Assembly: GCA_010645155.1 (NCBI GenBank)
Contig: CM021314.1
Coordinates: forward strand, 2,234,316-2,298,315
Source: Tigriopus japonicus
Taxonomy: Eukaryota > Arthropoda > Copepoda > Harpacticoida > Harpacticidae
Direction of reading: 5' to 3'
DNA length: 64,000 bases
Part shown: in pieces, positions 1 through 64,000 of the stretch
Layout of the letters: each line of letters begins with the position of its first letter
How positions within the stretch are numbered: position 1 is the stretch's first letter
The notes under the pieces: generated by a model
The model's input: the letters and a program-made list of their open reading frames with translations, nothing else
Database searches by the model: none
Told to the model about the DNA's origin: nothing
Made by a program: the position numbers and the translations under genes

Positions 1-141
1 GCCGGTATCAGAATGGTTCTCCGTTTGTGGGTGTGAATTAGCGTCTAAAAGTTTCCTTGAGAAAGGTCGGGGAGGAGAATCGAACCTGAGACCTCTCTCA
101 CTGTAGGAAACTGCGCTAACCACGACGCCACGTCTCCTCCC
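1..141 (-). repeat. tRNA-derived SINE, copy 1 (cut by window start)
   Basis: Read on the minus strand this stretch matches 42,234-42,367 over about 135 bp with few differences. It has an A-box-like TGGTTAGCGCAG and a B-box-like GGTTCGATTC, the internal pol III promoter expected of a tRNA-derived SINE. The T-stem bases do not pair, so it is not a working tRNA. The downstream body (CTTTCTCAAGGAAAC...) is shared by both copies. The window boundary cuts the 3' part. Confidence 0.75.
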
Positions 142-404
142 TCAAAAGGATTTCTCCCGACAGCTTCAATCCGACCCCCAACAGGATTCGAACCTACGCC
201 GTTTGGGGAAGCACTTACACTCGGCACTTTTAAGAACGCGCCAGTACGCGTGGCCATTCTGGCTTCCTTAAATATATAGTAAAAAATATAGTTATTTGAG
301 CTGATAAAAAATGTACACCTTCACTAAATAGTTTCCTTATGATGTTGAGGTCTTGGCATTTGAGCAAACACTTTTTTAGTACAAAAAAAACGTGTACTCT
401 TAAG
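142..404. other. No gene recognised
   Basis: AT-rich sequence between the SINE and the next repeat. I see no coding signature; the short open frame over 45-257 is antisense to the SINE and is not credible. Confidence 0.5.
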
Positions 405-590
405 TATTTGTGTAAACTTTAATTATTTTTGACTCTTTAAATGTCATTCTACAAACGCAGATTTGAAGTTGAACATCAGTCTATGCGTAATTTCGTCCAT
501 TAGCGGCAATTTTCTGCCACTCTCAGTGGCAAAAAATTCAGTAGAATTTCAGTAGAAACCAAAATTTGCCATCCCTGATCGCAACCCATC
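405..590 (+). repeat. Dispersed repeat X, copy 1 (uninterrupted site)
   Basis: Matches two blocks, 54,020-54,107 and 55,790-55,925, that are split by a transposon in the other copy. It shares GTTGAACATCAGTCTATGCG and a run of TTTTCTGCCA-type motifs ending near TTTGCCATC. This copy shows the pre-insertion arrangement of the site later occupied by the 54.1-55.8 kb element. Confidence 0.7.
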
Positions 591-1073
591 CGATCGGAGA
601 TTGTTGAGATTGAGAAGAGTTGCTTCTCCAAATTTCCGCTTGCTTCATATGATGTAAAGTAATGATGCCTCTGACAATATGTAATTAAATTTGGTGGCCT
701 TGACCCAAAAGTGGTTGCCGATCCTTGCATTAGGGAGCCTTTGTAAATCAATTCATGGCCATAAAGCTACAAATAATTCCAAAGGAATAATTCTCCCGTT
801 AGTTGTTCAAACCATATGTAGCAAGCACTTGTTGGGTCACGGTCTTTGAAAAGGACAAGTTGAATATTCAAATCTGGTTTGATAATTGTTTAAATTGTAA
901 GTTATAACTTTGGAAAGTTTATATTTTGGCTGACTCTATTTTTGATTGTCATGTCAAAAAGTTACCATTCATGGCAAAGCAAAAAAGTATTCATAAGACA
1001 GCAAGACAATCTGCTATTATCATATTTTATGTAGTTTAGGGTTGTTCCAACTCAAATCAACAGTGTGAATAAC
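591..1073. other. Intergenic, nothing recognised
   Basis: No reading frame with protein-family features, no clear repeat partner in the window. Confidence 0.5.
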
Positions 1074-1301
1074 TTATTTATTTGATGAAGCCCACATACT
1101 ACATCCTTCTAATTGACATCTATCTAATGACAACCTTCCCTTTTTCGTTGCCTTCTTCTTGGTCTCAAGCCTGGCCAATCGATAGGCACGTCTCTGTGCA
1201 GTCATGTACTCATGATCTCCATTCAATATATCCCGGGTCTCTTGATCAAATGTTTGGAAAATCTCTTGTGGGATTTTCTCACCAAAGTGTGTAGCCACGT
1301 G
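1074..1301 (-). pseudogene. 3' exon of a C2H2 zinc-finger gene (ZF family, partial)
   Basis: A splice acceptor (TTTTTTATTCAG) precedes an open frame that starts HVATHFGEKIPQEIF and runs to a stop at 1,074. It closely parallels the last exons of the genes at 5.8 kb (HVATHIGEDIPPEVF) and 8.5 kb ([10 protein letters not shown]), including the leucine/arginine/lysine-rich tail (YRLARLETKKKATKK). The exon starts at the first zinc-binding His, several codons later than in the paralogs. No matching upstream exon (the CxxC half finger) is visible before the hAT element at 1.58 kb, so I call it a partial gene. An exon further away is possible. Confidence 0.55.
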
Positions 1302-1581
1302 CTGAATAAAAAACATAACCTTTGGAATCCTTATATCCCAGAGAGTAAAAATGACGTATTTGTCGATTTAACAGTCCTTAAAGTGTCTAAAAATCCAACC
1401 ATTGCCAACAAGAAAAAAATGAACAACATTTTGACCGCATGGAAATTTCCTTTCAGAAATGTATATTTTTAATGCTCGTGAACATGAACACTCTTAAGTG
1501 GTTATCGATGAAAAAACATTTAAGGGGAAAAAGTTACCTTTTATTTGTGTGAATTTTTTTTTGCAATGATGTAAGTGTAGC

Positions 1582-3147
1582 TAGGGGTGGGCGAGAAGCC
1601 GGTGTCGGTGTCGAGGTGTCGACACCGACACCGGCTTTTTTGGATTTCGGTGTCAGTGTCGACACCAGGTTTCCGGTGTCGACATTTTAAGGTTTCGTTA
1701 GTTTTTTTCAAAAGTTCCGCAAATCACGCCAAATTACATTGTAAGGCTTGCAAAGCAATGGTATATCATATCCCCATGCAGGGTATTGTGAGATGAAAAC
1801 ATATTTTCTCCTCTCTATTTCAGTTGAACTATATATTTTTTTTGTGAAGAAAGTCTAGGTCTGTCACAACTGATCTCCCCAATAAATGTCTTGAAGTACA
1901 ATTTACAATTGACCTTGTTATGGGGAATACAAAGATTATTATTGACCTAAAAATAATGGATCTTTCTCCTTTCAAATTTCAGTAACGCTTCAATCAAATT
2001 ATCAAAGCACAATTTGACTATTTTGTTTGATGAAATTTAAAGATTTACCTAAAATAAAAATATTGTAGATAACATTGTCCATAAGGATATTTATCAATAA
2101 AGTGAAAAAAATATTAAAACAATTATGTTCAATTATGTTTTTTGGGAATTCGAATTAAAAATGAAATTTAACATCACCATGGCTCTCCAGCATTTATCGT
2201 TTCTTAAACGGCTTCTCCAGCTCAAAAACACCAAGAAACCATTTTGCACCCATTACTTTCCACAATGTCATAAGCAGGGCCCAGAAAAACATTTGCTAAA
2301 AAGTGGCAAAGTATTTGATATACATTTTCTTCAAAAGAAACCAAATATTTGGAAGAAGAGCCATACATTCATAAATATGTAATACAAAGCCATTATTTGG
2401 CTATTTTTTGTGCGTACACCAATCTATCAAATATTTGTTTGGCAATAAAATCTAACTAGTTGTTGTTGGAGGCACACTTGTCACCAACCAAATTTAACAA
2501 TGGAATTTTCAATTTCCCCAATAGATGCAACATTTTTTTTGCAAACATGATGGTAGTTCTAGTTCAGAATGTTTAATTTTGTCAGCACCAAGGCACGCTA
2601 CAAGTATCCTTTCATAATTGACTTCAAGTGTATAAAAAGCCTATTAGTGCATTTCTAATCAAATTTTGGTGTTAAACATATCTTACGTAGAAACTGACAT
2701 TTGTATGGTGTCATTGAAGAAGCCTGAAAACATTACAAAGACTCAGAAAAGGTGGAAGTCAACTGATGAAGTATACTTCAAACATGCGTCTCCAAACACA
2801 AAATATATGACCTTTATGACAAAAATGTAATTCTGGACCCTACTTGTAAGAAATTCCAAACGGGAGAGTGATATGCTTGCCCTTTATTTGGGGTTAAGGG
2901 CTACCAAAAAGGGTGGAACTTTTTATGTAATTGTTAAAACTTTGGATGATTTTTAAACCCCAAATTCTGATATGAATTACTGGTGTCGGTGTCGCTATTG
3001 GTGTTAGTGTCGGCGTCGACACCAGCAGTGTCGACACCGCGGTGTCGATGGGAAACTTCGACACCGGTGTCGGTGTCAGTGTCGGTTTCAACCTTCCGGT
3101 GTCGGTGTCGGTGTCGAGGTCAAAATTGCCGGTGTCACCCATCCCTA
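1582..3147. mobile_element. Non-autonomous hAT element with GGTGTCGG minisatellite ends
   Basis: Ends are TAGGGGTGGGCGA and, inverted, TAGGGATGGGTGA, a hAT-type terminal repeat. They are flanked by the same 8 bp, AGTGTAGC, at 1,574-1,581 and 3,148-3,155, the target duplication length of hAT. Both subterminal regions (1,592-1,685 and 2,980-3,135) are short-period GGTGTC/GACACC repeats on both strands, forming potential hairpins. The 1.3-kb interior has no transposase. Confidence 0.85.
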
Positions 3148-3274
3148 AGTGTAGCTCAAGCTCCACATGATTCTTGGTTAGACAAAACATAAATTTACTA
3201 GCTTGAAGTAAAGAAAAAGCAAAGCTCGGCATTAAAACATCAACAAAGCTTAACCCATTGAGATATATTAAATA

Positions 3275-3415
3275 CTAGAGGGACTTGAATCGTTAAAATG
3301 TGTCGCCCTTGGCCAACTGTTGAGCTAACTCGATCGACGCATTCCACTCATTCCACTCATTCCACTCCCTTTGCCAAACCAGCCCGACTAAAGCTTGCAC
3401 GCCATCTAAGGATTA
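3275..3415 (+). repeat. Partial copy of the CTAGAGGG TIR element
   Basis: Begins TACTAGAGGGA like the element at 36,521-37,065 and shares with it the segment around AACTGTTGAGC and the block AAAGCTTGCACGCCATCTA. An ATTCCACTC triplication (3,338-3,367) sits inside. Only one end is recognisable, so this is a deleted copy. Confidence 0.5.
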
Positions 3416-3439
3416 ATAAACCATCTATGGCTTAACTCC

Positions 3440-4549
3440 TATGAACGTTACATGGATTGAAAATCCACGTACATAGAAGCCGCCGTACATAAACAAATCC
3501 AAGTGGACGGCAAAGTCAATCAGGGTTGCCAAAAAATGCTAGACACGCCATTACTATTGGCACAATTTTCTATAAATTATTATGTTTGGTATGTGTACAT
3601 GTTTCAAAATTTGATTTGCCAAGAGAGTGATATTATCTCCTAAACTAATATTTTATGTAGGTTTTTGATATCCTATTTCAAGTCACTGAAATTCTAAAGA
3701 CTTTAGTAATGAATTTGCCTTACAAAACAAAAAAAAAATTGCAAACAACTTTAAACATGCCTTGATATTTCTTCCAGATTCTTTGCATTTAAGGCAGGAT
3801 TGTGGACAAATTTTTAAACACTTTTCCTGACCAACCCACTATACAAGGGTTGTATAGATCTGCCAACAGTAACTCATTGGTAGACCAAATATCATATAAG
3901 CATTAATTGTAGAAATTATTTCAATGATTAACTCTCTTTACAGGGAATCCCATTCCTTGTAGCAGTATTTAAATATCCGCCCCCCCCCCAAAAAAAAAAA
4001 TATATGAAATGGCAATAGTAAATGAAACCATATTTGAACAAATTTTTTGCTGAATGTATAGTAAATCATAAACCCACAGAGATATTTTATTGGCCTTGTG
4101 GTCAATACTTGACATATGCTTCTATTCTCACAACCATTTTGGGATAGTAAAATCCCCTAAAAAGAGGGGCACATCATCCTTTTGGCGCCTCTAACACACT
4201 TCCAAACTGGCGAGACTACCATACCAGGTATATAGCTCCCCATGACATCATAACTCATTTTCCATTTGCAGATACATAATGTTGCCAAGTTCAAGCATGG
4301 GTTAGGAGCTGAAATAGGTTTAGTCTTAATCTACCTACAATGAAGATTATGGAGAGAACTTGCGTAATTATTGAAAGAATAAAACAAAAATATTTTTGCA
4401 ATATGATTTCTGAAAGAAAAATTTGTTTCTACTAACTGCCATGTGTGTAGCATATTTTAGCAACCCTGATTGACTTTGCCCTTCACTGAGGTTTGTTTAT
4501 GTACATCGGCTCCTATGTACGTGGATTTTCAATCCATGTAACGTTCATA
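3440..4549. mobile_element. MULE-like TIR element, 1.1 kb, with LINE B tail inside
   Basis: Terminal inverted repeats of roughly 100 bp (TATGAACGTTACATGGATTG...) are at 3,440-3,535 and 4,447-4,549. They are flanked by CTTAACTCC (3,431-3,439) and CTTAACCCC (4,550-4,558), a 9-bp target duplication with one mismatch. Long TIRs with a 9-bp duplication suggest the Mutator-like superfamily; no transposase is present. A solo end recurs at about 46,116-46,220. Confidence 0.7.
3775..4000 (+). mobile_element. LINE B 3' end, 5'-truncated copy
   Basis: Matches the last ~100 coding bases and the 3' UTR of the LINE at 33.8-35.8 kb: the frame ending ...LYRSANxNSLVDQISYKH, then TTAACTCTCTTTACAGGGAA, a C-run and an A-tail. 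Severe 5' truncation is normal for LINE insertion. It is nested in the 3,440-4,549 TIR element. Confidence 0.85.
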
Positions 4550-4558
4550 CTTAACCCC

Positions 4559-5787
4559 AGAGTCAGCTGTTGCAAGTCAACAAAAGTGTTGCCAAAACAT
4601 ACAACACAAAGAAGCCATGGCATGACATGGATATTTTATAGGCAAAAAGATCTAAAATGTTTCAAGACCCAAAAAGAGGTAAATTCTTCTTCAATAAGAG
4701 GCATATTATCAAAAAAAAACAGCTTACACCCTTGGATGAAACAAATATGTCATGTATTTTTTAAGCAAGCACATCCATTACCTTTTTTAAGCACTTTAAG
4801 CACAATATACACACTTGAACATTGAATAAACGTAAGAACATATACAAAATACATGGACATAATTGTACGTACGTTATGCAAATATTCGGGGTCTAAATGT
4901 ACTGGATATACATTGAAGAATGTAAGAAAATGGTCATGGGTGAATGAAAAATATGTGGACGTTCACATAATTTGAATTACGTCATGGTTAAAAAAAAGTA
5001 AAATTAGTACTAGACAAATCAAACTTTAAATCTGAATTCTGGAGAATATCAAAACGATTCTATTTGAAAAATACATGTTTAACAACTGTAGGGTAGGATA
5101 CCATAATCCTATTTGCTTTGTATTTTTTCTCAATGTTCTGCTTCCTCAATGCTCATGTACCTCTCTCCACATGAATTTGTCAAGATGACTAGCTAGTGTT
5201 GATGCTTGAACAACTTGCATTGCCTTGAACTTTGGTTTCACGTTCTTCCAATAAAGTTCCACAGAGTACAGGAACCAGTGAAGGGATCAACAAAACTCTG
5301 GCCGTGGTTAAAAGTCAGGTGATGTAAAAATAACAGTATAATAGTATAACAGTATAAAATGTATGTATGTATGTATGTATGTATGTATGTATGTATGTAT
5401 GTATGTATGTATGTATGTATGTATTTCGGTCTCAAAAGGGGAATAAAATGTTAAAAAATAAATAAATAGGTAAATAAAAGAAAAACTTCAAGCACCAAGT
5501 ACAAAAAAGAAGAAATAGGAAAAGGGTATATTTCATTGCTTGTCTTTTTATCTGATTGATCAATCACTCATTTCACGAAAAAAGTCTCATCAAGGTTGCA
5601 TGGTCCCCAAAAGATGGATTTGTTGGGTCTACTGCCCCACAACTGGAGAGGGATTCCTAGAACTAAATCGTACGGCAGCCACCTTCCTTCCCATTATCCT
5701 AGTCAATATACGTGGCTTAACGACTGAATCTCAAAAAAAATCATTCCAACTAGAAAACCATCAACCAAACTTCGAGAAAGAGCCTAT
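4559..5787. other. Intergenic; (ATGT)n microsatellite at 5,359-5,424
   Basis: About 66 bp of uninterrupted ATGT repeats lie at 5,359-5,424. The open frames across it (YIHT repeats) are microsatellite artefacts. Otherwise no gene or repeat partner is recognised; the minus-strand 3' UTR of the zinc-finger gene ending at 5,788 must extend into this stretch. Confidence 0.7.
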
Positions 5788-6520
5788 TTATTCCTGTATA
5801 CTGCAGATTGGATATAACAAATCAGTAAATGATCGACTCAGTTTTATCCGTTTGGCGGCACTATTATCTGACGTGGACATTCTTCGCTTCTTGGCCTCAG
5901 CTCTGGCCAATCGATATTCCAACATCTTTGGCGTGAGGTACGGATCCGATCCATCCAGAATGGCTAGGGTCTCCGAATCGAGGGTCTTAAAGACCTCTGG
6001 AGGAATGTCCTCGCCAATGTGCGTGGCCACATGAGCTCTCCAGTTCGATCTAAACACAAACAAACGTTAATTAGTCAATCTAAATTACCAATAAGTACGT
6101 GAAAAGAATGGCTGCACTTACTTTTGGAATTGATCATTTTTGAGGCAAACAGAGCACTGAAACTTTTTCGTGTTGGGATCGTGCGTCTTGATATGCCGTC
6201 TTTGTGAAGATCGATCTGCATACCCTTTACCGCAATAAGGGCAAAAATACCGCTTCTTTCCAGGTCGCTCTCCATGATTCTGAACCTGGTTCTCCACTTC
6301 ACGTTTGATCTCGATGGGATGAACCACGACTTCAGGGCCCTTGTCCTCACTTGAGAAGGATGATATGTCCCTTTCACGCCACTGAAATTTCTTGTGTTGA
6401 TCTATAAAACGAAACATAGGCATGAAATAATAGTAGTAAAACTTTCCACTGACCGTGAACAAACTTACACGAAATGTAATCCTCGATAGTGGGAATAATG
6501 TTTTCCTTCATGGCAGACAT
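5788..6520 (-). CDS. Two-finger C2H2 zinc-finger protein, 3 exons, 197 aa
   Basis: Exons: 6,520-6,469 (MSAMKENIIPTIEDYIS), 6,401-6,122 and 6,049-5,788, with introns GTAAGT...TATAG and GTAAGT...TTTAG. Phases join correctly and give 594 nt including the stop. Finger 1 is YFCPYCGKGYADRSSQRRH plus IKTH (C-x2-C-x12-H-x3-H). Finger 2, FQCSVCL...HVATH, is split by intron 2 between its Cys and His halves. After the fingers comes a conserved family tail (IGEDIPPEVF... YRLARAEAKKRR), basic and perhaps nuclear-directing. C2H2 fingers usually bind DNA, but two fingers alone do not define a target. Same architecture as the gene at 8.5 kb. Function unknown; no break seen. Confidence 0.75.
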
Positions 6521-6588
6521 GATGCAACTAATGTTGTTGTTAAGACAGATGGTGAGGTAATGATGGTTTAAACCCTCAAGATCGCCAT

Positions 6589-6594
6589 TTTATA
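6589..6594 (-). promoter_or_regulatory. TATA box of the 5.8-6.5 kb zinc-finger gene
   Basis: TATAAA on the minus strand in the context CTACTATAAAATGGCG, about 70 bp upstream of the ATG at 6,520. This would place transcription start near 6,560 with a short 5' UTR. Confidence 0.45.
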
Positions 6595-6599
6595 GTAGG

Positions 6600-7200
6600 C
6601 GTCGATGTTCTTGAAGTTGATTGGTTGAATTAAGCTTGCCACTTGACCGACCCAGCTAGAGAAGAGCGTGCTTCCTCGAAGACGCCGTTCAGCGCGTGAT
6701 CTCGGATCCTCTTGTTCGCCATCGTGATTGCTCCATTGATGGTTTTTTCGTATGATGAGATTTTGGCGCGCATTTTCATCTACAGAATTTGAACAACATT
6801 GAATTTGTTGTTTATTGTTCCAATGTTTTTTTCTTCAACTGGCCGGAGTGCTAAGTCAGAGACAGCAACAACTTGGGAGATTAATAGAACGAGATAAACG
6901 GAAAAATGGAGCGACTTCAGAAAGATTTCAAACTTGCCTTTTCCGTCGATAAGTACAAAGGGCACATAGTCATCACTATTTAAAAAATGAAACAAATGGG
7001 AGAAATGTTTTACTATGTATGTATGTTATATATGTAATGTATCATATTTTTAAAAATATAAGCAGCCTAGAATTTTTCCGCTGACATTGACCTCAAACGC
7101 ATCATCCAAAGGCCATGATTTAGTAGAATCTCGTATGAAAGAAGAGTTCCTTAAGCGAATATGTTTAATGTTTTGAAAAACACTTTTATGGGTAAAAGTT
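6600..7200. other. Intergenic; weak minus-strand frame at 6,780-6,995
   Basis: A 71-codon minus-strand frame has a hydrophobic stretch (FSVYLVLLISQVVAV). I do not recognise it and see no splice or promoter support. Nothing else is supported here. Confidence 0.4.
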
Positions 7201-7209
7201 CTTTTCGAG

Positions 7210-8000
7210 GCTGATTGTTACTGATGGATTTCGAGTACGATTTTTGCCATAGTTTTGCCGTTTTGGTCCTTTAGAGCCAAAAAGCTTAACACAAATAAAC
7301 CTCTATGAGCGCAAGAGACTAATCTCCAAGTAAAATATGGCAGCACTGCCAACGACAAGTCCATAATTATGACTTGATTTAGTATTTTTTTGTGATTGTA
7401 GTTCCGGTTTCAATTTTGCCTCAAACAAGCTTTCTACTGTCCTCCGCCAGCTTCTCAATTTCGATATTTCTCAATAGCAAACGTTATCTCTAAATTTTAT
7501 TTCACACTTCCAGCTTTTGGTGAAAGGTCAGCGAGAGATTATCAACAGAAGATGGAAATGTCGCTCATATCTTCATCAATTTCCTGGAGCAATCAATAAG
7601 CTCTCCCCAAAGAAACATATCAATATTTCATTGATTGATTGGTCAATTGTTGGGCTAAACTGCAATTTCCTGACCATTGGAATGTTAAGACGCTTTTGAA
7701 GGTAGATTAAGTAAGCGTTTAACATTCCAATGGTCAAGGGTATCAAACAAGAATACAATTTGCAAATGTTTTGTATGTTGGTATACTCCAATTGCTTTAA
7801 ATTTCACATTTAAAAGATGTTCTTTGTGTTTGTGACACAATCAAACAAAAAATGAATTTTGCAGAAACTCAAACGTTGGGTTCTTGACAGAAACAGTTAG
7901 TGTCAATTGCGTGTAAGTAATGCATCCAAAAGTAGGTAAATCTAATACTATTCATGACTCCCCTCCCAAATTCAGCGGCAAAATTGTTTCCGGTCACAAC
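7210..8000. repeat. Old copy of the 43.1-43.6 kb repeat family
   Basis: Blocks such as AGAGATTATCAACAGAAGA (near 7,535) and GAGCAATCAATAAGCTCTC parallel AGAGATTATCGACAGAAAA and GAGCAATCGATAGCTCTC at 43.18-43.26 kb. The block near 7,880-7,950 parallels 43,430-43,500. Divergence is clearly higher than between the 43-kb and 62-kb copies. A second block (7,215-7,360) resembles 11,790-11,940. Confidence 0.5.
7671..7738. repeat. Hairpin, ~23-bp stem
   Basis: TGACCATTGGAATGTTAA... is followed, after a ~20-nt loop, by its inverse TTAACATTCCAATGGTCA. It lies inside the old repeat copy and may be a small foldback insertion. Confidence 0.6.
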
Positions 8001-8508
8001 ACGCCCATTTTTGGCTTAGCAACTGGCCCATTTAGAGATGAACTTGAATTCAGAGACTGTTGTTATATTTTTTGGAATATGGAATTCACCTCGATCCCTG
8101 GGTTTTGTGCATATAAGGCTCACCTCTTCCACAGAAAAAAAAACAGATTCTATCAGGTCCCCCAAAAACCTTGCCAAGAGATCAACTTTGATTCATCTTA
8201 CGAGATGATAGTGGAGAGTGCTTCATCAAACTCGGGCAGAATAAAACATCCTGAAACGATTGTAACGTTTTTCAAGAGCGGAAACTTTCATAAACACAAG
8301 AACCGGACTGATTTCCTAACATTAACTTTTTATTGAAACCAAAAAGCATTCAAAACGTCTCCCATCTTCCACAATACTTTTGGACGAGCGTGCTTCCCAA
8401 AAAACAATTGCTCACTATGCATTTACTTTTTCAGGGCTTTATTCGTTTTCTTATCTTCATCTACGAACTCAGCATCAATACAGAACTAACTCGTCTATCC
8501 CATTGGTT

Positions 8509-9366
8509 TTAGTCTCTTTTTGCCAGCCTTCTCTTCCTCAAGGCCATTTCCAACCTCTTCTGGTATTTCGCGGGCCTGATGTATTCGGGATTGCCCAAGA
8601 GAACACCTCTGAACTCGGCTGACATACCCGCCAACAGATTGGGATCGAAATCCGTGCCAATGTGGGTCTCCACATGCAGCCTCAAGTTGTATCTGGAATC
8701 CCAAAGAAACACATTGAAATAGGAAGCGCAATGGTGGCAAATGAATGCATGGGCAATATAAACCTGGAATTGTTTCTTACTTTTGGGTATGCTTTGATGG
8801 ACACAAAGGGCAGGCGAGCTTTTCCCCGGTGTGGATTTTCTGGTGACGGTAGATGGAGCTTGCATTGAAGAAAATCTTCCGACATTCCTCACAAATGGCC
8901 TCGGCCTTGTTAGGGGGATCTGGAAACCAAAACGATAAGAATTACACTACAGTAAAGGATTATTAAGAGGTCTAAGTTTTCACGACTTACTGTTGACGAT
9001 ATAGAGGATGAAGCTATCTGGGCTCTTCCTTTGGACAATGTACTCGTCAAACAACTCGAATTGCGGATTTTGCCTATTCAAAGGATTCACCGCAACGGGT
9101 CCAGGAATCTGAGGGATGGGTTGGGGCTGAGGCTCTTCTGGTCTGTTAATGACACCAAGAACATTTCTGGGCCATCTGTTAAAAAATCCATTTGGCACCA
9201 TTGGTCGATGCGCCATGATTTGAGAGGCCAGTCTGTAATATGGCAGAGCAAAGAGGAACTGCAGCCACTTATCCAAATTGTTCGTTTGCACACGTGGAAC
9301 CGGAGTGCCCAACACTAGATTGAGCGGCTCCAATTGCTCTGGTTCTTGCCTTGAAGCCACGCGCAT
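8509..9366 (-). CDS. C2H2 zinc-finger protein with proline-rich N-terminus, 232 aa
   Basis: Exons: 9,366-8,991, 8,919-8,781 and 8,692-8,509, all GT-AG, phases consistent, 699 nt including stop. The first exon encodes [20 protein letters not shown] and a proline-rich stretch ([18 protein letters not shown]). Exon 2 has finger 1 ([21 protein letters not shown]) and the CxxC half of finger 2; exon 3 supplies HVETH and a basic tail ([16 protein letters not shown]). The intron splits finger 2 exactly as in the 5.8-kb gene. The start is uncertain: an upstream in-frame ATG at 9,429 runs nine codons to TAA at 9,402, so I chose 9,366. Exon-1 paralogs lie broken at 24.2 and 57.2 kb. Function unknown; likely nuclear. 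Confidence 0.7.
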
Positions 9367-9576
9367 GAGTTCCGAGGGTGGATTGAGAGGAACTTGACCT
9401 TAATGCTTGGGGACGGAAGAGGGGTTCATCTTGACTTTTGAAGTATGTTTTCAAGAGTATTAATGATATCAAGGAATGCTGGGGAAAAGCTTTGGTTGCA
9501 ACGGGAAGCAATTTGAACAACGACCTACACAAGCTCACAATTTGAAATGGGAGGGGTTGCACAGCCGCCTTCCCCA

Positions 9577-9582
9577 TTTATA
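9577..9582 (-). promoter_or_regulatory. TATA box of the 8.5-9.4 kb zinc-finger gene
   Basis: CTCTATAAATGG on the minus strand, about 210 bp before the chosen ATG. It implies a 5' UTR near 180 nt that contains the nine-codon upstream frame at 9,429-9,400. Confidence 0.4.
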
Positions 9583-10945
9583 GAGGATTGCTGGGTCGCT
9601 TCTTTTCAGCCGTGAGCCATTGACCGGCGCAGCTACTGAAGCTATTGTGCTGAAGCGAGCTATTCGTTGCGTGAACTCGAGGACTCTTGAGAAACGACGA
9701 CAACGTTTGCCATGATTGTGATGTGATTGTGGCGGTGGCGGAAAATATTTGAAAAAGTGTCAATCATTTAAAGAGATGGAAAAATTGATAGATTATTGAA
9801 GATTAGATAGATGGCCAATGAACTTGCGCGAAACTTTGGAAACGAAAAATACAGTAAGCAAATTTGAAAGACCAAGTCAAAATACGAAACCTTCCTTTTG
9901 CGGTGCTTCAAGCTGATAACTTTTTGCCTTATCAAGATTCATCATGACAAGATAGTCACGGCCACAGCATGCTCAAAAATGATTAAAATGTAGACGGAGA
10001 ATTGTTTTCCAACTGTGCCAACCACAATTACCAAGAAAGAGACATTTTGTTCACGAGTAGTATTATTCTGGAAGCAAAAGTCCATGAGGTGAAAACCTAT
10101 CATTTCTTTCTAATTGCCAACGGTTCGATTTTCTAAGGTTAGTGTTTTTTGATCATTTTTCACAAGCATAGAAAACCAAGGATGTGTTCTTATTTTAGTG
10201 AGAGAAATTAAAGTACAGATGTAAATATTCTATCCCTAACAATGTCTTTTTAATCCAAAGAAGCGTCTTTTAACCCTCTTGTCGATTTCAAAAACCGTTA
10301 AAATGAGGTTGCAAGGTTTCCTTCTTGATTTCACCCTGCCATTCACAATATAGCTGCCTTTTGCCGATCCACCGTGGATAAGGAGGTGGGACAAAAAGTT
10401 AGAGTGGATCAAACATCTTGCGCCTGAGACCGATGCTCTCACAGATTTCTTGACGCCATCGACAATCCCGTCGCTCAAAAGTATGAACTCTATAAGAGTC
10501 CTTTAAGCGCAACCACTGAAGTAGAAAACACGTGCAACCTTCGAGTTACGTGACACAAAATTTTTGATTTTACATGTCCAGTATTTATTGATCGAAGTTC
10601 GAAAATGGGTCAAACTTTTGTGTCAAGTTACAATTTTGGGAGCTGTATTAGTACGGTGACCTCCCAGTCTTATGTACTGTGACCTCCCAGTCAGCTGTTC
10701 GTTAAAGGACCGTCATAAAGCATAGGGCCTTTAGTAGAGCTGTGTATCGGATTCGATCGGATTCGTATTCGGATTGAAGGAAATGATTCGTTTGGTTTTC
10801 TGGAAGTGCCTCAGCAAGTTCAAAAATTGCATTTAATTCTCAATTAATGACTTTGCTGCATAAATTTTCACACACGAGGCTTTCAAGCTGTACTTTTACT
10901 TTAGTGGATCCCCATTGCACATTCCTATCCTATACATACAATCCT
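9583..10945. other. Intergenic, nothing recognised
   Basis: No family-level coding signal. A short direct repeat, GTGACCTCCCAGTC, occurs twice near 10,660-10,695. Confidence 0.5.
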
Positions 10946-11386
10946 ATATTCTATTATCATTTGTGCAAACATGTAAATTAGACCAGCCGTACAGCTGAAT
11001 ACATGTCTCATTTGCATACAAATTCTAGCCTATTTTTTGCATACTCGGGAAAGTGAAATAGCCGCTAGAGGAGCGGCAATCGCGCGACTCGTTTCAGCGC
11101 CATCTAGCGGGAAAAGTTCGACCCAGATTACTACAAAGGACCTGTGTTTCGAAGTTTTGTCTTTAGCGCTCGACTCCCAAATTGAATTTCAACCATGAAA
11201 AAGGGCTGGAAAGATGGGAATAGTTGAGAAAGACGAGTATTTAATTGATGTGTGTAGTACGTTATTGTTATGCTTCAGAATATGAGATAGTTGTTGTATC
11301 GCAATATATTTGTATGCAAATGAGACATGTATTCAGCTGTACGGCTGGTCTAATTTACATGTTGGCACAAACGATAATAGAATATA
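10946..11386. repeat. Foldback element with an inner MITE
   Basis: About 80 bp at 10,946-11,028 (ending CATACAAAT) is inverted at 11,308-11,386 (starting ATTTGTATG). Between them sits a minus-orientation copy (11,029-11,150) of the ~120-bp CTAGCC...GCGCGATTGCCG element found twice at 12.07-12.28 kb. Confidence 0.65.
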
Positions 11387-12067
11387 GGAAAGCAATAAAG
11401 AATAAAGGAAAGTGTGTTCAATTCTTAACTTTGTGACTAAACTTCATTTGAAGTGGAGGTTCGAAGGATTCCCTGGTTGCCATTCCTGTTTCAGGTTTTC
11501 ACTTGCTTCTTCAAAGCCCAAGTCACCGTGATCCTGGTACTGGACTATGTTATACAATTAATTAAGTAATAAGTCGAATCTGATAGAACGTGATGGAAAA
11601 GAACGGAAAGAATGTACGAACAGAAACGAGTTATCAAAGAGGAAGCAGGAAAGCGAACTTGATTCAAATCATCAAGCTTTTCCCTCTTGTCATTAGGTTT
11701 GTGAGCTATTCACAAGAATAAAGAAAACATAAGATTACAAACTGAAATTAATGATCGAATAAGCTTTGAAGAGTGTGTCCATCTGTTCCTTCATGGTGAC
11801 TACTGATGGATTTGAGTTCGTATTTTGCAATACTTTTGCCATCTTGGTCCTTAAGGGTCAAAAAGCTTGACCACTGCTAAACTTCTCAAACAGCAAGATA
11901 CCTAATTTCCAAGTAAAATGTGGCAACACTCCCAACTCGGAACCCATCACTAATGATGACCCACCTTTCGAAACGTCTTTGGATGAATCGGCTCTTAACA
12001 TCAACTCGTCTCCGACTGAAGGACCCTTCCTCTCCTTGTAAAGTACAAATAGTTTGAACTTTTATCG

Positions 12068-12276
12068 CTAGATGGTGCTAGAACGAGTCGCGCGATTGCC
12101 GCGCCTCTAGCGGCAGTTTCACTTTCCGAAGTATGCAAAAAATAGGCTAGAACACACAGGTCCTTTGTGGAAATCTAGGTCGAACTTTTCCCGCTAGATG
12201 GCGCTGAAACGAGTCGCGCGATTGCCGCGCCTCTAGCGGCTATTTCACTTTCCCGAGTATGCAAAAAATAGGCTAG
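12068..12276 (+). repeat. Two tandem copies of a ~120-bp GC-rich repeat
   Basis: Two head-to-tail units, each containing CGAGTCGCGCGATTGCCG, CTCTAGCGGC and ending ATGCAAAAAATAGGCTAG. A third, inverted copy is at 11,029-11,150. A non-coding MITE or SINE fragment is the likely nature. Confidence 0.65.
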
Positions 12277-12380
12277 AGGTTCCAGGGCGTATATCCAAGA
12301 ATCAACGCCTCCAAGGTGACACACCTCTGATTGGGAACTTACAACAAGAATGCCTCTTCATTGTCCCCTTGAACCCCTCC

Positions 12381-12665
12381 GAAGATCCAATGTCCTGCAG
12401 TGACTCTGAATGGCGAGAGTAACATGGCATTGANNNNNNNNNNNNNNNNNNNNNNNNNNNNNNNNNNNNNNNNNNNNNNNNNNNNNNNNNNNNNNNNNNN
12501 NNNNNNNNNNNNNNNNNNNNNNNNNNNNNNNNNNNNNNNNNNNNNNNNNNNNNNNNNNNNNNNNNNNNNNNNNNNNNNNNNNNNNNNNNNNNNNNNNNNN
12601 NNNNNNNNNNNNNNNNNNNNNNNNNNNNNNNNNNNNNNNNNCGAAGATCCAATGTCCTGCAGTGA
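12381..12665. mobile_element. LINE B fragment plus assembly gap, with ~24-bp target duplication
   Basis: The same 24 bases (CGAAGATCCAATGTCC...AGTGA) stand at 12,381-12,404 and 12,642-12,665. Between them is a LINE B piece (GGCGAGAGTAACATGGCATT, the codons for GESNMAL of its reverse transcriptase) and then 207 Ns. This looks like a LINE insertion into the Merlin relic whose remainder was not assembled. Confidence 0.6.
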
Positions 12666-12735
12666 ATCGGCCTCGATGGTACTTCCGGTGAAAAACAAAT
12701 GATTCATCGATTATCACCACGGCAGGGTTCAGAGT

Positions 12736-12827
12736 CTAGTTTTTTAGACGCAAAAGATAGATTTCAGGAGCGTACTTAAGTACTATAAGTCCGATCTTGA
12801 GATCGATCTTTGCGTCTAAAAAACTAG
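12736..12827. repeat. 92-bp palindrome inside Merlin M1
   Basis: CTAGTTTTTTAGACGCAAA... mirrors ...TTTGCGTCTAAAAAACTAG around a central GTACTTAAGTAC. The same palindrome sits at the same point of Merlin copy M2 (56,102-56,193). Confidence 0.85.
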
Positions 12828-13260
12828 CCTTAGCTCTCCATCCTCTCCATCTACCTTTCCTCTAATTTCCCAGGGGGTTCTTAAGAGCCATTTGGCGCAA
12901 ATATCCCGGCAAAAATTGCCCCAATCCACTTGAGACGCTCGGCTCATTCCTCCCGCTTGTTTGTTACAATCCATCTAGGGCCAAACCTGAGTCTAGCGAT
13001 AGATGAATATCTTCCTTAGATCCATGTTTTATTCTAAGAAGAACGACTTACGTCGGATCAATTTCTTACTCCGACACTGAGGGCATCGCCAAATGATGAG
13101 ATCGGAACACTGGTGAGGAACGATAACCCTCGAAATGTTGCAACTTGGGCAGGTGTCGGTTCTTGAGCAATCGTCTCTCTGCTAAGAATTCCACAGTTCC
13201 CTCCACCGATGGGATCATGACCGCTACATTGGGGGAGGGTGAAGTCTTCTTCAAGGACAC

Positions 13261-14011
13261 GGGCTCTCTTCATCTGGTCGGGTTGGTGAGGTGAGTGAAT
13301 TCGTAGCATGATTGGCTTTGATATAGTGATGGGACGAGACGGTATTTCCAATACATGAGACCAACTGATGCCGGTCTCAATTAATACATCTCAGAAGCTG
13401 GCATCAAGACGGCATCAAGTCTTACAAACGAAATGACTGCTACAAAAGGTGCCCGCCACTGATTGAACCACAGGGTGGATATATGGAAATTTTTGTTGGC
13501 CGAGTTACTGCTGTTGAAGAGCACAAGTTTCACGTTAAAACTTGATATTTCCGAAGATTATTACCTAAGTTGTGCCCAAACAAACAAATTTCCCTTCATG
13601 CCACATTTGTGTTCGTTTTGAAATGTTGCGATTAAATAATGTGAAGATAACGTGCAGCATCATGCCTCTGGTCTGACGGGTTATTCTTGACAGGCCCTGA
13701 ACGATTGGGGCATTTGAAGGCTGAACAAGTGACCATGACTTCAACCCTACAAACGAACTTGTTTGGGCACAAGTGCTTGGAAAACCTCACAACCTAAGGT
13801 CAGCTGGGGCCTGAAAATTGTCCAACAAATTGTTAGTAGTGATGGAAACAATCCAATCTTCAATCATATTCACGATAGGTTGCCCAACTAGGTCTGCCAA
13901 TTAGCCTCTAGCGTCTATCATTTGTCGGTTGAATTCCATGAGGAAAAAGGCTTTCTTCTGAAGGTGAGCGCAAGTGCGCAAGTGGCACCCTTTGCTTTAT
14001 TCGTCTTTGGC
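13261..14011. other. Intergenic, nothing recognised
   Basis: Beyond the 5' end of Merlin M1 I see no further coding or repeat signature. Confidence 0.45.
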
Positions 14012-14014
14012 TTA

Positions 14015-14916
14015 GGGTGGAAATACACGGACAGGCTAAACTCCTCGACAGGCTGCTTTTTCAACCTGACAGGTCAAAATTTGACATCCCAAAATTGGAA
14101 TCAGAAATACACGCGCAGGCTCTTTTCTGTTACGGAAAAGATGGTGCGTGTGGAGTTTTCAATTTCTCTGCTCTCCCTTGTAGGTACTTTCATAATGCGT
14201 TCCTCCTTCCTACTTGAACCTGTTTGGTCTTGTGTGGATTATCCATTTCTCCTAAGTTATTCAATGAATTGTGGGGTTAATTAACCCCTCTTGAAATGCA
14301 CGATTGGGGTGCGTTAGCACCACGATGTAAATATCGAATTTCGTTCATGATAAAGAAGCCGACTACTATATCTTGACTCAACCACATGGGGACATCGTCG
14401 TCCCCATAGAATAAGCTTACCTACTGATCTCCCTTATCATACCCGTAGTTGCACGCCACATAGAGTAGTGATTATACCCGTGAAATGGCACAGTGCGCAT
14501 CAACAAAAGGGAGCCACATCGGCAATATAAGTACTGAAAAAGATGAATCATTTGGATGCAGTCCTTTTAAGGCCATATAAGGTCAATAAAGACTTCCTTA
14601 AATCCTTTCTTTAGTTCCGGCATTTTGAATTTCAACTGTTTGATCGTGACTTTTAACAGGCAGGCATAAATTAGAACAATTTCTAAATGAGCCGGCTTGC
14701 AGGTAGGCTTCATTTTTCAGCTTGGTAAGCTCGAACTTCCCCCGAGCAGGCTGAAAAAATGATTGTCCTGCCACTTTTCTTGCTCGTGTATTTCCACTCT
14801 AAATGAGCCGGTCTGCAGGTAGGCTTCATTTTTCAGGTGGGTTAGGTCAAAATTCAGCCAGGCAGGCTGAAAAAATGGCTGGCCTGCCACTTTCGCCTGT
14901 CCGTGTATTTCCACCC
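14015..14916. mobile_element. Harbinger-like non-autonomous element (TTA duplication)
   Basis: Inverted ends GGGTGGAAATACACGGACAG are flanked on both sides by TTA (14,012-14,014 and 14,917-14,919), the 3-bp duplication of PIF/Harbinger elements. The right end holds two tandem ~120-bp units (about 14,685-14,802 and 14,803-14,925) each with CTGCAGGTAGGCTTCATTTT or close and a GGCAGGCTGAAAAAATG motif. No transposase. Confidence 0.7.
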
Positions 14917-15287
14917 TTAGGGGCGCTATGTGGAAGGAACTTGCTTCTTGATTTTGCAAGATGTTGTACTATGTGAGGGGTGATGGCAAACCTAAAGCTA
15001 GCAACCTCGCGTGAGAAAGATTGAAAGATTGTTTTTTTTCCATCAGTAATTGTTAGCCGAGTCTGGTTGAACATGCCCACTCTGGAACACTGGAGATTGA
15101 ACCTATTCGTGTTCAACAATTTTGTTGAAGCGTGTTATCGAAATCTAACTCTCTTTTGAGGCATGTGTACTAAGGATGGAGACCATACTTATTACCATGA
15201 TTATTGACGCCGTATCAAGTATCTTTTTTGGCCGAAATGGTCTTGTTTCAATATGATTCCTGATGATATGATATTCAAATCTTAGGT

Positions 15288-16848
15288 CACGGGTAGTTAT
15301 TTAAGGAATTTTTTAATTTCAATGGCATTCCATTTTCAGTGGTACCACACCATTGGCATAAGCCTTGAAAACAAGGAAATGCATAAATTAAAATCATCCC
15401 CCATGGATATTGAGAGAAGTGGCCTTTTTAGTTATGGCATGGTTTGAATTCATTTTCCTCCATATCCAATCATGAGAAGGGTGTCTCCTTTGTAACACAT
15501 TTTTGGGCCCCAATGTGTCCTTGATATGGAGCAAAGCTTAATTTCGATTTTGCACATCATACACAATTTATTGATTTAGAAGGCTTTGTTTATTGCAATC
15601 AAGAAAAGTTGAGAAATATAGGCTTCAATCTGCTATGATAACAATGATGAAGAGGAGCAAAATGTCCCTTGTGGATAGTGCTTCAAGTGCATTAATTTGC
15701 TTAGTTGTTGTTTGTTTTGATAATTCTAATGAAAGCCTTTCTGAGTTAAAATTACAAAAACTAAACAACTATAAAGTAAGGCAGTTTAATTATCATCAGA
15801 AATGAATTCACAATGGCAAACAATACAACGCAAAAAAGGAGATAGGAAAGTCTTGGTGGTCAAGAAACAAGACTTGGAATGGAAAATGTTGAACAATGAA
15901 CTCAAAATCACAACTGAACAACATGAGTCATATTCACATAGTTTTGTTACAGAACTTTTAGGACAACCTTTCAGATGATTTTCATTGATGTGTTGGATAC
16001 TGAGTGCACTGTGAAGATTTTTTATGCTTGGAAATTGTTTGTACACATGGCACACTAGATGAGTTTGATGCTCGTCCTCTCTTTGATGTATAAGTGACAT
16101 TTTGTTCACAGGCCTGTGATTTTGTCACTTTTAAAGCACACAATCAGCAAAAGAACTGATCAATGATCTCATTGTTCAGGCTTCAATAACCTGGATTCTT
16201 CAAAATCCTTTGTTCTATGTTCTTCACTCGGTCATTAGTGCACTTTACCCCATGCAAATTTTTGATGGCATGAAATACTTTGCCTAAAGTGGAAGGCCAA
16301 CACAATATTGTTCATTTGGTGATTGCAATCTTGATATGGAGGATTTCTTGCAAGAAAAAAGCGATTTGCAGAATGATATTCAGGATTGTACACAATGACA
16401 CATGATAAGCATCAACGAGGAAATGACCAATCTACCACAATAACATCATCTCAGATGTACCAAACTGATCCAAATTAATCACCAATAGATCCAGGATGTA
16501 AAAGTCACTTTCACAAACTAAACAAACATGCTGTGCCTTGAATATCCTTGTCCCTTCTTGTGTTGAGGTAGTGATACTCATCCATCAAATTAAACTCAAG
16601 TCAAGAAATTGGCCAAGGATCAGTTAATTACAAACATCAGTACAGTTACACTGAAAGGGAATAATGTAAGGCCCTACATTCAAGAGATGCAAAACACGTT
16701 ATAACTAAAATGACAATTTCTGTCATATTCCATGGGAGAAGATTTTAATTTTTGCATTTTCTTCTTCCGAAGACTTAAACCAATGGCGTTGTACTACTGA
16801 AAGTGGAATGCCTTTTAAATTAAAAAAATCTTGAAATAACTACCCGTG
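15288..16848. mobile_element. TIR element, CACGGG ends, AGGT duplication (CMC-like?)
   Basis: About 130 bp at each end is inverted: CACGGGTAGTTATTT at 15,288 and its complement ending at 16,848. AGGT flanks both sides (15,284-15,287, 16,849-16,852). Ends starting CAC with a 4-bp duplication are reminiscent of Chapaev-type (CMC) transposons, but no transposase is present, so the superfamily is an inference. Confidence 0.6.
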
Positions 16849-17082
16849 AGGTTCTAGTCAGTCACACTTCTTAGCCAAGTTCACTAAAATGTGGTGGTGA
16901 TGTCGTGATTTGCCACCTGATTTCAATGTTGAAGGGCTTTGGAAAATGGAAATTTCAAATAATAACGTTGCACTAATGAGTTATATAAAATCTTTCGTTG
17001 AAACGTAATAACATATGCAATTATTAAATGAAATATTCTCTGGCAATTTGGGGATAGAACACAAGTTTTTTTGTTAATGGAT

Positions 17083-17329
17083 AAGATTTTCCGTCACACT
17101 TTCAGCGGTCCTTCAGGTATTTTTCTTCATAACTCTGAAGCCAACATGTTATGCCAAGTTGAGGAATAAACGAGCTGTTCCTTGCCTTAAAATTTATATT
17201 GTTTAAGTTTAAACCAACGGAAAAATGAATCTAGATATTTCGTGCCTTCAAATTTAAACCAATCGAACACCACAGAAAAAGGTAAAACCTAATTTGAGCA
17301 ATTTTGGCAACACTTCGCATGTCTCACTA
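17083..17329 (-). repeat. Dispersed repeat Y, copy 1
   Basis: Inverted match to 21,545-21,795, including AACATGTTATGCCAAGTT and the segment around AAATGAATCTAGATATTTCG. It abuts the 3'-truncated LINE B piece. Confidence 0.75.
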
Positions 17330-17394
17330 GCAGTGATGGCATAGGAATAAAAAGCCAGTTTCTGCCACCTGGCAGAAAATTGTTCGAAATTGCA

Positions 17395-18115
17395 CTTCAT
17401 TGTTCGAACTAGCCTTGATTCCTTAGGATTTGGAGGTGCTCTCAGGGCGCACGTAAAACCTCTACGATCGCTACAACTGATCTCAAATCCTGGGTTAGGA
17501 CAGAGCCCATGAATGCTCTTGAAAACATACAGTATTGGATACCTTTCATACCTTCTTTGAGTACTGTTTAGCCCAAACTTCTGGAGCCTCTCCCAATACG
17601 AGAGCTCTCTCATTCCTGTGATGTTCCTAGTAAAACATCTTTGGACCTGCTCGACCTTTTGCAAACCTGCTGAACTCATTGGAGCCCAAATGGGTGAGGC
17701 ATATTCAAGATGCGGCTGAACAATCGACTTATACAGAGTTAGCATCGTAATACTATCTCTGGACTTGAAAGTGCGATAGATCCAGCCGCACGTTTGAAAT
17801 GCCTTCCCCACTTTCAACTGGATATGCTCATCAAACTTTCCATCATCTTGGACGACAACTCCCAAATCCCTCATGGACGATACCTGCTCAATATCACAAC
17901 CTCCATTGTCTTTGAGCGGAACATCTAATTTTGACGCCCCATACGACATTGTGCGAAATTTCATCCCATTCAATGCCATATTACTCTCGCCAACCCAAGA
18001 GTAGATTTTCTCCAAGTCCTCAACTAAACATTTTGAGTGCTGACCATTCCTTCCACAAACTAATTTTGTGTCGTCAGCATATGAAGAAATATTGGCTTTT
18101 ACAGAAACAAATTGT
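17395..18115 (-). pseudogene. LINE B reverse transcriptase fragment (3'-truncated)
   Basis: Encodes SSYADDTKLVCGRNG through PPNPKESRLVRTMK, nearly identical to the 33.8-35.7 kb LINE. It starts at the catalytic YADD block and stops mid-thumb where it meets foreign sequence at about 17,395. It lacks both the palm front and the 3' UTR, so it cannot be a simple target-primed insertion; a later deletion or rearrangement is implied. No frame breaks within the LINE portion. Confidence 0.85.
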
Positions 18116-18204
18116 GTTATGCCATGATTGGCACTTGAAATAACGATTTTGGAAACCAAAAGTAATGATTTAAAGCAATTCAGACGTTCTAGACCAAGAA
18201 CCAC

Positions 18205-19380
18205 TGTACTACAGGACGAATTTCAGAGCAGTGTCTATGACGTCATCAATCCACCTTGCGTTGGATCATCACTGATCCGTCATTAATTCTAGGTTGAGAG
18301 AAGTTCACCATTCATTTGCGAGGAAAAGAGAATTCAGTCAGGGACGCCACTCAAACATGTTATTCCAATCTATTCATTTCTTTTCACAAGCAAAGCTCAT
18401 TACATTGGATTTTTAAAAACGTTTTGTAACTTTGAAGTCATTGAAAGATTTATCAGAATCAATAGTCTTTTCTAATCATGTTTCTTTTGCCCATTCAACC
18501 CTGGTTTAGTTTGAGAATTCTCCACATGGTGTCAGTGTTTGTTCGTTTGACAGGGTGACAACTCGAACAAAAGGTTCATTAAGGGGCAATATTCCTTATC
18601 TTGTTTAAAACAGAAATTGGGTTCTTTTTGTCTTCTTTTAACTCAATATTTTAAGCCAGTATTTAAAAGTGGTCGTTGAACTATTCTTGGAGAGGCTTGT
18701 TCAATGTTGGATATAAGTGGTCAATTTAGGTTATGAACCAACCCTAATCAATTTGGTCACCTTGAGAAACGTGGGACCATTGTGAATTTAGCTTCAAAGA
18801 AGATGCCACTCAAAAGCTTTGTGGATTTACCTCTCATTCTGGTTATCTTGCCATCTCCAAGTGTCATATTCTAGTGTTTTAGTGCACAAAGAAATCCAGT
18901 TGTGCTGATTGAGAAAGAAAATCTGGATGGGTCGTGTGTGGCCCTTCAAAGAAAAAGAGAGCTTGACTTCATCCTTCTTTCTTTCTTCCAATCAAAGAAC
19001 ATCGTATTCTCCATTGATGAGAACTACTCAAAGTCATTTGCGTCACTTATGTGTTTGTTCAGCGTGCTTTTGAGCATTTCATCTTTCTCTCAGATCATTC
19101 AATGGATAGATAGATGGACAAGAAATGGATCGCAGGATTCAGGGAATATTGGTCTTCTCTTGTCACTACTGCAAACTTTGGTGTGGTGATTCAACATGAA
19201 AATGAATGGGAAAAAGCAATAGAATCATCACCAATTAGACAAGGACAAGCACGTGGAATTGAAGTGGCAACCCTCAGATACAGAGACAGACTACTTTTGG
19301 CTGAAGTCCTACAACTTTGAGAAAGATCAATTATGAGAAGACCAGTCAACACGAGACATCAATGGTTAACCAACCACAAG
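18205..19380. other. Intergenic, nothing firmly recognised
   Basis: Short open frames at 18,902-19,320 have no family signature. They may be older parts of the LINE relic that follows. Confidence 0.4.
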
Positions 19381-19775
19381 AGAGGGCCTTCATGGCTGGA
19401 TTGGACTACATCCACAAAGATGCTAAAATTTGCGGATGATTTGAAGATCATTGGGATTATCTTGCAACCTCAAGACGAGAAATGAGCCCAAAGTGCCTTG
19501 AACTCAGCTGAAGAATGGGCCTCGAATAATGGAATGACCTTCAATGTGGATTAGTGTAAGATGATGAGGTTTGGCATGAGGCCAAAAACCACCCTCAAGT
19601 ATATCCTGAAAGGCCAGGAACTTTAGAGTGTAGACATGGAAACAGACCTTGGTATCATATTCGTTGGTAGAATAAAATTCCGTGAACACTATGCTGATAC
19701 CGCCATGCGGGCAAGGGGAAAAATGGGGCTCCTGAGACGCACTTTCACCATGAGGGACAAGAAATTATAAGTGTA
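19381..19775 (+). pseudogene. Old LINE reverse transcriptase relic
   Basis: In-frame pieces read LDWTTSTKMLKFADDLKIIG, then AQSALNSAEEWASNNGMTFN and DMETDLGI: the FADD catalytic box and following thumb motifs of a non-LTR reverse transcriptase. Stops interrupt it (for example near 19,484 and 19,553). It is not close to LINE B. Confidence 0.65.
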
Positions 19776-20823
19776 CGTTAGACTTCTACTGGAGTGTAAC
19801 ATGACTTTACTCTCCTTGAAATGTTATAAAATACAACCATTCACTTGAACACACGTCATTTCTCTGGTTATTTGCCATTGTTAAAATGTTGTTATGTTCC
19901 GCCATTCACTAAAAAACGAATGTTATTCACAAAATAATCAAAATTTATTGAATCAAAGGCAGTCATCGCATGTCCTAAATTGCCGGTGTCGGCCCTAAGC
20001 TGTAGGTCCTTCGACCTTGAAGTGAATCCTTCGTAGAGTCATCCTTGTCTAGACTTACTCCAAAGAATGAATGTGAGATTAGAAATACTCATCAATAGTC
20101 TGGAATCTGGAAAATGAGAAACTGGTGATCAAGAATTTTCGTTAAGTGTTGCTAAAGATGATTTTGTTTTTGTTTTGAAACTAGAGCATGTTTTAAATGA
20201 GAAGAAGTGCTATCCATGGCATTTGCCATTTTACAATTTGAAAAATAAAGAGGCCGGAGTGTTCACGTTAAGCAACAAAAACAAGTTTGTGTCTAAAGCA
20301 CCCCTGATCTAAAGTCACAAAAATTAGGGTTGCATGTCAGAGTTCTTCAATGTAAAATGAGACTTGGAGCATTGGTTGAAGAAGGAAATAACAGCCCAGT
20401 GTATACGCCCTGTGACAAGATTTTTCTGTCACAACGTTCGTCAAATTCTGTAACGCGACGGTTGAGTTCATATGGCCAGTTTTAGGACCTTCGACACCGT
20501 CAATCGAGTTCATATAACGCGTAACGACTTCAGTTGTAACAGGATTGCAGAATGCATATGACGCAAAAAAGTTGCCGTTTCCAAACCCTTCTTTAATGCC
20601 AGGTCATCTCATCAGTCCCATATGTCTTTTTCTGAGTGCTCAGGAACTTCAAGCCTCTGCATTTCGTTCATGTAAATAAATCAAACGGCATTGCTTTTGT
20701 TAAAAAGGCAAAAATCAAGGTTCATAACTGGCTTTATAATACTGATGGGGCTGATACCAGCTATGTATCATACAGTATGAGACCAGACCAATACCATGAA
20801 AGTCTCGCTGGTCTTGATTCCGA
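19776..20823. other. Intergenic, nothing recognised
   Basis: No credible reading frame or repeat partner in the window. Confidence 0.45.
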
Positions 20824-20831
20824 CTTGAGAC

Positions 20832-21536
20832 TAGTGATGGGGGGCAAACAAGAGATTGGGCAAGCTGTACTGGCACAGTGCTTGGGCTTGCTGAAGCTTG
20901 GCATAGCTTGGGTGTTTGTACAAGTACTTTTCCCAGCTAACAGGTTTGCCAAATTTGCTATGAACAAAGAATAAACTTGCCATCCAAATTTCACTAAACC
21001 AGGCTGATTCAGCTAAATAGAGCCCATACCTTTTAAAGGATGTATTTTTAAGAAAATTACACACTTCAATTCTCTCACATGGGGAAATGCAAAATATTTC
21101 GAGAATCCTAAAAAAAGATTTGGCATTTTACTTTTTCATGCCGGCAACTCTGAGTAAACGAGATTGTTCTGGAAGTGTGACTTCTAAATCTCGGTCTTGA
21201 TTAGCCTCAAAAGTGCATTCATGCGTGGCCTAGAACCGAAACAAAAAAACCATGGTTTTGCAAATGCTATCCATACTGAAATATTTTTTGTATCACTTCC
21301 ACTATTTATTGCTAAATTATTAAGGTCAAAAGATCATCGAAAATGCAACTTGACATTTTTTCTTCTAAGTCACACTGAAAGTATCTTAACTCTTCAAAGA
21401 GCAACTGCCAGCAACTGCATCTTCCAATGTTCCTTGAGCTTGCCAAGTGTATTGGTGTATTGCCCAAGTAATGCTTGTCAACAACTTGTTCTTGGGTGTG
21501 TGTGATGACTCATTACTTGCCCAAGTCACATCACTA
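20832..21536. mobile_element. hAT MITE, TAGTGATG ends, 705 bp
   Basis: Ends TAGTGATG and CATCACTA are flanked by CTTGAGAC at 20,824-20,831 and 21,537-21,544, an exact 8-bp duplication. The right ~245 bp match the smaller member at 28,838-29,108. No transposase. Confidence 0.85.
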
Positions 21537-21544
21537 CTTGAGAC

Positions 21545-21795
21545 CAAGTGAGACATGCGAAGTGTTGCCAAAATTGCTCAAATTGGGTTTTGCTTTTTTC
21601 TCTGGTGTTCGATCGGTTTCAGTTTGAAGGCACGAAATATCTAGATTCATTTTTCCGTTGTTTTAAACTTAAACAATATAAATTTCAAATCAAGGAACAT
21701 CTCGTCGATTCCACAACTTGGCATAACATGTTGGCTTCAGAGTTTTAAAGAAAATTACCTGAAGAACCTGCTGAAAGTGTGACGTGAAATCTTTT
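21545..21795 (+). repeat. Dispersed repeat Y, copy 2
   Basis: Inverted match to 17,083-17,329, directly following the hAT MITE target duplication. Confidence 0.75.
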
Positions 21796-21799
21796 TCAT

Positions 21800-24180
21800 T
21801 AACACAAAAACTTATGTTACATCCTCCAAATTGTCGGAGAATATTTCATTTAACGATTGCTTATGTTAACACAGAGATGCTACAGAAATTGTTATCTTGC
21901 AAAATGGGACCAAGGTGACAAACAGACATGTACTTTTAAAGCGTTTTTTTCCCCGTGTGGATTCATGCCTTGTAAATTGTGCATTCATTCTGAGAAGAAT
22001 GATCGATTCTAAACCCATCTCTCTACTTCACAAAGTGGTAACTATTATGGTGACCCGAACCATGGATATACTTACAGAAGAGGATGCGAAGACAGCTGTT
22101 TGTTGTTGTTTTTTAGAGCCCAATGAGGCCCTCTGGAGTGAACGATAGGGAAGTGTTATGGACTCAATATTCAATATTTTATGCTAAATCAGTGAACAAA
22201 TTGTCTAGACATCATTCTAGTTTGTGTTTCTGTCTCTTAGAGATAATTAAATGCAACCCACTCTTGGGTAAATCACGTTCACCACTCATTATCAACCCTA
22301 TTCAACTTATCCTGAAATACCAATGGTTTCAGATTATAAGTACCAAACAACACCATCAAAGCGAAGAATACAGTGCTCCATGAGAGTGATCTGTTCTTCA
22401 CTGCATTCTGCATGAATAATCAGTGTGAGGGAATCATCAACAACTCAACTATTAGTTGACCAAAAAATTGTTTAATCTCGTGCTTCCTCTTGGTTTGGCT
22501 GATCAAAATGTTGATATTTGGCATCTAATGGATTTCAAGGATTTCAGACGATAAAAATGCTGACTAAAAATGATGTTTTTATGGGGAAGAGTGTGGATAC
22601 TGTGGCTGTGAGTTTCATTGTTAATAACATGGCCATAGTTTTCTAAAAAGACGCCCAATCTTCATGAAACTTGATCGAAGTATAACTGAACTCGTTGTCT
22701 GAAGTTGGTATTATTATATTTAAGTTACATATGCATTTATTCGAGATCCATTCTCCATTTTGTGCGAGATATTGGTCTTGTAGCCAAAATGTAAATGGGA
22801 GCAAAGCAACGGATAAATTCCAGAAGATTTTAATGTTTTGAACACAAAACACTTGAAAACACAGTAATTGTGCTTTTATGCGAATGTCTGACGCTTATTC
22901 ACAAATACTTTTGATATCAAGATGTCTGTTGCTTATCTTGATTATTTTAATTCCAATGCGAAAACAAATAGGCACTTGTGTATGGCTGTATGTAGTTTTA
23001 TTACTCTCTCTCTCCTTTCCCTTCTTTCACCAAAAAACCGGAAAAAGACAGCAGGTCATCATGAGAAAAAGATTAATTTTGAGAACAGGTCTGAAGGAGC
23101 TCAGTTTTGACTAATTCCCGAGAACAGAAAGCAGCATTATAAAAATGAATGGTAGGAAAAGGAGCGCTATCTAATGCTGCAACAATGTTCTGAAGCGATG
23201 TTTGCTATCAAACACCTATTTCTATCGTTTTTTGGCAATTTCGTTCAAATTCACTGCAGAGCCGCACCGTTTTAAGGGCCTCATTGGGCTAAGCGTCAGC
23301 TGAAGTTCGCGTCCTGTGGTGAGAGGTTCCTGCCCGAACGTGCTACACTGTGGCTGGTACTACTCTCGACTCATCTTGTGCCACGGAAATGTTCGGCTCA
23401 AGCTCTTCCCGGATCCACGACGCGTGACGGATTCATGGGTAGATCCGGCCTGATCACTGCCGGGGTAAAACACGCCACAGCTCCGGATTTCACACTCCAG
23501 ATTCCAAACCTCCAGATCTTGCAGCTCTGGATCCCACGTCTCTTAATCCCGCAAATTTGGAACCCACATCTCTGGATCCCAAATCTTCAGATCCCGCTCC
23601 CGTCAAGGATCTCCTTATCTGCTCTTTGAATTTGCGAGTCTCGGTCATGTCAAGGCGTATAAAATGAATAAATGAATATAATGTAAACGTATGGTTATAT
23701 ACAAGAACCCCTTGGGCTGCCTCAGTCTCTTCTGAATTGTATTGTTTTAGTTTCTTTATTTCGTTTCACTACAGTCTTCTTCCAATCAAGATTGTCATTC
23801 ACAAATTTTGAAATGAAATTGAATCATACAACCTAGAACAAGAGCTAATTTACTAATGAATTCTTCATTCCGTGTGATCAGTAACCTTTTTTATTTTTGA
23901 AAATATTTCCTCTGAATGAATAAATGTTTTATTGCGAGTCTTGGTCATGTCAAAGCGTATAAAATAAAACATATATGTATCTTTATTTACATGTAAAAGT
24001 GTAACAAATGGACTGAAAATTGCAATATTAAAGATGGATTGACTAGAATGGTTTTCGGTGCACATGAAAGAAATGAAGAGAAGATTGGCACACAGAACAA
24101 AAACAATAAAAATAAAATGTTTATTTTTTACAACGTGACATGACCTTGAGTCTCAATAAAGAAATTGTAAAAATATTTAC
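21800..24180. other. Intergenic; degenerate short tandem at 23,480-23,605
   Basis: At 23,480-23,605 a ~15-bp unit (CTGGATCCCA-like) repeats with drift and would encode IPxLxIPQLWIP-type repeats in a plus-strand frame (23,378-23,629). A second short direct repeat, GCGAGTCT(C/T)GGTCATGTCAA, occurs at 23,633 and 23,934. No recognised gene. Confidence 0.45.
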
Positions 24181-24184
24181 AATT

Positions 24185-24336
24185 TCAACCCGAGGAACAG
24201 AAGATTTTTGATCAGTGGTGGCAGTTCCTCTTGGCTCTGCCATACTACAGATTGGCCTCTCGATTCATGTTGCATCGACCAATGGCGCCAGGTGGATTTC
24301 TAAATCTTTGGCCCGGAAATGGTTTCGGCCCTGAAT
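24185..24336 (+). pseudogene. Zinc-finger family exon-1 fragment
   Basis: Reads [20 protein letters not shown] and MAPGGFLNLWPGNGFGPE, parallel to exon 1 of the 8.5-kb gene ([16 protein letters not shown]). The frame is open across the fragment, then ends abruptly. Another copy is at 57.2 kb. Confidence 0.7.
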
Positions 24337-24359
24337 GAAAATGAAAAAATGAGCAAAAG

Positions 24360-24690
24360 GCTACACTGGTGTACGTAAAACAGGGAGTTTTGTCCCCTTT
24401 GCGGAGAGCGATTCGCCGATCAATCGTGACAAAGACGCACGATCCCAAAAGGAAAACATTTTACCTAAGTAAATGGCGGATGGGGCTGCTACTTTTAACT
24501 GTAGAACAGAATCGTGAAAACAAGCATGAGGTATTGATTTCAACATTTAAGATTAATTCCTACATCAATTGTTGAGCAAGCAGTTGAATTCAAAGGCCAA
24601 AATAATCAATAGTGAGATTGCCAATAATTTGAATTACAAATTTGATTCATTCAAAGCATTCAGAAGAGTTTAGAGGAGAATACGAAAGTG
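24360..24690 (+). repeat. Three-copy unit, copy 1, with zinc-finger exon relic
   Basis: Matches 63,608-64,000 (direct) and 42,115-42,700 (inverted). Within it, FCPLCGERFADQS followed one frame over by TKTHDPKRKTFYLSKW parallels the finger-1 exon of the 5.8-kb gene (FCPYCGKGYADRSSQRRHIK). One missing base and loss of the His region make it a pseudogene. This copy has a deletion beside GAGCAAGCAGT relative to the 63.8-kb copy. Confidence 0.8.
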
Positions 24691-25191
24691 ACAGCGCTGC
24701 CAACTCGAAACATTAACAAATCAGTGGAGAGAGGACGCAAAGGACCACGGGCGGACCTTCGCAGATCTATGGTGCTGTCCCAAAAATATGGCTGAACGGC
24801 CAACTCGAAATCCATTTTTTAACTATCGATGAAACTCGAAATCGAACTTGTTCGAGTGTTGCCAAATTGGTCCCTGTTTAGGTCTTCAATAAAACCTGCG
24901 CCTTTTTGCATCAATAAACTTCCGAGTCAAAACTGGCAGCACTCCTGGTTCGAAACAAGTCTCGAGTCTCCAACTTTGCTGGTTGATAGTTGATCGCTTG
25001 GGCAAGTCGCCGCTCACCAGTCGTTACTCGCGCCTACACAAGAAGAAGAGCGCGCTGACCGGCGAGCTTGAGCTTGTAATTGGAACTGTTCTTGAAATCA
25101 AAATCATTCTTCTACAAAGTTGGACGAAGACAACACGTCTCAATTTTGCTAGTGATACTATTTCATTAACCAGAAACGATTGCATTTCAAA

Positions 25192-27783
25192 ATGGCGAGC
25201 TTTTCCTTTAACTTGAAAGCCACCCTATTTGAACCCCAAAGTCAAGGATCCAACGGTAAATTATTTGCTTCTTAAATGGCTCGACATGTTAACCCCAAAA
25301 TTCAAGATATGGCAAGTAATGAACATTTTCAATTTTTTCACTTTCAGATTCCCTAGTTAAGTCCAAAGTTGCGGACATTCTTCAACACATGTCCTATCGC
25401 CTCTTTGATCCTGTGTCTCTGGAATACAAAGGATGGACTGACTATCAAGAGCACCCAAGTACTGAAGAGTGTGCGGAAAATGACATCAGGTTTGTGGCTT
25501 AAGCTACTTTTTTATCATCAAAATATAACAAAAGTTTTCTCTTGGTTCGACTTTTAGCCTCCATATCGAGAACGTCCCAAAATGTCGTAAAGAGAGCAAA
25601 ATCGATAAAATTCCTTTCGTATTTAGAAAATTGTCCATCACGGTTGGAAAGTGGGGGATGGACGTCACGGACTATCATCAGTTCAACCGTACCGGGTTTT
25701 GCGGCTTACAAGGCTGCTTGCCCAATGCTTATTGCAATGCCATGATCCAGGCATTGTATTTTCAAGAAGACATCCGTCAGTGCGTGCTCTGCCATTCGTG
25801 CAATGTGGACAAGTGTTTGGTGTGTGAACTGTCCTTCTTGTTCCACATGATGGATCAGAGCACAGGTTTGCCTTGCCAACCGGCCAACTTCTTGCGCGCT
25901 CTGCGAACGAATTCAGAGGCCATTGCTCTGGGATTGGTGTTTAGTGACAGTGAATCCCAAGGGCGAGCGAACATGAGTGCCGTGGTTCAAGCGTAGAATT
26001 GCTTCATGCTTGGACAATTTGAAGTGATGGACGCTACGCTTGCCCAAAAGAGCAGAATTCAAGGAGTGCAAGTGGCCAAATGCTCCATTTGTCAGGGTTG
26101 CATTAGTGTTGAAAGTGACAATGATAGTTTGTGCACCCTGACCTACCCTAAACCAAAGGTCCAAGTAAGCTTTGAGGACATTTTGTGCACCTCGCTCAAT
26201 GCTGCACAATCAAAGCCTTCTTGGTGTGGCCGTTGTCGGCGTTTTCAAATGGCCAATCAGAAACGCCAGATCCAGTTTTTGCCCTCCTCGCTCACGGTGA
26301 ATACTGGATTGGGTCAAGATGACGACGGCCTCGACTTTTGGCGTGAGCAGAGCGCGCAATTGGCTACTGAATCTGAAGAGGGAGCAGCGAACGGCCAATC
26401 GTGGATCCCCGAGCGAATCACGCTTCAGCGATTGGCCAACGGCAAGCTAAAGGGAGGAGCCACCGAGTTGTCTTCTGCAGAGAGGGAGGAGTTGCTCGAG
26501 ATGGCTCAATATGAGTTGTAAGTATATCGACTAATGTCGATCCATCAAATTGCTAGATGGAATGAAAATAGGAAATTAGACACGCTAGTTATGCGTCGTT
26601 TTAGTTTTCCTGCATATCACAAATAATTTGAGTTATGAAATTACTTGTTTCAGGCATTCCATATGTTACATTGTTATGGATCCAGGAACCGGGCTTCCTT
26701 TGAATGTGTTGGCCGTCGTCAATGTGGGCAGCTTTTATCATGCCAGGGTTGGTTCACCAGTAGGTACTCATTAGTTTCATAAACTCACATTTTCATAGGT
26801 TGTAAATTTTGCTCTCCTCTTCTTTCTATCTAAAGGTCAGTCAATGGTACTTGTTCAATGACTTCAGCATTGATCCCATCAGCATCTCCGAGGCTACAGG
26901 GCACAATCTGGATTGGAGAGTACCAACTTCCATGATTTATCGACGAGTGGGTGCCAAAATCACCGAAGCTCCAAGAAAACCCCTTTTGGACTTCGACATT
27001 TTTAATCCCAGTCGTGGCCAAGGCATGCCCAAGACTTTTTGGCCATTGGAGGCTGATCAAGTTCCTCAACGTGGTGATCTGGTGGGACTTGATGCCGAAA
27101 TGGTCACATTGAAACCGGAAGTTTTGGTCATGGACGAATCTGGCCGGGAACAGATTGTCAAAGCTGCCCAAAGGGCCGTGGCACGTGTCACCTGCATTCG
27201 AGGCTCGGGAAAAATGATTGGAGGTAAACATTGAATTGTTGCATAGTTGTTGTCATCATCTTGACGAATATCTAATATCTTCCTGTTCAATTTTGTAGTA
27301 CCGTTTGTGGACGATTTCATCTCTTGCGAGGAAGAGATCTTCGACTATGTCACTCGGTACTCTGGAATTTACCCTGGTGACCTGGATCCATCGACGAGCT
27401 CCAAATATCTGACGACACTCAAGACCACCTACAAGAAGATCCGGTATTTGGTGGACGCAGGATGCATCTTCGTGGGACATGGGCTCAAGAACGACTTTGA
27501 GGCCCTCAACATTGTTGTGCCCATGGACCAAGTGGTGGATACAGTCCATTTGTTCCACTTGCCCAAGCGGAGGATGCTGTCCTTGCAATTCTTGGCCTGG
27601 TATTTCCTGGGCAAAGTCATCCAAGGTGGGAATCACGATTCCACAGAAGACGCCGTGACCGCCTTGGAGCTCTACGGAAAATACCGCGAGTGTAAGGCCA
27701 TGAATGTTGTCCCCAATGTCCTTCAACAACTGTACGAGGACGCCAAGCTTTGGCAGTGGAAGGTGCCCGATCACAGTGGTTAG
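25192..27783 (+). pseudogene. PAN2-like: PAN2-like deadenylase, copy 1 (WD40-less, one TAG)
   Basis: Six exons: 25,192-25,255; 25,348-25,489; 25,558-26,517; 26,654-26,759; 26,836-27,223; 27,299-27,783; all GT-AG, phases consistent, 2,145 nt (714 codons). PAN2 is the catalytic poly(A) ribonuclease of the PAN2-PAN3 complex. Visible are the UCH-like domain (CLPNAYCNAMIQALYF, CxxC pairs CHSC and KCSICQGC) and the DEDD exonuclease: LVGLDAEMV, FVGHGLKNDF, HDSTEDAVTALELY, all acidic residues present. The N-terminal WD40 region of full-length PAN2 (about 1,200 aa in animals) is absent; translation would start at MASFSFNLKATLF. Codon 215, a conserved Trp (TGG in copy 2), is TAG at 25,994-25,996. AATAAA follows at 27,816. 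Either a recent pseudogene, a recoded gene, or an assembly issue. Confidence 0.85.
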
Positions 27784-27815
27784 TTAGGTCTTGAGCAATG
27801 TCATTAAATGAACTC

Positions 27816-27821
27816 AATAAA
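27816..27821 (+). terminator. Polyadenylation signal, PAN2 copy 1
   Basis: AATAAA 33 bp after the stop codon; conserved in copy 2 at 38,787-38,782. Confidence 0.7.
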
Positions 27822-27888
27822 GTGGATATATTTTTGTAAATCAATCAATTTGATTCATTTGTTCATTTTTGATCAATTTTGATCTGTG

Positions 27889-27962
27889 CTAAGCAGTGGA
27901 GCAGTATATTGTGGGCCACGTTTGACTAGGTGGACCACAATATACTGCTCCACTGCTTAGCT
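27889..27962. repeat. Near-perfect hairpin at the 5' edge of LINE C
   Basis: GCTAAGCAGTGGAGCAGTAT... is inverted as ...ATACTGCTCCACTGCTTAG around a short spacer. One side is the LINE C codons for DHNILLHCL, the other its inverse, so the hairpin was made by an inverted duplication at the LINE's truncated 5' end. It is present in both arms (38,645-38,715). Confidence 0.8.
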
Positions 27963-28636
27963 GCCTTAGGAATAGGGACATTGTTCATACTTGGTTTAAA
28001 AACTTTTTGAACAACCGCACCCAAACTGTGATAGTAGAAAGAAACTTTGGACACACTCGAAATGCTTATCTGAAAATAATCTTATATACTATCTATATAC
28101 GTATATAATCTTATAGCCTTATATACTGAAAATTCAAGATTAAAGATCTGGGTGTTGCTATAGAGAACACTGGCAAATTTGAAGAACATGACAAAATCAT
28201 ACTTTCCAAAGCGTTTCAAACATGTGGGTGGATTTATCGCACTTTTTGTTCCAGAGATCCATTCACTATGAAAACGAGCTATTAATCTTTTGTCCAGCCT
28301 CATCTGGAATACGCCTCGCCCATTTGGGCCCCAATAACTGCGGCAGGGCTAAATAAAATCGAAAAGGTCCAGAGAAGCTTTACTCGTTGTATTTCTGGAA
28401 TGAAGACTCTGAATGATTGGGAAAGGCTCGAAACTCTTGAAATCCACAGTGTTCAACGAAGGGACGAGGTATACCTAATCTTATACGTCTTCAAAAGTCT
28501 TGATGACCTATGTCCGAACCCAGGAATTGAGCACTCCTATATCGAGAGACCCAAAGTGTCTTCCTACCTCCTCCGACAACAAGCTGTCAAAGAATTCAAA
28601 AGCCTCCTTTGTTTTGAACAGAGGACCCAATTTGTA
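27930..28636 (+). pseudogene. LINE C reverse transcriptase relic, left arm
   Basis: Reads DHNILLHCL at the start, then after an internal deletion DLGVAIENTGKFEEHDK, TCGWIYRTF, VQPHLEYASPIWAPI and DDLCPNPGIEHS, a divergent relative of LINE B. It is interrupted by stops, and the MULE at 28,637 splits it; it resumes at 30,084-30,200 (LPEYLRRFYVF, FLQTIPDQ). Confidence 0.8.
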
Positions 28637-28837
28637 TCTGGGCAATAAAGCAAGAGAGGAATCTGATAGGTTGCGTAGTCGAATTCTCATAAAGTTCCGC
28701 CCCTTTACTATCAAAGCGAGAAATCCACGGTTTTTAACTTGATTTCTTACAAATCCGTTTAAACTGTAAACGTTCTGCTTTTATGTTTTCTGACCTACAA
28801 AAGCACATTCAAGTTGCAAAATGAATACATCAAATAT

Positions 28838-29108
28838 TAGTGATTTCACTTTGATTATTGTTTCACTTCCACTGTTTATTGCTAAATTATTAAGGTCAAA
28901 AGATCATTGAAAATGCAACTTGACATTCTTTTCTTCTAAGTCACACTGCAAGCATCTGAAATCTTCTAAGAGCAACTGCCGGCAACTGCATCTTCCAATG
29001 TTCCTTGAGCTTGGGAAGTGTATTGGTGTATTGCCCAAGTAATGCTTGTCAACAACTTGTGCTTGGGGTGTCTGTGATGACTCATTACTTGCCCAAGTCA
29101 CATCACTA
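28838..29108. mobile_element. hAT MITE, 271 bp, nested in the MULE
   Basis: TAGTGATT...CATCACTA flanked by TCAAATAT at 28,830-28,837 and 29,109-29,116. It matches the right part of the 705-bp element at 20.8 kb. Confidence 0.85.
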
Positions 29109-29208
29109 TCAAATATCATTTTTTGACATTTTAGAAACTTCTGCAAGCATTCCCATGTGTTAGCTGCGTTGGGGGTCACGGATTCTGCCAATGAGAAAAG
29201 TGGTTAAG

Positions 29209-29633
29209 CTTCAGATCAAGAAGTTGGAGATGTCATCGAAAGTTCAGCGGGCTTAAATGCCATGACAGCAGGGGACATGGTCATCCAAAACGACGAAGAC
29301 CAATCAGAGGTACAGTTGTAGTGTTTTTACAGCATAACATATTTTCTAAAGATCATTGTTTTTTAGGAAATTGATGTATCCCGTCTTGGACAAACAATGG
29401 AAGATCTACACACCAAGCTGAGAGAAAAAGTTCAGGATATTCAAGACGTCATTAGCTCGGCAGACGTTGAACCAAAGTACAAGATGAGTTTGATTGAATC
29501 CGTGAAATCTGCGATTGACAGTATTCCAAGTGTCAAGAATCCGTCAAGTTTTCCTCGTTTGGAAAGAAAAAGAACGCATCCAGTTCTGAATCCTTCGTTT
29601 TTCCCTTGCAAACGTAACAAGCCAACCAACTAA
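29209..29633 (+). pseudogene. C-terminal tail of MULE transposase, two exons
   Basis: Exon one ends ...IQNDEDQSE at a GTACAG donor (29,311); exon two begins EIDVSRLGQTMEDLHTKLRE after TTTTTAG and ends at 29,633. Charged, likely coiled-coil (EDLHTKLREKVQDIQDVI) with a basic end. A TAA separates it from the SWIM piece upstream, so no intact protein. Confidence 0.55.
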
Positions 29634-30199
29634 CTAACTCACCTTTGCTTATGTCTAGTAGTCTTATTTTTGCTTTAGTTTTGAACTTCCCACATTTAAT
29701 TTCTTTTTATTTCAAGGCAAACGATATTTTCTCGACGTGTTTGTTTATTTTCATTGTTCCTTTTTATGGGATCTATATTATGTTAAGATGGTTGAGAAAA
29801 CCAATAAAAAGTTCATTTGATGTATTCATTTTGCAACTTGAATGTGCTTTTGTAGGTCAGAAAACATAAAAGCAGAACGTTTACAGTTTGTTGGGATATT
29901 GAAGTTAGCTGCTTTGGTGATTTTTGAGATTGGATTCAATGTGGAAGAGATTTGGGACCAAACGGATTTGTAAGAAATCAAGTTAAAAACCGTAGATTTC
30001 TCGCTGTGATAGTGAAGTGGCGGAACTTTATGAGAATTCGACTACGCAACCTATCAGATTCCTCTCTTGCTTTATTGTCCAGACAATTTGTACTTCCAGA
30101 ATATCTCCGACGATTCTACGTATTTGATGAACCTCTATACAGTTTGAAACGTGACTTGGATCGTTTCCTACAAACGATCCCAGACCAACTATTCTAGGG

Positions 30200-30980
30200 A
30201 AGCTAAGTTATTCATCACTGGACCAAATATTTTACAAAAATGACCTTTATGACTTCTTACTGGGAATCCGTTCCTTTGTATCGGTTAAAAATCCGCGAAA
30301 GAGCTAAAAAAAATTCGTGGGTCATTTGATTCGATTGCCGTTTTCACTTCACTCACTATCCTAGTTTACCTTTTAGTTTAGGGCCACCAGGAATGGAAAG
30401 AAAAAAGATTAATTTCATGCAATTACTATATCAGCTATGATTTCTGGCGAATGATTGTTTTCGAATGGGTTGACTTAATAACAATTGAAGATTAATTTGA
30501 AATTGTTGATGTCGGTGATTTAATTTTAAGATTTCATTTAATTCAAGAACATTTAATTCCTTGACGTTATTATAAATAACAAATCCCAAATAAAACTATA
30601 CTGGCAAGGAATCAGTTCTCCAAATTAAAGGAACCAAATGAAATTCTGGGAAAATGTCCAAATGGAAATGGCAACATTTTTAACCCTTTAATTACGGTGA
30701 CATGAAGTAGTTTGTCTTTAGATCTCATTTTTTTCATCATCAAAATTACTGCTGCAACTGAACGCATGATAAGTTTCATTAGCGTAAGATTTGGGCTCTA
30801 ACGTGATTAAATGGGACTTTTATGGTTGAAATTACATTTTGGTGTATGGAGAGGCAAACTGATGGGTCTTGCAGTATAATTTTTGACTAAGGTTCCAATG
30901 TCGGCCTTCATCAGGCTTTGTTTGGGGGAAAGATTTGGTACCATATAATAGCATTGTAGGTCACATCTTGGAAAAGCAGG
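30200..30980. other. Arm sequence without a gene
   Basis: 30,200-30,420 matches the other arm (37,880-37,680, inverted). 30,420-30,970 is absent from the other arm, an insertion here or deletion there; no TIRs seen. Confidence 0.55.
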
Positions 30981-31216
30981 GGCCTGTTTATTTTGGTACA
31001 ATGAAACAATGATATGCTAGAAAGCCGAAAATAGGTCCTTACTGAAGCCCTTATATATATTTACGTTTTCATTGAGAAAGAGTGCATCCTTTCATGGAGT
31101 AAGACGTCTAAAAAAGTGCTCTTCAGCCACTTGCGATTCCGAAGCTTGTGCTGTGTCAAAAAAAGTTTCTTTGCATGACTCTTGTGTTCGTATGCTATTA
31201 CCTAACAGAGCGATGA

Positions 31217-33744
31217 CTGATGATTTTGATTTGCATTCATTGAAAAGCCATGCTGAGGAGGCAAAAGATGAGGGCTCCTTCGGAGTGAAGCTGAATAACA
31301 TCTTGAGGGACCATTATTAAGACCTGCAAGTTCCGAGGACATAAGGGCTCTCTGGTATGGATTTAATGGAAAGAACTTCCAACAAATAAAAAAGGAAGAA
31401 GTCGTCAAAGCACTCTGCCTTGCGTGCAAGCTCATCAGCAAAGGTTTTTGGACCTCAGTTGATGAAAAACAAAAGCAGATTCAAAGCCAGCAAACGTGTG
31501 GAAGTCTCCAGTCTGATGATGACTACTCAGCAGGGATTGAACTCGATGAGAATGTCCAATCCAAGATTGATGAGGAAATAACTTCTATTAGCCAAGAAGA
31601 AGGGAAAAACTTGCTGACTAACTCTTCCGCCGACGAGACTAGTAATAAGTCTTCAGAGGTAGGAACAAAAACAACCCCAGATTGCAGATTCTACAAACAG
31701 GGCCGCTGCATGAAGGGAAAACAATGCTGTTTCTCACACCGTCCACTTTGGAGCCCATTTGTGGCGCACGGACATCTTGAGGGGGGATGTGGAAAAGGGA
31801 AGGCGTGTGATCAAATGCATGTTATCCACTGTCTTGGCTCTAGAAAAGGGTATCCGTGTCAAACACCATCTTGTCGTTATCGATTCCATGTGAGACCAAG
31901 GGATGGCACTCGAGACCGTCGTGCCGTTGGCCAACGTAATGATTCAGGTGGCAGAGCTCACCGCCAAATGTTTGGGGAACGGCGTGCTCAAAGTGGTTTT
32001 GGCTCAAGCAAAAAACGGGCGCATTCCATGAGAACACGGGATCTGGCAATAACAAAAATAATAACAGCAGAAAAAATAAAAACAGAAGAAGCAACAACAA
32101 CAATCAAAGAAAAGCGAACTTGACAAACGCAATGCCTCACTCCCCCTCTTTTTTAGACCAAGGCCAAATAATGGAAAAGAGGATGGCATCTATAGAACAA
32201 GCACTTTAAAGAATCGAGCATCTGTCTGGCAAAACCCAGACGCCAACTCAAATTGCCTGGTCAGTTCCAAGAGGAGGCTTACTCCCGTGAATGAGCCCAA
32301 TCTCCCAAAACAAAATAATTCCAAACAAAACACACATATCAGAATGATCTCCCTAAATATTGGCAGAGGACTCTTCAGCAAAGAAGAAGAAATAAAAACA
32401 CTCACCAGTACATACAAGCCCCAAGTACTTCTCCTACAAGAGACTGATCTAGATGACTACGACAACAAGAGACCATTCCACCTTCCAAGATTCACCACCT
32501 TTGTGGGGGGGTGATACCAAGAAAAGAATCATGTCCTTTGTCAACATGCAAATGTTCAGAAGTTGCGACACCACAAAAAGCTCAAGAGGACAACAAATGT
32601 GGCTTAGACTCGAATTACCCAACGGCAAGGTCATCAAATTATGCAATTTATCCAGAGACTGTATAGCGAGACAGTCAACATCAGGACCTACAAAACCTAC
32701 TGGATGATATGGAAAAACCACGTCCTAGCAGCTGGAGATTGGAATTTAGATCTCGAGAAAACTGCAAACAACCCTGTCAAAGAGATGACGCAATCCACAA
32801 GAGCCAGACTAAGACAAATGGGGTTCATGTTATACTCTCCTGGACCTACTTGGAAAAGACTGGTTCGGGGACAGGAGAGGACATCAAGCTTGGACTGGGC
32901 TGCTTTCAAAGGACACTATCACCCAAAAGTAAGCAAATTTGCAACATGTAGTGACCGTGATGCCCTGGTAATAGACCTACCCATTCAAACACCATCGATC
33001 ATAATGAAGTCTGGAAGATATTAGAGGAGCTGTTTGGAACCAAGGAGGCAATGAAAATCCAAACAGAAACACAGGGAGTCTTCACAAAAGAAGGGGACAT
33101 ACTAAGAATCAATTCTTCATGGAAAAAATACAGAAGCTAAGAAGCAAGCTTCCATCCAAATCCAAATCTTTTGATCCTTTCAAACATGCTAAGGACCTGG
33201 CAAGAGAGAAGAACCTCCAAGAAGACTCCTTTGCATTCATGGAAGTGCCATCCAAGTCCATCTTCAAACTGATGGGCAAAATGGCCAAATCCAGTGCACA
33301 AGACATGGATGGACTGACTCCTAACATCATCAAAATGTATGGCCATTCTATTGTAACCTCTCTCAATATGGTAATAAACCAAGCCATACGAGAGAGCACA
33401 TTCCCAGAGTGCTTGAAGAAGCCTAGAGTGGTACCAATCCATAAAAAGGCTCAAAGACAAAAGCGGAAAATTATTGGCCAATCCATCTTGTGCGTGGACT
33501 CTCTAAGGTCTTGGAAGCCACACGCTGACGAACTTCATGGAGTCACAAGTCATCCCAAATGAGCAACATGGATTTAGAAGAGACCACTCCACCAGCTCAG
33601 CCATCAACATGATTGTTGACATGTTATCGGAAGCCCTACACAAGAAGGAGAGGGCTGCCATCCTCCTATTTGACCTTATTGATCTGGTAGACAACCACAT
33701 CCTGCTGCAGAAACTCAAGATTTTTGGCCTTCAAGCCTCATCAC
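31217..33744 (+). pseudogene. LINE A: CCCH ORF1, endonuclease, start of RT
   Basis: ORF1 part (about 31,330-32,123): acidic region, then CCCH knuckles, first CRFYKQGRCMKGKQCCFSH, then another with CRYRFH. ORF2: APE endonuclease pieces MISLNIGRGL, VLLLQETDL, GDWNLDL and SDRDALVIDL (32,340-32,985), then RT fingers (DMDGLTPNIIK, RVVPIHKK, NEQHGFRRDHSTSS, ILLFDL, ILLQKLKIFGLQASSL). At least three frameshifts (near 32,030, 32,510 and 33,455). The sequence is cut at 33,744 by the hAT element and resumes at 36,447 (NLIKSFMTIRSTVG). Confidence 0.8.
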
Positions 33745-36438
33745 TAAAGCGGCCGAAAATATTTAATTTTAAAAGCCAAATAAGTAGAGTAAGTAAGCCA
33801 AGAAGTAGAGTGATCCAGGAGGTTAAGACTAATCCAAAGGCGTTTTTCTCGTTTGCGAATACAAAGAGAAAAATGAAGCATCCTGTAGGACCTTTTGAGG
33901 TCGGCGGTAAAACCGTCAATGATAGTGAGGTTATGGCCAGTATGCTTGGAGATCAGTTCTCAAGTGTATTTTCAATTCCAAAAAGGGTAGTCAGAGCAGG
34001 CCATGACTGTAGCAATGTTTTTGATGAGACTGGCATTGATAGTCAGGATAATCGACTGGAGGATCTGGTAGTCACAGATCAAGATGCTTTTGAGGCCATC
34101 AAGAGCTTAAAGCTCTCGAGTTCTCCTGGACCTGATGGTGTGACATCTCAGTTTCTGATGAAATGTTCACAGATTCTTGCCCCTGTTTTCTCCTATTTGA
34201 TGCGTTGCATTTTAGATCAGGGCAAGTTTCCCTCCTCTCTAAAAGTAGCTCATGTCGTTCCAATTTTTAAGGGCGGAGATAAGTCACTCCCTAGTAATTA
34301 TAGGCCCATTTCTCTGACCTCCAGCGTTGCAAAGGTTTTTGAGAAGATTATGAAGTCCAAGCTTGTAGATTATTTGGAAGTCCATGATTTAATTCCTTCT
34401 GGACAGCATGGGTTTCGAGCTCATTTTAGTACAGTAACCCAATTGGTTGATCATATTGAGCAAATCATTGAAGGGCTCGAAAGTCATGAGTCAGTTGATG
34501 TAGTCTATCTTGACTTTGCCAAGGCCTTCGATAAGGTAGATCATGGTCTTTTGCTCGATCAACTCAAAGAGTTAGGGGTCCAGGGTAAGGTCCTGACTTG
34601 GATTGATAGTTTTATAAGCGAAAGGAAGCAAATAGTTAAAGTCGAAGGATCTTTTAGCGGCATGTATGATGTCAAGTCAGGTGTTCCGCAAGGTTCAATT
34701 TTAGGTCCGCTCTTGTTTATTCTCTTTATTGCTCCTCTCCAGAATTTTAGAACAAAAGCCAGTATTTCTTCATATGCTGATGACACAAAATTAGTTTGTG
34801 GAAGGAATGGGCAGGACTCGAAATGTTTAGTTGAGGACTTGGAGAAGGTCTACTCTTGGGTTGGCGAGAGTAACATGGCATTGAACGGGATGAAATTCCG
34901 CACAATGACGTATGGGGCGTCAAAATTAGATGTTCCTCTCAAAGACAATGGAGGTTGTGATATTGAGCAGGTATCGTCCATGAGAGATTTGGGAGTTGTC
35001 GTCCAAGATGATGGAAAGTTTGATGAGCATATCCAGTTGAAAGTGGGGAAGGCATTTCAAACATGCGGCTGGATCTATCGCACTTTCAAGTCCAGAGATA
35101 GTATTACGATGCTAACTCTGTACAAGTCGATTGTTCAACCGCATCTTGAATATGCCTCACCCATTTGGGCTCCAATGAGTTCGGCAGGTTTGCAAAAGGT
35201 CGAGCAGGTCCAAAGATGTTTTACTAGGAACATCACGGGAATGAGAGAGCTCTCGTATTGGGAGAGGCTCCAGAAGTTAGGGTTGTACAGTACTCAGAGA
35301 AGGTACGAAAGGTATCTGATACTGTATGTTTTTAAGAGCATTCATGGGCTCTGTCCTAACCCAGGATTTGAGATCAGTTGTAGCGATCGTAGAGGTTTTA
35401 CGTGCGCTCTGAGAGCACCTCCAAATCCTAAGGAATCAAGGCTAGTTCGAACAATGAAGTCCTCCTCTCTTCTTTATCGGGCTCCTTCATTGTTCAATTT
35501 GTTACCCATTAGTCTTCGTAGGGAATATGTTGGAGCTGATCCTCTAACAGCATTTAAGGCAGGATTGGACAAATTCTTAAATACTATTCCTGACCAACCC
35601 ACTATACAAGGGTTGTATAGATCTGCCAACAATAACTCATTGGTAGATCAAATTTCATATAAACATTAATTATTGAAAATATAATAATGATTAACTCTCT
35701 TTACAGGGAATCCCATTCCTTGTAGCGGTATTGAAAAATCCGCCCCCCCCCCAAAAAAAAAAAAAGAAATATTTAAATAATATTTAAGGAAAAACTATCA
35801 AAATATTTAAATTACAACCAAATATTTAAAAAATATTTAAATTTGTTAGGAGTTTGGAGCAATAAATTGGTATTTTTGAAAATTTTGATTAAAAAATCCA
35901 AATATTTGAATGGCAGAAATATTCGTAAACAAATCTTCAGTGCTAAAAAATCATACCGGGCAATGAAAATTGGTTATTCTTGGCAGTCCTTATTTATACC
36001 CTACATACATTTAGTTAATACATTTTACTGCCTAGGGTTTCGTTGAATATCCAAACTAGAGTTTCAGTATTTCTTTCCTGTTGGAGTTACGGTTTTCTAT
36101 TTAAGATTAAGATCTATTGTAATTTTGAGGCCAAGCAGATCATTTTTTTTATTTCCCACGCATATTTTCCATTTTAATTTGCCTATTCCAATCAAAAAAA
36201 GTCATAAAAGTTAAAAAATTGGAAGATTTTGACAATGCAGTTTTTGGAAAGGTCAGATTTTTTGTCAAAATTTCAAAAGATTTGCTGAAATTGTGGAGAT
36301 TCTTGGAATGTTTCAATGAAAAACGGGAATCTTCCTTTAATTTTAGAAGAAAAAGCCCAAATATTTAAAAACTGCTCAAAAACGCAAAATGTTTAAATTA
36401 AATATTTTTTATTTAATTAAATATTTTCGGTCGCTCTA
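33745..36438. mobile_element. hAT element inserted in LINE A, 2.7 kb
   Basis: Ends TAAAGCGGCCGAAAATATTT and inverted TAGAGCGACCGAAAATATTT, flanked by CTCATCAC at 33,737-33,744 and 36,439-36,446. Removing it rejoins LINE A's reverse transcriptase in frame (LQASSL / NLIKSF). AAATATTTAA-type motifs recur at 35,767-35,910 and 36,355-36,425, typical subterminal repeats. It has no transposase; LINE B fills most of it. Confidence 0.85.
33770..35757 (+). mobile_element. LINE B, 5'-truncated, intact RT frame
   Basis: An uninterrupted reverse transcriptase runs to a stop at 35,669: fingers (SSPGPDGVTSQFL, VVPIFKGGDKSLPSNYRPIS, QHGFRAHFST), palm (YLDFAKAFDKVDH, GVPQGSILGPLLF, SYADDTKL) and the thumb/C-terminal region (LEYASPIWAP, WERLQKLG). 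The 3' UTR ends in a C-run and A-tail (35,743-35,765). CR1/Jockey-like by motif spelling. Endonuclease and ORF1 are lost by 5' truncation, so it is not autonomous. The open frame starting at 33,537 fuses 69 LINE A codons and the hAT end to it by chance. Other copies: 3.8, 12.4, 17.4, 42.7 and 54.5 kb. Confidence 0.9.
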
Positions 36439-36446
36439 CTCATCAC

Positions 36447-36520
36447 TAAACCTTATCAAGTCATTCATGACAATCCGCTCTACAGTTGGCGACCGGAGAC
36501 ACCATTGTGTTCTATAAATA
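36447..36520 (+). pseudogene. LINE A continuation
   Basis: NLIKSFMTIRSTVGDR follows directly from the block before the hAT element, confirming a single interrupted reverse transcriptase. It is cut again at 36,521. Confidence 0.75.
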
Positions 36521-37065
36521 CTAGAGGGAGTGTAAGCCTAAAAATTTGTCTCCGGTCGCTAACTGTTGAGCGGACAAAAGTTCGGGAAAATTTGAAATGT
36601 GTGACCAGGCCAATGTCAACCATGCAATTGATGAATCAAATGTGGAATTGAGTAATGTTTTTGGGTCATTTTTTGTTTTTGCTAGTAGTCACTTTCTTGA
36701 AAGAACCGAAGACGTCATTAGGTGTTCATGCCTTGGATTTGAATACTTCAACTAGGAACGTTTTTGCCAATACATTGAATAAGTCACTAGTAGGAAGAAC
36801 ACAAATTTAAGCCTTTGGGTTATGTAAGGTTAATCCAATACATATGTGGACAAAAAATAACTTGTGGCTTCAAGATCAATTTCAAAAAAGTTGGTCTTGA
36901 TATGCATGTTTGGTCACACTAACTGTCCACTCAACAGTTGCGAGGGCGACATTTTCCTCATAAATTTTCTGCCCGGCTTGCCAAATCAGCCTGACTAAAG
37001 CTTGCACGCTATCTAGAAATAAATGATCTAAGGGAGACACATTTTTAGGCTTACACTCCCTCTAG
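36521..37065. mobile_element. TIR element, CTAGAGGGAG ends, TA duplication
   Basis: CTAGAGGGAGTGTAAGCCTA at the left is inverted at the right end, each next to TA (36,519-36,520 and 37,066-37,067). The TA suggests a Tc1/mariner-type MITE. A deleted relative is at 3,275. Confidence 0.7.
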
Positions 37066-37254
37066 TATTATTAAAACTCAATGTTACAAACCCTAAGTAA
37101 ATTCACAACAATAGAGAGGGTAACTCAACAGCTGACCTCCCTCTTTTTGAGCGTTTGGCGCGAGTAGCCTGAGACTGTACATCGAGTGAACTCATTTCTA
37201 TGACCGGAGAGTGTTTGCTTCAAACCCCGTCCGTGTGTGTCCGTGTGTGTGTCC

Positions 37255-37440
37255 GTGTCGGACACAAATCTTGATCCACACTGGATCATTCTCCATTCGG
37301 TTCCATGATCCTGCATCAATGCAAAACCGAGGCCTTGCAGACGGGATGCATCAGTCAACGATTTGATTGGTAGGACCGGATTGAAATGGGCCAACACTGG
37401 CGGTGACGAGAGAATTTGACGTGCCTCATCATCGCTCTGT
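37255..37440 (-). pseudogene. Gypsy LTR retrotransposon RNase H fragment
   Basis: Minus-strand translation DEARQILSSPPVLAHFNPVL, then LTDASRLQGLGFALMQ and MIQCGSRFVSDTD, is the RT/RNase H connection of Ty3/Gypsy Pol (the TDAS box contains the first catalytic Asp). It starts exactly where the inverted-repeat homology ends (37,433) and decays into a GTGTGTCC simple repeat at 37,230-37,260. Confidence 0.8.
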
Positions 37441-37899
37441 TAGGCAGTAGCATACGAACACAAGAGTCATGCAAAGAAACTTTTTTTGACACAGCACAAG
37501 CTTCGGAATCGCAAGTGGCTGAAGAGCACTTTTTTAGACGTCTTACTCCATGAAAGGATGCACTCTTTCTCATTGAAAACGTAAATATATATAAGGGCTT
37601 CAGCAAGGACCTATTTTCGGTTTTCTAGCATATCATTGTTTCATTGCTATAATTATAGATATAGTAATTGCATGAAAATATATCTTTTTTTCTTTCCATT
37701 CCTGGTGGCCCTAAACTAAAAGGTAAACTAGGATATAGTGAGTGAAGTGAAAACGGCAATCAAATCAAATGACCCACGAATTTTTTTTTCAGCTCTTTCA
37801 CGGATTTTTAACCGATACAAAGGAATGGATTCCCAGTAAGAAGTCATAAAGGTCATTTTTGTAAAATATTTGGTCCAGTGATGAATACCTTAGCTGCCC

Positions 37900-38680
37900 T
37901 AGAATATAGGGTTGGTCTGGGATCGTTTGTAGGGAACGATCCAAGTCACGTTTTAAACTGTATAGAGGTTCATTTAAACGTAGAATCGTCGGAGATATTC
38001 TGGAAGTACAAATTGGGTCCTCTGTTCAAAACAAAGGAGGCTTTTAAATTCTTTGACAGCTTGTTGCCGGAGGAGGTAGGAAGACACTTTGGGATGCAGT
38101 TTATACCTCTCCTCTCGATATAGGAGTGCTCAATTCCTGGGTTCGGACATAGGTCATCAAGACATTTGAAGACGTATAAGATTAGGTATACCTCGTCCCT
38201 TCGTTGAACACTGTGGAATTCAAGAGTTTCGAGCCTTCATTCCAGAAATACAACGAGTAAAGCTTCTCTGGACCTTTTCGATTTTATTTAGCCCTGCCGC
38301 AGTTATTGGGGCCCAAATGGGCGAGGCGTATTCCAGATGAGGCTGGACAAAAGATTAATAGCTCGTTTTCATAGTGAATGGATCTCTGGAACAAAAAGTG
38401 CGATAAATCCACCCACATGTTTGAAACGCTTTGGAAAGTTTGATTTTGTCATGTTCTTCAAATTTGCCAGTGTTCTCTATAACAACACCCAGATCTTTAA
38501 TCTTGAATTTACAGTATATATGGCGCACAGATTATTTTCGGATAAGCATTTCGAGTGTATCCAAAGTTTCCTTCTACTATCACAGTTTGGGTGCGGTTGG
38601 TCAAAAAGTTTTTAAACCAAGTATGAACAATGTCCCTTATTCCTAAGCAGTGGAGCAGTATATTGTGGTCCACCTTGTCA
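37900..38680 (-). pseudogene. LINE C reverse transcriptase relic, right arm
   Basis: Same relic as at 27.9-28.6 plus 30.08-30.2 kb, here without the MULE: the empty site CAATTTGTA is present once. The 5' end FDKVDHNILLHCLGIRDIVH is better preserved than in the left arm. Confidence 0.8.
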
Positions 38681-38819
38681 AACGTGGCCCACAATATACT
38701 GCTCCACTGCTTAGCACAGATCAAAATTGATCAAAAATGAACAAATGAATCAAATTGATTGATTTACAAAAATACATCCACTTTATTGAGTTCATTTAAT
38801 GACATTGCTCAAGACCTAA

Positions 38820-41475
38820 CTAACCACTGTGATCGGGCACCTTCCACTGCCAAAGCTTGGCGTCCTCGTACAGTTGTTGAAGGACATTGGGGACAACATT
38901 CATGGCCTCAAACTCGCGGTATTTTCCGTAGAGCTCCAAGGCGGTCACGGCGTCTTCAGTGGAATCGTGATTCCCACCTTGGATGACTTTGCCCAGGAAA
39001 TACCAGGCCAAGAATTGCAAGGACAGCATCCTCCGCTTGGGCAGGTGGAACAAATGGACTGTATCCACCACTTGATCCATGGGCACGACAATGTTGAGGG
39101 CCTCAAAGTCGTTCTTGAGCCCATGTCCCACGAAGATGCATCCTGCGTCCACCAAATATCGGATCTTCTTGTAGGTGGTCTTTAGCGTCGTCAGATATTT
39201 GGAGCTCGTCGATGGATCCAAGTCACCAGGGTAAATTCCAGAGTACCGAGTGACATAGTCGAAGATCTCTTCCTCGCAAGAGATGAAATCGTCCACAAAC
39301 GGTACTACAAAATTGAACAGGAAGATATTAGAAATTCTTCAAGATGATAACAACAACTATGCAACAATTCAATGTTTACCTCCAATCATTTTTCCCGAGC
39401 CTCGAATGCAGGTGACACGTGCCACGGCCCTTTGGGCAGCTTTGACAATCTGTTCCCGGCCAGATTCGTCCATGACCAAAACTTCCGGTTTCAATGTGAC
39501 CATTTCGGCATCAAGTCCCACCAGATCACCACGTTGAGGAACTTGATCCGCCTCCAATGGCCAAAAAGTCTCGGGAATGCCTTGGCCACGACTGGGATTA
39601 AAAATGTCGAAGTCCAAAAGGGGTTTTCTTGGAGCTTCGGTGATTTTGGTACCCACTCGTCGATAAATCATGGAAGTTGGTACTCTCCAAACCAGATTGT
39701 TCCCTGTAGCCTCGGAGATGCTGATGGGATCAATGCTGAAGTCATTGAACAAGTACCATTGACTGACCTTTAGATAGAAAAAAGAGGAGAGCAAAATTTA
39801 CAACCTATGAAAATGTGAGTTTATGAAACTAATGAGTACCTACCGGTGAACCAACCCTGGCATGATAAAAGCTGCCCACATTGACGACGGCCAACACATT
39901 CAAAGGAACCCCGGTTCCTGGATCCATAACAATGTAACATATGGAATGCCTGAAACAAGTTATTTTATTGCTCTGATTATTTGTAATATGCAGGAAAACT
40001 AAAACGACGCATAATTAACGTGTCTAATTTCCTATTTTCATTCCATCTAGCAATTTGATAGATCGACATTAGTCGATATACTTACAACTCATATTGAGCC
40101 ATCTCGAGCAACTCCTCCCTTTCTGCAGAAGACAACTCCGCGGCTCCTCCCTTTAGATCGCCGTTGGCCAATCGCTGAAGCATGATTCGCTCGGGGATCC
40201 ACGATTGGCCGTTCGCTGCTCCCTCTTCAGATTCGGTAGCCAATTGTGCGCTCTGCTCCCGCCAAAAGTCGAGGCCGTCGTCATCTTGACCCAATCCAGT
40301 ATTCACCGTGAGCGAGGAGGGCAAAAACTGGATCTGGCGTTTCTGATTGGCCATTTGAAAACTCCGACAACGGCCACACCAAGAAGGCTTTGATTGTGCA
40401 GCATTGAGCGAGGTGCACAAAATGTCCTCAAAGCTTACTTGGACCTTTGGTTTAGGGTAGGTCAGGGTGCACACATTATCATTGTCACTTTCAACACTAA
40501 TGCAACCCTGACAAATGGAGCATTTGGCCACTTGCACTCCTTGAATTCTGCTCTTTTGGGCAAGCGTAGCGTCCATCACTTCAAATTGTCCAAGCATGAA
40601 GCAATTCCACGCTTGAACCACGGCACTCATGTTCGCTCGCCCTTGGGATTCACTGTCACTAAACACCAATCCCAGAGCAATGGCCTCTGAATTCGTTCGC
40701 AGAGCGCGCAAGAAGTTGGCCGGTTGTCAAGGCAAACCTGTGCTCTGATCCATCATGTGGAACATGAAGGACAGTTCACACACCAAACACTTGTCCACAT
40801 TGCACGAATGGCAGAGCACGCACTGACGAATGTCTTCTTGAAAGTACAATGCCTGGATCATGGCATTGCAATAAGCATTGGGCAAGCAGCCTTGTAAACC
40901 ACAAAACCCGGTGCGGTTGAACTGATGATAGTCCGTGACGTCCATCCCCCACTTTCCAATCGTGATGGACAATTTTCTATATACGAAAGGAATTTTATCG
41001 ATTTTGCTCTCTTTACGACATTTTGGGACGTTTTCGATATGGAGGCTAAAAGTCGAACCAAGAGAAAACTTTTGTTATATTTTGATGATAAAAAAGTAGC
41101 TTAAGCCACAAACCTGATGTCATTTTCCGCACACTCTTCAGTACTTGAGTGCTCTTGATAGTCAGTCCATCCTTTGTATTCCAGAGACACAGGATCAAAG
41201 AGGCGATAGGACATGTGTTGAAGAATGTCCACAACTTTGGACTTAACTAGGGAATCTGAAAGTGAAAAAATTGAAAGTGTTCATTGCTTGCCATATCTTG
41301 AATTTTGGGGTTAACATGGCAAATGGAAAAAAAGTGAAATGCGTTCATTGAGTACCATATCTTTAATTTCGGGATAAACATGATGAGCCATTCAAGAAGC
41401 AAATAATTTACCGTTGGATCCTTGACTTTGGGGTTCAAATGGGGTGGCTTTCAAGTTAAAGGAAAAGCTCGCCAT
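38820..41475 (-). pseudogene. PAN2-like: PAN2-like deadenylase, copy 2 (WD40-less, one TGA)
   Basis: Exons, minus strand: 41,475-41,412; 41,255-41,114; 41,045-40,086; 39,949-39,844; 39,767-39,380; 39,304-38,820. The lengths equal copy 1 exon by exon (64, 142, 960, 106, 388, 485 nt). The same UCH-like and DEDD exonuclease motifs are intact, and the Trp215 that is TAG in copy 1 is TGG here. Instead codon 175, TGC (Cys) in copy 1, is TGA at 40,729-40,727, just after MDQSTGLP. A poly(A) signal lies at 38,787-38,782. The gene converges on copy 1. Taken alone this copy would stop inside the UCH-like domain; an internal start would give a UCH-tail plus exonuclease protein. Pseudogene is the simplest reading. 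Confidence 0.85.
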
Positions 41476-42114
41476 TTTGAAATGCAATCGTTTCCGGTTA
41501 ATGAAATAGTATCACTAGCAAAATTGAGACGTGTTGTCTTCGTCCAACTTCATAGAAGAATGATTTTGATTTCACGAACAGTTCCAATTACAAGCTCAAG
41601 CTCGCCGGTCAGCGCGCTCTTCTTCTTGTGTAGGCGCGAGTAACGACTGGTGAGCGGCCACTTGCCCAAGCGATCAACTATCAACTATCAACAAAGTTGG
41701 AGACTCGAGACTTGTTTCGAACCAGGAGTGCTGCCAGTTTTGACTCGGAAGTTTATTGATGCAAAAAGGGGCAGGTTTATTGAAGACCTAAACAGGGACC
41801 AATTTGGCAACACTCGAACAAGTTCGATTTCGAGTTTCTTCGATAGTTAAAAAATGGATTTCGAGTTGGCCGTTCAGCCATAATTTTTGGACAGATAAGG
41901 TCTCTTGCCCGTTGATAAGTTGACTTGTGGTCAGATTTTTGACCCTAAAGACCAAAATGGCAAAACTCTGCCAAAAATCCGACTCGAAACACGTCAGCAC
42001 CATAGATCTGCGAGGGTCCGCCCGTGGTCCTTTGCGTCCTCTCTCCACTGATTTGTTAATGTTTCGAGTTGGCAGCGCTGTCACTTTCGTATTCTCCTCT
42101 AAACTCTTCTGAAT

Positions 42115-42700
42115 GCTTTGAATGAATCAAATTTGTAAGCCAAATTATTGGCAATCTCACTATTGATTATTTTGGCCTTTGAATTCAAATTGGCCATCTA
42201 ATTTATGATGGATTATGATCTATTTTTATGGGAGGAGACGTGGTGTCATGGTTAGCGCAGTTTCCATTAGTGAGAGAGGTCCCAGGTTCGATTCTCCTCC
42301 CCGACCTTTCTCAAGGAAACTTTTAGACGTTAATCCACACCCACAGACGGAGAACCTTTCTGATACCGGACTTGAAATTGCCTATCGGAAATGATTTGGA
42401 CGATGTGATGGCTGGCTTCGCTGACCGGGCGAGGCTCAACCCTCCGACCCAGGCACCAACAATCCAAAGTAATTGATTGTACGGATCGTGGATTTACGGC
42501 TACTGCTTGCTCAACAATTGATGTAGGAATTAATCTTAAATGTTGAAATCAATACCTCATGCTTGTTTTCACGATTCTGTTCTACAATTAAAAGTAGCAG
42601 CCCCATCCGCCATTTACTTAGGTAAAATTTTTTCCTTTTGGGATCGTGCGTCTATGTCACGATTGATCGGCGAATCGCTCTCCGCAAAGAGGACAAAACT
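42115..42700 (-). repeat. Three-copy unit, copy 2, with zinc-finger exon relic and SINE
   Basis: Inverted copy of 24,360-24,690 and 63,608-64,000. The zinc-finger relic (CPLCG-type, here AACTCGT-flanked and shortened near 42,700) is present. The SINE at 42,234 is specific to this copy. Confidence 0.8.
42232..42475 (+). repeat. tRNA-derived SINE, copy 2
   Basis: Starts GGGAGGAGACGTGGTGTCAT, with A-box TGGTTAGCGCAG and B-box GGTTCGATTC, matching copy 1 at the window start. It ends near CAACAATCCAAAG. The 63.86-kb copy of the surrounding unit lacks it, showing the empty site between GTACAATCAATTA and GGCCAATTTG. Confidence 0.8.
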
Positions 42701-42702
42701 CG

Positions 42703-42785
42703 TATAGTTTCAATAATTAATGTTTATATGAAATTTGATCTACCAATGAGTTACTGTTGGCAGATCTATACAACCCTTGTATCGA
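42703..42785 (-). mobile_element. LINE B fragment (83 bp)
   Basis: Encodes the end of LINE B (LYRSANSNSLVDQISYKH) on the minus strand, without the 3' UTR. It sits at the join between the three-copy unit and the 42.8-44.6 kb repeat. Confidence 0.8.
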
Positions 42786-44563
42786 ATCAACTATGACGTC
42801 AAAAAATCTTTGAGCATTTGTTTCACACGCAAGATGGTTGATCAACCCTCGACTATGGAATTTTTGTAATCCTGGCCAACTTCTTATCGTCCCGCCTACT
42901 TTTCCACGGTCGATCGATTGTCTTCCCTTACTCATACCTTCAGTTTCGGTAAATAACTAAGTTTAGCGAATGTTTCATAATTGTTCACCTATTTTTTTTG
43001 TTGCATTCGGGTTCTATTCGGGGAGGGTAAAAAATCTGCCTTCTTTTTATTTGCTTCGAACATATTGTGTAATCAATGCCCTTCACAAGCGTCCCAGTTT
43101 CGATTACTCTGAAAAGCAAACTTTATCTTCATCTACTAAATACAATTTCACACCTCCAACTTTCGGCAAAACTTCGACTAGAGATTATCGACAGAAAACG
43201 GAAAAAATGTCGCTCAGATTTTGAATCAATTCCCTCGAGCAATCGATAGCTCTCGCCAAAGACACGCTAAGTGATTGATTGACTGAGGGAGGTTGAACTC
43301 TGCAGGAAGATTAAGTCTGCGTCCTCTTAACAATTCAATGGGCCAGGATATGAAACCAGAATAAAATTCGTAAACGTTTGTCGTTGATGATCCGTCTCAA
43401 TTATTCTAAATTTAAAAACGTTGGGGTCCTGATAGAAACAGATACAATCAACGGCGTTTAAATATTCCGTCCAAAAGTGGGTCATTCTAATACCACTCAC
43501 GAACCCAACAAAAGACTGATCTGTCCGATTCGCTTTGAAAACCCAATGGGCCATTTGATGTTTTCATCAATATCTTAAATTTCATTTGAATTTGGCGTAT
43601 TAATTTGTTTTCCTACCATGTGACAAACCAGGAATCCCTGGAAGGGTTCCTTTAATTTGTTAATATAATATAGGTTATCCTTGGACAAACAGATATAAAG
43701 CAAACTCTCGACTAGATTGCCACCTTGCATTCATATAAATTCAAATGAATAAAAAGGAATAAATAATCAACTACATTCTAGTATTGAAGGGGGCATTAGA
43801 CAGTTGTGAAACATGACAAAGACAATAGCATTACTTCAAAATTGATGACAGAATTTGCACACATATCTGCCTCATTTCGGGTGGATGATAAATTGAGCTC
43901 TCCAAATCAAGGCTAATTCACACCAACAGATGAATGCTAGAGCGGGAGAATTCAAGTAAAGATCAAGAAAATCAATCCCAATCAAAGATTGATTACAATT
44001 CCAAGTCATATTCCTGTAGAATCATTAGCCAATTGGTTTTCCCTCGGACAAGCAAGACAAATGATCCAAATTGGCAAAGAGAAACTTTGCCGATCCAGTA
44101 CAGTACATAATGCTCACTAGTTACCCACAAATTACCCACAATGCCCACAAATACGGGAATGCTTACCTCACCAGAACTGTTTCATTTGTTTTCCTCAAAT
44201 AGCGATCAGAATGAAGTGTGTTTGGGTCATTGAAAAAAGTTCAAAACGAAGAAGAGCTCAGGAAGTTTTAGAGCTCTAGTTATCAACAAGTGTGAAGCTT
44301 TGGTCTACGCAATGATGATATTACAAATAAGTGGAAACCACCTTGGTTTTGCAAACCTAGACCATTTCAATTAAATGACTTCTCCATTTCCCTGTGTTCT
44401 ACTATTGTAAGTTGCTACGTGGTAAATTTAGTTTTGGTGTGAGTAGTAGTGTTGCAAATAATTGAGGATTGCAAGCGTTCTAAGAAGTTGCCATTTTTAA
44501 TTGTCTCTTCAAACAAAGCGGTGCCTCCGAAAAAGTGAGAATGGCTTTGTTTGGGTCATTCAC
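42786..44563 (-). repeat. Second inverted repeat, left arm
   Basis: Inverted match to 62,916-62,040 and, beyond the mariner insertion, 60,195-59,316. The 75-codon frame at 43,554-43,327 (MAHWVFKANRTDQSFVGF...) is identical in the other arm. I cannot assign it to a family, and a relative at 7.9 kb has no matching open frame, so coding is doubtful. Confidence 0.85.
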
Positions 44564-45170
44564 AGAATCCCATGTCTTATCGCAAACCAGGTGGGAAAAA
44601 TGGTGACGGTTCGCATTCTCATTGGCAGCCTTTCCCCTCGGGCATTAAAATCTTTCAAACTATTCAACGAATGAAAACGTTTTGAATATTGCAGTTTTGC
44701 GAGCAAACGTTGTTGCCAGATATTGATAAGATCATCGTCTCAATCGGATTTATGTGCAATCTTATGAACAACCTTATCAAGGATTAAACGTTTTAGATAA
44801 TTCTTTGATTATTTGTGTTTTGCCAGAAGAAAAGGGAAAACTTCACAAGTTAGCCTTAAGGGCCAAAGGTCGAAGAATTTCCTTGAAAAATATTTTTCCC
44901 ACTTTGGGAATCGTCTTCTAAAGCCACTCATCAACACCTTCAATGGTTACAATCTTAGTGTCAGTTTCGCTGTAACACATAGGTAACTCTTCTTCAAATT
45001 GAGAATATAAAGGTAGATTTGAATTTTGCCAAAATAGGGGTGATATTTTTTTCAACGAATCTTTCTGTAAATAATCCACTATATTCGGATCTTTTTCCAA
45101 TGAGAGTGCGAACCGTCACCATTTTTCCCACCTGGGTTGCGATAAGACATGGGATTCTGTGAATTGGATC
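44564..45170. repeat. Foldback: ~75-bp arms at 44,565-44,640 and 45,095-45,168
   Basis: CACAGAATCCCATGTCTTATCGCAAACC...GGTGACGGTTCGCA is inverted in the right arm. It begins where the second inverted repeat ends. A 60-codon minus-strand frame between the arms is not recognised. Confidence 0.65.
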
Positions 45171-45205
45171 GTTAAATAAGCCGCTAATCCAAGGTGGATT
45201 ACACT

Positions 45206-45570
45206 TTAGAATCTTACACTTTCTTCAGACCCATACTCGTCTTCTTCATTTCGGAGACACGTTAAAACTTGGAGCAACATCGACTCGTCTAACCCGGCTT
45301 GACGCATGTTCGCAACCATGGTGGCTATTTCCTCCTCGGTTGGTCCCCTGTGCGACCGTTTCACCATTGGCTTTGGATTCCCAATCATCGAATCAATCGT
45401 TTCCCCTTTTGGGTAAAGCGATCGGCCTTTATCGGAGGGCTTATGCCACGCACATGCTCGATCAGTTTGCGTTTCATCTCGCTCTGAGTAAGCATAGAGG
45501 GCCACGGCTCCGGTCTGTTTGCACTGTCCCGTTAAGCCTGATCTGCAATTGCAAGGGAGTCTATCACATT
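45206..45570 (-). pseudogene. SWIM zinc-finger protein fragment
   Basis: Minus-strand frame LPCNCRSGLTGQCKQTGAVA followed by LYAYSERDETQTDRACAWHKP. CxC then C-K-(Q/H) is a SWIM finger of the type seen with YqaJ-like nucleases and MULE transposases in arthropod genomes; the usual CKH His is Gln here. It continues to a stop at 45,206. The upstream part is in another frame (45,714-45,532), suggesting a frameshift. Function unknown. Confidence 0.5.
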
Positions 45571-45730
45571 TCTCAGCTCATCCAGGGTCAGCTCAACGAG
45601 GTTAGAGACACGCTCATCTTGTGCAGAATGCAGTATCCGGCGATCACGGTGGGTTTGCCTTCTTCTCGTCTCTCCGTCACACTTTGGACGTGTTAAGCCT
45701 ACAAAAGTCGCCACGCTTTGACCTCTAGAT

Positions 45731-45990
45731 CAGGGGTCGGCAACCACTTTTGGGTCAAGGCCCAATTGCTTAAAAGTTGTCAGGGGCCCACCAAACAGAC
45801 ATTGGTAGGTTCAGGGGCCCACAAATTAACGAACAAAGAGCTTTGGACCCAAGAGCACAGTACTATGAACGTATGTACTATGGACGTATCGCAGGCCCAC
45901 AATTTTGGTCTTGCCCCATAGCTCCTGGGCCCACGCAAGACCATCCTTGGGCCCACATGTGGGCCGAAGCCCACCGGTTGCCGACCCCTG
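45731..45990. mobile_element. hAT MITE, 260 bp
   Basis: CAGGGGTCGGCAACC...GGTTGCCGACCCCTG flanked by CTCTAGAT at 45,723-45,730 and 45,991-45,998: textbook hAT ends and 8-bp duplication. The interior is rich in GGGCCCA repeats. Confidence 0.92.
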
Positions 45991-46115
45991 CTCTAGATAG
46001 GCTTTAACGAGCTAGTACTTTACCGCTGGAAATCCGCCCTTCAGGCTGAGAAAAGCCATGATCAAATCACGGTTCGGACGTCGAACTTGCTCTCTTTCTA
46101 CTCCCCCAAAATCTA

Positions 46116-46220
46116 TGAACGTTACATAGCTTGAAAATCCACGTACATAGGAGCCGACGTACATAAACTAACCCAAGTCGCCGGCAAAGTCAATCAGGGT
46201 TGCAAAAATATGCTACACTT
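46116..46220 (+). repeat. Solo end of the 3.44-kb MULE-like element
   Basis: TATGAACGTTACATAGCTTGAAAATCCACGTACATAG... matches the terminal ~100 bp of the element at 3,440-4,549. No partner end nearby. Confidence 0.65.
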
Positions 46221-47129
46221 ATGGCAGGTCTACTTTAGAAAACCACCCCGCAATGCTAAGTGCAACCTCACGTGAGCGAGGTTGCGTGGTAAAAACAAAT
46301 GTAACGAATGTTTTGTGTTATCAAGAAGTAAAGAAGTAGCAAACACATGCTTATATTGCAGAGAGTGCTCAAAACGGGAATCACCAGACTCCAGGCAGTG
46401 TCAAGGACGGGCCGGTACGCTCTTGGACCTAGAAGTACTAAAAAAGAAGTAGAAGTAAGTAGAAATCCCAATCTTTCAATCCGTTCAGTCTTTCAATCTA
46501 GCCTTGAACCAATCCAGATGCCCCCAATCTCAGTCCAAAAATCAATCTCGTCAATCTGGTGAAACTTTCCTGGATGCATAACTGGTTTCAAAAGTAGCAT
46601 GATTCTAAATATTCAACCATTAGTTGTGAACCTCATTTTAAGCGCTGGTGAAGATATTTTAGCCACTCTTCATCATTTGAAATGTAAAGAAAGAGTTTTA
46701 AATCAAATATAGATGGATTGCAAGTTTAAATTATATGTATTTTGGTTCGTGAAGCATGTCTACGTTTGAGCGCAACTTTAACTGACAATAACTCCGAAAT
46801 ATGCAGGGTTTCCAAAATTGCTTGCATTAGGGCAAAGAGTGAAAAGAAAATGGATGAAATTGCCTGAGTATGCATTTGGAATGACTAAGGGGATACTATG
46901 TATGTGAAAATGAAGTTCCTACTACATGAGAACTCGTTATTTACCTTAGGACCCAACTAAGTAGTTAAATTATGGTTCATAAAGCTAGACACCTTGAGCA
47001 GTTTTACCATTGCAAATTGAAGGGTGTAAAGCAAGTTATGTGCATACAACAATATCATTAATTGTGTGTACTTCTCAAACTAACAAATTGGAGGTTTCCA
47101 TGGAACACAATCTCATAATGATGAAGGAT
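46221..47129. other. Intergenic, nothing recognised
   Basis: CAATC-rich stretch at 46,470-46,560; a short hairpin GCAACCTCACGTGAGCGAGGTTGC at about 46,262 (24 bp, imperfect loop). No gene. Confidence 0.45.
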
Positions 47130-47370
47130 CCACTTTTGCCCATCCTTTGTGTATCTGATCTGACTGATGCTCTCGCTCACCAAGGCCCTACCATCAATGA
47201 CAAAGGAATTCAATATCTGCAATGTGTAGACGACCTGGTTCTTTTCATCAATTTCAGTGGGGAACTACAGAATGTCATCAACATCCTCCACAGGGATTGT
47301 TATTAAAACAACCTTCAAGTCAACACCCTCAAGATGAAGCCCATGGTTTGCATAAAAGTCGCAAATTGCA
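47130..47370 (+). pseudogene. Old LINE reverse transcriptase relic
   Basis: IQYLQCVDDLVLFINF (degenerate YVDD box) and, after a stop, NNLQVNTLKMKPMVC, the palm/thumb order of a non-LTR reverse transcriptase. Heavily decayed. Confidence 0.55.
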
Positions 47371-48159
47371 TTTGTACAGTCTGTTCATCCCCTCTTCATT
47401 TCTTTCAGATGCACTAAAACAATATGAGCCAACACATCTGTGATATCACAATTTTACTCGTCTATTTATGCCCTTTTACTATTTGACTGGTCAGTGTAAA
47501 ACTCATTTTATGACCATGACATGACCAAGAATTGCAACAAAAATGAAACAATGAATGTTGATTACATTGTTGACCCTATCCATTGTTTGAAAAAATGTCC
47601 AAATGAACCCCATTGTGTGAATAAATGTTTGGTAGAGCAAGTGCAAATATCTTAACCCATGATGTTTCTTGTTTTCACCACCCTTTACATTGGGGTCTCA
47701 TTGACATTGCTGTTAAAATGGGAATGTCATTTTCATATGCATTTGCTCAGAGTTTCAATGTTGCGAGTTATTTGGATAGGTGCGCATTCTTGGTCTGAAG
47801 ATCTAAAGATGTCTCAATGAAAGGTCCATACCTCCTGGTAAAGTAGTTGGATGATTTTTTTTACTTAAAAATATTAATTACATGACTGGTAAGAATGTGT
47901 TGTGAGTATGTGAGTACTAAAAGATCGCATTTTCTCCCAGAGATCTTATATGCCATTCTTCATTTTTGGGTTATTAGTTTGGTACCTAGATATGGCTTTA
48001 CAAATGTGGAGATTTGAAACTGAGATAATGACAATCATTTAAAGAAAATAGTTGAACATAAGTAAAAATGAGAATAATTGGCAAATTTGGGTCTAAAATA
48101 TTAATTATAGTATGTCCACTAAAAGCACCTTGTGGTCTATAGAGAGTGTGGGAAGGAGA
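47371..48159. other. Intergenic, nothing recognised
   Basis: AT-rich, no frame or repeat partner seen. Confidence 0.45.
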
Positions 48160-48650
48160 AATAGGTTAAATGCGGTTAAATTAGACCAAGAAGCACTGGA
48201 ATCATGGAGTGGGAGGCTAGCAATGAGAATAATGATTTCAAGTAAAAACAATTCAATTACGTTCTTCTGCAAATGAGACCTTGCATATGTTGACAAGAAC
48301 ACGCATTTCAATTTTCAGCTCAATCGAACGTCGGAGACAGAAGTTATACTCACTCAAAGTTCAGGCAAATCCTACCAAGAACGAATGAACTAGCCCTTTT
48401 GTGATAATCGTTTTACCACAAAAGGGTGAGTTCATTCATTCTATGCTCTCTTCAGTACATAGGTTTGAGAAGGCATAACTTTTCACTCCGGTATTTGATT
48501 GAGCTGAAATTTGAAATACGTGTTCTTCTCAATGCAAGCCAGGTCTCGTTTGCAGAAGAACGCAAATGGTTCGTTTCTGCTGGAAATCATAATTCTCATT
48601 GCTAGCCTCCCACTCCATGATTTCCGTGCTTCTTGATTAGACAGATAATA
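48160..48650. repeat. Foldback element with central hairpin
   Basis: About 165 bp at 48,165-48,340 (GAATCATGGAGTGGGAGGCT...) is inverted at 48,480-48,645. A tighter inverted repeat, ACTAGCCCTTTTGTG / CACAAAAGGG, forms the centre (48,385-48,440). No coding sequence. Confidence 0.75.
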
Positions 48651-48784
48651 CATATCGGCAAACAGACAAACAAAGAGCTTTTTCCCCATACAAATAAGTA
48701 TGAAATTCTCTAACAAAGTGATAGAAATGAATAGGAAAGAAGTAGGGCAAATAGTCCGTCTTATGACAAGTCATGCGTTTGTAC

Positions 48785-49015
48785 GATATTGCCAATTCCT
48801 TATGGGTCAGGATCAGGTCAGGTCAACTCTTGGGTCAGGATCAACTTATGTAGAAAATGTGGTCTCGTGACAGAGATAACTTTTCACCTTATTTGCAGAT
48901 GCCCGTCTCACAAGCAAACCGGAAATCAATACCTCGAAAGATATGAGATCAAAGTGGGGACATACCTCACTGAGAACATGAACCCAAAGAAAATTGTCCA
49001 ATTTGCAAGATGAGG
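48785..49015 (+). pseudogene. LINE 3'-terminal zinc-knuckle fragment
   Basis: Frame NLCRKCGLVTEITFHLICRC, C-x2-C then H-x3-C, is the knuckle at the end of ORF2 in Jockey/I-type LINEs. Ends IVQFAR at 49,012. Too short to classify. Confidence 0.5.
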
Positions 49016-49498
49016 AAATGTGTAAATGGATGGGGTGAATGAGGAGCAAAGAGACAGCAAAACCAGGAAAACTCAAAATAAGTCACAAAAATTAAAGAGA
49101 AGAAACAAAAAAACAGGGATCACTATTTCAACAATATAAACCGAATCCTTGTATATGTAGAATTGTCTGAACAGGAGGGCAGAATATTGGAGGCTAGCAA
49201 TACTGCCCAAGGATGAAAATCCAAACCCTGTGTTAATAAAAATTCAGCGGTCATATTGCAAAAAAAAAATACCTTTCATTTGATCCTCTTGAAATGGAAT
49301 TAATTAAATTAACTTATTTTTGAATATTTTCTTCAGGAAAACTACTTTCAGGAATGTAACACGATTTTCATGTTGTAGTCTCCTAACTTCTCAAAGGTAT
49401 GAATTTCAAGGGCTTAAAAATTGAAGGAAGGTATGTATTTCAAAAAATCAATTCAACAATTATTATTGGTAGAAAACATTTGAGAAAGTGGAAAAAAT
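49016..49498. other. Intergenic 3' of the hAT transposase relic
   Basis: No terminal repeat of the transposase element could be identified here. Confidence 0.45.
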
Positions 49499-51816
49499 TT
49501 AACAACTTAGATTTGCGTGAAGGCAAATCAATCCCCTTGCACAATCATCACCAATTCGATTACGCTCCTTCGAAATTATTTGACCAGTAGACGAAAACAC
49601 TCTCTCAGATGGAACAGATGTAGCTGGAATGGACAAATATTTCTGAGCCATCATGAATAAATGAGGAAACTTGTCCTTTCCGACCTGATTCCACCAATCT
49701 AGAGGGTTTGTGTGTCTAGGTTGGCATGGCATAAGAAGATAGGTGTGAATATCAAAACGAGCAATTTCAGAATAATTTTTACCATCAGTGGCTTCATGCT
49801 GCTCAATCTCGGTGTCGAATGGCGCCCAAAGGGAAGAAAAACGTCGCTTGGATGGAGTTGGTTCTATATCTTGGGGAGGAGGTTTATCGCGTGGGGATTG
49901 AAGGTCAATCAATTTGGAGGTTAGTTTCTGGATAGCATTGTTCTTAATTTCAATATCTCGGAATCCGTTCATCTTAAATCGTGGGTCTAATAAAGTGGCG
50001 AGAGATAGCTCTTCCACCATTTCCAAGTGGCCAAATATGTGATTGAGATTTTCAAAAATAGTCCGGGCAAGATCGTGTTTCAGCGTTCCTGGAAGCGACT
50101 CTCTGGTGAACTTTATGTACTGTATCTTGACACATACATCTTGGTGAGTGGAATGACTTTTGATCCAGTAGTATTCTTTTCACCACATAGCTTCAGAGTT
50201 GCTTCATATAGTGGCTGTAGGACCTCCACAGCTTCATGAAGGGCTTGCCAAGTAGTGGAATCAACCACGCCAACCTTGGAGCTTATACAAGATTCTGTCA
50301 ACAGTTCTGAGACAGGTCCTTTTAGTTCTAAAAAACGACGAAACATCTCAAAAGTTGAGTTCCACCGTGTTGACAAATCTTGGATTAATCTTTTTGACAT
50401 TAGCAAGTCCTTGTTTTTTTTTGGATTTGCTCCAATTTTTCCAAAACTGGTGTGCTTCTTTTCGGCAATTCAACCATTTTAGAAACAGTTTCTTTGGCAT
50501 TCACCAACATTGGATTGTCTTTTAAGGACGAATTGGCAACCAGATTTAACGTATGGGCATAGCAGGTAACTTGTTTGATGTTGATTTCTTGGAGGGCCTT
50601 GACTATATTTGCTCCATTATCAGTAACACCCACTACAATTTTAGAGAGGATGTTATATCGGATCAGCATCTCTCTGATCTCATCACCCAAATGTTCAGCT
50701 GTATGACGACCCCAAATGCGCAAACAATCCAAAACGAAGCACTGTAGGAATGATGAGTCATTATCCCAAAAATGTACGGTGATTGCCAAGAAGCTCGTCC
50801 CATTCACAGAAGTCCAAAAATCTGTAGTAAAGGACACCCATGGGGCCATTTTCAGCATTCGTGCTAGTTTTCCTTGAACTTCATCGAACAAGGTTGGAAT
50901 CAATGTCTTTGAAATGACTCCTCTTGAGGGCAACACATACTTTGGGTTCATGGCATGGCAGAATTTTGTGAACCCCTGATCCTCCACAATTGATATTGGC
51001 TGCATATCTTTGGCAATCATTTTGACCACGGCCTGGTCCAACTCCACCTTCTTTGGGGATGTTGCGGAATAACTATCAATCCAAGTTGTTGAAATGTTCG
51101 ATGACATATTTAGTTCATCTAAAAGAAAGAGTGTTGCGATGTGTGAAACATTCTCAGAGATCTTCATTTTAAAATTTACCTTCAAGGTTCTTCAAATCAA
51201 CTGGATGGAACTTTCTTAGATGGCGCCATAGCGACGTGGTGCCTTAATTTGCTGTTTTATATTGGACAAGGCAGATTTGACAACGTGCCACATTTTTTCC
51301 CACTTTCTCAAACACTTTCTACAACAGATCTGATTGGCGAAATGTGCCCATTTTGACATCACCTTCAACGCTAGACTGAGGTGAGGGTTCTTTGGAGCTT
51401 TTTGGTTTTGATGCCTTTGGCTCCGAGTTCTTGAGGTCTTGGGTGCTTACTTCGTCCTCTTGCTCCTCTGCTTCTGAATTGCCCAACAACTCGTTGACAG
51501 GACATTGCAGCGGATGATAAGCCTTCTCAGATGGTAGACTTGATTGAGACTTAAAATGGCGTTCAGAATCGCAGGTATCAATGGTACCTCTAAAAGAATC
51601 ACAATCCTCATGCAGGGGTTGGGCCAGCATTAATGGACTACTCTCTGGAACTGTCAAGTTTGTAATATGGTTTTCTTCCAACACAATGGTTATTGTCATT
51701 GGGGCTTGCTCGACACGGCAATTTTCTGAAGTAATGGGTATCCAAGTATCGGATGGGCCTTGTTCCTCTCCACGCAAGAGTTTCCAAAAGATGGGTGATG
51801 AAGAATGGTTGGCCAT
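49499..51816 (-). pseudogene. BED-finger hAT transposase, decayed
   Basis: Order on the minus strand: acidic/serine-rich N-terminal region (from MANHSSSPIF at 51,816); BED finger (VFEKVGKNVARCQICLVQY...LWRHLRKFH, 51,318-51,200); a 61-nt intron (51,179-51,119); DDE core (FTTDFWTSVNGTSFLAITVH, VVGVTDNGANIVKAL, CYAHTLNLV); STRWNSTFEMF; C-terminal dimerisation region (NPLDWWNQ, YLSIPATSVPSERVFSSTGQ). Breaks: TAG at 51,321 where BED fingers have Trp, TAA at 51,246, a frameshift in an A9 run near 50,421, another near 50,118. No TIRs identified. Confidence 0.85.
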
Positions 51817-51831
51817 ATTACTCAATGCCAC

Positions 51832-54019
51832 GGGAATGGAAAGAGAGAGCTAATTCAACTAGATGTCAAAGGCAAATAAGAGATATAAGAGATGGACAGG
51901 AGGCAAATCCAGATTGTGTGCGATACGAAAGTGTGGCCAATTTAGTTTTTGAGTATGTCGAAGTTGCTCAAATTCAATAAGTCTAGAATGATGGAACTGA
52001 TTCTTTCAATAGTTTTGAAAATCAAAATCTGTTGTTAGTTTTTCTTTCATGCATGGTTGGTTCCATTTTAAGAAAAAGGAGCCCTTAATTTGAAAAAATA
52101 AGTCAAGTAAAGAATTTATGTGGCCACCTCAGAATGGCAAGAAGTTCAGTTCAGTTATGCCTGAAAACTGGCTGCAATTAAATTCAAATTCAAATTTGGT
52201 AATTAAAAAATGAAAGCTGATGACAGGGATTTGTTTTCCAGACAACATGCAATCATACTGTTATTAAATACATTTTTTAGTGTTTACACTTTCACACAGG
52301 CCATTTTTTTAGCTTCTCTGAGAAAATTAGGATAGGAAATAAATCAATGTAATGGTAAGAAAGTGCATGGCATAAATATATCATTTCATTAGGCTTGAGG
52401 GTTTAACTAAATGTAATAACCCATGTACGTTTATAGACACTTCAAAATCTTGCAGAAAAAGGGCCTGCATGACATCAAATCAGGGATGACATGCCTTTTT
52501 CATTTTGTCTTTTAAAACCTTGACCAGAGATATTACTTTTATTTCAATGAATTTCAAAATAGATTGAAATGAGTGTCTTAGATTATGACAATGATTTTCA
52601 AATTTAGAATCAAGATTCAAAATATGATAACTCAGAAATTCTGGCTCAGAAAGTCCTGGCTATTTTGAAGCAATGAAATTGTTTTTAAAGTTTATCTAAC
52701 TTTCATAAATATAGATCTACTCAAATTAGTCATTATTTTAACCTCTTTGCTGTCATTCTTGAAAGATTAACAAGAGACTAAAGGACGTTAAATAGTTGTT
52801 TTACTTATCTATTTTGGAGTGACAGTCAATCTCTCGCAGTGGAACTAAACCTGCTCCCAAAACTTGCACATCAGGAGTGTCTATGAGAGAGAAAAAATCC
52901 AAAAAATGGCAAATATTGATTATTTTCACCATATATGATACATTTCTTTAATGTAAATTGATTTAAAAACTTGGTTCCTTTATACCCAATTTAGCATCGC
53001 TAATTTTGAAAGGAACAACATGGTGGTAAGGCTAACCAAAAATAACGTTCACAAACCAAGTGAAAAAGCCAAAAGTGAAAATCCGCAAATGTCTCTTCAA
53101 TTACTAAGTATTTCTAATTTTTTCAGCAAAGGACCGATATGGTTGACATCGAAGGACAATTAGAAAGATTTTCGCCTTAAAATCTGGCTTGTTTTTACCA
53201 AGAAAAAAAATTGTATCCGTTTTGGCAAAGCTATATTTTCAAGAATCAGTTGAAAACTTCCAATCCAATCTCAACCTCTCAAATCAGCCTCAAAATTGGT
53301 TCAATCGCAATCTTTTCCAATCCAATCAGGGACTGGCTCCATCAGCACATTATTTTTTATAATTGTCGATAAATATTTTTCAAACTTTAAGTAATCTTTA
53401 AAATAGCTCTTGTTGAGTGGCATTTTGCACAAGTTTTAGTGATTCTAGGGTTCAAAATGTAACTTTTCATTCGTCTGACTCAAACGTGAAAAATGCAAGG
53501 TGCAAGAGCCCCAAAAAGTGCGCAAACGAGACCCAAAAAGTGCAAGATTTGCGCAAAAGTACAAGATATGGAAGCGCTGCATCGATCTTTTTAGAAATGC
53601 TGCGGGATTTTTGGTTTTCGTTGTACTGTGACCAATTTAAGGAAGAGAAGTTGGCCAAAAACTTTACGAATGTTTCTTATATCGAGATTGAGGAAAAATG
53701 TTGAATTTCTTTTTCGAGATTGAGGAAAACTGTTAAATTTCTTTTATCGAGAATTCTTATGTAGGAGTGTGTATGAGTGTCTTATGTAGGATATAGGAGT
53801 TTTTGAGTATTTCACATAAATTTTTGTCATATTATCAATTGAAGTTCTCATCTCATCCTGAATTATTATCACTATATGGCACATGAAAAGAATGATAGAT
53901 TTTAAACCAGATTTTAAACCTTATGTAAAGACGTGTTTTCAAATACAATGTGTATTTCTAGTTATTTTAGCATCAGCAATGATGTTTACATTTAATTTTG
54001 AGTTAGCAGTTGTTGCTCT
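51832..54019. other. Intergenic, nothing recognised
   Basis: AT-rich. A plus-strand frame at 53,417-53,704 has no family signature. A CAATC-rich tract at 53,255-53,330 resembles the one at 46.5 kb. Confidence 0.45.
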
Positions 54020-54107
54020 CAAGTATTTGTGTAAATTTGAATCATAGTTGACTCTTTTAATCTTATTGTACAAAAGCAGATTTGTAGTTGAACATCAGTC
54101 TATGCGT
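54020..54107 (+). repeat. Repeat X copy 2, left part
   Basis: Matches 405-495; continues after the inserted element at 55,790. Confidence 0.7.
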
Positions 54108-55780
54108 CTTGGCCTTTTTCTATCTAACACTTTATTTAGGGGTTGCGTGACAAAAAATCATTGATGTTCCGTCCGTCTAAAAAGTCCTGTTAAATCACAC
54201 TATTTTTAGTTAGTGCAAAAATTAATCAGTCATTTCTAATCTTTTGGAAGTAGTAAGTAGAAGAGAAAGATTTGGTACTTGTTTTTGTGGAAACTTCTCA
54301 TATAGGCAATGGCTGAAAGGTCAATTGTCATCGTGTACCACTTCCCATTGAGGAAAATGGGAAACAGTTCTTTCTAATGTTGTTAATATGAAATGTAAGG
54401 TTTATCACTGTGTAATTTCAACTTTCACCATCATGACTTCCTGCAAACACTTATTTGAACCCTCTTGGCTTCATGATTTTTTTTTTTTTTTGGGGGGGGG
54501 GCATTTTTTTATTACTGCTACAAAGAATAGGATTTTCTCTAAAGAGAGTTAATGATTAATATATTTTATATAATTGACATTTATACAAATTTTCATATTT
54601 TCATTTACCAATGAGTTATTGTTGGCAGATCTGTACAACCCTTGAATAGTGGGTGGTCATGAAAAGTTTTTAAAAATTTGTCCAATCCTGCCTGAAATGA
54701 AGAAATGAGAGAATTTTAAAAAGATGTAAACAGACCAAATATACCAAATCACACCAACATCACATAGAAAAGCTCCATATGACTTGAGGAGCCTTCATTA
54801 TTATCTCACTTGCAATTTCTGGAGTTTGCTTGAATGATTCTTTGGAAAGTAAATTGACTGGTACTTAAAAAAAGTTTAAATTCTTAAGGTTCAGAGAGGG
54901 ATAGATTGAGTTAGCTTCTTTCATGTTATGTTAGTTAAGTGCAGACCAAATAAGCTCTTCTAATGTATAACCAAGCAACCTTAGAAATTTTTTTTATTGT
55001 GAAATGATATTAAAGACTTGGGAAGCATTCATTGCAACTACCCAGGCCAAGAAGACCAGCACCAGTGTGAACCATTGGCTCTGTGTCATTGCAGTTGCCC
55101 AAAGTGGATGACATTGAGAATTCTTGGAAGTTGTTTGAGGCATACAAATTCATAAACATCCAAATAGATTATGATTTTTCTGATTGTTTTAAGGTCTGGA
55201 TTCTACTCAAGAAGTTTTGAGCCAAGACAACAGAGTAAACTGATGATCAATGAGTAGAAAGTTAATTTGAGGGTAGTGTGTACAACCCCATTGACTTGAA
55301 CCATGCTCTTCTAGCACTTCAGAACCCAAACACTTCAAAAAACAAAACAAAACAAGAAGCAAAAGGGGTGCTGATCAGGTCTTGAGGGAGGTCATGGTGG
55401 TGAGTGACAGTTACAATAATACTGAGTATTCTCCCATTTTATTTTCACACCATAGAAAGAAATATCTTCCATTTTCCTAAATCAGTGGAAGGCCACATCC
55501 AGACAAGATATTCTAGATGTTCATAGTTAGTGGAATTAGCTCTCAGGGACCAAAGAATCTTTAAATTACTCCCAAGATGAGAGAGAAAACATAATTTTTA
55601 AACAAAAACACAAAATTTATCTTTCTTTTTTACTTACTACTCAAAAAAGTCAGTATTGGCTAAAATATTTTTATACCAACTAAAATGTCAAACAATTCAG
55701 ATGAATTTTTCAGACGCACGGAACTTCAACTCTTTTTCTCACGCAACCCCTAAATAAAGTGTAGGTAGAAAAAAGCCAAG
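54108..55780. mobile_element. MULE-like TIR element, 1.67 kb
   Basis: TIRs of ~85 bp (CTTGGCCTTTTTCTATCTAA and its counterpart) flanked by AGTCTATGCGT (54,097-54,107) and AGTCTATGGGT (55,781-55,791), an 11-bp duplication with one mismatch. The uninterrupted target is repeat X at 470-500. Interior non-coding except for a LINE B insertion. Confidence 0.75.
54478..54695 (-). mobile_element. LINE B 3' end nested in the MULE-like element
   Basis: Starts (plus coordinates) with T-run and G-run, i.e. the A-tail and C-run of LINE B, then its 3' UTR and the codons around LYRSANNNSL, ending near CCTGCCTGAAATGA. Confidence 0.85.
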
Positions 55781-55789
55781 AGTCTATGG

Positions 55790-55925
55790 GTACTTTTGTC
55801 TATTAGCGGCCATTTTCTACCATCTTCTGCCATTTTCTGCTACTTTCTGCCATTTTTTGCCATTTTCTGCCACCAAGTGGCAGAAAATGGCAGAAATTCA
55901 GTAAAAGTCAAAATTTGCCATCACT
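55790..55925 (+). repeat. Repeat X copy 2, right part
   Basis: TATTAGCGGCCATTTTCT... with repeated TTTTCTGCCA units, matching 500-590. It abuts Merlin M2. Confidence 0.65.
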
Positions 55926-55929
55926 GATT

Positions 55930-56669
55930 GGTGGACTCAAGATTGGCCCTAGATGGATTATAACAAACAAGCGGGAGGAATGAACCGAGCGTCTCAAGTG
56001 GATTGGGGCAATTTTTGCCGGGATATTTGCCTGCCAAATGGCTATTAAGAAACCCCCGGGAAATTGGAGGAATGATAGATGGATAGGATGGAGAGCTGAG
56101 GCTAGTTTTTTAAACGTAAAGATCGATCTCAAGATCGGACTTATAGTACTTAAGTACGGTCTTGAAATCGATCTTTTGCGTCTAAAAAACTAGCCTCTGA
56201 ACCCTGCCGTGGTGGAAATCGATGAATCATTTGTTTTTCACCGGAAGTACCATCGAGGCCGATTCACTGCCGAGGCCGAGACAATGGAGAGACATTCTTG
56301 TTGCAAGTTCCCAATCGGAGGTGTGTCACCTTGGAGGCGTTGATTCTTCGATACATACGCCCTGGAACCCAAATCATTTCAGCTGGCTGGTCGGCGTTTA
56401 ACAGAATTTCTCAAATCCAGGGTGGGATCTATACCCATAACGTAATCATTCACGATGACAACTTTGTTGACCCAGAAGACAATGAAATCCACACTCAAAA
56501 TGTAGAAAACATCTAGATGCGCATGAAACGAAAGCTAAAACGCCAATTCGGGACTTCGCTACAATTATTTTCCAGCTACCTTGTCGAGTTTCAATGGCGG
56601 TGTGCCCATAGAGGTTCGCCCACAATTTCAGCTTTTGGTTCATGCATATCTGATAAATATCCCTTTTGA
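55930..56669 (+). pseudogene. Merlin transposase relic, copy M2
   Basis: From LALDGL through TERLKWIGAIFAGIFAC, the 92-bp palindrome, VVEIDESFVFHRKYHRGRFT (first catalytic Asp), a frame change, then one frame from GETFLLQVPNRRCVTLEALI to the stop at 56,667 (IYTHNVIIHDDNFVDPED, HTQNVENI*MRMKRKLKRQF, LFSSYLVEFQWRCAH). The motifs fit the ISXO2/IS1016 DDE family used by Merlin. The second acidic position (usually ISD-W) is Ala at 56,382-56,384, and the Trp after NVENI is TAG at 56,514-56,516. N-terminal ribbon missing; inactive. Confidence 0.8.
56102..56193. repeat. 92-bp palindrome inside Merlin M2
   Basis: CTAGTTTTTTAAACGTAAAG...CTTTTGCGTCTAAAAAACTAG around GTACTTAAGTAC; same insertion point as in M1. 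Confidence 0.85.
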
Positions 56670-57130
56670 TGCATATAAATAAAAACTATTTATCCTAACA
56701 GCAGTCTGTATGATTTAATTTCTATTGAAAAATCCAACTTTGACGAAACTTTGAAGCTTTCAAAAGATTTGGTTTCTTGTCTAGCGATCACGAGTTTTGC
56801 CAAAGAGAGTCAATTGACTAAGACACGCAACATCTTCTTTTAGCAAATTTAAAAAATCGATAAAAGGCGTTCATTTACAAATTTACTAAGCAGTAATTTC
56901 GTCGCCATAACTCAATCTCGGTTAAAGCAGTCTAAAATTTTGTCCGCTTCTTCCTTGCTTCCTTGATCATTACGAGTAGGGGTGCAGATTTCTGGCAACT
57001 AAAAGCGTCCAAAATGGCAAATGAACAAAGAAATGGCTAATATGATGGCAAATAAACACGAAAGTTACCAAAATATAGCAAAACTTGCCGATAAATTCGG
57101 AAAATGAGCATTATGTTTCACAAACTTAAA
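56670..57130. other. Intergenic, nothing recognised
   Basis: AT-rich, no frame or repeat partner seen. Confidence 0.45.
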
Positions 57131-57470
57131 ATGGAGTGCAAGTATTTGAAGCCTCTCAATCTATCGTTGGGCGCTCAACCCGAGGAGCCAAAGATTTTTG
57201 ATCAGGGGTGGCCTCTTGGCTCTGCCATACTACAGATTGGCCTCTCAATTCATGCTGCATCGACCAATGGTGCCAGGTGGATTTCTAAATCTTTGGCCCG
57301 GAAATGGTTTTGGCGCAATCAACAGACCTGATGAGCCCGTACCCCAACCCATTCCTCAAGTTCATGGACCCGTTGCAGTGAATCCCCCCGAGTCCCAAAA
57401 ACTGCTTTCCGCTTGACAACTAAATGGTCCAAAGGAGGAGCCCAGATAGCTTTATCCTCTTCATTGTGAA
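57131..57470 (+). pseudogene. Zinc-finger family exon-1 pseudogene
   Basis: LKPLNLSLGAQPEEPKIFDQ, a frameshift, [35 protein letters not shown], a TAA, then MVQRRSPDSFILFIVN and a conserved donor (AATAGTAAGTCG at 57,469). It is the counterpart of exon 1 of the 8.5-kb gene on the opposite strand. No finger exons follow. Confidence 0.75.
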
Positions 57471-57804
57471 TAGTAAGTCGTTAATGCATGGAATTCTGGT
57501 ATTCTGGAAGTAGATACGGCGGAATCGAGAGACAAATTGACCCTGCAATCGTCCGTCCTTTTTGCATCAAGGTCTTCCGAAATCCTTGGTCTAGCTTATC
57601 CTTCCTGTAAAAAAGAACCAATCTATGTATAGATTCGAGGGGAAGGATTGTCACTTGCTTCCAACATCAGGGTTAATTTTCAGCTGATTTCTCGGATGTT
57701 GATAATGTTTGTTTGCATGTACCTTTCACACTTGGTGCATTTGATCTTGGATTATCTTCGTAATGAAATTGGAATTGAATCGCTCTTGTTTTGTCAAATG
57801 ACCC

Positions 57805-58053
57805 GTACTGGAAATTCCATCAGGTCCTCTTGTTGAGATTTGAAAGTAACGCGAGGAAGTGACCACAAGTAAATCCTCAAAGTACCTTTGATGATCGTGG
57901 ATTTGGAACAAAAAGTGGTCCAAAATTTAGCCAGTACAAGCTACAGAGGGGTCAATTCATTCTCTTTAATGTGTTTAGTATTCTTGAAAGTATGTTGCTC
58001 AGCTGCTGAGTTATTTGAATTTAACCGGTTCATTTTTGGCCCAAAAAAGCGAA
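57805..58053 (+). repeat. Direct repeat, copy 1 (248 bp)
   Basis: Nearly identical to 61,667-61,916, from CGTACTG(G/C)AAATTCCATC to GCGAAAAAACG. A (TTTG)n microsatellite follows at 58,080-58,109. Confidence 0.85.
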
Positions 58054-58629
58054 AAAACGAGAGAGAAGGTCGAAAACCAATGTTTGTTTGTTTGTTTGTT
58101 TGTTTGTTGAGGAGTCAGAACGCAGCTTCGCAGCTTCGATCTGATAGAGGCTGTCCGCCATACGGAGTCGAGGTAATCCTGACATCTTTGGATATGAGTC
58201 TGTACTAAACCTATTAGTTTCCGTTTCCGTGGAGTGTTTCTACGAACTGATCAAAATTCGAAGTATTTGCCTCCTTTGGGCTTGTGCTTGTCCATCAATA
58301 AACTAGTTTCTGCGTTAACCAAACTCGCGCTTTGGAGCAGCTCGTGGAAGCACTGTTTTGGGGGGGGTTGAGCGAAATTGTTCTTCCACCCCCCAAAAGT
58401 CTTTCTAGCAGTCTTGTTCTACAAAAGAGCTCGGGCAACTCACAAAACCCGTTTGTAGGCATTGAGGAGAGCGATGTTTCTTGTTTGACAGTGCCATTTT
58501 TACAATTGATGAGAGAAAAATGGAAGCACTGATTATGTTTCAAACTGCACCCAAAGATGTCAGTCACACCTCGCCTGTGTATATGGGGATATTGCCGCTC
58601 CACTTGGACAAGCTAACAAGCAAGCATCA

Positions 58630-58980
58630 ATTTTTACCTCACCCTCGGGAATGACCCCAGGTTCGCCCATTTAAGCCGTCAAGGGCCGTGACTTCTGCAT
58701 GTAACTTAATACCACAGGTCACTAGGACTCGGCAAGCCCGGGATCGAACCAGGGCTTGCCTAGTATTTGGCATTGAAAGACAGTTCAATGCTAAATTTTG
58801 ACTCCGAAGAGTTGAGTTTGGAATGTTGTGTGTTGCATTTGAAAGACGGTTCAAATGCTAATTTTGACTCCGAAGAGTTGAGTTTTGAGGGTGGCAGTCA
58901 GCCGGGATCGAACCCCAGCCATCTGCACGACAAACCGACGCAGTACGCACTACGCCATGCCTCACCCCTCGAAAACCAAT
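58630..58980 (-). repeat. Two tRNA-like (SINE) modules with a ~65-bp tandem between
   Basis: B-box-type GGTTCGATCCCGG occurs on the minus strand near 58,745 (AAGCCCTGGTTCGATCCCGG) and near 58,910 (GGGGTTCGATCCCGGC). The second has a perfect T-arm (CTGGG-GTTCGAT-CCCGG) but its acceptor and anticodon stems do not fold, so tRNA-derived SINE is likelier than a tRNA gene. Between them, GACTCCGAAGAGTTGAGTTT units repeat in tandem (58,768-58,891). Confidence 0.55.
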
Positions 58981-59315
58981 GAGATGGACATGTAAAATAC
59001 TGCGAAAAACTGTTAATAGATGTCGAAAAAGATAACAAATAAACCGATGGAAATAATTTGCTGCTTGGTGAATATTTCATTTTCTCATAAACACTTTCAT
59101 GATCGATTGTCAAAATGCCCTATGATACACTTCAAAGATTTTATCCAAAACCCAATTTTCATTACATGGTACAATCGATGGTAATCCAACTTTGGAATCC
59201 AGAAAACGGGAGCTTTACCCTCTTAGACTCGATGTAACACGTGTACTTGTAGGGGATAAAAATGACCAACAATATTGGTTTTTTTTCAATTTTTCTAACG
59301 GACCATTTTACATCG
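58981..59315. other. Intergenic, nothing recognised
   Basis: No coding or repeat signature. Confidence 0.45.
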
Positions 59316-60194
59316 AAATGACCCAAACAAAGCCATTCTCACTTTTTCGGAGGCACCGCTTTGCTTGAAGAGACAATTAAACATGGCAACTTTTTAGAAC
59401 GTTTGCAATCCTCAATTATTTGCAACACTACTACTCACAACATAACTAAATTTACCACGTAGCAACTTACAATAGTAGAACACAAGGAAATGGAGAAGTC
59501 ATTTCATTGAAATGGTCTAGGTTTGCAAAACCAAGGTGGATTCCACTTATTTGTAAAATCATCATTGCGTAGGCCAAAGCTTCACACGTGTTTATAACTA
59601 GAGCTCTAAAACTTCCTGAGCTCTTCTTCGTTTTGAACTTTTTTCAATGACCCAAACACACTTCATTCCGATCGCTATTTGAGGAAAACAAATGAAACAG
59701 TTTGGCGAGGTAAGCATTCCCGTATTTGTGGGCATTGTGGGTAATTTGTGGGTAACTAGTGAGCATGATGTACTGTACTGGATTGGCAAAGTTTCTCTTT
59801 GCCAATTTGGATCATTTGTCTTGCTTGTCCGAGGGAAAACCAATTGGCTAATGTTTCTACAGGAATATGACCTGGAATTGTAATCAATCTTTGATTGGGA
59901 TTGTTTTTCTTGATCTTTACTTGAATGCTAGAGCGGGAGAATTCATCTGTTGGTGTGAATTAGCCTTGATTTGGAGAGCTCAATTCATCATCCACCCGAA
60001 ATGAGGCAGATATGTGTGCAAATTCTGTCATCAATTTTGAAGTAATGCTATTGTCTCTGTCATGTTCCACAACTGTCTAATGCCCCCTTCAATGTAGTTG
60101 GTTATTTATCCCTATTTATTCATTTGAATTTATATGAATGCAAGGTGGCAATCTAGTCGAGAGTTTGCTTTTTATCTGTTTGTCCAAGGATAAC

Positions 60195-61670
60195 CTACAG
60201 TATGTCCCATATGTCCGGTTACATAAGTGAAAAGTGAATTCATGTTTAAATTTCCAGCTTTAAAGTGCTGTTGATAAAAAAGAAGTCTTCCTTATTATGT
60301 CAGCCGTCGTTTGCGACATTTAAGGGGTCCGAACTTAAAATCGTTATCGAGATACGACGATATGGAGAAACTCCGGAAAAAAATCGCCGCGCGCATCGAG
60401 GCTGGAGAGAAGGTCAAAGAAATCGCGGAGAGGTTCCATGCGACCAGGAAGGTGAAATAAAAAGTAAAAACAGTCTACATAAAGTCTGGCGACTTCTCTG
60501 ATCGTAAAAAGCCCGGAAAGCCCCGCTCTACCCAAACAATGGCAAATATCGAGGCCATTAAAGCCAAGGTCGACGAGAACCCGCGCAGCAACATCCGCCA
60601 GATCGCCAGGGAGCTCAACGTGCCCAAAAGCTCGGTCTCGACTATAGTTCGAAAGGATCTTGGCCTCCATAGCAGAGCCTGCACGAAAGTTCAAGGGTTA
60701 ACTATGAAGCAGCGAGAAAAACGGCTTGGACGATGCAAGAAATACCTCAACAGGATGAAGAAGAAGAGCGACAAAGTGCTAGTATAAATCGCCTAACATG
60801 AATACGCGTCCACGCATCGTGGTCCGAATACGGAAATAAATCAGACTCAGTGATGGTGAAAACGGTTTCCTATTAGATAAAATATAAACGAAATAATAGA
60901 GAAAAATACGGTTATAAAAGGATTCAAACTTACAAACGTTAAGGTGACATAGTTCAAGGGGCGATTAGGCTGTGTAATGAAACGGAGAAAAAATGGTCGA
61001 TTGATCTTGGTAACGCAGAATAAAATGAAAAATGAAGTGCTAATTGACTGAAATGTGGAAGAAGAGGTGACGAAGAAATGGCCAACAAAACCAGAAAAAT
61101 CAAAAGGTGGTTGAACGACTTCCACAGCTAGTGTTCTCCAATGAAAAAATACTTATGGTCGACGCAGTCTCGAACAGCAGGACCACAGGATACATCGTCA
61201 TTCCAACATATTTGACTGATGGGGTGGCATCCTCTGGGCTCTTGGCGAAGCATCCTGCCTCTGCAATGTTGTGTGGCGTGGTTGGGTCAGACGGTAAAGC
61301 CTTTCCCCCGTACTGGGCAAAAGGAACTGTTGATGCTAAGCAGTATTAAAACTTGCTGTACCGAAAAGTTTTTCCAGCACTCAACAGCACCTACGGCGTG
61401 GGAAAATGAATTTGAACTCAAGACGGAGCTCCAGACTATACCGTACGTCCAACACCATAATCCTACATATGTAAAAAGTTAGGATCGGAGGGATTTTGGT
61501 CAAATGTTCTGTGACCCCAAAACTCCCCCGATTTAAATACTCTTGATTATTTTATGTGGAGCGTTGTGGAAAGCAAGGCCTGCCGAACCTATCACCCCAA
61601 CGTGGACGCTCTCAAGGCATCAGTGGAGAAGGTATGGAAGTCCTGTGCATGTTTCAGCACGTACTGCAAA
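60195..61670 (+). pseudogene. Tc1/mariner transposase relic
   Basis: Begins TACAGTATGTCCCATATGTC, a mariner-type end at TA. Coding: MEKLRKKIAARIEAGEKVKE (60,362), a TAA, KPGKPRSTQTMANIEAIKAK, DENPRSNIRQIARELNVPKS (paired-type HTH), a stop at 60,787, FSNEKILMVDAVSN (first catalytic Asp, 61,140), TQDGAPDYTV (second Asp), NSPDLNTLDYFMW (third Asp), VESKACRTYHPNVDALKASV. Multiple stops and frame changes. The 3' TIR is missing: the sequence runs into the 248-bp direct repeat at 61,667. Confidence 0.85.
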
Positions 61671-61916
61671 TTCCATCAGGTCCTCTTGTTGAGATTTGAA
61701 AGTAACGCGAGGAAGTGACAACAAGTAAATCCTCAAAGTACCTTTGATGATCGTGGATTTGGAACAAAAAGTGGTCCAAAATTTAGCCAGTACCAGCTAC
61801 AGAGGGGTCAATTCATTCTCTTTAATGTGTTTAGTATTCTTGAAAGTATGTTGTTCAGCTGCTGAGTTATTTGAATTTAACCGGTTCATTTTTGGCCCAA
61901 AAAAGCGAAAAAACGT
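61667..61916 (+). repeat. Direct repeat, copy 2, inside the mariner insertion
   Basis: Second copy of 57,805-58,053, positioned where the mariner 3' end should be. The remaining 61,917-62,022 is AT-rich filler up to the TA target site. Confidence 0.8.
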
Positions 61917-62916
61917 TTCGGGTATATGAAAACTCAAATTCCCAAACGAGTGATAAAGATTTTTGATGTTGCAAAATAAAATATCTTCATTCATCTGTGT
62001 TTTATTGTAACATTTTAAAATAACATATATTATATTAATAAATTAAAGGAACCCTTTTAGGGGTTCCTGGTTTGTCACATGGTAGGAAAACAAATTAATA
62101 CGCCAAATTCAAATGAAATTTAAGATATTGATGAAAACATCAAATGGCCCATTGGGTTTTCAAAGCGAATCGGACAGATCAGTCTTTTGTTGGGTTCGTG
62201 AGTGGTATTAGAATGACCCACTTTTGGACGGAATATTTAAACGCCGTTGATTGTATCTGTTTCTATCAGGACCCCAACGTTTTTAAATTTAGAATAATTG
62301 AGACGGATCATCAACGACAAACGTTTACGAATTTTATTCTGGTTTCATATCCTGGCCCATTGAATTGTTAAGAGGACGCAGACTTAATCTTCCTGCAGAG
62401 TTCAACTTCCCTCAGTCAATCAATCACTTAGCGTGTCTTTGGCGAGAGCTTATCGATTGCTCGAGGGAATTGATTCAAAATCTGAGCGACATTTTTTCCG
62501 TTTTCTGTCGATAATCTCTAGTCGAACTGAACTTTTGCCGAAAGTTGGAGGTGTGAAATTATATTTAGTAGATGAAGATAAAGTTTGCTTTTCAGAGTAA
62601 TCGAAACTGGGACGCTTGTGAAGGGCATTGATTACACAATATGTTCGAAGCAAATAAAAAGAAGGTAGACCTTTTACCCTCCCCGAATAGAACCCGAATG
62701 CAACAAAAAAAATAGGTGAACAATTATGAAACATTCGCTAAACTTAGTTATTTACCGAAACTGAGTAAGGAAAGACAATCGATCTACTGTGGAAAAGTAG
62801 GCGGGACGATAAGAAGTTGGCCAGGATTACAAAACTTCCATAGTCGAGGGTTGATCAACCATCTTGCGTGTGAAACAAATGCTCAAAGATTTTTTTGACG
62901 TCATAGTTGATTCGAT

Positions 62917-63600
62917 ATAGTCAATGAATTAGAGTTAGAGCCTGAGAAGAATTGTTTCACTTTGGAGAGAGTAAGTAAACAGAAGTACGTTTGAAAAGGA
63001 AAACCTTGAGAATCGGCCAGCCAACAATGAGCTAGTTGCTGTTTTTTTTTAAGTTAGAAACTAATGTGAGAAATTTTATTTCAAAAAGATGTTAAAGTAT
63101 GTTTGCTGTGCTGTAGCTATTTTGACCTTACTCGTAGGAAATGAACGAAAGCGTAAATTCTGGCGACTTTCGAATTCGTTGGCACCTGTTGCCAATTTTC
63201 CACCTCAACCTGTAGACTCTCAACTGACTGGTATGGATGTAGCCATTGGAAATCACAAACCTCATCTTCAAGGTGGAATCAAGGGGATCTTGATGTTACC
63301 CTACCTCTAGTTTGCCAAATAATAATTCTTAACAAGCAAATTGCATCCAAGCTAAGAAACTTTTTTGGCGCTCAAGAAATGATTTCATGTGTAAAAAATG
63401 GGCGAGCAATGCCTAATTTTTTCAAAAGTATAAAGTGGTTTTCAAAATATTGGAAACATCCACTTTTAGGCGCTCTACTTTTGGATGAGCTCGTGCTGAA
63501 ACATGGCATTTTGATTAGACATGTTCATGTCAACGGTAAAATACTAGGTTACTATTAGAAATGTTAGAAATATGAATTGAGGGTTAGTCTCCAATATGCT
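62917..63600. other. Unique stretch; possible small secreted-peptide frame 63,089-63,310
   Basis: A 73-codon plus-strand frame starts MLKYVCCAVAILTLLVG, a hydrophobic stretch like a signal peptide, and ends GGIKGILMLPYL. Family not recognised, no splice sites or promoter seen; could be chance. This stretch is missing from the 42.7-kb counterpart, where a LINE B fragment stands instead. Confidence 0.3.
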
Positions 63601-63607
63601 CTTAAAA

Positions 63608-64000
63608 AATGAGCAAAAGGCTACACTGGTGTACGTAAAACAGGGAGTTTTGTCCCCTTTGCGGAGAGCGATTCGCCGACCAATCGTGACTAAGACGCAC
63701 GATCCCAAAAGGAAAACATTTTACCTAAGTAAATGGCGGATGGGGCTGCTACTTTTAATTGTAGAACAGAATCGTGAAAACAAGCATGAGGTATTGATTT
63801 CAACATTTAAGATTAATTCCTACATCAATTGTTGAGCAAGCAGTAGCCGTAAATCCACGGTACGTACAATCAATTAGAGATATGTTGGCCAATTTGAATT
63901 CAAAGGCCAAAATAATCAATAGTGAGATTGCCAATAATTTGGATTACAAATTTGATTCATTCAAAGCATTCAGAAGAGTTTAGAGGAGAATACGAAAGTG
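63608..64000 (+). repeat. Three-copy unit, copy 3 (cut by window end)
   Basis: Direct match to 24,352-24,690, with the same zinc-finger relic (FCPLCGERFAD) and the undeleted segment CAGTAGCCGTAAATCC...GGCCAATTTG. The homology is still running at base 64,000. Confidence 0.85.

Follow-up and report, generated by a model that had tools for sequence, protein, structure and literature searches.

The window, a stretch of 64,000 nucleotides of Tigriopus japonicus DNA (contig CM021314.1), contains two short PAN2 paralogues carried by the arms of an inverted duplication and pointing toward each other. Copy 1 is on the forward strand (25192..27783; exons 25192-25255, 25348-25489, 25558-26517, 26654-26759, 26836-27223 and 27299-27783) and copy 2 on the reverse strand (38820..41475; exons 41475-41412, 41255-41114, 41045-40086, 39949-39844, 39767-39380 and 39304-38820). 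Both have 714 codons (715 including the stop) in six exons of 64, 142, 960, 106, 388 and 485 nt; all ten introns of the pair are bounded by GT...AG, and an AATAAA lies just 3' of each gene (27816..27821, forward strand; 38782..38787, reverse strand). The motifs LVGLDAEMV, GHGLKNDF and HDSTEDA, which we take to be the DEDDh catalytic motifs, are present in both translations. The first-pass annotation, which had described two convergent WD40-less PAN2-like genes of this structure, each with exonuclease motifs and a poly(A) signal, thus stands on these points.

The core of the arms (25285-27960 versus 38643-41318, 2676 nt) is 98% complementary, and the homology extends in pieces past both of its ends: the left arm (forward strand) covers 24385..28636 and goes on at 30084-30432 and 30999-31216, the right arm (reverse strand) covers 38007..42701 and goes on at 37658-38015 and 37429-37646. 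The two coding sequences align over 2145 bp without a gap; the non-coding part of the arm alignment has 8 gap openings in 1850 bp. A tRNA scan of the whole window returned no tRNA, and a search of a phage collection gave, as expected, no match.

Each copy is interrupted in exon 3 by one nonsense codon, different in the two copies as had been reported: TAG at codon 215 of copy 1 (25994..25996, forward strand; three introns follow), where copy 2 reads TGG, and TGA at codon 175 of copy 2 (40727..40729, reverse strand), where copy 1 reads TGC. A premature stop located three introns before the normal one is the layout expected to trigger nonsense-mediated decay. The dN/dS of the window copies, a comparison that the first-pass annotation had proposed, is 0.27-0.38, i.e. 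not neutral. On the polarised branches of both copies we counted 14 nonsynonymous and 20 synonymous changes, a departure from the neutral expectation of 74% nonsynonymous (P 5e-5) that persists after inclusion of the six codons that could not be polarised, each of them nonsynonymous (P 9e-4). Beyond the two stops, 5 of 11 (P 0.04) and 6 of 14 (P 0.013) changes are nonsynonymous; with three unpolarised codons added these become 8/14 (P 0.13) and 9/17 (P 0.05). About 1.4 stops are expected per 34 neutral changes, and two are seen. Since dN/dS reveals constraint and coding indels are absent, both copies seem to be recently broken duplicates, each inactivated by one recent nonsense mutation, and the earlier view that they are not long decayed agrees with the gapless coding alignment and with the constraint on the polarised branches.

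Judged from sequence, the window copies arose by a recent inverted duplication within a Tigriopus family of short PAN2s. An intact sister of 714 codons, with identical exon lengths and 93% identity to the window genes, lies on C12, and an intact diverged paralogue of 749 codons, whose exons we placed by hand from splice signals, on C1. The dN/dS between these two intact members is ~0.17-0.20 over 634 codons, with synonymous sites near saturation. C12 and C132 also carry four or more copies that are decayed or fragmentary, and the genome further encodes PAN3 and, on C2, a canonical WD40-bearing PAN2. The C1 gene was considered as the canonical PAN2 or parent and rejected: in the ~10 kb on its 5' side nothing matched the WD40 portions of a beetle and a coral PAN2, and it is another short form. 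One degraded copy, L033, has an in-frame stop within its UCH exon, and the exonuclease was not found in its 10-kb locus, so that it is probably not an enzyme. Nine short forms make up one clade with a support of 100/100. The family seems to be fast-changing in copepods; its copies turn over fast, and therefore part of it may be dispensable.

The intact C12 copy combines UCH_1 (PF13423, E 1.7e-66) and RNase_T (PF00929, E 3.4e-17) in one protein, and the exonuclease motifs are retained in all four short-form members checked. For P0001 of T. californicus the AlphaFold model best matches solved PAN2 UCH-exonuclease modules (4czw, E 1.1e-45); its residues 1-98 have a pLDDT <50 throughout and are read as disordered. 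The 714- and 749-codon gene models contain no WD40 domain. When four short-form leaders were compared with five canonical PAN2s for the PAN3 linker, the best blastp hit had an E of 0.33 and fell outside it; linker motifs are found in 0/4 short forms versus 3/3 canonical PAN2s, and the CCCH insert (zinc finger) likewise in none of the four short forms checked versus 3/3. The absence of WD40 is, by these gene models, common to the whole short family and hence not damage. Neither this family-wide lack nor the exon 1 motif described below was covered by the earlier reading.

Exon 1 encodes, at codons 6-15, a PAM2-like motif: FNLKATLFEP in copy 1 (25207..25236, forward strand) and FNLKATPFEP in copy 2 (41431..41460, reverse strand). 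Passages of PMC7356810 and PMC2854688 give the PAM2 consensus as LNxxAxEFxP, call F10 and A7 invariant and describe position 3 as hydrophobic, Phe being allowed there but less usual. Most short-form members have Phe at position 3; the pattern FNxxAxxFxP is shared by both window copies and the C12 copy, while the C1 gene carries the exact consensus (LNLYAKEFQP). The motif was present in 6/6 T. californicus short-form records retrieved, two of which (P0003 and P0005) share one gene number, and in 0/47 other PAN2 homologues, some of them fragments. Most members have one motif; P0003, P0005, P0007 and P0021, of the T. californicus branch, have three, and L033 has five in tandem. In an alignment of seven leaders the only invariant positions are M1, F4, N8, F14 and P16 (numbering of the first row), and N8, F14 and P16 correspond to PAM2 positions 4, 10 and 12. 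By way of background, the Ala-type pattern has one unrelated match in 127,996 six-frame codons of the window and none in the 79,984 codons taken from four further loci. The genome encodes two MLLE domains with KITGMLLE. The short-form motif, by its agreement with the consensus, is a putative ligand of MLLE and the poly(A)-binding protein (PABP). Against such a tether, P0001 and P0002 of T. californicus have Met at position 7, said to be invariantly Ala, and the Phe that most members have at position 3 is the less usual residue there.

We also looked at the PAM2 of PAN3 itself. In T. californicus PAN3 the corresponding place reads NINHIQEFVP, with no Ala at position 7; for the local PAN3, PAM2 patterns matched nothing in 20 kb, and the degenerate stretch emerged from reading the frames there and T. 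californicus PAN3. Among the best 120 of 836 PAN3 matches, 55 contain the anchor SKLxxYM and 11 of these keep an Ala-type PAM2. None of the 11 is among the 33 anchored rows nearest Tigriopus, of which only Tigriopus and Eurytemora are named, so that “copepod” is inferred for the rest; of the other 22, 11 have Ala and 10 have Ser at position 7, and one has nothing. As Ser occurs in 10 of these 22 more distant rows, the lost Ala is less special. It is conceivable, but we propose it only tentatively, that in this copepod lineage PABP docking moved from PAN3 to PAN2. A PAN2 duplicate would have lost the WD40 length sensor together with the linker to PAN3 and the zinc finger, would have acquired one or several PAM2 motifs, and would have given rise to a family of deadenylases that evolve quickly, work independently of PAN3 and do not sense length. 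Its copies would arise and vanish rapidly, and conflict over poly(A) tails, of mRNAs or of transposons, may be the driving force.

In passages of PMC4158885, isolated Pan2 is unable to bind RNA, its linker is bound by Pan3, and the PAM2 of PAN3 docks on the MLLE of PABP and brings PAN2 to it; known PAN2 thus needs PAN3 for contact with both RNA and PABP. In section 12 of PMC6547884, the WD40 domain gauges tail length, telling long from short poly(A) RNPs; it is dispensable for trimming of 40A RNPs, whereas Pan2 without it performs poorly on 90A RNPs and gains no stimulation from Pab1. Our favoured reading, which we think fairly probable, is that the window pair are recently broken inverted duplicates and that the intact short PAN2s are active deadenylases reaching poly(A) without PAN3 through PAM2 and PABP. 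The leader PAM2, one to several per protein, would bind the MLLE domain directly, after which the pseudo-hydrolase/exonuclease module would shorten the tail. Without WD40 the enzyme would no longer sense how long the tail is or how PABP is oligomerised, and the lack of recognisable linker motifs, as judged from sequence, would uncouple it from PAN3. By analogy with WD40-less Pan2 on 90A RNPs, it might act poorly where tails are long; and because PAM2 alone binds weakly (about 40-150 uM for Pan3 in the passages from PMC4158885), one motif might not suffice for tethering. In searches of openly licensed PMC papers we recognised no description of a PAM2-bearing PAN2 paralogue or of a Tigriopus PAN2.

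A simpler account would see plain decaying duplicates, a dispensable PAN2 offshoot whose copies are born and die, the window pair being nothing more. The decayed or fragmentary copies on C12 and C132, four or more in number, and the exon 3 stops, placed as for nonsense-mediated decay, agree with it, and for the window copies alone it is compatible with our favoured reading. For the family we find it unlikely: the two intact members are constrained relative to each other, albeit with synonymous sites near saturation, constraint persisted past the inverted duplication, and the PAM2 anchors are kept across deep divergence. Conversely, one stop per copy, no coding gaps and constraint over the entire frame could mean that the stops are assembly or sequencing errors, read-through codons or segregating alleles and that both copies are functional; a short neutral period would nevertheless also yield one stop per copy, and we rate this as quite improbable.

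The broken copies might also still act, either through products of 214 and 174 residues (PAM2 and part of the UCH) competing for PABP, or through dsRNA from the convergent, 98% complementary arms silencing the C12 gene, a 93% identical target. Both stops do lie 3' of the PAM2 exon. But the changes after them lean to constraint, less clearly with the three unpolarised codons, a pattern easier to reconcile with stops of recent origin than with a truncated form in long use, and we give this possibility very little credence. Practically no weight remains on the first-pass proposal that the two defects are complementary and that the arms could restore an intact gene by converting each other. The geometry would permit it, and codon-level polarisation looked clustered by eye; over exons, introns and near flanks of the arms, however, 66 polarised differences gave no mosaic signal (32 runs versus 34.1 expected, P 0.35; modest power). 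Such repair is moreover unneeded because an intact copy of the same structure exists on C12.

If PABP-tethered short PAN2s exist as proposed, a catalytic module equipped with a PABP hook of its own would amount to a natural separation-of-function experiment. It would tell whether docking through PAM2 is by itself enough to target a deadenylase, and what purpose the sensing of tail length serves; the differing motif counts (1, 3 and 5) would form an avidity series supplied by nature. As the broken copies in the window show, turnover of the family goes on.

Compared with canonical PAN2, the catalytic subunit of PAN2-PAN3, the short forms have the same pseudo-UCH and DEDDh exonuclease module, catalytic motifs and predicted fold; they differ by lacking WD40, linker motifs and CCCH insert and by their N-terminal PAM2 motif or motifs. 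With PAN3, whose PAM2 docks on the MLLE of PABP in passages of PMC4158885, they share such a motif, but PAN3 is a pseudokinase whereas the short forms are, by sequence, nucleases. Their motif resembles that of eRF3, Paip2, Tob and LARP4B (hydrophobic 3, N4, A7, F10 and P12 in the passages seen) and sits in a leader modelled without order. Unlike these proteins, the short forms fuse PAM2 to the putative deadenylase itself, with up to five motifs in tandem in one degraded copy.

The arms holding copy 1 (25192..27783, plus strand) and copy 2 (38820..41475, minus strand) of the PAN2-like gene are 98% complementary across 2676 nt, and the exon lengths of the two copies are all identical. Codon 215 is TAG in copy 1 and codon 175 is TGA in copy 2; the C12 copy, an intact sister gene outside the window, has TGG and TGC respectively, so each stop is private to one copy. 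The first-pass annotation was thus right that each gene carries one different nonsense codon. Taken alone, two nonsense copies are ordinary. A short hairpin, i.e. a stretch matching its own reverse complement, lies directly 3' of each gene (window 27889-27960 and 38643-38714).

Between copy 1 and copy 2 dN is 0.013-0.014 and dS 0.036-0.047 (omega 0.27-0.38), while the dS of each against the C12 copy is 0.11-0.13. With the C12 copy used for polarisation, synonymous, nonsynonymous and stop changes number 11, 7 and 1 on the branch of copy 1 and 9, 7 and 1 on that of copy 2, these counts omitting six unpolarisable codons, all nonsynonymous. Pooled, 14/34 changes are nonsynonymous against 74% expected under neutrality (P 5e-5), or 20/40 once the six dropped codons are added as nonsynonymous (P 9e-4). 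Neutral dN/dS, which the first-pass annotation had set, together with a lack of transcripts, against its own reading, is not what the copies display. Their 2145 bp of coding sequence align without a gap, against 9.3 gaps predicted from the non-coding rate (8 openings per 1850 aligned bp; P ~1e-4). The region 3' of the stops, taken by itself, gives a weaker signal: P 0.04 and 0.013 if the three unpolarised codons located there are omitted, P 0.13 and 0.05 if they are counted. Given the nonsynonymous deficit and the absence of coding gaps, both copies seem to have been functional for much of the time since duplication, and the stops seem to be late events. Of gene conversion between the arms, which had been proposed as a possible route back to an intact gene, the 66 polarised differences show no mosaic trace (runs test of modest power: 32 runs, 34.1 expected, P 0.35).

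Window 28637-30083 is an insertion without counterpart on the other arm. Its two ends are inverted repeats of 124 nt (28637-28760 and 29960-30083, 96%), and the same 9 bases flank it on both sides (28628-28636 and 30084-30092); we infer a terminal-inverted-repeat transposon, probably inserted after the duplication. Between the arms, a frame of 710 aa (33537-35669) encodes a reverse transcriptase domain (PF00078, E 2.2e-31); partial copies lie at window 17394-18100 and on C12. A repeat at window 42224-42369 and 2-147 resembles by eye a tRNA-derived SINE; ARAGORN found no tRNA in the window. A second inverted duplication (window 42780-44560 and 59317-62917, 95-97%) involves sequence upstream of copy 2, and relatives (~86-88%) adjoin the C12 copy.

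The genome comprises 194.85 Mb in 158 contigs, the window being on C11, and was searched at the DNA level with copy 1. The C12 copy (C12:216478-219073, 93%) has an uninterrupted 714-codon frame and the exon lengths of the window copies. A decayed copy at C12:53382-55744 has stops, frame changes (one in exon 1) and altered splice sites; pieces match within C12:159664-161117 and C12:74412-74950, and an exon-1 piece on C132. The C1 gene (C1:8575304-8577301, 68-70%), hand-modelled from splice signals, has six exons and an intact 749-codon frame. At C1:4.58 Mb lies a more distant member whose UCH exon is interrupted by at least one in-frame stop (the matched stretch contains two TAA); the 10 kb of its locus yielded no exonuclease. 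Canonical PAN2, WD40 part included, lies at C2:9050909-9054764; its main block shares 70% identity with Tk02899, a protein that we take, from its label, to be from T. kingsejongensis. PAN3 is on C5, and MLLE domains, both with KITGMLLE, are on C9 and C7.

With the C12 copy as query, six T. californicus short-form records were retrieved from a large protein set, five of them also with the C1 paralogue; two (P0003 and P0005) stand under one gene number, and some models lack exons, the exonuclease being incomplete in P0002 and P0007. The absence of WD40 noted in the first-pass annotation is real; it is a trait common to the family of short forms, and thus not damage. The nearest named protein to the short PAN2 is from T. 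californicus, at 59% identity; local PAN3, as a rough concatenation of exons, is 93% identical to its T. californicus counterpart. In a midpoint-rooted tree of 16 chosen PAN2 rows, nine short forms make one clade (100/100 support, stem 1.03 changes per column) adjoining a canonical PAN2.

In four members checked singly, exon 1 encodes a PAM2-like motif: FNLKATLFEP in copy 1, FNLKATPFEP in copy 2, FNLSATPFKP in the C12 copy and LNLYAKEFQP in the C1 gene. The consensus is given as LNxxAxEFxP (PMC7356810), with Leu usual at position 3 (occasionally Pro or Phe), Ala at 7, Phe at 10 and usually Pro at 12 (PMC2854688). Three motifs each occur in 4/6 T. californicus short-form records; P0001 and P0002 have one each, with Met at position 7. 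Among 47 other homologues retrieved, some of them fragments without N-terminus, none has a PAM2-like motif. Only M1, F4 and the three PAM2 anchors are invariant in seven aligned leaders. Scanned in six frames (127,996 codons), the window gives 1 unrelated match to the Ala-type pattern; four other loci, with 79,984 codons, give none. In the C1:4.58-Mb copy five motifs follow one another at intervals of 20 residues and share one open frame 5' of the UCH exon (minus strand, 5312-5043 of locus L033).

At the PAM2 place, T. californicus PAN3 (P0054) reads NINHIQEFVP, as does local PAN3 (locus C5:7413879-7413373). This lacks the position-7 alanine, called invariant for PAM2 (PMC2854688), whereas cockroach PAN3 keeps it in VTPQAPEFVP, hinting that the PAM2 hook of PAN3 may be weakened in this lineage. 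Few of the PAN3 rows compared are named, and in the more distant ones Ser is common at position 7 (10/22).

The short-form architecture is conserved and under constraint. From its domain content, a Pan2 without WD40 and linker and with its own PAM2 would be best explained as a PABP-docked deadenylase: the motif would dock it directly on PABP, and it would deadenylate independently of Pan3 and of tail length. The WD40 domain is described as telling long poly(A) RNPs from short ones: Pan2 without it trims 40A RNPs normally but acts poorly on 90A RNPs and is not stimulated by Pab1 (PMC6547884). Deadenylation subunits are broadly conserved (PMC5862402), and the passages of that article consulted do not mention such a paralogue; nor was a PAM2-bearing, WD40-less PAN2 paralogue recognised in the open-access literature searched, mainly titles and the starts of abstracts. 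What is new is the domain arrangement; the enzyme itself, PAN2, is already known.

Three features of canonical PAN2 are missing from the short forms: the WD40 domain, the linker motifs and the CCCH insert, the last two in 4/4 members checked. The P0001 structure model (28-sequence alignment, mean pLDDT 71.6, residues 1-98 of low confidence) has a predicted body whose best matches are the UCH-exonuclease modules of Neurospora and yeast Pan2, suggesting the same fold. In the known complex, as described in PMC4158885, Pan3 binds the Pan2 linker and supplies both RNA binding and the PAM2 motif, Pan2 in isolation not binding RNA. Known Pan2 thus docks via the PAM2 of Pan3, whereas short PAN2 has a PAM2 in its own leader.
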